A stretch of 31,349 nt of DNA from a virus: IMG/VR virus record IMGVR_UViG_3300017613_002652, positions 1 through 31,349 of that record. The stretch is one strand, 5' to 3'. The notes below the pieces were generated by a model that saw only the letters and a program-made list of their open reading frames with translations, was not told where the DNA came from and made no database searches. The translations under genes were made by a program, and so were the position numbers. Below, in pieces: positions 1 through 31,349 of this stretch (its first letter is position 1; each line of letters begins with the position of its first letter).

Positions 1-47
1 TAGCTGAAAGAGAGAATCTGGATGTTGAATTTTTTTATAATGAATAA
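1..47 (+). CDS. 3' end of an unidentified upstream gene
   Basis: An open frame runs from the window edge to a TAA at 45-47 and encodes a tail ending LDVEFFYNE. Only about 14 residues are visible, so no function can be given. Being in the direction of all other genes and followed by a promoter, it is plausibly the true end of the preceding gene, but so short an open frame could be chance. Confidence 0.35.
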   Translation, partial: AERENLDVEFFYNE

Positions 48-100
48 ACAAAATCAATAGAGGAATTAGAATAAACTTTGACACAAAAAATAAATTTATC

Positions 101-125
101 TTTTTTGGAGAAAATATATTATAAT
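101..125 (+). promoter_or_regulatory. promoter, T-box plus TATAAT
   Basis: A run of six T (101-106) lies 13 nt upstream of TATAAT at 120-125, embedded in TATATTATAAT. This resembles the T5A5 plus TATAAT arrangement seen before other units in this window. A TTGACA at 78-83 is too far upstream to be its -35 element. It would drive the ParB-domain gene starting at 176, leaving a leader of about 45 nt. Confidence 0.55.
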
Positions 126-144
126 TAATCTAATAGAAACTTTA

Positions 145-169
145 TTAACCATTTAACAGAAAGGAGAAA
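145..169 (+). promoter_or_regulatory. repeated leader/RBS cassette, copy 1
   Basis: This 25-nt stretch, reading TTAACCATTTAACAG then AAAGGAGAAA, contains the Shine-Dalgarno of the gene at 176. It is identical over 25 nt to 8222-8246 and nearly identical to 7676-7699. An RBS alone needs only about 6-8 conserved nt, so the upstream identity suggests a copied cassette or a binding site. Confidence 0.6.
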
Positions 170-175
170 CAAAAG

Positions 176-1207
176 ATGAAAATCAAAGTCAGCGATTTAA
201 AACCAAACCCTTATAGGAATCTTGAAAAGTATAAGATAGATCCATATAAGGTAGATGCCTTAGTCATCTCAATAAAGGAAACATCATTCTGGGATAATAT
301 TTTAGCAAGACCATGGAATGATTTTTACCAACTTGCCTATGGTCACCATCGTCTATTGGCAATACAAAAGGTTGGACTAAAAACTATTGATGTGCCCATC
401 AGAGAATTAGACGATGCTACAATGATTCAAATTATGGCCAATGAAAACATGGAACAATGGGGATCTAATCCTACTGTAATAAAAGAATCGGTTAGAGTGG
501 CAAAAAAGTTTTTAGATAGGGAGTTAACAAAATACAATACAATCGAGAAGATGAGAAAGTCACATCTAATAAAACTATTAGATGTGAAACGAGAGCAAGA
601 ATATCAAAAGTTGAGAACAGTAGGTTCTGGCCAAACTACAATTCTAAAGTTTTTAGGTGGGAATTGGAAACAACATATGATACAAGAAGCACTCGTCCAA
701 CTAAGAGAATCAAAAGAAATGCAAGAGGCTGAAGAGGTTTTTGAAACCCAATCAGAAGCACAAGAATTTAGGAAAACAATCAAAAAACTTGAAGAGAAGG
801 AGAAAATAAGAATCCCAGAAAAGAAAAAGAAAGAAGTTGCAAAACAAGTCGCACAAACTCGAAAGGAGACAAAAGGTAAAAAGAAGAAGGGAGAAAAAAC
901 CGACAGGCATGATTATCGCAGAGATATCAAAGTTGAAACGAGAATGGCGGTAGAAGGAATTTCCGAGAAAGAGGCTAAACTAAAAGATATAGAATTAGAG
1001 TTCAAACGATTTGATGAGCGTGTAAGATCTGCTTATATAGGTTCAAGGGATCTTAATATTATTTTAGCAGAATTGGAGATAGAGAAACTTGAAGGTTTGA
1101 GAGCGTTATTCACATTAGATAATGTTTCTGATTTACTAAGAGAACTAAAGAAAACACTAACATTTTTCGGCTACGATTACAAAAACTTACAAATAGGAGG
1201 AAAATAA
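176..1207 (+). CDS. ParB/Srx-fold domain protein
   Basis: The N-terminal ~110 residues look like a ParB-type domain: an opening VSDLKPNPYRN, then AYGHHRLLAIQKVG (residues ~54-67) matching the ParB G-x-H-R nucleotide/DNA-binding box, then ANENMEQW, as in the ParB N-E-N motif. The middle (residues ~190-250) is a highly charged Lys/Glu-rich, probably coiled-coil stretch. The last ~40 residues (LEGLRALFTLDN to FFGYD) resemble the C-terminus of the protein at 8697-9476. ParB domains in phages bind DNA or act as CTPases or nucleases; which applies here is unknown. ATG follows AAAGGAG with 9-10 nt spacing. It is followed after 2 nt by the gene at 1210, suggesting that the two act together. Confidence 0.75.
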   Translation: MKIKVSDLKPNPYRNLEKYKIDPYKVDALVISIKETSFWDNILARPWNDFYQLAYGHHRLLAIQKVGLKTIDVPIRELDDATMIQIMANENMEQWGSNPTVIKESVRVAKKFLDRELTKYNTIEKMRKSHLIKLLDVKREQEYQKLRTVGSGQTTILKFLGGNWKQHMIQEALVQLRESKEMQEAEEVFETQSEAQEFRKTIKKLEEKEKIRIPEKKKKEVAKQVAQTRKETKGKKKKGEKTDRHDYRRDIKVETRMAVEGISEKEAKLKDIELEFKRFDERVRSAYIGSRDLNIILAELEIEKLEGLRALFTLDNVSDLLRELKKTLTFFGYDYKNLQIGGK

Positions 1208-1209
1208 AA

Positions 1210-1782
1210 ATGGATTTTTTAATTAAAAACGGAGATGAAGACTACGAAAAAAGAATAATCGATGTCGCAGAAAAGCTTCATAAAATAGCAGATAAACTTA
1301 GAAAAGAAGGTGAACATGATATCATTATAACTTGGGAAGATTTTACAGATAATTATATGAAAGCTGGCCCCTATAATGACAATTTACAAGAGAGACTTTG
1401 GAAAGAAAAAAGGTCAAATATGTGGAAAGATGATATCAATGACAAACTCTGTGAATTAGGTTATCCAGAATGGTTATTTAATGAACCGCGAAAAGGGATC
1501 AAACTAAGATTAGATGTCAATGCAGTAAGAAAAATGCAAATTGCAGCAATCAAGAAAACATGTAGCATTAATAACAGAAAAAAAGAGTTATTAGAAAAAT
1601 TTGCAGAATCTTTCTCTTCAGGACTTAAAAAACAAATTTTAGCTATGGCCAGTCAACTTGATAACCAAATAACTTATCTCGCTGGACAAATAACTTTAGA
1701 TCCTAAATTGCCAAAAAGAACAAAAAAAGAATTGTTAGGCGAAATCGAAAGATTTATACCAAAAGATAAATTAGAAGAATAA
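1210..1782 (+). CDS. hypothetical partner of the ParB-domain protein
   Basis: Not recognised. A 190-residue soluble, charged protein without signal peptide or membrane segment; translation starts behind an AGGAGG site that lies inside the end of the preceding gene. The C-terminal ~30 residues (LPKRTKKELL region, ending in an acidic/basic tail) line up with the C-terminus of the protein at 9473-10069 (MPRDLKNDLL). That second protein also directly follows a gene sharing the ParB-protein tail. The repeated pairing suggests two distantly related two-gene units whose products interact; this is inference from short sequence similarity and gene order. Confidence 0.75.
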   Translation: MDFLIKNGDEDYEKRIIDVAEKLHKIADKLRKEGEHDIIITWEDFTDNYMKAGPYNDNLQERLWKEKRSNMWKDDINDKLCELGYPEWLFNEPRKGIKLRLDVNAVRKMQIAAIKKTCSINNRKKELLEKFAESFSSGLKKQILAMASQLDNQITYLAGQITLDPKLPKRTKKELLGEIERFIPKDKLEE

Positions 1783-1790
1783 TAAATACT

Positions 1791-1825
1791 CTCTGCCTAA
1801 AATGAGATAGGGCAGGGATATTTAT
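1791..1825 (+). terminator. candidate terminator hairpin
   Basis: CTCTGCC (1791-1797) can pair with GGCAGGG (1811-1817), 7 bp including one G-U, around a 13-nt loop, followed by ATATTTATA rather than a clean T run. It lies 9 nt after the stop of the gene at 1210. A weak intrinsic terminator or processing hairpin. Confidence 0.35.
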
Positions 1826-1862
1826 AAAACCCTATACAATTAGCATTCAAAATAAATAAACA

Positions 1863-1883
1863 TCGAGTCACGGCAGTGTCTCG
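1863..1883 (+). promoter_or_regulatory. GGCR-loop hairpin in 5' leader, copy 1
   Basis: CGAG (1864-1867) pairs with CTCG (1880-1883); after a T-T mismatch CAC (1869-1871) pairs with GTG (1876-1878) around a GGCA loop. The same hairpin recurs at 29993-30012 with changed but still pairable outer bases, and a 19-of-21 match occurs inside the primase gene at 10398-10418. Its position about 35 nt before the start of the gene at 1918 would suit a translational or transcriptional operator. Confidence 0.5.
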
Positions 1884-1917
1884 CAAGTCTGACAGCATAT
1901 TTAAAGGATAATTAAAC

Positions 1918-2142
1918 ATGGAATATACATATTCAAAACTCAACAAAATAAGAAAGCCAAAAAAGGTAGAAAAATTGCCTTCAAATGGAACTTGGGTACC
2001 ATTATCAATTGCTGCCCATATTAAAAATCATCCAAATGGAATGATGATCCGATGGCAATATCTTAATGGCGAAATTCAATGTATTAAGTTCCCAGTAGGA
2101 CCACTTTTGGTGAATTTAGATGATATTAAATCAAACCATTAA
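1918..2142 (+). CDS. small protein, possible excisionase-like HTH
   Basis: A 74-residue protein. From residue ~30 the pattern LSIAAHIK, then IRWQYLNGEI, then PVGPLLVNLDDI is reminiscent of the HTH_17/AlpA-excisionase type winged helix, where a helical pair is followed by a G-x-I turn and a short beta hairpin ending in a D-D/E-I/L motif. The N-terminus is basic (KLNKIRKPKKVEK). This assignment is by eye and weak. The ATG lies behind AAAGGATAATTAAAC, a fair but imperfect Shine-Dalgarno. It stands alone between a structured leader and a long gene-free region, which would suit a regulator. Confidence 0.55.
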   Translation: MEYTYSKLNKIRKPKKVEKLPSNGTWVPLSIAAHIKNHPNGMMIRWQYLNGEIQCIKFPVGPLLVNLDDIKSNH

Positions 2143-2204
2143 TTATTAGTTATCTTATTGAAATCATTAAATAATTAGACCGTGGCCGGATTGTAAAAAA
2201 ACTC

Positions 2205-2280
2205 TAACTCATTGATATTATTATATAAAAAATATTACCTAAAAAACTTAACTTATTGATATTATTATATAAAAAATATT
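2205..2280 (+). repeat. AT-rich tandem duplication
   Basis: Two 32-nt copies (2205-2236 and 2249-2280) differ at one position (CATTGATATT against TATTGATATT) and are separated by 12 nt, giving a 44-nt period. Both consist almost only of A and T with a TATTATATAA core. They lie in the gene-free stretch 2143-2691. Possible roles are a DNA-unwinding region or duplicated protein-binding sites; no function is evident. Confidence 0.75.
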
Positions 2281-2402
2281 CTCTCCAAAATCTATCTTTT
2301 CTCACTCATATCATTATGCAATAAAAAACAAAAAAAATAAAAATAATTATACAATGATTCCAACTATTTACAAAGAAAATGAAAATAAATTTAAAAAAAG
2401 GC

Positions 2403-2431
2403 TTGATTTCCTATTATAATTTTTTTATAAT
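2403..2431 (+). promoter_or_regulatory. strong sigma70-type promoter
   Basis: TTGATT (2403-2408), a 17-nt spacer and a perfect TATAAT (2426-2431). Transcription would start near 2438 and run through the structured leader into the battery of small genes from 2692. No clear terminator is seen before 6259, so this may be the early promoter for that whole block. Confidence 0.7.
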
Positions 2432-2494
2432 AAAGACAAATGGAAATTAAATATAAAAAAATAAATAAAAAACAAGGAGAACAGAATAATCCTA

Positions 2495-2660
2495 TGAACA
2501 ACTTAATACTGAGTTCGGTCAAGGAAACCGGAAGGTTGGGCAGCTAATCCTGGACGGGGTGGATTGCGAGACAGCCGGTGAGACTTTAGGAACAAAGGAA
2601 GATTAGCAACCTTCCTTATCAAGTTCATCAGATAACCTGGTGGATTTGTCAGTGAGGTTG
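2495..2660 (+). ncRNA. structured leader RNA of unknown class
   Basis: This stretch is visibly richer in G and C than its surroundings. A long stem forms from GGAAGGTT (2530-2537) with AACCTTCC (2608-2615) and GCTAATC (2543-2549) with GATTAGC (2601-2607), 15 perfect base pairs interrupted by one 5-nt bulge (GGGCA). Inside it CTGG (2550-2553) can pair with CCGG (2575-2578). Flanking helices are possible: CGGT/ACCG (2516-2519/2527-2530, competing at its last base), TGAAC/GTTCA (2495-2499/2623-2627) and AACCT/AGGTT (2634-2638/2655-2659). I do not recognise it as a known riboswitch, group I intron or tmRNA. It ends about 30 nt before the first small gene. Confidence 0.65.
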
Positions 2661-2691
2661 CAGTTAACATTTTATACAAAGGAGAAAGACA

Positions 2692-2877
2692 ATGAAACTA
2701 AAAGGATTAGTAAATGTTCAAGACATTAAAGTTGGCGATAAGGATTATGTGTATGGCGTGGTTGAAAAGATTCGTGAAACAAAGCTTTATCGGTTCATTA
2801 CTTTTTATAATGGAGCGGCAGGTCAGATTAGATCAGAAAAACGTTTTAGCAAATACCAAACAATTTATGTTCCATAA
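2692..2877 (+). CDS. small hypothetical protein
   Basis: Sixty-one residues starting at an ATG directly behind AAAGGAGAAAGACA, the standard RBS of this block. The sequence (DIKVGDKDYVYGVVEKI, then TFYNGAAGQIRSEKRF) suggests a compact beta-rich fold with no cysteines, membrane segment or signal peptide. Not recognised. First gene behind the strong promoter at 2403 and the structured leader, hence probably expressed early and highly. An overlapping frame in the same region lacks a Shine-Dalgarno and is rejected. Confidence 0.75.
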   Translation: MKLKGLVNVQDIKVGDKDYVYGVVEKIRETKLYRFITFYNGAAGQIRSEKRFSKYQTIYVP

Positions 2878-2895
2878 TGAAAGGAGAAAAGGAAA

Positions 2896-3078
2896 ATGAG
2901 AAAAGAAGCAAAACAAGAATTAATGAGATCAATTCAAAATGCAATTCACGAAATACAGGATGCAAGACACATTCATTATAAGGAAGCAGATTATCAAAAT
3001 AATTATGATGATTATGCAGCACTTAAAGAGACGGCATATGTATTAACAAGAATAGGCGAACGGGTAGCAAAAAGTTAA
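2896..3078 (+). CDS. small helical hypothetical protein
   Basis: Sixty residues, predicted almost wholly helical from its Lys/Glu/Ala/His-rich composition (EAKQELMRSIQNAIHEIQDA, then ALKETAYVLTRIGERV). No motif recognised. The start follows GAAAGGAGAAAAGGAAA and lies 19 nt after the preceding stop codon. Small helical proteins like this are typical of early phage host-takeover regions, but nothing in the sequence shows its target. Confidence 0.75.
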   Translation: MRKEAKQELMRSIQNAIHEIQDARHIHYKEADYQNNYDDYAALKETAYVLTRIGERVAKS

Positions 3079-3103
3079 TCTATTTCAGAAAAGGAGAAAG
3101 AAA

Positions 3104-3403
3104 ATGGGAGCATGTTTTGAAACAATGGTTATTAGAACAAAAAGTGAAAAATTGTTGAAATCTAAATTCAGAAAAATTCAAAAGCAGTGTAGGATTGAAT
3201 ACGGAACAAATCCTTACAATGGAACATGGTCAACAGTCGAGGAAATAAAAGTTATAAGTGATCCAATGTCAGATAAAAAATGGACAAAAAAGAAAATAAG
3301 AATGATCGAAGACTATTTATGTGAAAAAGCTCAAAAATGGGATTACGCCGTAGCGGTCAAAGCCAAAAATTATTACATAGTGGGTGGTTGGTTAGCAATG
3401 TGA
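3104..3403 (+). CDS. hypothetical protein, YYIVGGWLA type
   Basis: Ninety-nine residues with MGACFETMVI at the start, a central EYGTNPYNGTWSTVEEIKV block and the ending YAVAVKAKNYYIVGGWLAM. I have the impression of a widespread small phage family with this N-terminal GA-C-E pattern and C-terminal YY-V-GGW signature, of unknown function; that is recollection and not a search. RBS AAAAGGAGAAAGAA. Mixed beta/helix composition, no membrane segment. Confidence 0.75.
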   Translation: MGACFETMVIRTKSEKLLKSKFRKIQKQCRIEYGTNPYNGTWSTVEEIKVISDPMSDKKWTKKKIRMIEDYLCEKAQKWDYAVAVKAKNYYIVGGWLAM

Positions 3404-3427
3404 ACTTTTTAGAAAAGGAGAAAGACG

Positions 3428-3700
3428 ATGACATTAGGAGAGCTAAAAGAAATGATTAGGGATCTGGAAAGGATGTATCCAGAATATGATGTTAATGAAA
3501 TGGATTTGTATACTGAATACGATTATGGCGATCATTCACATACCAGAGCACTTGTGGTGCCAACTTACATTGATATCTGCAAGCCGCACCAAACCGCATA
3601 TAGTGATAGTGGATTAGCAATCGGTCGTAGAGATGATGAAGATGATTATGATGAGAATGAGGAAATTAGAGTAGTTGTATTAAAGAGCAATCGTAGATAA
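3428..3700 (+). CDS. acidic small hypothetical protein
   Basis: Ninety residues, strongly acidic in the C-terminal third (DDEDDYDENEE). The N-terminus, MTLGELKEMIRDLERMYPEYDV, resembles small phage proteins that open with a TVKELKE-type helix and continue with a Tyr/Asp segment (EYDYGDHSHTRA). Function unknown; the acidic tract could mimic nucleic acid, which is speculation. RBS AAAAGGAGAAAGACG immediately upstream. Confidence 0.75.
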   Translation: MTLGELKEMIRDLERMYPEYDVNEMDLYTEYDYGDHSHTRALVVPTYIDICKPHQTAYSDSGLAIGRRDDEDDYDENEEIRVVVLKSNRR

Positions 3701-3736
3701 AAATACTTTTAGTAAAAATTTGAAAGGAGAAAGAAA

Positions 3737-4039
3737 ATGGAGAAAAAAGAAATGAGAAAAGAGTGGTTACAAGATAGTGCTCGTAATGATGGAGAAAGCT
3801 ATTTTAATAATGTGATTTATTCATTAAAAAGCACCATTAAGGAAGTTGAGAGAAACAGGAATCATTGGAGAGAAGCAATCGATAATGGAAAGTATCCATC
3901 CGGTGAGCCACTTGGCAATGACCTTAAAGTTAATCATGTTGTATGGAACGCTAATCATGTTCAACAGTTAAATCTATACCATGAGCAAGCAACAAGAGTC
4001 ACTGCCAGATTAGCTCGGGCTTATAAAGTCGATGTTTAA
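3737..4039 (+). CDS. small hypothetical protein
   Basis: One hundred residues, hydrophilic and mostly helical, with many Asn and Arg (NDGESYFNNVIYSLKSTIKEV, here cut short: NVIYSLKSTIKEVERNRN). No known motif. RBS AAAGGAGAAAGAAA. Its stop codon at 4037-4039 lies at the 5' edge of the hammerhead-like RNA, so cleavage of that ribozyme would leave this gene with a defined 3' end about 30 nt after its stop. Confidence 0.75.
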   Translation: MEKKEMRKEWLQDSARNDGESYFNNVIYSLKSTIKEVERNRNHWREAIDNGKYPSGEPLGNDLKVNHVVWNANHVQQLNLYHEQATRVTARLARAYKVDV

Positions 4040-4110
4040 TAGCTGAAACGCTCCCGCAAGGGAGTGTTCATATGGATTGGTCACCATATGCTGATGAGGC
4101 AGACCAAAAC
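4034..4110 (+). ncRNA. type II hammerhead ribozyme candidate
   Basis: All core elements occur in the order and spacing of a hammerhead with an open stem II. GAAA (4045-4048) opens stem III, 4048-4055 with 4060-4067 (8 bp, one G-U, GCAA tetraloop). U17 at 4068 is the cleavage nucleotide (GUU site). Stem I is 4069-4075 with 4084-4090, 7 perfect bp. CTGATGA (4091-4097) completes the core. Stem II is short: GCT (4042-4044) with GGC (4098-4100), extendable by GTTT (4034-4037) with AAAC (4107-4110). Loop I TTGGTC (4077-4082) is fully complementary to GACCAA (4102-4107), a possible tertiary pseudoknot. Weak points are the G-U pair at 10.1/11.1 and GUU instead of GUC. Confidence 0.75.
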
Positions 4111-4138
4111 CTTTTAACCCCAGTAAAAGGAGAATAAA

Positions 4139-4303
4139 ATGGCAAAAGCAAGAGCAGTAAGTATTCAGATGTTGATGTGGACAAGGCACAATGGCAACGC
4201 ACTTCATATTTATTGTCGTTTAGTCGATTTTGGATTTTCAAAAAAATGGGCTGCAAGATTAGCAAAAGGTTATGAGTTTTTAACCAAAAACATTTTATAC
4301 TAA
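4139..4303 (+). CDS. small basic hypothetical protein
   Basis: Fifty-four residues (MAKARAVSIQMLMWTRHNGN, later FSKKWAARLAKGYEFLTKN), basic and short. ATG at 4139 follows AAAAGGAGAATAAA. It begins 29 nt after the hammerhead-like RNA, so it would be the first gene on the 3' cleavage product. No motif recognised. The RBS and tight packing against the next gene (9 nt) support it as a real gene. Confidence 0.65.
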   Translation: MAKARAVSIQMLMWTRHNGNALHIYCRLVDFGFSKKWAARLAKGYEFLTKNILY

Positions 4304-4312
4304 AGGAGAAAA

Positions 4313-4480
4313 ATGAGAGCGATTGATATCAAACCCAGGAAAAAATACTTATGGAAAGGCAAAACGGTGATGATAACAAGAATCATTGATCCTGGTTTCA
4401 AGGCCGTCTGTGAGCAAAAGACAATCATTGTTTACGCCAAAGACTTAAACCCCATCAGAAAATTGAGGAGGAGAAAATGA
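4313..4480 (+). CDS. small basic beta-rich hypothetical protein
   Basis: Fifty-five residues, MRAIDIKPRKKYLWKGKTVM and then ITRIIDPGFKAVCEQKTIIV, ending in a basic RKLRRRK tail. The alternating pattern suggests a small beta barrel. RBS TAAAGGAGAAAA. Its stop overlaps the next start as ATGA (4477-4480), pointing to translational coupling. Function unknown. Confidence 0.7.
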   Translation: MRAIDIKPRKKYLWKGKTVMITRIIDPGFKAVCEQKTIIVYAKDLNPIRKLRRRK

Positions 4481-4866
4481 AAAGAACAAAAGAAGAAAAA
4501 CAAGAGTATTATAAACAGTTAAGACAACAATGGCAAAAGGCAAAAGAAACAGCTGATAAAGATGAAATACAAGCTATTATAGAGAATCATGGCCTTAATA
4601 TCTCAATTACAAGTTATGCTCTTATCGCAATGCAAATGGCAGAATTAGGGTTAGAAGGCACTCCGTATCTTGATGCTAAAACATACGATGGGTGGAAAGA
4701 AAATGGCTTTCAAGTTAAAAGAGGAGAGCATAGCCAAATCACCGGATTAACCTGGATCGATATTAACAATAAAAAGCAAGATGAAAACGAAGATGAAAAT
4801 TCAGGATATAAAATGCCGAAAGCCTATAACCTTTTTCATAGGACACAAGTCAAAGCAATAGAATAA
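4477..4866 (+). CDS. ArdC-like N-terminal domain protein
   Basis: A 129-residue protein. From residue ~60 it shows TYDGWKENGFQVKRGEHS, then an I-T-W-I strand and KMPKAYNLFHRTQVKAIE. This is the layout of the ArdC N-terminal ssDNA-binding domain: W-T-x-x-x-G-x-x-V-K-x-G-E followed by a Y-x-V-F-x-x-x-Q motif. The N-terminal 50 residues are helical. It lacks the C-terminal metallopeptidase of full-length ArdC, so it is a short stand-alone version. Such proteins bind ssDNA and some protect incoming DNA from restriction; an anti-defence role here is inference from family and early position. RBS AGGAGGAG. Confidence 0.6.
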   Translation: MKRTKEEKQEYYKQLRQQWQKAKETADKDEIQAIIENHGLNISITSYALIAMQMAELGLEGTPYLDAKTYDGWKENGFQVKRGEHSQITGLTWIDINNKKQDENEDENSGYKMPKAYNLFHRTQVKAIE

Positions 4867-4896
4867 AAGTAGATTTAAAACTAAAGGAGAAAGACA

Positions 4897-5220
4897 ATGG
4901 ATCTATATAAAGGAGTATTTAATTGGGCAGGGGAAAACTATACAATGTACACTCATGCTATTTCCTCTGATAAAGCTTTTTTTAACTTTATAAATCAACT
5001 AAGTAAGAAACTGTATTATATAGGAAATAAACGAATGATCAGTCAATATTTTAATGGATCAAAGGACAACTATTATTTAACAAAGGAGAAAGACAATGGA
5101 GATGGAGATAAAAAGCCAAAGGAAAATAAAAAAGCAGATGTTAAGGAGAAGACAGAGAGCACAAGCAAGGATGAAAAAAGCAATATGGGGGTGGGAGGAC
5201 AAACCCAACCTAAAAAATAA
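4897..5220 (+). CDS. hypothetical protein with low-complexity tail
   Basis: A 107-residue protein in two parts: residues 1-62 (MDLYKGVFNWAGENYTMYTH, then KAFFNFINQLSKKL) look like a folded alpha/beta domain; residues 63-107 are a Lys/Glu/Asp/Gly-rich tail. The tail coincides with a second perfect copy of the block's RBS (AAAGGAGAAAGACA at 5082-5095) followed by an ATG in another frame, which raises the possibility that an ancestral gene ended near 5080 and now reads through. RBS AAAGGAGAAAGACA at the true start. Confidence 0.65.
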   Translation: MDLYKGVFNWAGENYTMYTHAISSDKAFFNFINQLSKKLYYIGNKRMISQYFNGSKDNYYLTKEKDNGDGDKKPKENKKADVKEKTESTSKDEKSNMGVGGQTQPKK

Positions 5221-5263
5221 TGAAAGGAGAATAAGAAATGAAAATTGTATGCGCTTGGTGTAA
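5096..5263 (+). CDS. possible nested basic small gene
   Basis: An ATG at 5096, preceded by the same RBS used by neighbouring genes, opens a 55-residue frame (MEMEIKSQRKIKKQMLRRRQ, later KKAIWGWEDKPN) overlapping the tail of the gene at 4897 and the first 26 nt of the gene at 5238. It is very basic. The RBS identity favours translation; the double overlap and low complexity argue against it. Both readings of this region cannot be equally constrained, so one may be relic. Confidence 0.35.
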   Translation: MEMEIKSQRKIKKQMLRRRQRAQARMKKAIWGWEDKPNLKNNERRIRNENCMRLV

Positions 5264-5390
5264 AAAAGAACTTGGAGAAAAGGAGCCTTTAGATGATCCC
5301 CGCATAAGCCATGGGATATGTGAGGAGTGTAAACAGAAAATGCAACAAGAACTTAAACAATACGAAAAGGAGATAGACAATGACAATTGA
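5238..5390 (+). CDS. small zinc-ribbon protein
   Basis: Fifty residues, MKIVCAWCKKELGEKEPLDD and then SHGICEECKQKM, with two CxxC knuckles (C5/C8 and C28/C31) that would hold one zinc ion, followed by a charged helix. Single zinc-ribbon proteins of this length are common in phages and mobile elements; the role is unknown. ATG follows AAAGGAGAATAAGA. It overlaps the next gene by 11 nt. Confidence 0.75.
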   Translation: MKIVCAWCKKELGEKEPLDDPRISHGICEECKQKMQQELKQYEKEIDNDN

Positions 5391-5496
5391 AACCCTAAGA
5401 TGGATCTGGATCTTCACTTCACCTATTGCTATTCTTTTAATTTTGTTAGCAATAGGTAAAGTGTTAAAAATGATTTGGAAAGGAGAAACAGAATAA
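5380..5496 (+). CDS. 38-residue single-pass membrane protein
   Basis: The product is essentially one hydrophobic helix (WIWIFTSPIAILLILLAIGK) with short polar ends, so it should insert in the membrane. ATG at 5380 follows AAAAGGAGATAGACA, matching the block's RBS. It overlaps the preceding gene by 11 nt and shares one base with the next start (TAATG). Possible roles such as superinfection exclusion or a lysis accessory cannot be decided from the sequence. Confidence 0.65.
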   Translation: MTIETLRWIWIFTSPIAILLILLAIGKVLKMIWKGETE

Positions 5497-5663
5497 TGGC
5501 ATTAACAAATGATCAAAAAACCTTTATCAAATGCAAAGTCAAGACACTCGGAAACATTGAAAAGGTCAAGGAGTTTTATAAACGAAAAAGCTTAGTATGT
5601 GAATATGCATATCAATATGCAACTAAACTTTATAAAAGAAAAATTAAAAGGAGGGAAAAATGA
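5496..5663 (+). CDS. small basic protein, HTH-like
   Basis: Fifty-five residues: MALTNDQKTFIKCKVKTLGN, then EKVKEFYKRKSLVCEYAYQY. The spacing of a helix, a L-G-N/S turn, and a second helix followed by a Y-A-x-x-Y-A repeat looks like a short phage protein family with a helix-turn-helix character, seen by eye only. An upstream TTG in the same frame is possible, but the ATG at 5496 is correctly spaced from AAAGGAG. It overlaps the next gene by ATGA. Confidence 0.65.
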   Translation: MALTNDQKTFIKCKVKTLGNIEKVKEFYKRKSLVCEYAYQYATKLYKRKIKRREK

Positions 5664-5887
5664 ATGAGTTATTTTGCGTAGTATGCCAGCGGCAAGAATT
5701 TGCTATCTTGCCAAGTGGTAAAACGGTCAAAAAAACATCTGACGCTACCGACATCCTCTGTTCCATCTGCACTCAACATTGCACAGGACAAGGATTCCAA
5801 AAGCCACCATGGGGAGGAAAAGAAGAAATCCAACTAATATTAAAACAAAAATCAGAACGACAACTAAAGAAAAGAAATAGGAGGTAA
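5660..5887 (+). CDS. zinc-ribbon hypothetical protein
   Basis: Seventy-five residues with LFCVVC near the N-terminus (C6/C9) and CSICTQHC in the middle (C34/C37, C41), enough for one zinc ribbon. The C-terminal 25 residues are basic and Gln/Lys-rich, ending KKRNRR, likely nucleic-acid binding. RBS GGAGGGAAAA. Function not recognised. Confidence 0.7.
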   Translation: MNELFCVVCQRQEFAILPSGKTVKKTSDATDILCSICTQHCTGQGFQKPPWGGKEEIQLILKQKSERQLKKRNRR

Positions 5888-5890
5888 AAT

Positions 5891-6259
5891 ATGACAAAGA
5901 AATTAAAAAGAAGAAAAAAAGATTACCCGATGGAAATAAAGGTTGATAGTCTGATTAATAACTTTTCCATAAACGAATATAAGAAGCCTAAAGGCGGAAG
6001 CCAAGACCCACTTGAATACATGATTAAAAAAGAAAGCTTCGCAAGGTTATCAAGAGAAGCAAAATTTGTTATCTCTTTAATCATATGGTCTCCGCTCGAT
6101 TTATTCGCATCTACAAAAACAACAATCGATGATGCATTAAAATACAAGAAAGGTGGGATGCGGATAATAAAAAGTTTCTTAGTAAAGAGAGTAGGGTTGT
6201 GGCCATTCCAGGCCACCAAAGTAATCGATGAAATAAAAGACTTTTCAAAAAATTTTTAA
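5891..6259 (+). CDS. hypothetical protein, probable DNA-binding helical domain
   Basis: A 122-residue protein with a basic N-terminus (KKLKRRKKDY). The middle, DPLEYMIKKESFARLSREAK and FVISLIIWSP, followed by a C-terminal LVKRVGLWPFQATKVIDEIK, resembles small phage HTH proteins in which a helix ending LS-x-x-A-x-x-V-I precedes a terminal winged or HTH segment. Similarity is by pattern only. Preceded by AGGAGGTAAAAT. It is the last gene of the small-gene block; the next promoter overlaps its end. Confidence 0.65.
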   Translation: MTKKLKRRKKDYPMEIKVDSLINNFSINEYKKPKGGSQDPLEYMIKKESFARLSREAKFVISLIIWSPLDLFASTKTTIDDALKYKKGGMRIIKSFLVKRVGLWPFQATKVIDEIKDFSKNF

Positions 6260-6262
6260 GGG

Positions 6263-6286
6263 TTTTCAAAAAAAATATTATATAAT
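6263..6286 (+). promoter_or_regulatory. promoter for the SF2 helicase gene
   Basis: GTTTTC plus an A run (6262-6275) precedes TATAAT at 6281-6286, a variant of the window's T5A5 plus TATAAT promoter. The start codon is only 9 nt after the -10 box, so the transcript would start within about 0-4 nt of the AUG. Confidence 0.6.
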
Positions 6287-6295
6287 ACAAATATT

Positions 6296-7636
6296 ATGAA
6301 ACAAATTAACATAACAATACATGATTCCGTATGGTCAGAAGCAACGACAGGCAAGGAATTACTAAAACCTTGTCTGTCGTTTCCTGCGGAATATTGGCAA
6401 AAGAAGCAATTTGGCAAACAAATGAAATCATATAGGAAAAGTTTATTTGAAGGTCGGAGTAAACTTTTCCTAACTGGGTTCATTAACAAAATCCAACAAT
6501 ACTGTCTTAATCAAAAAATAGAACTATCAATAACAAACAACAATCTGATCAAACCAATTAAGACAAAAAAAGAACCATATATCGAAGGTCTAAACATAAA
6601 GGATGGCAAATATAGTTTTCAATATGAACTCATAATAAAAGCAATAGAAAGTCAAAGAGGAGTAATAAAAGCAGCAACAGCCTCAGGTAAGACTATAATC
6701 ATGTTGGGATTGATCTCATGTTTTCCTAAAAAGAAGATATTATTTTTATCTGATACCTATGTGCCAATCACTCAATTCAAAAAAGAGTTGGAAGATAGGA
6801 ACTTCCCAACAAACAATATCACCGCAACAACCATTCAATCACAATATAGAAAGCCACTGGACGAACATGACAAATATGATATTATCCTAATCGACGAGTG
6901 CCATGGTGTGAGTAACCTCAGCGGTATGTATGCAAAGGTTTTAAAAAACTCATTGGCCCCAATAAGACTTGGCTTCACTGCAACGCTACCAAGAACACTG
7001 GAAGGTAAGTTGGCACTTGAAGGTCTATTAGGGCCAGTTATAGGTGAACTTACCATTCAGGAAGGAACGGAGAGAGGAGTCTTAGCAGTGCCAAAAATTA
7101 TAATAAGAGAAGTACCAGAGAACTCATCATTAAAGCAACTCAGAGGATACCAAAATGTCTATAAGAAAGCAGTGGTTGAAAATAAGATCTTCAATCGTCT
7201 GATCTGCAAAGACACAAAAGCCGAAATCGATAAAGGTAAAACCGTTTTGATTTTAGTCATTGAAATCCAGCATGGGAAAAACTTGGTTAAAATGGCTAAA
7301 GAACTATTTGACTTCAATCTTATCTTTGTTAGAGGATCAACCGAAGCGGAGGCAAGAGAAAAGATCCGCTTACAGATGAATGATAAAAAAGTAAAAGCAG
7401 TTGTTGCTACTGCCGTATTTAGAAAAGCTTTAAACATCCGATCACTTGATACCGTAATCAATGCCTGCGGTGGTAAGAGTGAAGTCGTCACCCTGCAATC
7501 AATCGGCAGAGGGTTAAGGAAAACAAAGGACAAAGAGTTTGTCAAAATAATCGATTATTTTAATCCTAACCATTATTACTTAGTTGATCATTTTGGTAGA
7601 CGGTTATCATTATATTTTAGGGAAAGTTGGTTATGA
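6296..7636 (+). CDS. SF2 DNA/RNA helicase, UvsW-like
   Basis: A 446-residue superfamily 2 helicase. Motif I is AATASGKT (residues ~126-133), motif II is IDECHG (DECH, ~199-204), motif III region GFTATLPR (~226-233), and motif VI QSIGRGLRK is near residue 400. The first ~110 residues form an N-terminal domain like that before the helicase core of phage T4 UvsW. UvsW-type enzymes unwind branched DNA and R-loops and drive the switch to recombination-dependent replication; with RecA, SSB and an SbcC-like protein in this window that role fits. There is no Shine-Dalgarno: the sequence before ATG is TATAATACAAATATT, and the promoter -10 sits 9 nt away, so the mRNA is probably leaderless. Confidence 0.9.
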   Translation: MKQINITIHDSVWSEATTGKELLKPCLSFPAEYWQKKQFGKQMKSYRKSLFEGRSKLFLTGFINKIQQYCLNQKIELSITNNNLIKPIKTKKEPYIEGLNIKDGKYSFQYELIIKAIESQRGVIKAATASGKTIIMLGLISCFPKKKILFLSDTYVPITQFKKELEDRNFPTNNITATTIQSQYRKPLDEHDKYDIILIDECHGVSNLSGMYAKVLKNSLAPIRLGFTATLPRTLEGKLALEGLLGPVIGELTIQEGTERGVLAVPKIIIREVPENSSLKQLRGYQNVYKKAVVENKIFNRLICKDTKAEIDKGKTVLILVIEIQHGKNLVKMAKELFDFNLIFVRGSTEAEAREKIRLQMNDKKVKAVVATAVFRKALNIRSLDTVINACGGKSEVVTLQSIGRGLRKTKDKEFVKIIDYFNPNHYYLVDHFGRRLSLYFRESWL

Positions 7637-7675
7637 AAGGAGGTGGTAAAAGTAGTTAAGGAATTTAAAATAACG

Positions 7676-7699
7676 CTAACTATTTAACAGAAAGGAGAA
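7676..7699 (+). promoter_or_regulatory. repeated leader/RBS cassette, copy 2
   Basis: CTAACTATTTAACAG followed by AAAGGAGAA, differing by only a base or two from the copies at 145-169 and 8222-8246. It supplies the RBS of the gene at 7704. Confidence 0.6.
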
Positions 7700-7703
7700 T
7701 GAA

Positions 7704-8225
7704 ATGAAAGTCAAAATTCCAGCAGAAATAATAGAAGTTCCAGAAGGCGACTATTGTGATGATTGTCAACAATTATTCATGAAAGACGACCATGAATGGC
7801 CAAGTTGTAGACAAGGATTTGGCGAATGGGAAGGAGTATCACTTGCAACTGGTTATGATGCTTTAAATAATCGAGATAATTGGGGAACTCTAAAACCAGA
7901 AGAATGCAAAAATTTAAAAATAATAGATAAAGAAACTTTTCTTGATGAACAAATATATGAAAAGATCTTTGAACTTGCATTAGAAGATATAGATGGTATT
8001 CGAGAAGGTTATCGATCCGACTATGAAATTACTGAAAATGATTACATAATTGCAACTTTAGATCATGATGGTGGACCATCATTAATAACACTCCCTAAAC
8101 ATAAACTTCATATAAAAATAGATAATTTTTTCAAGAAATATAAAATCAAAACAATAAATGAATTTAAAGAAATTATATATAAAACCGATGACGATTTTTT
8201 TATTGATTTAATATATGGAGTTTAA
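7704..8225 (+). CDS. acidic hypothetical protein with CxxC
   Basis: A 173-residue acidic protein, not recognised. Near the N-terminus it has GDYCDDCQQLF (C18/C21) and WPSCRQGFGEW (C35), enough for a partial zinc knuckle, followed by a segment rich in Asp/Glu/Ile/Lys. No membrane segment or known catalytic motif. ATG is well spaced from AAAGGAG of the repeated cassette. Its own stop codon overlaps the start of the third cassette copy, so the two genes 7704 and 8251 were perhaps inserted or duplicated with their cassettes. Confidence 0.7.
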   Translation: MKVKIPAEIIEVPEGDYCDDCQQLFMKDDHEWPSCRQGFGEWEGVSLATGYDALNNRDNWGTLKPEECKNLKIIDKETFLDEQIYEKIFELALEDIDGIREGYRSDYEITENDYIIATLDHDGGPSLITLPKHKLHIKIDNFFKKYKIKTINEFKEIIYKTDDDFFIDLIYGV

Positions 8226-8246
8226 CCATTTAACAGAAAGGAGAAA
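8222..8246 (+). promoter_or_regulatory. repeated leader/RBS cassette, copy 3
   Basis: Identical over 25 nt to 145-169. It begins inside the stop codon of the preceding gene, and its AAAGGAG fixes the start of the next gene at 8251 instead of the in-frame ATG at 8215. Confidence 0.65.
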
Positions 8247-8250
8247 GACG

Positions 8251-8700
8251 ATGAAAGATGAGCAGTATATGAGTGAAGAAGATTATGATAAACTAATGCA
8301 AACCAAAATAAAGGAAGTGGAAAAATCATTAGAAAACATCAACCGCTTCACAGAAGAGGAGCTTGATGTTGCCGCACAAATCTTTGTTGATGAAATATCT
8401 AATAGATGGATACATGATGACACACAAAGAATAACAACCCCTGGAGACTGGGAAATTCTAAAAGATAAAATTGTAATAGTTACACATGGAACCGTAATGG
8501 AAGGAGATTATCATTCCGGCGCAGATTTATATGTTTTAAAACACAAAACCCTTATTTTTCTATATAAACTATATTTAGCAATAAAATATACATGGAAGGA
8601 GGAAGATGGGTGGTCATCATATGAAAATCAACAATGGTTTCAAGATTATGTAAATAGTTATTTAAAACAAATATATGAAAACAGAAAGGAGAACAGATGA
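8251..8700 (+). CDS. hypothetical protein
   Basis: A 149-residue acidic protein starting MKDEQYMSEEDYDKLMQTKI. The first ~50 residues are helical and charged; the middle contains VIVTHGTVMEGDYHSGADLY and the end is Trp-rich (EEDGWSSYENQQWFQDYVNS). No family recognised. An upstream in-frame ATG at 8215 would add 12 residues but lacks an RBS and would overlap the preceding gene; the ATG at 8251 sits 8 nt after AAAGGAGAA. It overlaps the next gene by ATGA, indicating coupling. Confidence 0.7.
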   Translation: MKDEQYMSEEDYDKLMQTKIKEVEKSLENINRFTEEELDVAAQIFVDEISNRWIHDDTQRITTPGDWEILKDKIVIVTHGTVMEGDYHSGADLYVLKHKTLIFLYKLYLAIKYTWKEEDGWSSYENQQWFQDYVNSYLKQIYENRKENR

Positions 8701-9476
8701 AAGGAGAAAATGAAGCTATGGAAATCTTTAAATTAGTGAAACAAGGGAAAAGGCTACCAGCTAAGATGGATGAGTTGGTTCCATTGTCATTTATCGGCCA
8801 AACTGCGGTAAGCTTTTATCGGCAAAAGATAAAGTTGATGGATCAGCTCAACATGACAGAGGAACAACGGAAGGCAACGCTGGCAGATGGGCAGGATGCG
8901 GGAGAGATGCTTCTGGATATTGAGAGTCGGATTGGAGAGCTGGTGGAGAAGGAACCCCCAGCACAGGCAAAAAGTGATGGAACCCGCTTTTTACCCTCTG
9001 GTAAAAGACGGAAAGATAAAAGACTTGGTATAGACAACAAACGTATGTATCAAGCCCAGACCATCCACAAGCACCCGGAAGTCGTTGAGCGAGTAAAGGC
9101 AAAAGCAAAAGAGAATGAGGATATACCGACAAAGACTGCCGTAATGAGTGAGATTAAGCTCCAGAAAACAAAAGCCAGATTAAAAAAGGAATTAGACCTC
9201 AAACAGAGCCGAATAAAGAAAAAAGTTGGTGATGACAAAGATTTACAAAAATTGGCACAAAAATGCAGAGATATTAGCGATGAATTTAAACACTTAAACG
9301 ATTCTATGTTATTATTTATAAATGATGCTAAAAAACTTTCAGTCAAAAAAATTGGAGGACTTGAAGGGATTTTTAGTCTTAATGATATCATAGATTTTGT
9401 AAATACAATAAGCCGCTACATAGAATTATTTGGATATTCAAAAAAAGATATTAAGAAAGGAGTGTTATTAAAATGA
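8697..9476 (+). CDS. hypothetical protein sharing the ParB-protein tail
   Basis: A 259-residue protein. Residues ~110-140 (RMYQAQTIHKHPEVVERVKA) resemble the helical DNA-binding segment of ParB-type proteins, but no ParB nuclease domain is present. The last ~40 residues (IGGLEGIFSLNDI to LFGYSKKD) align with the tail of the ParB-domain protein at 176-1207 (LEGLRALFTLDNV to FFGYDYKN). The coding stretch ~8820-9010 is visibly richer in G and C and uses codons such as CTG, GGC and CGG that are rare in neighbouring genes, suggesting a recently acquired N-terminal segment. RBS AAAGGAGAACAG; overlaps both neighbours by 4 nt. Confidence 0.75.
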   Translation: MKGENEAMEIFKLVKQGKRLPAKMDELVPLSFIGQTAVSFYRQKIKLMDQLNMTEEQRKATLADGQDAGEMLLDIESRIGELVEKEPPAQAKSDGTRFLPSGKRRKDKRLGIDNKRMYQAQTIHKHPEVVERVKAKAKENEDIPTKTAVMSEIKLQKTKARLKKELDLKQSRIKKKVGDDKDLQKLAQKCRDISDEFKHLNDSMLLFINDAKKLSVKKIGGLEGIFSLNDIIDFVNTISRYIELFGYSKKDIKKGVLLK

Positions 9477-10069
9477 CAGAAGAAAAAGAAACACCGAAAA
9501 TAGGAAAAGATGCAGTATGGGATTTAGCAACATATATCAATGAATTAAATGACAATGATGATATTGATTGCATTAAACAATATGATCTACATGAACTTGA
9601 CCAATTAATTAAAAAATCTAAAGCAGATTTAAATGGATTTGATATAGGAAATCATGTTGATAGGAACAGACTAAAAAGCATGTTAGAGGAAGCTTTTGAA
9701 GTTCTCAAATCTCCTATTCGTATCTGGACAAACAGAAGAAAAGAGAAAGTCGATCCAGAAGATGAAGGTGAATGGAGATATACCTGGAAATTTGAAAATG
9801 AAGAAACACAAGTCGGAATCAAAAGCCTTAAAAAATTTAACAAAAAAGTATCAAGAACTCTTGAAACAGGAGTAAAAAGAGCACTATCCTTAAAAATAGC
9901 TTCAGGTTTAATAAAAGGAGAAGCAAGCCTATTAAATAGATGGGCAAATGCCGCCGCAAAAGGAGCCACAGATAGTCTCGTAGCAAGCATTGTCCAAATG
10001 AGAATGCCACGAGATTTAAAAAATGACCTATTGTTGGATCTTGGTGTTGATATGGACAAAGAAGAATAA
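9473..10069 (+). CDS. hypothetical partner protein
   Basis: A 198-residue soluble protein, acidic at both ends. The C-terminal third (SLLNRWANAAAKGATDSLVA, then MRMPRDLKNDLLLDLG) is helical and resembles the end of the protein encoded at 1210-1782, which also follows a gene carrying the same tail domain. No catalytic motif is evident. ATG overlaps the preceding stop (ATGA) behind AAAGGAGTG. With primase directly downstream (3 nt) it may belong to the replication machinery; that is context only. Confidence 0.7.
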   Translation: MTEEKETPKIGKDAVWDLATYINELNDNDDIDCIKQYDLHELDQLIKKSKADLNGFDIGNHVDRNRLKSMLEEAFEVLKSPIRIWTNRRKEKVDPEDEGEWRYTWKFENEETQVGIKSLKKFNKKVSRTLETGVKRALSLKIASGLIKGEASLLNRWANAAAKGATDSLVASIVQMRMPRDLKNDLLLDLGVDMDKEE

Positions 10070-10072
10070 GAA

Positions 10073-11011
10073 ATGACAGACTTTGACATCATCCAATACT
10101 TTGAAGACAACGATATTGAGTATTGGACCAAAGGTAAAAATGTTCACAAGGGGTGGGTGAATGTCACCTGCCCCTTTTGTGGCGATCACTCTTATTCCGG
10201 CAACAACCATTGCGGTATAAATCTTAAATCAATGATGGTCAACTGTTGGCTCTGTGGCCCAAAGGGATTTATCACCAAATTAATAGCAGAAATTGAGGAA
10301 TGCTCCTTTGCTCAGGCCAACACAATCATCGCCAAATACGGCGGAGAATCGATTTTCTTAAAAAATGAATATAAAGATATAGATCTAACCAAGAAAGTCG
10401 AGTCACGGCTATGTCTCGGCGATATTTTACCGAAAGAATCAAGTAATCAGTTCTCAAAATTACATTTAAATTACCTAAAAGGCAGAAATTTCGATTCAGA
10501 CATAATCATACCAAAATATAAGCTCAAATGTTGCCATAATATCGGACAATATAAATTCAGAATCATCATCCCAATCATACAGGATAGAAGAATAGTTAAT
10601 TTCACCAGTCGCGATGTAACCGGCAAAACAGATATTAGGTATAAGACATGCCCAGATGAAAAGGCCATCTTACCAATGACCCACTGCCTCTACAATATTG
10701 ATAATGTCAGAGGAGATACAATCTTAATTATGGAAGGAGCCACTGACGTCTGGCGATTTGGCAATGGAACGGTAGCGATACTAAGAACTGGATTCTCTGA
10801 TGCTCAAATAAACCTTATTTTACAAAAAAGAGTGAAGAGAGCATTTGTAATATTTGACTCCGAACCACAAGCAATAAATAGAGCCAATCAACTGGCAAGG
10901 AAACTTGGTCTCCTTCTTGATCATGCCGAGGTTATAGAGTTGAGTGAAGGCGACCCATGTTCACTACCAGAGCGAGATATAGTGTATTTAAAGAAAGAAA
11001 TTGGATTATAA
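10073..11011 (+). CDS. DnaG-type primase
   Basis: A 312-residue primase that would synthesise RNA primers for lagging-strand synthesis. The N-terminal zinc domain has CPFC (C33/C36), HC (46/47) and CWLC (C58/C61) around GIN and GPKGF, the CHC2 layout. A Toprim fold follows: ILIMEGATDVWRFG with the catalytic Glu at 221, and FVIFDSEP with Asp at 262. It is much shorter than bacterial DnaG (~600) and lacks a helicase-binding C-terminal domain; DnaB-like protein 12985-14538 is the likely partner. RBS is weak (AGAAGAATAAGAA). Within the gene, 10398-10418 matches the leader hairpin of 1863-1883 in 19 of 21 bases. Confidence 0.9.
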   Translation: MTDFDIIQYFEDNDIEYWTKGKNVHKGWVNVTCPFCGDHSYSGNNHCGINLKSMMVNCWLCGPKGFITKLIAEIEECSFAQANTIIAKYGGESIFLKNEYKDIDLTKKVESRLCLGDILPKESSNQFSKLHLNYLKGRNFDSDIIIPKYKLKCCHNIGQYKFRIIIPIIQDRRIVNFTSRDVTGKTDIRYKTCPDEKAILPMTHCLYNIDNVRGDTILIMEGATDVWRFGNGTVAILRTGFSDAQINLILQKRVKRAFVIFDSEPQAINRANQLARKLGLLLDHAEVIELSEGDPCSLPERDIVYLKKEIGL

Positions 11012-11020
11012 AAATAATAC

Positions 11021-11049
11021 TTGATTTTTATAAAAAAGTAATTTATTAT
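11021..11049 (+). promoter_or_regulatory. sigma70-type promoter for the 11056 RNA
   Basis: TTGATT (11021-11026), a 17-nt spacer, and TATTAT (11044-11049). The spacer also contains the T5/A6 run of the window's other promoters. A perfect 10-bp AT-only inverted repeat (11006-11015 with 11024-11033) spans the primase stop codon and the -35 region. Predicted start near 11056. Confidence 0.6.
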
Positions 11050-11055
11050 GAATTT

Positions 11056-11223
11056 CAAGCGATTTAGAATTTTTCTTTTAGGGAACGAGACAAGTGATTT
11101 TACTTTTAGTGAAAAACCTATCTATCTCAGATGTAAGATGGCCTACCTGGGTCCCTAACCCTTTAGCCATCTACTGGCGGTTCTAAATTGCTACCATCTT
11201 ACATCTGAGTAGGTGGGTTTTTT
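11056..11223 (+). ncRNA. structured non-coding RNA with competing helices
   Basis: About 170 nt between its own promoter and its own terminator. One fold pairs 11058-11070 with 11180-11192 (13 bp, two G-U) and, inside it, TTAGGGA (11078-11084) with TCCCTAA (11152-11158). The other fold is the terminator stem, 11126-11141 with 11194-11209 (16 perfect bp). The first fold encloses one terminator arm but not the other, so the helices are exclusive or form a pseudoknot. AGATGGC (11136-11142) can also pair with GCCATCT (11166-11172), a third option. This is what an attenuator, riboswitch or regulated small RNA looks like. No protein-coding frame is evident. Class not recognised. Confidence 0.7.
11112..11223 (+). 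terminator. long-stem intrinsic terminator
   Basis: A perfect 16-bp stem (11126-11141 with 11194-11209), plus an outer AAAAACC/GGTTTTT pairing (11112-11118 with 11216-11222), ends in TTTTTT at 11218-11223. The 52-nt loop is unusual for a simple terminator and contains arms of an alternative fold. If it terminates, the genes from 11256 depend on read-through. Confidence 0.7.
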
Positions 11224-11255
11224 ATTGTCTTTAATTTCAAAATAGGAGAATAAAA

Positions 11256-11561
11256 ATGAACAGAGAATGGAGCGGGACGTTTATTCCAGAAGATGTATTT
11301 TCAATAAAAAATTTAACCTGGACGCAGAAAATTCTATTCAATGAAATTCGTGACGAACAATATCATGATGGACATAAAGGCTGCTATTTCAGTAATCAAT
11401 ATTTCGCAAATCTTTTAAATGTATCGCAAGCAACAATTTCTAATGGAATATCTAAACTCAAAAAATTAGGACTTATTGAAATAGAATCTTTCGATGGCAG
11501 AAAAAGATGTATAAAAATGGATTTTATAGAAGTAATTCGAAAAAATGAAAATTGTCTATAA
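11256..11561 (+). CDS. winged-helix DNA-binding protein
   Basis: A 101-residue winged-helix protein: KGCYFSNQYFANLLNVSQAT and SNGISKLKKLGLIEIE are the recognition-helix pair and wing typical of DnaD/RepA-like replication initiators, with the leading LTWTQKILFNEI helix. It resembles the N-terminal domain of the next protein (both have the pattern W-x-G-x-F-I/V-P-x-x, then a S-N-x-x-x-A/G-x-x helix). It could be an autonomous regulator of the operon or a truncated paralogue of the initiator. RBS ATAGGAGAATAAAA. It overlaps the upstream part of the next open frame but not its RBS-selected start. Confidence 0.8.
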   Translation: MNREWSGTFIPEDVFSIKNLTWTQKILFNEIRDEQYHDGHKGCYFSNQYFANLLNVSQATISNGISKLKKLGLIEIESFDGRKRCIKMDFIEVIRKNENCL

Positions 11562-11596
11562 CCTTAACTCGCGGGGAGAAAGGTAAAGGTACACAA

Positions 11597-12988
11597 ATGA
11601 GTAATGAAATAGATAAGAAAGAACTTCAATTTGGCTTTTCAGGTTACTTCGTTCCGGTGGAAGTTGCTTTCCACCCATATCTAAAAAGATGCGATAAAGA
11701 ATTATTTGGTTTCATAAAAAATCTATCCCAATCAAAAAAAGGATGTTGGGCATCTAACCGCACACTCGGAGAATGGGTACAACTAAACGCAACATCAACA
11801 TCTTCCGCAATAGCCCGCCTCAAAAAATACAAATTTATCTTAATTTGGAATGACACAAAATCAGGGACAAATATACGGAGGATATTTGTAAACCAAAAAT
11901 ATAAACAATATTACTCGTCGATGGCAAAAGAAATCAATGATGATTTATTAAATCAGAACCTACCAATAAGGGAAAAATACAAAAAAATCATCGACACGTG
12001 CCTTATGCAAACCCAAAAGGGGCCTTATGCAAACCCAAAAGGGGCCTTATGCAAAATCATAAATAAAAGAAAAGATAATATAGAAGATAATATAGAAGAT
12101 AATAATTATTTTCTTTCAGAAAATAATATATGTTTTTCTGCGAAAAACATAGATAATGGTTCTTCTGAATTTCCTTCTGATAATAAAAGAATTTTGAAAA
12201 GAAGAAAAAAGAAATCTTACCCTTTATCATTAAATCCTTTTATCCCGAAGGAAGCAAAAGATATCATCTCTTATTGGAACAATAGTGGCTTACAAAAACA
12301 TAATAATCCAAACACTAAACTTTACCGCAAAATCATCATATCGATAAAAAGACTCAAAAGTGGCACATTCTTTAAAAGCCTTCCTATCAATGGAAACTAC
12401 GCTCAGTATAAAACAAAGAAATGGACATATGAAGAGATCCTACAGGCTATATCAAATTTTACCCTTGCTGCTACAAACTGCGACTATCTCCCAAAGTCAG
12501 AAAAGAGCAAGGAGTGGCTACGCAAACAATCATTACCCAATTTCCTATGGAATGAATACCTGCCTGATAAAACAGAAAAATCATTACTCCTAAAATACTT
12601 TGAAATCAAGCCTGAATTAGCAAAGCAATCAATGAGGCCATTGAAAGATGATTATCCAAAGATGACAAAAATAATAGAAAAGGTTTATAATGAAAAAGTA
12701 TTTGATGGAGTAGCGCCACAGAACTTACCAGTTAATATAAAGAACTCTTTTATAAAAGCCGCAAGGCGAGAAACGGAATATATAAGTAAACTTATCAAGC
12801 AGAGAAAAATCCGCACATATTTCATACAAACCAACCGATTAAAAGCGGAACTATTAGTTGATGCCGCTCTTACTAACCTAAAAAATCCAAAAGAATTAAG
12901 GCCACATTATTTATGCTCCGATTATATGTTCGATGATATCTTCCCTCGCTACCTAAGTAGCCAAGCCGTATTGGAGGCAACAAATTGA
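11597..12988 (+). CDS. replication initiator/helicase-loader-like protein
   Basis: A 463-residue protein. Residues ~8-110 form a winged-helix domain (GFSGYFVPVEVAFHPYL, later WASNRTLGEWVQLNATSTSS) like the phage replisome-organiser and DnaD/RepA groups. A Lys/Asn/Asp-rich linker follows, built from DNA tandem repeats (12001-12056). The C-terminal ~250 residues are a helical domain that I cannot assign. Its position before a DnaB-like helicase, overlapping by 4 nt, fits an origin-binding or loading role. The frame is open upstream to a TTG at 11552, but ATG 11597 is preferred: it is preceded by AGAAAGGTAAAGG and avoids the previous gene. Confidence 0.75.
   Translation: MSNEIDKKELQFGFSGYFVPVEVAFHPYLKRCDKELFGFIKNLSQSKKGCWASNRTLGEWVQLNATSTSSAIARLKKYKFILIWNDTKSGTNIRRIFVNQKYKQYYSSMAKEINDDLLNQNLPIREKYKKIIDTCLMQTQKGPYANPKGALCKIINKRKDNIEDNIEDNNYFLSENNICFSAKNIDNGSSEFPSDNKRILKRRKKKSYPLSLNPFIPKEAKDIISYWNNSGLQKHNNPNTKLYRKIIISIKRLKSGTFFKSLPINGNYAQYKTKKWTYEEILQAISNFTLAATNCDYLPKSEKSKEWLRKQSLPNFLWNEYLPDKTEKSLLLKYFEIKPELAKQSMRPLKDDYPKMTKIIEKVYNEKVFDGVAPQNLPVNIKNSFIKAARRETEYISKLIKQRKIRTYFIQTNRLKAELLVDAALTNLKNPKELRPHYLCSDYMFDDIFPRYLSSQAVLEATN
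12001..12056 (+). repeat. 22-nt coding tandem repeat
   Basis: Two exact 22-nt units (12001-12022, 12023-12044) plus a partial third (12045-12055). Since 22 is not a multiple of three, each copy is read in a different frame, giving MQTQKG, YANPKG and ALCK. Shorter repeats of GATAATATAGAA follow at about 12074-12100. Slippage here would shift the frame of the linker region of the gene. Confidence 0.85.
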
Positions 12989-14538
12989 CAGAGAGAATAA
13001 AACTAAGACGAAAAATCGAAAGTAGCCAAGAACGTCAAATGTTAATCGGATTAATAATATCCGATAAAGTCTGTAAATCTCTTATCAGTATGATTGATAC
13101 AAAAACTCTCCAAGCGCCTTATTCTGTAAGGATTGTTAACTGGGTAAAAGCCTATTATCAACAGGAGGAGAAGGCACCTGGTAAATACATTGAAGATATT
13201 TTTAATAGAGAGAAGAAAGGGCTTGATGAAGCCGAGTCAAGTATAATCGATAAACTTCTAAAAAGTCTATCAGAAGAATATGAAATAGAAGACAAATTCA
13301 ATTCAAATTATACCATTGATAATTCCTTAACTTACCTAACAGAGCAATCATTAAGACTCCACAGAGATAGTATTGATCAATGTCTTGAAACAGGGAAGCT
13401 TAAGAAAGCCGAGTCCGTTATTGCAAATCACAAAAAAATATCTCAAGTGACATCAAAATGGGTCAATCCTTTTAATCCGAAACAAATAAATGCAACATTT
13501 GAAGATGAGTCATATAAATTATTTAAGCTTCCTGGCGCACTTGGTGATATGATTGATTGGTTTGAGAGAGGGTATTTCGTCGCCTTTGTTGCCCCTAATA
13601 AGAGAGGGAAGACGTGGATGTTATTTGAACTTGCCGCTCAAGGTCTTATAAACGGATATAAGGTTGTTGTGGCTAATCTTGAAATGAACGATAGGCGGAT
13701 TAATAAAAGATTTTATAAGAGCCTGGTCAGCGGGATAGAAAATAGACCTAAAGTTATCTATCCTTGTTTTGACTGTTATAGTAACCAAATTAATGAATGT
13801 GATAACCCGGAAAGAAAAAACTCAATAGCTTTAATTGAAAATGAAGACAACCAATTACCTCAATACAATGAGAAGATGAAGTACAGACCATGCACCTACT
13901 GTCGTTTCAATGACCCTGGCAGCTATGTGCCCGCCACCTGGTTTACCACAGAAGAGAGACCAATTTTTAACCTTGAAACAACACGACAGAAAATGAAAGC
14001 AACAGGCAAGATGTACGGGAATAATAAAATCCGGTTTATTGCCTACCCAAGGTTTTCTGCCTCCATGGCTGACTTTGAACGCGACTTAGATATCCTGGAA
14101 TTCACAGAGGGCTTCGTGCCGGATATTATCATCACTGATTACATTGATATTTTTAGACCAGACAACGATACTGGCGAACATAGACATAATATTGACCATC
14201 TTTGGATGCATCATGCAAGGATGGCCACTCAACGCCATGCACTCGTTATAACAGCAAATCAAGCTAAGCTCCAATCGTGGGGTAGGAAGAATGTATTGGC
14301 ATCTGATTCATCAGAAAATTATCGTAACCCAGCGCATGTTGATATAATGCTTACATTGAACCAAACGCCATTAGAAAAAAAGATGGGTATTATGAGGGTT
14401 GCCGTCGTGGCGCATCGAGATAAGGAATTCCATGAGCTACAAGATGTTATGATTCTTCAACAATTATCAGCAGGTCAAACTCTAATTGATTCAGAAAAAT
14501 CTTACAAAGGAGGTAAAAAAGAATGGCAGGGAAATTAG
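12985..14538 (+). CDS. DnaB-like replicative helicase with Cys-rich insertion
   Basis: A 517-residue RecA-fold (SF4) ATPase. Walker A is APNKRGKT (203-210), preceded by FERGYFVAFV as in DnaB; NLEM (231-234) is the motif after strand 2; Walker B is DIIITDYIDI (D385), and VITANQAK corresponds to the sensor strand with Q. It would unwind the fork ahead of Pol III. Between Walker A and B is an insertion with C261, C264, C272, C303 and C306, a likely zinc site not found in bacterial DnaB. The N-terminal ~170 residues are helical. Translation starts at TTG (12985, TTGA overlap) 6-7 nt after TTGGAGG; no ATG is nearby. Confidence 0.85.
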   Translation: MTERIKLRRKIESSQERQMLIGLIISDKVCKSLISMIDTKTLQAPYSVRIVNWVKAYYQQEEKAPGKYIEDIFNREKKGLDEAESSIIDKLLKSLSEEYEIEDKFNSNYTIDNSLTYLTEQSLRLHRDSIDQCLETGKLKKAESVIANHKKISQVTSKWVNPFNPKQINATFEDESYKLFKLPGALGDMIDWFERGYFVAFVAPNKRGKTWMLFELAAQGLINGYKVVVANLEMNDRRINKRFYKSLVSGIENRPKVIYPCFDCYSNQINECDNPERKNSIALIENEDNQLPQYNEKMKYRPCTYCRFNDPGSYVPATWFTTEERPIFNLETTRQKMKATGKMYGNNKIRFIAYPRFSASMADFERDLDILEFTEGFVPDIIITDYIDIFRPDNDTGEHRHNIDHLWMHHARMATQRHALVITANQAKLQSWGRKNVLASDSSENYRNPAHVDIMLTLNQTPLEKKMGIMRVAVVAHRDKEFHELQDVMILQQLSAGQTLIDSEKSYKGGKKEWQGN

Positions 14539-14921
14539 ACTTAGTTATAAATGGTGGGAAGGTAGGCATGGTAAATCAATATCAGGCGTTAGCAAATATT
14601 TTCAAGATGGTCCCTACGCTCAAATATTGGTCCTATGACGCTTTGAAGATTTTTTATGTAGAAAGTATAAAAATGGTAAATGAAGTTTTTATGAGTAGAA
14701 AAGCAAATAAAACATCTTTACAATTTAGCCAAATGATAAAGAGAGTGCCAAAAGACCGGGATGGAATTTTAGCTGCAATTTATAATGCAATCCTTAGTGA
14801 TGAGCAAAAAGGGTTATTACGCGGCTTTGGTGTCTCAAATACATTTGGAGATAATTTGAAAGGTAATCCAGAATACCAGTCAATTTTAAAAGGGCATAAT
14901 AGGTTAATAAACACTAAATAA
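14523..14921 (+). CDS. hypothetical protein
   Basis: A 132-residue, mostly helical, slightly basic protein (NQYQALANIFKMVPTLKYWS, later LSDEQKGLLRGFGVSNTFGD). No recognised domain, cysteine cluster or membrane segment. Its ATG overlaps the helicase gene by 16 nt and lies behind AAAGGAGGTAAAAAA, so it is co-translated with the helicase and may be a helicase cofactor. It closes the initiation operon: a new promoter follows immediately. Confidence 0.75.
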   Translation: MAGKLDLVINGGKVGMVNQYQALANIFKMVPTLKYWSYDALKIFYVESIKMVNEVFMSRKANKTSLQFSQMIKRVPKDRDGILAAIYNAILSDEQKGLLRGFGVSNTFGDNLKGNPEYQSILKGHNRLINTK

Positions 14922-14930
14922 AAAACCCTC

Positions 14931-14953
14931 TTTTTAAAAAAGTATATTATAAT
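14931..14953 (+). promoter_or_regulatory. T5A6-TATAAT promoter
   Basis: TTTTT (14931-14935), A6, then TATAAT at 14948-14953 with 12 nt between; the same block recurs at 26100-26122. No TTGACA-like -35 at the usual 17-nt spacing. Drives the unit beginning at 15020 with a ~60-nt leader. Confidence 0.65.
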
Positions 14954-15019
14954 GGTTTTAAATAGAAAAGGGATTTTATATTTAACTAAAAACATTTAAT
15001 AGAGAAAGGAGAACAAAAG

Positions 15020-15652
15020 ATGGCAAAAGTAGCATATGAGACAATCGTTGGGCATGAGGATTTTGATTACAATGATTTTAAACAAGTAGTAAAGGACTTG
15101 AATGATTCAGGTTTATTAGAGAAAAAAGTCAATTTTGTTGGTAAGAAAGAAGTGGCTGTAAAGGCATTTCTGGATGCAGTGGAAAGGTTTTCTGATGAAG
15201 ATGTGAGGAAAATGCCAGACGCAGCATTTGATATGAACAACAATTTCATTGATATCTTAGAAAACGCAGAGGCAGACGGTGAAGAAAGTGAAGGTGAAGA
15301 AGAGGGTGAAAGTGAGGGTGGAGATGGTAGTGCAGAAACCAATAGTGTAGAAGTTGAAAATAAACAAAAGAAAAAGAAGGAAGTTAAGAACAAAAAGGCC
15401 CAAAAGGAAAAGAAACCCTTTAAAAAGAAGGACAAATCAAAATATACCCGTTCTAACGCTCTTGTTGAATCATTACCTGAAAAAGAAGAAACAAAAACAA
15501 GAACCCAGATGGTAAATGATGCTAATCAACTTTATATTGAAAATGGTGGAAACGATAACTTGAAAGTTGCAAAGGCGCTTTTAAATTATGTTATGCCGTC
15601 ACTTCTTCTTTTAAGAATATTAACAAAAGACAAAGAAGAATATAAAAGATGA
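15020..15652 (+). CDS. hypothetical protein with acidic and basic low-complexity middle
   Basis: A 210-residue protein in three parts. Residues 1-80 are a probable folded domain (AYETIVGHEDFDYNDFKQVV, ending NNNFIDILENAEA). Residues ~85-145 are first strongly acidic (E/G/S-rich) and then strongly basic (K-rich), probably disordered. Residues ~155-210 are helical and end hydrophobic (LLNYVMPSLLLLRILTKDKE). Function unknown. It leads an operon with the radical SAM enzyme and the sliding clamp. RBS AAAGGAGAACAAAAG. It overlaps the next gene by ATGA. Confidence 0.75.
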   Translation: MAKVAYETIVGHEDFDYNDFKQVVKDLNDSGLLEKKVNFVGKKEVAVKAFLDAVERFSDEDVRKMPDAAFDMNNNFIDILENAEADGEESEGEEEGESEGGDGSAETNSVEVENKQKKKKEVKNKKAQKEKKPFKKKDKSKYTRSNALVESLPEKEETKTRTQMVNDANQLYIENGGNDNLKVAKALLNYVMPSLLLLRILTKDKEEYKR

Positions 15653-16575
15653 AACCTTATCAAGGAATAGAGCATCAATGGTTAAATGATGGATATAAAA
15701 TATGGATTTGCAACAATATTTTATATGCGTCTATTATTTTTACTTGGAAAGTAAATGAAGTCATTTCTTTAATAAAAAATCAAAAAAGAAAGGCAATTGT
15801 TGGTGGCCCAGGAGCTATTTTAATGAGTTCTCACTTTGATAATATCGCAGAAGTGAGAACTCATTTAGATTTTATCGAACCTGTTACACTACATAATCCC
15901 TTTGCGACTTTTACAACAAGAGGCTGTGTTAATAATTGTAAATTTTGTGCTGTTCCAAAAATAGAAGGAAAGTTCAAAGAAATATCCAATTTTATTCCAA
16001 GACCTATTATTTGTGATAACAATTTTTTAGTATCAAGTAAAAAACATTTTAATAAAGTAATTGATAGCTTAAAACAAATGCCATATGTTGATTTTAATCA
16101 AGGATTAGAGGCAAAATATTTTACATCAGCTAAAGCTGATAGAATCGCTGAATTAAAAAACGTAAAAATCAGATTTGCATTTGATGTCATAGAAGATGAA
16201 AAATTTATTATTGATGCGATTAATCTTGCAAAGAAAAAGGGATTTAAAAAAATTAGTTGTTATGTCCTTATTGGTTTCAATGACACTCCGTCAGATGCTT
16301 TGTACCGAGCAAAACTTCTTAGAAAGTTAAATATCTATGTTTATTGCATGAGATATCAACCATTGGATTCTCTTCAAAAAGATTCATATATTTCTCCTAA
16401 TTGGACAGATTATGAATTGAAAAGAGTTAAAAATTATTGGAAATGGCCACTCAATATTCCATTTGAAGAATACGAAACAAGAAAAGACACGTCAAATTTA
16501 GGATTTGGTTTAATAGACAGAAGAGGAATTAAAATAAGAAAGGAATTATACAAGGAGGAAATTAATGAAAATTAA
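15649..16575 (+). CDS. radical SAM enzyme
   Basis: A 308-residue radical SAM protein. GCVNNCKFCAVP holds the CxxxCxxC triad (C93, C97, C100) that binds the [4Fe-4S] cluster cleaving S-adenosylmethionine. The ~90 residues before it (KAIVGGPGAILMS) resemble the end of a cobalamin-binding-like Rossmann domain found in many B12-type radical SAM enzymes, but no DxHxxG cobalamin motif is visible. The rest fits a partial TIM barrel (FNQGLEAKYF, RFAFDVIEDE, CYVLIGFNDT). Substrate unknown; a nucleotide- or tRNA-modifying role is possible. Lies directly before the sliding clamp and near a PP-loop gene. Starts within ATGA of the upstream gene. Confidence 0.85.
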   Translation: MKPYQGIEHQWLNDGYKIWICNNILYASIIFTWKVNEVISLIKNQKRKAIVGGPGAILMSSHFDNIAEVRTHLDFIEPVTLHNPFATFTTRGCVNNCKFCAVPKIEGKFKEISNFIPRPIICDNNFLVSSKKHFNKVIDSLKQMPYVDFNQGLEAKYFTSAKADRIAELKNVKIRFAFDVIEDEKFIIDAINLAKKKGFKKISCYVLIGFNDTPSDALYRAKLLRKLNIYVYCMRYQPLDSLQKDSYISPNWTDYELKRVKNYWKWPLNIPFEEYETRKDTSNLGFGLIDRRGIKIRKELYKEEINEN

Positions 16576-17584
16576 AAAAGAAGAAATGCTGGATATTATG
16601 AAAAAAGTTTATGATAGTATTATCAGTAATGCATCAAATATAAGTGATAATACATCAGGACTAATTATATTTAATAATAAAACAATAACTGGTTTTAATG
16701 AAGAGATAGCTGTAAATTATCCTTTTAAAACTGACCTAAAATGTGCTGTAAGGCTAACCGAATTATATAAACTACTACAGAAAGTTAAAGATGACTCTAT
16801 TACCCTTTTAATAGAAGGCAATGAGTTGATTTTAGAAGCTAAAAATATTGATGCTGGTTTCCCACTTATTAAAGATTATACTGTACCAGATATTAATAAC
16901 AAGATTGATGATTGGGAAAACTTGCCTGCCGGGTTTATCGATGGAATACAATTCTGCTCATTTTCTGTCTCAACAGACATTTCTGATGGTATCTTAGTTG
17001 CTCTTGAAATAAAGAATGATCATATAAGAACGACAGATAATTATCGTTTAACAGACTACTATATGGAAAGTAAAATCAAGTCTCCATTCCTTTTACACCA
17101 AAAATTCATTAAACCTATTATCGCCCATAATCCAATTAAAGTTTCTCAAGATGAATCATGGCTATATTTTTGTGATGAAAAAGATGGGATTCTTAGTGTA
17201 AGGAAATTGGCTGAAAGTTACCCAGAAATAGATGAGTTTTTTAATATTAAAAAAATAGAAAATATTACATTCTCATCTAAATTAGAAGGAATATTAGATA
17301 GAGTTAGGACCCTTGCATTAGATGAAAATAACAATGAAAATGTTACTATTACAATTAACAATGATGAGATTATTTGTGAATGCCAAGGGAAATATGGATG
17401 GGTTGTTGAAACGATAAAGAATCAAACAAAACATAAAATAAAAAAGGAACTTAAATTTATTGCTGGTATTCAACATTTAACTCAAATTTTAGATAAAACA
17501 AAAACAGCAATTATTGGTGAGAATAGGTTGTTATTCGAACATGAAAACTTCAAACATGTTATCGTTACTACCCCATCAGAATAA
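16565..17584 (+). CDS. dnaN: DNA polymerase sliding clamp (DnaN-like)
   Basis: A 339-residue protein with the repeated beta-alpha-beta pattern of the beta clamp. GLIIFNNKTITGFNEEIAVN and KTDLKCAVRLTELYKLLQ match the start of DnaN-type domains, followed by ITLLIEGNELILEAKN. The middle has a conserved IRTTDNYRLTDYYM, like the DGHRL motif of bacterial clamps, and the C-terminus repeats the pattern (LKFIAGIQHL, IIGENRLLFEHENFKHVIVT). Slightly shorter than bacterial beta (366). It would tether the Pol III alpha encoded at 20587. RBS AAGGAGGAAATTA; overlaps the radical SAM gene by 11 nt. Confidence 0.75.
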   Translation: MKIKKEEMLDIMKKVYDSIISNASNISDNTSGLIIFNNKTITGFNEEIAVNYPFKTDLKCAVRLTELYKLLQKVKDDSITLLIEGNELILEAKNIDAGFPLIKDYTVPDINNKIDDWENLPAGFIDGIQFCSFSVSTDISDGILVALEIKNDHIRTTDNYRLTDYYMESKIKSPFLLHQKFIKPIIAHNPIKVSQDESWLYFCDEKDGILSVRKLAESYPEIDEFFNIKKIENITFSSKLEGILDRVRTLALDENNNENVTITINNDEIICECQGKYGWVVETIKNQTKHKIKKELKFIAGIQHLTQILDKTKTAIIGENRLLFEHENFKHVIVTTPSE

Positions 17585-17598
17585 TAAATAATAAGCTA

Positions 17599-17619
17599 TT
17601 TTTAAAAACAGTATATACT
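17599..17619 (+). promoter_or_regulatory. T5A5 promoter variant
   Basis: TTTTT (17599-17603) and A5, then TATACT at 17614-17619, a variant of the repeated promoter with 10 nt between the elements. It precedes the structured leader of the ParB/PP-loop operon. Confidence 0.5.
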
Positions 17620-17633
17620 ACTATTAAAAAATA

Positions 17634-17690
17634 GAGAACATCGATTCTCGACTATGCCATGGCTGTCTGATAAGGCGTTAATTAACGGTG
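17634..17690 (+). promoter_or_regulatory. palindrome-rich leader
   Basis: GAGA/TCTC (17634-17637 with 17646-17649) around ACATCGAT, the palindrome GCCATGGC (17656-17663), and the perfect 12-nt palindrome CGTTAATTAACG (17676-17687), all within about 60 nt before the gene at 17704. These could be DNA operator sites or RNA hairpins. AACATCGA is shared with the leader at 1858-1866. Confidence 0.4.
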
Positions 17691-17703
17691 AAAGAAGGAA
17701 AGA

Positions 17704-18966
17704 ATGGATATTAAAAGTGGATTTGGTTTAGTTGGACAATCACAAAAAATTAACTATAAGAAGCTCAAAAAGCCCAGAAAACTTAAAAGGCTTAAAAAGT
17801 ATAAAGGGAAATTAAATTATAAAGAGGTTATAAATGAAAGTGAAAAATTATTCTCAAGGTTAGAAGAATTAAATGTCCCGACAAAAATTGAAGCAATAAA
17901 TAAATTGAGATCGATTCTTCACAAACATAGCCCTTTTTCGGAAGAACCTGTTGATTTTGTTCAATGGGTACCAATAAACAAAATAGAGGCGAATGATTAT
18001 AACCCTAATATTGTTGCCCCACCAGAAATGAAATTGCTCGAACGCTCTATAAAGGAAGATGGTTATACACAACCAATTGTAGCATGGTATAGAAACGATA
18101 ATTATGAAATTATTGACGGGTTTCATAGACACCGTGTTGGCAGAGAATGCAAAATTATCACCGAGAAAGTTAAAGGGTATTTACCATTAACAATTATCAA
18201 CACTAACGGCCAAGAGAGTAAAGGTAACCGTATTGCGTCAACAATACGGCATAACAGAGCAAGAGGTAAACATACAATAATGGGGATGTCAGATATAGTT
18301 CTTGAATTAAAAAATAGAAATTGGACCAATGAAAGAATAGCAAAAAATTTAGGCATGGATCAAGATGAAATATTAAGATTATGCCAAATTACAGGCTTAA
18401 CAAAGTTATTTGCAGATCAAGGATTTTCTAAATCTTGGGATATTGAAGGGGATATTGATGAACATGATTTCGAAGAACTTTCTGATGATGTAGAGACATA
18501 TGGAGAAGAAGTAACTAATGTAAGAACTGTAAACACAAACGACAATACCAGAATATTCCATACTTGGGATAAATGGGAGTGCGCTAAAGCAGGTTTATAT
18601 AAAACATCAAAAGAAGGCATGACAAAAGAAGAGTGTGAACAAGCATACTGCAATTTTTTATCTGATTTAGATAGATTTGCCGAAGCCCTTGAACGCGTTA
18701 TAACAGAATGGAAATTCTCTTGTGAACAGTATCTTACGAATAGTGCAATGAATAGAATTGCTTGGTTAGGGCAAGCCTCTATGTGTTATGCGACAGGTAT
18801 TCCTGCTGCCTTTAGAAGTGGCTTTTATTTATTATCAGAAGAACAACAAATAAAAGCTAATGAAAAGGCACTTATTTATTTAAATAAGTGGCTTGAAAAA
18901 AATAACCGTAAAAAAGTTACAATGGAAGAAGCAGAATCTTTTAGTAGACAATCAGATATTTATTAA
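17704..18966 (+). CDS. ParB-domain protein, IbrB-like
   Basis: A 420-residue protein. Residues ~80-190 are a ParB domain: QWVPINKIEANDYNPN, LLERSIKEDGYTQPIVAWYR, IIDGFHRHRVG and the IRHNRARG motif after it. Residues ~200-240 (TNERIAKNLGMDQDEILRLC) are a helix-turn-helix. The C-terminal ~150 residues are Trp-rich and lack a family I recognise. A ParB-domain gene next to a PAPS-reductase-like gene is the arrangement named IbrB/IbrA in E. coli and phages, where they are linked to gene regulation; biochemical roles there are poorly known. Weak RBS (GAAGGAAAG). Confidence 0.8.
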   Translation: MDIKSGFGLVGQSQKINYKKLKKPRKLKRLKKYKGKLNYKEVINESEKLFSRLEELNVPTKIEAINKLRSILHKHSPFSEEPVDFVQWVPINKIEANDYNPNIVAPPEMKLLERSIKEDGYTQPIVAWYRNDNYEIIDGFHRHRVGRECKIITEKVKGYLPLTIINTNGQESKGNRIASTIRHNRARGKHTIMGMSDIVLELKNRNWTNERIAKNLGMDQDEILRLCQITGLTKLFADQGFSKSWDIEGDIDEHDFEELSDDVETYGEEVTNVRTVNTNDNTRIFHTWDKWECAKAGLYKTSKEGMTKEECEQAYCNFLSDLDRFAEALERVITEWKFSCEQYLTNSAMNRIAWLGQASMCYATGIPAAFRSGFYLLSEEQQIKANEKALIYLNKWLEKNNRKKVTMEEAESFSRQSDIY

Positions 18967-18980
18967 AAAGTAGAGGAACT

Positions 18981-19166
18981 ATGAAAAAAATCATAGAAAT
19001 CACATTTTTGAAAAATTCAATATCCAATCAGATCAATCATATTATAAACAACGAATTTAGCAAATTAGATATTGATGAAATTGTTGAAGTTAAAAATAGA
19101 ATCAATCAATCTATATGTAACAAAATTGAAAAAATGGCAGATAGGGCCTTAAAAAATGGCCATTAA
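18981..19166 (+). CDS. small helical hypothetical protein
   Basis: Sixty-one residues, hydrophilic and helical (KKIIEITFLKNSISNQINHI, then IDEIVEVKNRINQSI). Not recognised. It begins behind AGAGGAACT, 14 nt after the ParB-type gene, and its end overlaps the PP-loop gene by 11 nt, so it belongs to the same translational unit. It may be an adaptor between its two neighbours, though nothing in the sequence proves this. Confidence 0.65.
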   Translation: MKKIIEITFLKNSISNQINHIINNEFSKLDIDEIVEVKNRINQSICNKIEKMADRALKNGH

Positions 19167-20370
19167 AAGATATAGAAAAATAAATGTTTTAACAGCGGCA
19201 AGAGATCGGATTAAGATAATATTTGATAATTTTGAACGCATATATTGCGCTTTTTCAGGTGGGAAAGATAGTAGTGTAATGTTTCACCTTATTATGGATG
19301 AGGCTATAAAAAGAGATAGAAAAGTTGGCGTAATGTTAATAGATTTTGAAGCGCAATATAGTGAAACAATAAAACATGCCCGCGAGATGTTTGCCATATA
19401 TAAGAATAACATAGATAGACATTGGATATGTGTCCCTATGCTTTTAAGAAATGCTGTTACTAATTTCGAACCAAGATGGATTGCTTGGGATCCTTCAAAA
19501 AAAGATATTTGGGTTAGAGATAAGCCAATAGAGGCAAAAACAGAAAAAGATTATCCCTTTTTTATTGCGGAAATGGAATTTGAAGAGTTTATAATCTTAT
19601 TCGCTGAATGGTATAGCCGAGGACAACGAACAGCTGGATTTGTTGGGATTAGAGCAGACGAAAGCCTTCATAGATATTGTGCAATAGCAACTTGGGAAAA
19701 AATTGGTAAAACTTTCAATGGGTATAGATGGACAACAAAAATAGCTAAAAACTGTTATAATATCTATCCTATTTATGATTGGAAAACAGAAGACATATGG
19801 AGATACCATTCAAAATATCCAGATAAAATACATAATGAAATATATGATAAAATGCAAATGGCAGGAGTTAAAATAAGTCAACAAAGACTTTGTCAACCAT
19901 ATGGCGATGATCAAAGAAGAGGATTATGGTTATATCATATCCTTGAACCACAAACATGGTTTAAATTAATTGCAAGAGTGAATGGGGCAAATTCTGGCGC
20001 TTTATATATAAAAGAAACTGGTAATATGACAGGTTATAATAAAGTTACTAAACCGGATAATCATACATGGAAAAGTTTTTGTAATATGTTACTTCAAACT
20101 ATGCCAAAAAAAACAAGAGACCATTATATAATTAGATTCAAAAAATTTATTTATGGGTGGAGTAGAAGAGGCTATTCTACTATCCCAGAAGAGGTACCAT
20201 TGGAATTAGAAAGTAAATGCTGGGCTCCATCATGGAGAAGACTATGTAGAGTTTTATTAAGAAATGATTATTGGTGTAAAGGGTTAGGGATGGTTCAACC
20301 TAAAAGCGAAGCATATGGAAGATATCTTGAAATCAAAAGAAAAAAGAAATTAGATGACAAAATTAAATAA
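19156..20370 (+). CDS. PAPS-reductase-family PP-loop protein, IbrA-like
   Basis: A 404-residue PP-loop ATP pyrophosphatase. CAFSGGKDSSVMFHL (residues 31-45) carries the SGGKDS loop; VMLIDFEAQYSET is the following strand with the acidic residues usual in the PAPS-reductase/DndC group. Length and the C-terminal half (TKIAKNCYNIYPIYDWKTED, YHSKYPDKIHNEIYDKM) fit the IbrA-type subgroup that carries DUF3440. Such enzymes activate substrates by adenylation; whether this one acts on sulfate, a nucleobase or DNA is unknown. Translation overlaps the upstream 61-residue gene, and its end overlaps the MazG-like gene. Confidence 0.85.
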   Translation: MAIKRYRKINVLTAARDRIKIIFDNFERIYCAFSGGKDSSVMFHLIMDEAIKRDRKVGVMLIDFEAQYSETIKHAREMFAIYKNNIDRHWICVPMLLRNAVTNFEPRWIAWDPSKKDIWVRDKPIEAKTEKDYPFFIAEMEFEEFIILFAEWYSRGQRTAGFVGIRADESLHRYCAIATWEKIGKTFNGYRWTTKIAKNCYNIYPIYDWKTEDIWRYHSKYPDKIHNEIYDKMQMAGVKISQQRLCQPYGDDQRRGLWLYHILEPQTWFKLIARVNGANSGALYIKETGNMTGYNKVTKPDNHTWKSFCNMLLQTMPKKTRDHYIIRFKKFIYGWSRRGYSTIPEEVPLELESKCWAPSWRRLCRVLLRNDYWCKGLGMVQPKSEAYGRYLEIKRKKKLDDKIK

Positions 20371-20593
20371 CATTATTCAAGAAATCAAAGATGAAATTGA
20401 TTTTTCAAATGAAAAATTCAAACCTGGATTCAACTCAAATCAAGAATGGTTAGGTACATTGAGAGAAGAATACAAGGAACTTGAACAAGAAATATTTAAC
20501 AGCAAAGAAGTTTGGGAAGGCAACTCAAAAATGAAAAAAGAAGCAATTCAAGTTGCAGCAATGGCAATCAAAGGAATTCTATCACTATGTTAG
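20354..20593 (+). CDS. MazG-like protein
   Basis: Seventy-nine residues. QEWLGTLREEYKELEQEI followed by KMKKEAIQVAAMAIKGIL shows the E-E-x-x-E-L-x-x-E plus E-x-x-Q-V-A-A-M-A pattern of small MazG-like nucleotide pyrophosphohydrolase domains. It is shorter than typical members (~100) but the central helices with metal-binding acidic residues are present. It would hydrolyse non-canonical or signalling nucleotides, a common phage activity; substrate not predictable. Overlaps the PP-loop gene by 17 nt and the polymerase gene by 7 nt. Confidence 0.6.
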   Translation: MTKLNNIIQEIKDEIDFSNEKFKPGFNSNQEWLGTLREEYKELEQEIFNSKEVWEGNSKMKKEAIQVAAMAIKGILSLC

Positions 20594-23500
20594 ACTTTGC
20601 ACATCTCCATGTACATTCAGAATATTCGTTATTAGATGGATTTGGTACAGCTGAAAATTATGCTAAAAAAGCAAAAGAAATCGGGTATAAATATCTCGCT
20701 TTGACAAATCATGGCAATGTCGATGGCTGCATTGATTTTCAAAAACAATGTCTAAAGCATGGAATAAAACCCATCCTTGGTTGTGAATTTTACATTGTCC
20801 CTGACGCAACCAAAAGAGAAAACAAGGACAGAAAGCATATTACTATCCTTGCCAAAAACCAAGAAGGATGGCAGAATATTCTTCAAATGCTCACGTTTGC
20901 TAACCTTGAAGGATTCTACTACAAACCACGTATAGATTATAAATGTCTATTAAATCATCTTAATGGTCTGGTTATCATGTCTGCCTGTACCGCAACATTT
21001 ATAACCGACTATGATTTCCTGGTAACATTAACCAATGCAATGCCAGATATAAATGACTTCTATTTAGAAGTCATGCCACACAACTTCAAAGAGCAGAAGG
21101 AATTGAATAAATATATCATATCAATTGCAGATGAATTAAAATGGACAATAGTAGCCACCAATGACTGTCACTATATAGAAAAGAATGATTGGAAGGCGCA
21201 AGAAGTCTTGCTCGCCATCCAAACAAAGGCAAAATGGAATGACAAAGAACGATTTAAATTTCAAATGAAAGGACTCCACCTAAAAACTCCCGCCGAAATG
21301 TTTCAAGCCTTCCTGAAACAAAATTCCCTTACAAAAAATGAAATACTAAGAGCAATGAACAACACCATTGAAATAGCGGAGAAATGTGCGGGATTTAGAA
21401 TTAAAAGACAGAAAATCCATCTCCCAGAAGTCCCCGAATATGCTGGCCAGGATAAGGCGGAAATTCTTTGGTCACTCTGCCAAAAAGGCATCAAAAATAT
21501 AGATAAAAACGAATGGAAGAAAAATAAACTTCAATACCTCGCAAGACTTAAAGAGGAATTTGATCTTATTACAAGTAAAAAGTTTGAAGGCTATTTTCTT
21601 ATCGTTTACGAATTAATAAATTGGTGTAAAGAGAACGATATAATGGTGGGACCTGGAAGAGGATCGGTTGGTGGATCGTTAATCTCTTATCTTTTAGACA
21701 TCACTTGTGTTGACCCATTGGAGTACGACCTTTTGTTTTCACGGTTCATTTCAGAAGAACGGATTGACTATCCAGATATAGATATTGATTTTGAGGATCG
21801 AAAAAGGGATTTAGTCAAACAGCATCTCGAAGATCTCTATGGCAAGGGTAACATTGCAAGCGTCTCCACATTTCTTACAATGAAAGGGCGCGGGGCAATC
21901 CGTGATGTCGCAAGAGTCTTCGACATACCATATAAACAAGTCGATGAGTTTGCAAAAACAATTGACGACGCAACCGGTAAAGATAAAACAGGGGAGATTC
22001 AACAAGCAATTAACCAAACTAATGAAGGGAGGCAATTTTACAATAAATATCCTGAGGTAGTTAACTTTGCTATGAAACTTGAAGGGCAGATTAAAGGGGT
22101 TGGTCAACATGCAGCGGCATCGATTATATCAGCCGACCTAATTGCAGATGGAACAAGAGCGCATCTTATAAAGCGGAAAGGCAATATAGCTATAAACTGG
22201 GCGATGGAGGACTCAGAATATGTTGGTCTAATAAAATTAGACATACTGGGTCTAAGCACATTGAGCATCTTAAGTGAGACAAAGAAACTTATTAAACAAA
22301 ATCACAATGCTGATCTAACTTACAGAGATATTATTCCAAATGACAAAACTGTATTGAATGAATTTGCATTAGGACATAATGAGGGAGTCTTTCAATTTAG
22401 CACCTACGGTCTAACTGATCTTTGTAAGAAAATGAAGATAAAAACTTTCGAGGATCTGGTTGTTTCCAATTCGTTGTATAGACCAGGCACACTACGAAGT
22501 GGTATGGTTGATGAATATCTAAAGAGAAAAAATGGCAGAAAGTTTAAAGGTTTGCATCCGAAAATTGATGGAATAACAAAAGATACATTTGGTATAATTA
22601 TATTCCAAGAACAAGTGATGAACCTCGCCTACCAATTAGCTGGAATGCCGTGGAAAGACGCCGATAAAATTAGAAAGGTTATTGGTAAATCAAAGGGCAC
22701 AAAAGAACTCCATAAGTTCAAAGAACAATTTGTCAATGGTTGTGTTGAAAATAAGACGTTGAATAAAAAAGTCGCCTCTAAACTATGGAATGACTTAGAG
22801 AGCTTTGGTGGATATGGCTTCAACCGTAGTCATTCTGTTGAATATTCATTAATTGGTTACTGGACGCAGTGGTTTAAAACCTATTACCCAACAGAATTTA
22901 TTTGTGCATCATTAACATTTGGAAGCGAAGGGAATAAGGAATCGCTTATAAAAGAAGCTTTAAGATTGGGATTGAAATTAGTGCTACCTAAAGTTGGTAT
23001 TTCCGATTCACATAAATGGGTTGCAAAAGATAACTATCTTTACATCCCATTTATAGAAGTTAAGGGGTTTGGTGATAAGACATCAAAAACTGCATCGGTA
23101 TTTAAAAGAAAAGCTCCTGCGAAAAGACAAGGATTCTTTGGTATAAAAGATAAAGCCAAAGAACAATCAAATAATAAAAAAACAAAGATGGAGAAGATTT
23201 TAGATGACATAGGTGCATTTGATAATAATACTCAAATACCAGATACGGCAAAAGATTATTTTTCATTTCAAATCAGTCAAAATCCAAAATTAATCTATCC
23301 AGAATTATTTAAAATTATGAACCCAAGAAAATATAAAGTCCAAATAAACGATATTATAAAAGGCCAAATAAATAAAATACCAGTCATACAAAAGAAACGG
23401 TTCCGAAATACCGATATTATTCATTGCGATAAATGTGAGCTAAGAAATGAATGCACAAAACCAGTGCCTTCCTCAATGGGTATCTACAATATTATGATAT

Positions 23501-25134
23501 GCGCGGAGGCCCCTGGAAAGGATGAAGACAAACAAGGCATGGGGTTCGTGGGCCGTGCAGGTAATGATATTTTATGGCCAGAGATAGAGAGATATGGATT
23601 GAAAAGAAAACATTTCCATATAACGAATGTGGTTAAATGTTTTACTGATCCAAATACTCAAATTTATACATCAAAAGGGTTGAAAATTATATCTGAAATA
23701 GAAATAAATGATAGAGTTCTTACTCATAAAGGTAGATTTCGTAAAGTATCATGGGTTCAAAAAGATGATTATATTCCCAGAGGTAAAAAATTAATTGTTA
23801 TCAAATATAAACATTTAGGCGGCGGCAGGAAAGTTAAAACTACAATAGTAACTCCAGAACATCCATTTTTTATCGACGATGATTGGAAAGAGGCTTATAA
23901 AATCAAAAAAGGAGACAAATTAAAAATTTTGGCAAAACGTTGTCTTCAATGTAATTCTAAAATCCCATTTGACAGCATAAGAGATTTTTGTTCTAAAAAT
24001 TGCGCTACTATTTATTCTAATAAAAATAGAGAATGGAACAATGAAAGCAAAAACAAAGTATCAAAAAATATGAAAGGGTTATATAAAACTGGGATTTTAG
24101 ATGCCTCAAAAATTACCATCAACGCGAATAAGAAAACCAGACAACTTGTTAAAGATGGAGAACAAATTCTTTTAAGCAAAAATAGAAATTTTATTCACCC
24201 CTTTAAAGGTAAAACAAAATATAATTGTGAATCAATAATGAGAGGTTCAAAAAAGACTTATAGCGCGAATAAAGAAAATGGACATCTTTCAAAATTACCA
24301 TTATTAGGGAAGCAAGCTTTAGAAAATTATTACAAAAAACCTGGCAACAAAAGAAAACCTATTTCCAAAAACAGAAATACAAAAATAGAGCTTGTGATGG
24401 CCTGGGCATTAAAGAAAAGAAAAATAAAATTTATCCATGGTCAAAATTTGTTCCATTATTATCCTGATTTTATTATTGATGGATATAATTTAATAGTTGA
24501 ATGTGATGGTTTATTTTGGCACTCCAGTGACAAAGCTATAAAAAGAGACAGAGAAAAAGATGATTTTTTAGAGTCTAAAGGGTACACGGTTTTAAGATTT
24601 ACTGATAACCAAATTAATAAAGATGTTTTTTCTTGTATAGACGAAATAGAAAGGATCATGAGCAACCATAATGGGGAATATGAGTTTATGGAAACCGAAA
24701 TTGTATCTGTTAGGCAAATTACAACATATGGGAAAAGGAAATTATACAATTTTGCTGTTTGGGGAGATAATTCTTATATTGCTAATGGTCTTGTTTCTCA
24801 CAATTGTTGGCCATCAAAAACAAGAACACCAAATATCAAACACATTAAAGCGTGCTATCCATGGTTGCAGGAAGAGTTAGAAAGGATCGATTGTAGATTA
24901 ATTCTTGCATTTGGCAATACGGCGATCAAATGTTTTACAGAAATGACTGGTGGTATCACTAAACTATCAGGTAAGACAGAGTGGAACGAAAAGGCAAAGG
25001 CGTGGTTATGTTGGTGTGTTCATCCTGCCGCCGTATTACATAACAAAGAACAAAATGAAAGGTTATTTGAAGAAGGTATTAGAAATTTTATACAAACAAT
25101 TAAAAGATTTGGAATTGATGAAATCTTATACTAA
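20587..25134 (+). CDS. dnaE: Pol III alpha fused to family-4 uracil-DNA glycosylase, intein-containing
   Basis: A 1515-residue precursor; 1126 after removal of the intein. PHP domain: HLHVHSEYSLLDG (from residue 6), ALTNHGN, DCHYIEKNDW. C-family palm: PGRGSVGGS, then YPDIDIDFED with catalytic D397 and D399, and IKLDILGL with D552, so all three polymerase aspartates are present. The usual HhH/OB C-terminus is reduced. From ~residue 940 follows a UDG family-4 domain: CDKCELRNEC (C947, C950), AEAPGKDEDKQGMGFVGRAG, NVVK-intein-CWPSKTRTPN, KACYPWL and HPAAVL. The four cysteines match the [4Fe-4S] ligands. ATG at 20587 is chosen since HLHVHS is the family start; an upstream in-frame extension only shadows the MazG-like gene. 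Confidence 0.9.
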   Translation: MLDFAHLHVHSEYSLLDGFGTAENYAKKAKEIGYKYLALTNHGNVDGCIDFQKQCLKHGIKPILGCEFYIVPDATKRENKDRKHITILAKNQEGWQNILQMLTFANLEGFYYKPRIDYKCLLNHLNGLVIMSACTATFITDYDFLVTLTNAMPDINDFYLEVMPHNFKEQKELNKYIISIADELKWTIVATNDCHYIEKNDWKAQEVLLAIQTKAKWNDKERFKFQMKGLHLKTPAEMFQAFLKQNSLTKNEILRAMNNTIEIAEKCAGFRIKRQKIHLPEVPEYAGQDKAEILWSLCQKGIKNIDKNEWKKNKLQYLARLKEEFDLITSKKFEGYFLIVYELINWCKENDIMVGPGRGSVGGSLISYLLDITCVDPLEYDLLFSRFISEERIDYPDIDIDFEDRKRDLVKQHLEDLYGKGNIASVSTFLTMKGRGAIRDVARVFDIPYKQVDEFAKTIDDATGKDKTGEIQQAINQTNEGRQFYNKYPEVVNFAMKLEGQIKGVGQHAAASIISADLIADGTRAHLIKRKGNIAINWAMEDSEYVGLIKLDILGLSTLSILSETKKLIKQNHNADLTYRDIIPNDKTVLNEFALGHNEGVFQFSTYGLTDLCKKMKIKTFEDLVVSNSLYRPGTLRSGMVDEYLKRKNGRKFKGLHPKIDGITKDTFGIIIFQEQVMNLAYQLAGMPWKDADKIRKVIGKSKGTKELHKFKEQFVNGCVENKTLNKKVASKLWNDLESFGGYGFNRSHSVEYSLIGYWTQWFKTYYPTEFICASLTFGSEGNKESLIKEALRLGLKLVLPKVGISDSHKWVAKDNYLYIPFIEVKGFGDKTSKTASVFKRKAPAKRQGFFGIKDKAKEQSNNKKTKMEKILDDIGAFDNNTQIPDTAKDYFSFQISQNPKLIYPELFKIMNPRKYKVQINDIIKGQINKIPVIQKKRFRNTDIIHCDKCELRNECTKPVPSSMGIYNIMICAEAPGKDEDKQGMGFVGRAGNDILWPEIERYGLKRKHFHITNVVKCFTDPNTQIYTSKGLKIISEIEINDRVLTHKGRFRKVSWVQKDDYIPRGKKLIVIKYKHLGGGRKVKTTIVTPEHPFFIDDDWKEAYKIKKGDKLKILAKRCLQCNSKIPFDSIRDFCSKNCATIYSNKNREWNNESKNKVSKNMKGLYKTGILDASKITINANKKTRQLVKDGEQILLSKNRNFIHPFKGKTKYNCESIMRGSKKTYSANKENGHLSKLPLLGKQALENYYKKPGNKRKPISKNRNTKIELVMAWALKKRKIKFIHGQNLFHYYPDFIIDGYNLIVECDGLFWHSSDKAIKRDREKDDFLESKGYTVLRFTDNQINKDVFSCIDEIERIMSNHNGEYEFMETEIVSVRQITTYGKRKLYNFAVWGDNSYIANGLVSHNCWPSKTRTPNIKHIKACYPWLQEELERIDCRLILAFGNTAIKCFTEMTGGITKLSGKTEWNEKAKAWLCWCVHPAAVLHNKEQNERLFEEGIRNFIQTIKRFGIDEILY
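23638..24804 (+). other. intein with Vsr/DUF559-like endonuclease domain
   Basis: A 389-residue in-frame insertion. It starts at Cys (CFTDPNTQIYTSKGLKIISE), has a block-B-like TIVTPEHPFF with the T-x-x-H pattern, and ends with NSYIANGLVSHN followed by Cys, as expected for a class-1 intein (terminal His-Asn, +1 Cys). Between the splicing blocks are a four-cysteine knuckle (CLQCNSK, FCSKNC) and a PD-(D/E)XK-like nuclease: YYPDFIIDGYNLIVECDG, FWHSSDK and the KGYTVLRFTDNQI ending, resembling DUF559/Vsr-type homing endonucleases, not LAGLIDADG. It interrupts the UDG domain between NVVK and CWPS. Confidence 0.9.
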
Positions 25135-25145
25135 AGGAGGTAGGG

Positions 25146-26084
25146 ATGGAAGAAAACACGGGGTTGCATCTAAAATATAGACCTAAGAAATTCAGCGAAG
25201 TTATTGGCAATAAATCAACGGTAATTTCTCTTCAATCCGTTATAACGAGAAAAGATAATGAGGTTAGATCCTTTATCTTTAAAGGTCCATCTGGTACTGG
25301 CAAAACAACACTGGCAAGGATTGTAGGTAGTGAATTAAATTGCCATGAAAGAGACTTCAAAGAATTTAACGCGGCAAACACTCGTGGTATCGACACAGTT
25401 CGAGAAATATCTGCAACATCTTCCCTCGCACCAATGAGTGGCAAGATAAAGATTTACCTTCTCGATGAGGCTCATTCATTAACGAAAGACGCCCAAAATG
25501 CCTTATTAAAACTATTAGAGGACACCCCAAGGCATGTTAGGTTTATCCTTTGTACGACAGAACCTGAGAAACTTCTGAAAACTATCAAAACAAGATGTAT
25601 GGCTTTCACCACCGCTAATTTGAGAAGAGCAGAAATTATTCAGTTATTGAAATATGTATTAGATAAGGAAGAAGTCGATTTACCCGACAAGCATTTAAAA
25701 GAGATTGCCAGAGTATCAGAAGGTAGCCCTCGGCAAGCACTTGTTATATTAGATTCAATTATTGATATTACTGATGATGAAGAGGCCTTTGATGCAATCG
25801 CAGCAGCAGGGGTAGGTGAGGCAACAGTTCTTGAAATTTGTCGATTACTGATTGACCCCAAAACCAAAGGCCATGCTAAGTGGCAGGCGATGTCAAAACT
25901 AATCAGATCAGTTGATGCAGAACCAGAAAGCATTAGAAGAGCAATACTTGGTTATTTAGGTTCTGCGTTATTAAAGAATGGTAATGACCGAATTTCTGAT
26001 CTGATTTCTTTATTTGAGGAAAATCTTTTCTCCTCAGGCAACTCGGGTTTATACAATGCTCTGTACTTAGGATGCCAACTATGA
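25146..26084 (+). CDS. Pol III clamp-loader ATPase (DnaX-like)
   Basis: A 312-residue AAA+ protein that would load the sliding clamp. LKYRPKKFSEVIGN opens it; Walker A is GPSGTGKT (47-54), Walker B/DEAH is IYLLDEAH (104-110), sensor 1 is FILCTTEPEKL, and the arginine finger is in KTRCMAF (normally SRC; here TRC). The lid domain follows (EIARVSEGSPRQALVILDSI), and a shortened C-terminal collar. The four-cysteine zinc knuckle of bacterial DnaX between Walker A and B is absent, as in gp44-like and RFC small subunits. RBS TAAAGGAGGTAGG. Confidence 0.9.
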   Translation: MEENTGLHLKYRPKKFSEVIGNKSTVISLQSVITRKDNEVRSFIFKGPSGTGKTTLARIVGSELNCHERDFKEFNAANTRGIDTVREISATSSLAPMSGKIKIYLLDEAHSLTKDAQNALLKLLEDTPRHVRFILCTTEPEKLLKTIKTRCMAFTTANLRRAEIIQLLKYVLDKEEVDLPDKHLKEIARVSEGSPRQALVILDSIIDITDDEEAFDAIAAAGVGEATVLEICRLLIDPKTKGHAKWQAMSKLIRSVDAEPESIRRAILGYLGSALLKNGNDRISDLISLFEENLFSSGNSGLYNALYLGCQL

Positions 26085-26122
26085 AAATAAAATCTAAGGT
26101 TTTTAAAAAAGTATATTATAAT
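26084..26122 (+). promoter_or_regulatory. T5A6-TATAAT promoter, duplicated element copy 1
   Basis: TTTTT (26100-26104), A6, then TATAAT at 26117-26122. The 37 nt at 26084-26120 are identical to 26257-26293. Transcripts would start near 26129 and carry the box repeats at 26155-26255 in their leader. Confidence 0.7.
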
Positions 26123-26154
26123 AAAAGTAAGAATTAAGAATTGCCATAAACAGG

Positions 26155-26255
26155 GAGAAAACCAAAAGCCCAGAGCGAGCCACATTCTTCGAGAAAACCA
26201 TAGGTGAGGAGCGAGCCATATTATTATGAGAAAACCATTATTATTGAGCGAGTCA
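26155..26255 (+). repeat. alternating 10-nt boxes, cluster 1
   Basis: Three GAGAAAACCA boxes (26155, 26191, 26228) alternate with GAGCGAGCCA (26173, 26209) and GAGCGAGTCA (26246). Centre spacing is 18 nt, with one interval of 19. The 8-nt spacers differ in sequence. Both boxes share the frame GAG-N4-CCA. The arrangement resembles iterons or a multi-site RNA/DNA operator. A second cluster is at 27987-28050. Confidence 0.85.
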
Positions 26256-26256
26256 A

Positions 26257-26297
26257 AAAATAAAATCTAAGGTTTTTAAAAAAGTATATTATATAAT
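26257..26297 (+). promoter_or_regulatory. T5A6 promoter, duplicated element copy 2
   Basis: The 37-nt duplicate (26257-26293) of the element at 26084; TTTTT at 26273-26277 and TATAAT at 26292-26297. It directly precedes the mediator-like gene at 26322, giving it a promoter without the box repeats. Confidence 0.65.
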
Positions 26298-26321
26298 AAG
26301 AAAAAGGAGGTGAATAAATTA

Positions 26322-26786
26322 ATGGACTTTGAAAAAGATTGCCAGATTGATAAATACAATTTAGATATCGAATGGGAAAGGCAACCTCATTTATTTGGTC
26401 AATATGCAAAAGCTAATGCCGAAGCCGTAGCGGAAAGAGATCGAGCAAAACAAAATAAAGATGTTACATCCGCAGAGTTAAGGTTGGAAATTTTAAATGG
26501 CTATAACGAAAAGGGTCTAAAAAAGCCAACTGAAAACGCTATTGATGCAGAGATTATAACTTCAAGCCCACACAAAAGAGTATCAGAAGAATTGATTGAT
26601 GCCAATGAGAAAGTTGCCTTGACCGATGCTGCTAAATGGGCAATACAGCAAAAGAGAGATGCACTGGAAAACATGGTCAAACTCCACCTTGCCGGTTACT
26701 TCTCTGACCCCAAAATCCCAAATGAGGCAAAGGAACAAAGTGATCAAAAAACAAGGAGACGGTTGAAGAAATCGTTGAAGAAATAA
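26322..26786 (+). CDS. UvsY-like recombination mediator candidate
   Basis: A 154-residue charged helical protein: YNLDIEWERQPHLFGQYAKA, then AVAERDRAKQNKDVTSAELRL, then AIQQKRDALENMVKLHLAGY. A WERQP-x-L start, a long coiled-coil middle and a K-R-x-A-L-E-x-L-V-K-L-H end form a pattern I associate with a phage family sitting beside SSB and RecA genes, and a recombination-mediator role (displacing SSB for RecA) fits its position. This is inference, not a confirmed family match. ATG at 26322 is 11 nt from AAAGGAGGTG; GTG at 26310 overlaps the Shine-Dalgarno and is rejected. Confidence 0.7.
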   Translation: MDFEKDCQIDKYNLDIEWERQPHLFGQYAKANAEAVAERDRAKQNKDVTSAELRLEILNGYNEKGLKKPTENAIDAEIITSSPHKRVSEELIDANEKVALTDAAKWAIQQKRDALENMVKLHLAGYFSDPKIPNEAKEQSDQKTRRRLKKSLKK

Positions 26787-27011
26787 ATGGATTTACTAAC
26801 AAAAATATTCATATTTATTTTAATACTCTTAGCAGGATACATAGTTATAAGGATCTTTGCATACGGGGCTGCTAAGTCAGTCATTGATGCAATGCAACAA
26901 ACCTTACAATCTAAAGAAAGGAGAATGCAAAATGGCATCGAAGAAAAGACAACAAATGAGAGACAAGTTACGGGGCAGAACAGAACAGAGCGAAAAGACG
27001 AGAGAAAGTAG
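26787..27011 (+). CDS. possible single-pass membrane protein
   Basis: A 74-residue frame starting one base after the preceding stop. An N-terminal hydrophobic helix (FIFILILLAGYIVIRIFAYG) is followed by a helical, then very hydrophilic tail that overlaps the first 80 nt of the SSB gene. There is no clear Shine-Dalgarno, but coupling from the upstream stop (TAAATG) could start it. The long overlap is unusual in this window, so it may be a real membrane protein with a truncated frame or a chance frame. Confidence 0.4.
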   Translation: MDLLTKIFIFILILLAGYIVIRIFAYGAAKSVIDAMQQTLQSKERRMQNGIEEKTTNERQVTGQNRTERKDERK

Positions 27012-27975
27012 CGGCAGGTTCGGCAGCTTTTTTAAATCGAACTTGCCAGAAGGGGCACAATTCTGGACAGCAGGCAAGGGTAATCACATCATTGATATCA
27101 TTCCATATGTAGCAGGGCCAAATGATCCAGATCCGGCAACAAATGAAGGTGATCCTACCTATGTTCTTGATCTTTTTGTTCACGGCAATGTCGGAGTAAA
27201 TGATGATGCGGTAGTATGTCCGGCAAGAACCTATAAAAAACCATGCCCAATTTGCGAACACCAAAAGCAATTACGACAAGAAGATGATTTTGATGAAGAC
27301 TTAGTAAAGAGCCTTAATCCAAAAAGGCGATGTATTTATAACATTGTTTGTTACGATACAGATAAGGAAGAGGATAAAGGTATTCAAATTTGGCCGGTAG
27401 CACATTGGTTTTTCGAACGTCATCTTACCTCCCTTGCTCGCAATTCAAGAACTGGAGAACTCGAAACATTTGCTGACCCCGATGATGGAAAAAGCATTGA
27501 GTTTGAGCGTCAAGGCACTGGCATGACCAATACGCAATATATTGGTCATAAATTCAGTGATCGGCCCGATCCAATTCCAGATGAATATTTAGATCAAGCC
27601 TTTTGTCTTGATGAGTTAATTGAACTCAAAAGCTATGACGAGATCTACAAATTATATTGGCAGGAAGATGCTCCTGAAGCAGACGATCATGAAGAAGAGG
27701 AACAGGAAAAGGAAGAGGAAGAGAAACCTAAAAGGTCTGCTCGTCGTTCTTCTAAACCCAAAAAGGAGCCAAAAGTTAAGGAAGGGGAGTGCCCTTATGG
27801 TGGAGAGTTTGGTGTCGATCTTGGCGAACTAAACGAATGCGGTGAATGCAGTCTTTTTGAAGAATGTTCAAAACGGATGGAAGAACTACAGGCTGACGGA
27901 CAATCTGACGATGATAAAGATGGGAGTGAAAAAGAAGAGGAAAAACAAACTCCAAGAAGGCGACGGAGAAAGTAG
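26932..27975 (+). CDS. gp32-like single-stranded DNA-binding protein
   Basis: A 347-residue protein. The N-terminus is basic (MASKKRQQMRDKLRG). A core like T4 gp32 follows: FWTAGKGNHIIDIIPYV, LFVHGNVG, and a zinc site H84, C96, C105, C108 (VCPARTYKKPCPICEH) with spacing very near that of gp32. The C-terminal ~110 residues are acidic (DDHEEEEQEKEEEE), then basic, with a second Cys cluster (ECPYGGEFG, ECGECSLFEEC) and another acidic stretch before RRRRRK. Acidic tails of SSBs recruit replisome partners. The start at 26932 follows AAAGGAG with 8 nt; an upstream in-frame ATG at 26857 would overlap a different frame and lacks an RBS. Confidence 0.85.
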   Translation: MASKKRQQMRDKLRGRTEQSEKTRESSGRFGSFFKSNLPEGAQFWTAGKGNHIIDIIPYVAGPNDPDPATNEGDPTYVLDLFVHGNVGVNDDAVVCPARTYKKPCPICEHQKQLRQEDDFDEDLVKSLNPKRRCIYNIVCYDTDKEEDKGIQIWPVAHWFFERHLTSLARNSRTGELETFADPDDGKSIEFERQGTGMTNTQYIGHKFSDRPDPIPDEYLDQAFCLDELIELKSYDEIYKLYWQEDAPEADDHEEEEQEKEEEEKPKRSARRSSKPKKEPKVKEGECPYGGEFGVDLGELNECGECSLFEECSKRMEELQADGQSDDDKDGSEKEEEKQTPRRRRRK

Positions 27976-27986
27976 CCAAGCCGGTT

Positions 27987-28050
27987 GAGAAAACCACACT
28001 CTATGAGCGAGCCACATACGTCGAGAAAACCAAGAGCATTGAGCGAGCCA
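27987..28050 (+). repeat. alternating 10-nt boxes, cluster 2
   Basis: GAGAAAACCA (27987, 28023) alternates with GAGCGAGCCA (28005, 28041) at exactly 18-nt spacing, with 8-nt spacers differing from those of cluster 1. It fills the gap between the SSB and RecA genes. In the -1 frame relative to SSB it would read EKT-x3-ERA-x3 repeats up to a TGA at 28068-28070. Confidence 0.85.
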
Positions 28051-28066
28051 TAAAGAAAGGTAGCAA

Positions 28067-29092
28067 ATGAGAAAACTCAAAAGAAAATCGGCTGCAGAAC
28101 AAGTAAGAGAGGTTGCTAAAAAACCAATTAAGAAAGACCCTCCCATTAGATTTGATAAGGTTATCTCCACCGGCTCCACAGTCTTAGACCTTTGTATATC
28201 TGGTGGGAGGGTGCGAGGCGGTGGAATTCCCGGTGGCATATTACTCGAAATCTTTGGCCCTTCAGCCTCTGGGAAAACTGCAGTATTGGCAGAGATATGT
28301 TCCTCAGCTCAATCAAAAGGCGGACAGGTAAAATTCCAAGATGGCGAGGCAAGGCTTGATAAAGAGTATGCAAGGATCTATGGCTTATCATTAGTGCAAT
28401 CAGGTGAGAACTACTCCAGACCAAAGACAGTTAATGAAATGTTTGATGAGATAGAGGAATGGGAACCCGAAAATCCTAACGCCATTAATGTAATTGGATC
28501 GGACTCACTCGCTGCTCTCTCCACTGAACTTGAAATGGGCGCGGAAGATAAAATGGGAATGAAGAGGGCTAAAGACTTCAGTGCCCGCACCCGCAAGTGT
28601 TGCAAACTAATAGCGGAAAAAAAGTGGGTCATTGCCTGCACCAACCAATTGCGGGAAGGCCAATATGGTGAGACCACTCCTGGTGGCAAAGCCGTGCCTT
28701 ACTACTCCGCCTTAAGGATGAGAATTAGAGAAGTTAAAAAGGTAGAGAAAGAAAAAGTTGTGTTTGATGTAAAGCAAAAGAAAACAAAAGGAATAGAGTC
28801 AGAATGTTACATTAAAAAATCAGACATTGATGATCCTTACAGACTGGCGAAACCGATCTTCATTATCTTCGGCTACGGTATTGATGACATTAGAGGTAAT
28901 TTACAATGGCTGAAAACAAACACCAAAGCAACAAAATATCATGCGATTGACAAGGAGTATCAAAGTCTTGATGCCGCTGTTGGTTACATTGAGAGGATGA
29001 AGTATGAAGATCAATTAAAAGAAGAAATCATCGATTTGTGGGAAAAAATTGAGGAAGAGTTTAAAATCGATAGGAAACCAAAAGTAAGATGA
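28067..29092 (+). CDS. recA: RecA/UvsX-like recombinase
   Basis: A 341-residue strand-exchange protein. Walker A is GPSASGKT (64-71) after ISTGSTVLDLCISGG, the standard RecA/UvsX opening; NVIGSDSLAALSTELEMG is Walker B followed by the L1 region; VIACTNQLREGQYGETTPGG holds the end of the core, with GGKAVPYYSALRMRI as in the L2/C-core. The C-terminus is charged and helical. It would catalyse homologous pairing for phage recombination-dependent replication together with the mediator-like and SSB proteins. The RBS is weak (AAAGAAAGGTAGCAA), and the leader consists of cluster 2 of the 10-nt boxes, which may control its translation. Confidence 0.9.
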   Translation: MRKLKRKSAAEQVREVAKKPIKKDPPIRFDKVISTGSTVLDLCISGGRVRGGGIPGGILLEIFGPSASGKTAVLAEICSSAQSKGGQVKFQDGEARLDKEYARIYGLSLVQSGENYSRPKTVNEMFDEIEEWEPENPNAINVIGSDSLAALSTELEMGAEDKMGMKRAKDFSARTRKCCKLIAEKKWVIACTNQLREGQYGETTPGGKAVPYYSALRMRIREVKKVEKEKVVFDVKQKKTKGIESECYIKKSDIDDPYRLAKPIFIIFGYGIDDIRGNLQWLKTNTKATKYHAIDKEYQSLDAAVGYIERMKYEDQLKEEIIDLWEKIEEEFKIDRKPKVR

Positions 29093-29943
29093 TACCACTT
29101 GTCATAGACTGTTCACCTATATGTTACAAAGCCCTTGGAGTAATGGGCGAGAACCTATCCTATGAAGACCAACAGACCGGGGTTATATTTTCGTTTCTAA
29201 TGCAGGTGTTTAAATTTGCCGATGCATTTGCAACAAAAGAACTCGTATTTTGTTGGGACTCCAATCACTATAAGCGCAAAGATATTTACCCGGAGTACAA
29301 AGAGAATAGATCAGACAACGGCATAACCCTTTACCAAAGACAAATAGCAAAGAAACAGATGCTTGAGCTTAGATGCAAAATCCTTCCTGCCCTTGGGTTT
29401 AAAAATAACTTTATCGAAAAAGGCTACGAGGCAGATGATCTTATTGCAAAGATTGTTATGAGAAATCCAAATACTTGTTTCGTTATGGCAAGCGACAATG
29501 ATTTATGGCAACTGTTGGATGATTGTGTAATATACAAACTTGATAAAGATAATAGTGTTTTCACAAAAGAAATGTTCATTGATCAATATGGCATCGAGCC
29601 TGATGAGTGGAATGAAGTCAAAAACATGGCAGGATGTAGCGGCGATAATGTCAAAGGGATAAAAGGAGTAGGGATAAAAAAGGCTATTCAATATTTAAAG
29701 CACGAAATGCCAAAGGGTAAAATAAAGAAAAGAATTGATAGTAGAGAGAGTAAACAAATTATTGTACGCAATGATAGCTTGATCCGATTACCATTCGTTG
29801 GCCTTAAATTTGATGGTAAATTAAATAAAACAGAATGTTCAGATTTTAGCACCTGGACTGATATTTTTACTGAATATGGTTTTAATTCATTTTTGAAAAA
29901 GAATTATCTAAATAAACTAAAAACCACTTTTCACTTAAAATAA
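29089..29943 (+). CDS. 5'-3' exonuclease / flap endonuclease
   Basis: A 284-residue FEN-type nuclease. LVIDCSPI supplies the first metal-binding Asp (D7), FCWDSNHYKRKDIYPEYKEN resembles the arch region with the R-x-x-x-Y-K basic residues, YEADDLIAKI and MASDNDLWQL give the acidic pairs, and CSGDNVKGIKGVGIKKA is the helix-3-turn-helix DNA-binding element. It would remove RNA primers (as in T4 RNase H and T5 exonuclease). Overlaps recA by ATGA. No upstream RBS beyond the coupling; C-terminus is basic. Confidence 0.9.
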   Translation: MIPLVIDCSPICYKALGVMGENLSYEDQQTGVIFSFLMQVFKFADAFATKELVFCWDSNHYKRKDIYPEYKENRSDNGITLYQRQIAKKQMLELRCKILPALGFKNNFIEKGYEADDLIAKIVMRNPNTCFVMASDNDLWQLLDDCVIYKLDKDNSVFTKEMFIDQYGIEPDEWNEVKNMAGCSGDNVKGIKGVGIKKAIQYLKHEMPKGKIKKRIDSRESKQIIVRNDSLIRLPFVGLKFDGKLNKTECSDFSTWTDIFTEYGFNSFLKKNYLNKLKTTFHLK

Positions 29944-29947
29944 GGCG

Positions 29948-29970
29948 TTTTTAAAAAATTAATATATAAT
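29948..29970 (+). promoter_or_regulatory. T5A6-TATAAT promoter
   Basis: TTTTT (29948-29952), A6, TATAAT (29965-29970), 12 nt between the elements, as in the other copies. Starts a unit of nuclease and SbcC-like genes with a leader of ~75 nt. Confidence 0.65.
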
Positions 29971-29992
29971 GGTATTAAAAAAGAGAGAAAGT

Positions 29993-30012
29993 GGAGTCAC
30001 GGCGGTGTTTTC
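29993..30012 (+). promoter_or_regulatory. GGCR-loop hairpin in 5' leader, copy 2
   Basis: GGAG (29993-29996), T-T mismatch, CAC/GTG closing a GGCG loop (30001-30004), then TTTC. Compared with copy 1 at 1863-1883 the outer stem changes from C-G, G-C, A-T, G-C to G-C, G-T, A-T, G-T, keeping pairing. About 42 nt before the start codon, with the Shine-Dalgarno (30035-30038) unusually far (16 nt) from ATG. Confidence 0.5.
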
Positions 30013-30054
30013 AAAGGATTACAGGCAAAATAAAGGAGATTAAGAACCTATATT

Positions 30055-30660
30055 ATGGCAAAAGGAAAAGGACAGGGGTTTGAAAGGCAAATTTCCAGAA
30101 TGTTATCTTTATGGTGGACTCAGGATATGCAAACTCCGAGAGATGATATATTTTGGAGAAATCGGTTAAGAAGAACTACCAAAACTCCAAATGCAGATGC
30201 ACAACTTGGTGACCTGAAAGCAGATGATCCAATCGGAGCGCCATTAACCGAAACATTCAATATTGAACTCAAAGATGGATATTCAAAAAACCGTGGCTCA
30301 AAGAAATTCAAAAACACTCCATGGGACCTTTTAGATGCCATTGATTACACAGAACGAAAAGGAAGGAAAGAACCTTACAAAGCAATCATACTGGCATTTT
30401 GGGAGCAATGTGTAAGAGATTCAATAATCAGTAATCGTTTGCCTTGGCTGATTTTCAAAAGAGACTACCATGTGCCAGTATCCGTTATTGAAAGAGAGAC
30501 TTTTAATAGGTTAGAGAAATGGCAAGGTAACCATGATGTTCCTTATATCATTTATCGAACTGAAAAACATAATGATCTTTTTCTCTTTCGATTAGAGAAG
30601 TTCTTGGACTGGCTACAACCCGGAACAGTAAGCTATATTTATAAAAGGGATATTAAATAA
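30055..30660 (+). CDS. predicted PD-(D/E)XK-like nuclease
   Basis: A 201-residue protein starting MAKGKGQGFERQISRMLSLW. The layout is that of archaeal Hjc-type resolvases and related nucleases: an N-terminal helix with FERQ (E10), a GDL-KADDP segment, then FNIELKDGYS supplying the E-x-K pair, and a long charged helical end. It might resolve Holliday junctions or act as another recombination nuclease; neighbours (FEN, SbcC-like) agree, but the exact family is not certain. The start ATG is 16 nt from AAAGGAG, unusually far, with a hairpin upstream. Confidence 0.65.
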   Translation: MAKGKGQGFERQISRMLSLWWTQDMQTPRDDIFWRNRLRRTTKTPNADAQLGDLKADDPIGAPLTETFNIELKDGYSKNRGSKKFKNTPWDLLDAIDYTERKGRKEPYKAIILAFWEQCVRDSIISNRLPWLIFKRDYHVPVSVIERETFNRLEKWQGNHDVPYIIYRTEKHNDLFLFRLEKFLDWLQPGTVSYIYKRDIK

Positions 30661-31349
30661 ATGCTTAAATCTCTTGAAATACGCAACTTCAAAAGTCACA
30701 AAGATACCAAATTGCATTTCTCTGATGGTGTTAATGTTATTCTTGGACGATCACAGGCAGGGAAAACCAATGTACTGCGTGCCCTTTTGTTGCTATCGAG
30801 AAATAGACCGGCTGGGGCGGATTATTTCTCAAACTTTGCAGGGCAAAAGGGCACTACAAAAATATCAACTATATTAGACGACAACTCTAATATCTCTCTA
30901 TCCAAGCAGGTAAGGATAAATAAAAAGGGAAATAAAGTAGTCAGCGAAGCTAAATATACAATAAACAAGGGGGCACTGGGCGTGAATAATTTTGAAGGCT
31001 TCGGTGCCAGTGTACCTGATCAAATACAGGAAAAACTCAACCTATCAGAACTCAATATACAAGAGCAATTTGATACACCATTTCTTGTAATGGCAAGTGC
31101 TGGAGAAATAGCGCGGACAATCAATAGAATTACCAAATTGGAAAAAGTTGATCAATGGGTTTCAAAACTAACTACAAGAATAAATCAAACCAATAGTCAA
31201 TCAAAGTTACTCGAAGAGCAGATTGATGAGTCACAAAAGACTTTGAGAAAATACAGCGACATCAATGACGCAGAAGAATGCATAAAAAATGTTGTTAGGT
31301 TAACAAAACAAATTAAATATCTCAAAATGAGAGAAGCCAAGATCAAAGA
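30661..31349 (+). CDS. SbcC/Rad50/gp46-like ATPase (5' part)
   Basis: The frame is open from ATG 30661, directly after the preceding TAA, to the window edge (229 codons). The N-terminus, MLKSLEIRNFKSHKDTKLHF, and Walker A GRSQAGKTN (residues ~35-43) are the signature of SMC/Rad50/SbcC-like ATPases, where the usual P-loop is G-x-N-x-x-GKS/T. Residues ~125-165 (FQEQ-like NIQEQFDTPFLVMASAGEIA) match the Q-loop region, and a coiled coil begins around residue 180. It would pair with an SbcD/gp47-type nuclease not seen in this window, resecting DNA ends for RecA. No RBS is apparent apart from coupling. Confidence 0.85.
   Translation, partial: MLKSLEIRNFKSHKDTKLHFSDGVNVILGRSQAGKTNVLRALLLLSRNRPAGADYFSNFAGQKGTTKISTILDDNSNISLSKQVRINKKGNKVVSEAKYTINKGALGVNNFEGFGASVPDQIQEKLNLSELNIQEQFDTPFLVMASAGEIARTINRITKLEKVDQWVSKLTTRINQTNSQSKLLEEQIDESQKTLRKYSDINDAEECIKNVVRLTKQIKYLKMREAKIK

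Follow-up and report, generated by a model that had tools for sequence, protein, structure and literature searches.

Type II hammerhead ribozymes, represented by the Rfam family RF02276 (Hammerhead_II), are described from bacteria and phages (PMC3088659), and their role in phages is regarded as an open question (PMC6155905). Type II hammerheads with a pseudoknot between loop I and the 3' tail are active, 14 of the 18 hammerheads tested cleaved, as did a triple array expressed in E. coli (PMC3088659), and mutation with compensation showed that the pseudoknot is needed for fast cleavage (Perreault et al. 2011, PMC3088659). That phage hammerheads occur beside small genes has been noted before (PMC3088659, PMC6155905), and the HF1/HF2 halovirus variant known as HHphage has its cleavage site no more than 3 nt from an mRNA 5' end that has been mapped (PMC3088659).

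Here we analyze one such element in the virus record IMGVR_UViG_3300017613_002652, taken whole (31,349 bases, hereafter the window). With a probability of roughly 0.75, we consider positions 4041-4108 to be a functional hammerhead that cuts co-transcriptionally after position 4068 and thereby divides a polycistronic early message where two genes meet, each new end being capped by a hairpin. This reading builds on the sequence, the fold family, the covariation of the pseudoknot in relatives, and the placement at a gene junction, all of which are observed directly.

The element and its surroundings

The initial annotation had called a hammerhead at this site. On sequence evidence, 4041-4108 is confirmed as a genuine type II hammerhead, with stem II open, that departs slightly from the consensus; this identity is supported by the match to the Rfam model, by covariation in the relatives and by the position at a gene junction. 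The covariance-model search that the annotation had proposed returned a full-length match to RF02276 (model positions 1-66 of 66) on the + strand, scoring 47.5 bits against a gathering score of 37, with an E-value of 6.1e-7 over all 4227 families and 1.4e-10 for RF02276 alone. It is the sole Rfam match in the window, and a scan at E up to 5 recovered no further ribozymes in the 31,349 bases. A hammerhead descriptor with minimum lengths of 7 pairs for stem III, 7 for stem I and 3 for stem II (5, 5 and 2 in a relaxed form) finds, when strict, 1 site in the real window. In either form it finds 0 sites in 18.8 Mb of shuffled sequence (300 dinucleotide shuffles, both strands of the window). By these counts and the Rfam E-value, the element is real and no chance match.

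GAAA, the 8-bp stem III with its GCAA loop, GUU, the perfect 7-bp stem I and CTGATGA were each located, by sequence and descriptor, on the + strand, in the annotated order and with no inserted nucleotides. The core is complete (CUGAUGA, GAAA, the A15.1-U16.1 pair and an NUH triplet, all within 4045-4097), and stems I and III are capped by hairpin loops while stem II has none, the permutation that defines type II. Hammerhead cleavage leaves a 2',3'-cyclic phosphate, here expected at 4068, and a 5'-OH, expected at 4069. The features of the locus are:

3737-4039, + strand: upstream ORF, 100 aa, no family match
4041-4108, + strand: type II hammerhead ribozyme, full-length RF02276 match
4042-4044, + strand: 5' strand of stem II, GCU; U4044 is position 11.1 and forms a G-U wobble with G4098
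4045-4048, + strand: catalytic core GAAA (G12, A13, A14, A15.1), from sequence and Rfam
4048-4067, + strand: stem III, 8 bp (4048-4055/4060-4067) including A15.1-U16.1 and one G-U pair, with the GCAA tetraloop at 4056-4059
4068-4069, + strand: predicted cleavage site, GUU, after U4068, from the Rfam match and knowledge of the family
4069-4090, + strand: stem I, perfect 7 bp (4069-4075/4084-4090), with the 8-nt loop I ATTGGTCA at 4076-4083
4077-4082, + strand: pseudoknot strand 1, UUGGUC, inside loop I; the inner pairs covary in relatives
4091-4097, + strand: catalytic core CUGAUGA, from sequence and Rfam
4098-4100, + strand: 3' strand of stem II, GGC; stem II has 3 bp (4042-4044/4098-4100)
4102-4107, + strand: pseudoknot strand 2, GACCAA, one base 3' of stem II, from covariation and PMC3088659
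4110-4130, + strand: predicted hairpin CCUUUUA-ACCCCAG-UAAAAGG, from base-pair probabilities; speculative
4139-4303, + strand: downstream ORF, 54 aa, no family match

Two further candidates were rejected, namely a second hammerhead half-site at 1-9 (TAGCTGAAA), which is not followed by a stem III, and an intrinsic terminator formed by stem III, which lacks a U-run after the stem and which a terminator scan likewise failed to return.

The hammerhead is surrounded by small ORFs on the same strand, and the predicted cleavage point lies between ORF 3737-4039 and ORF 4139-4303, in line with the annotated separation of upstream from downstream small genes. The upstream ORF ends with TAA (4037-4039), followed in frame by TAG (4040-4042), the G of which is the first base of stem II; the start codon of the downstream ORF lies 30 nt past the 3' end of the ribozyme. 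A scan found no terminator-like sites in 1700-6400, and there are no + strand promoter-like sites between 3456 and 4553; because promoter-like sites are no more numerous than in shuffles, the evidence for a single transcript is weak. Two genes beyond the first ORF after the ribozyme, 4477-4866 encodes a 129-aa protein that matches the N-terminal domain of the anti-restriction protein ArdC; hammerheads adjoining ardA have been noted (Perreault et al., PMC3088659).

The window as a whole carries a replication module that encodes ParB-like proteins, a DEAD/ResIII-type helicase, a primase, a DnaB-like helicase, a sliding clamp, DNA polymerase III alpha, a clamp loader, a gp32-like protein, a UvsX-like recombinase and a 5'-3' exonuclease. 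The DNA polymerase III alpha ORF (20512-25134) also matches uracil-DNA glycosylase (UDG), intein/Hint and DUF559/Vsr-like endonuclease models, and these matches suggest a fusion of polymerase and UDG that includes an intein bearing a Vsr-like nuclease. The ParB-like and PAPS-reductase genes at 17704-20370 match IbrB/IbrA of many phages, and the reductase shares 67% identity with its counterpart in Microcystis phage Mwe-JY13. On the left side of the window, 2197-2284 consists of two tandem, intergenic, AT-rich 44-bp copies that are 86% identical. The segment 2480-2680 follows promoter-like sites (2391-2431) and precedes the first small gene (2692). It has a G+C content of 43% versus 33% over 1-6300 and folds well (z -2.7), with no Rfam match at E up to 5 and no meaningful similarity in phages; it may be a structured leader RNA at the 5' end of the operon of small genes.

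The pseudoknot and the placement at gene junctions

The complementarity between TTGGTC in loop I and GACCAA past stem II, noticed in the initial annotation, is a perfect 6-bp match and corresponds to the known type II pseudoknot (PMC3088659), for which 4 bp is usual in the family. Covariation was assessed in 90 thinned phage hammerheads that share the 22-nt size of stem-loop I with the window copy. The four inner pairs, counted at the positions that they have in the window, are formed in 82-92% of these relatives; three of them are clearly above shuffled partners (54-63%), with GC, AU, UA and CG all in use as alternatives. The fourth, a near-invariant C-G pair, carries little information on covariation. 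Slid pairing registers gave no comparable covariation in the same set, and the window pseudoknot's outer two pairs, both U-A, are not general among relatives. The fold energy of 4040-4110 as a single strand is 3.8 standard deviations below shuffles. The best nested fold, at -25.4 kcal/mol, competes with the hammerhead: it turns UUGGUC/GACCAA into a hairpin and opens stem I, versus -21.6 kcal/mol for the hammerhead fold scored without its pseudoknot, the pseudoknotted state being outside the scoring (ViennaRNA).

The position relative to the flanking genes was examined in 130 context-thinned IMG/VR hammerheads with enough flank, on the same strand, against positions shifted by 100-300 nt as controls. 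In 78% of the 130 versus 13% of the shifted controls, an open frame of 50 codons or more has its stop codon within 15 nt of the start of stem II, a Shine-Dalgarno sequence and a start codon lie at most 45 nt after the pseudoknot strand in 76% versus 10%, and both hold in 58% versus 1.7%; the respective values for the unthinned set of 186 are 78%, 78% and 62%. The offset of the stop codon from the start of stem II is mostly 0 or +1 in the 130. The window hammerhead fits this rule. An earlier round of gene calling, in which many relatives fell inside antisense ORFs, was superseded by the same-strand test with shifted controls. In the papers that could be searched, we found no prior statement of a rule for the spacing of stop codon and ribosome-binding site, which may nonetheless have been published. 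A separate observation on the 3' side is the motif CCUY, present in 53 of 204 IMG/VR hammerheads (e.g., L028, L113, L158 and L163) versus about 7 expected, at a nearly fixed offset of 7-8 after CUGANGA, directly past the pseudoknot; its pairing with the downstream Shine-Dalgarno is not above control (0.29 vs 0.34).

From these observations, we infer cleavage, the co-transcription of the flanking genes and an effect on message stability or expression. Once the polymerase has passed about position 4108, loop I would pair with the tail past stem II, and the resulting pseudoknot would dock stems I and II, upon which the RNA would cut itself after U4068. The upstream message would then carry a 2',3'-cyclic phosphate at a 3' end closed by stem III and its GCAA loop. 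The downstream message would open straight into the stem I hairpin, its first nucleotide bearing a 5'-OH, and the Shine-Dalgarno of ORF 4139-4303 would follow. Such processing would be protein-free and intercistronic, acting on the mRNA of a tailed-phage early small-gene operon. Going by bacterial RNA decay in general, ends of this type would be expected to alter decay, and the two halves, with hairpin-capped ends that lack a 5' triphosphate or monophosphate, may differ in stability and expression.

The cut might, in addition, depend on translation. Ribosomes at the end of ORF 3737-4039 would sit over the ribozyme's 5' half and those that initiate would compete for the pseudoknot side, so that mainly poorly translated or naked mRNA would be cut, tuning the ratio of upstream to downstream protein. 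Gating of this kind is conceivable because the stop codon touches stem II and terminating ribosomes would therefore cover the ribozyme; the stop abuts stem II at this locus as it does in the majority of relatives (peak offset 0/+1), the Shine-Dalgarno follows the pseudoknot strand, an alternative nested fold dispenses with stem I, and the predicted 7-bp hairpin at 4110-4130 covers the AAGG of the downstream Shine-Dalgarno (AGGAG, 4128-4132). However, tight packing could simply reflect the compactness of phage genomes, there is no sign of a ligand or switch, a hairpin of the 4110-4130 type has no general support in relatives, and sequestration of the Shine-Dalgarno by the ribozyme tail was rejected, its pairing across relatives (0.31) not being above that in shuffled sequences (0.29). 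On balance, a translation-coupled switch at this locus seems rather unlikely. We put forward equally tentatively the generalization that phage type II hammerheads, the window copy included, might form a standard intercistronic module, with the stop codon of the preceding gene at stem II and the next ribosome-binding site past the pseudoknot, whose cleavage is gated by ribosome traffic on both sides; if so, the ribozyme would be a translation-responsive, not a constitutive, cutter of phage mRNAs.

Departures from the consensus and other readings

Two DNA patterns and a structural filter, applied to IMG/VR contigs, yielded 204 non-redundant relatives; 17 contigs with a loose GUU pattern failed the stem test and were taken as chance matches. 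Two traits of the window copy are rare in this set; the initial annotation mentioned neither the first nor the rarity of the second. Stem II closes with a G10.1-U11.1 wobble, which retains pairing in place of the expected G10.1-C11.1 and occurs in 2 of the 204 relatives. Cleavage is predicted at a GUU triplet, found in 4 of the 204. Since the patterns fixed parts of the core, of stem II and, in one case, of the tail, frequencies at those positions are biased; among the 68 relatives selected by neither pattern, the counts are 2 and 4, respectively. GUU is consistent with the NUH rule, the highest intrinsic rates being those of GUC and GUA (PMC3138052). Because the catalytic core is otherwise complete, we expect, on the strength of the sequence, that the window hammerhead cleaves, perhaps more slowly than a consensus copy given the rarity of the U11.1 wobble and of U17 (GUU) in the family.

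A more pessimistic reading takes the same traits to mark a decaying or attenuated hammerhead, real and inherited, in which U11.1 and U17 together make cleavage too slow to count during infection and the operon mRNA stays mostly uncut. Apart from the scarcity of both changes, this reading draws on the fact that the window holds a sole copy, while many relatives stand in arrays (groups of 3-7, with a small gene close to every hammerhead, are common in IMG/VR). Against it, the core and the 7-bp stem I are perfect, the pseudoknot has 6 bp instead of the usual 4, and the site sits exactly at a gene junction. Moreover, U10.1-U11.1 variants occur in nature, with activity cited for them (Perreault et al., PMC3088659), and the combination of U11.1 and U17 recurs, with long stems, in two of the 204 relatives, L177 and L182, which resemble each other at the hammerhead element. 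We consider attenuation improbable and retain the functional cutter as the preferred reading.

Searches with the flanking proteins, which yielded nothing or just the same phage, and a DNA search among annotated phages found no relatives that cover the same junction, and a clamp-loader query against genome contigs returned no relative. The one close relative found, IMGVR_UViG_3300017527_001189 (27.8 kb), contains two query proteins at 100% identity (L227/L228) and begins downstream of the ribozyme, at about window position 7589, so that it is without the hammerhead stretch; judging from its length and offset, it should reach about 4 kb beyond the right end of the window.

It is highly improbable that the ribozyme serves to make circular or ligated RNA, or belongs to a mobile element, instead of cutting mRNA. 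Eukaryotic retrozymes and viroid-like RNAs do use hammerheads in this manner (PMC6155905), but the copy is single, no second cut that could bound a circle exists within the 31 kb, no retroelement or flanking repeat pair is seen around it, and spliced or circular products, when sought, were not detected (Perreault et al., PMC3088659). A fortuitous resemblance with no catalytic role is exceedingly improbable, for although 4 of the 18 predicted hammerheads tested were inactive (PMC3088659), the E-value of 6e-7 across Rfam, the empty shuffles and the family-typical position at a gene junction all speak against it.

Comparison with known systems

Hammerheads in phages are already known, and to these the window copy contributes an example whose changes are unusual but tolerable. 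The novelty of the hammerhead itself is low; the useful part is the rule of placement around it which, now quantified, opens mRNA segmentation and ribosome gating to direct tests.

The window copy is like the type II hammerheads of bacteria and phages (RF02276; PMC3088659) in its permutation, its full core and its pseudoknot between loop I and the 3' tail, as well as in its location in a phage genome at a junction of small genes. It differs from them in the pair 10.1-11.1 (G-U, not G-C), in the cleavage triplet (GUU, not GUC), in a pseudoknot of 6 bp where 4 is usual, and in being a single copy, not an array. HHphage of the HF1/HF2 haloviruses (PMC3088659) shares with it the position just before an early phage gene, but has a variant core, belongs to a virus of an archaeal halophilic host and lies 13 nt before a helicase start, whereas the window copy has a normal core and is intercistronic. 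Another case is Dulem virus 39 (PP511791), in which we find two Rfam-grade hammerheads and a third below the cut-off, located at small-ORF junctions on both strands or arms and unannotated in the record. These share with the window copy an identical 21-nt 3' part and the same kind of place between small early ORFs, but they have the consensus C11.1 and GUC and come as three copies on two strands.
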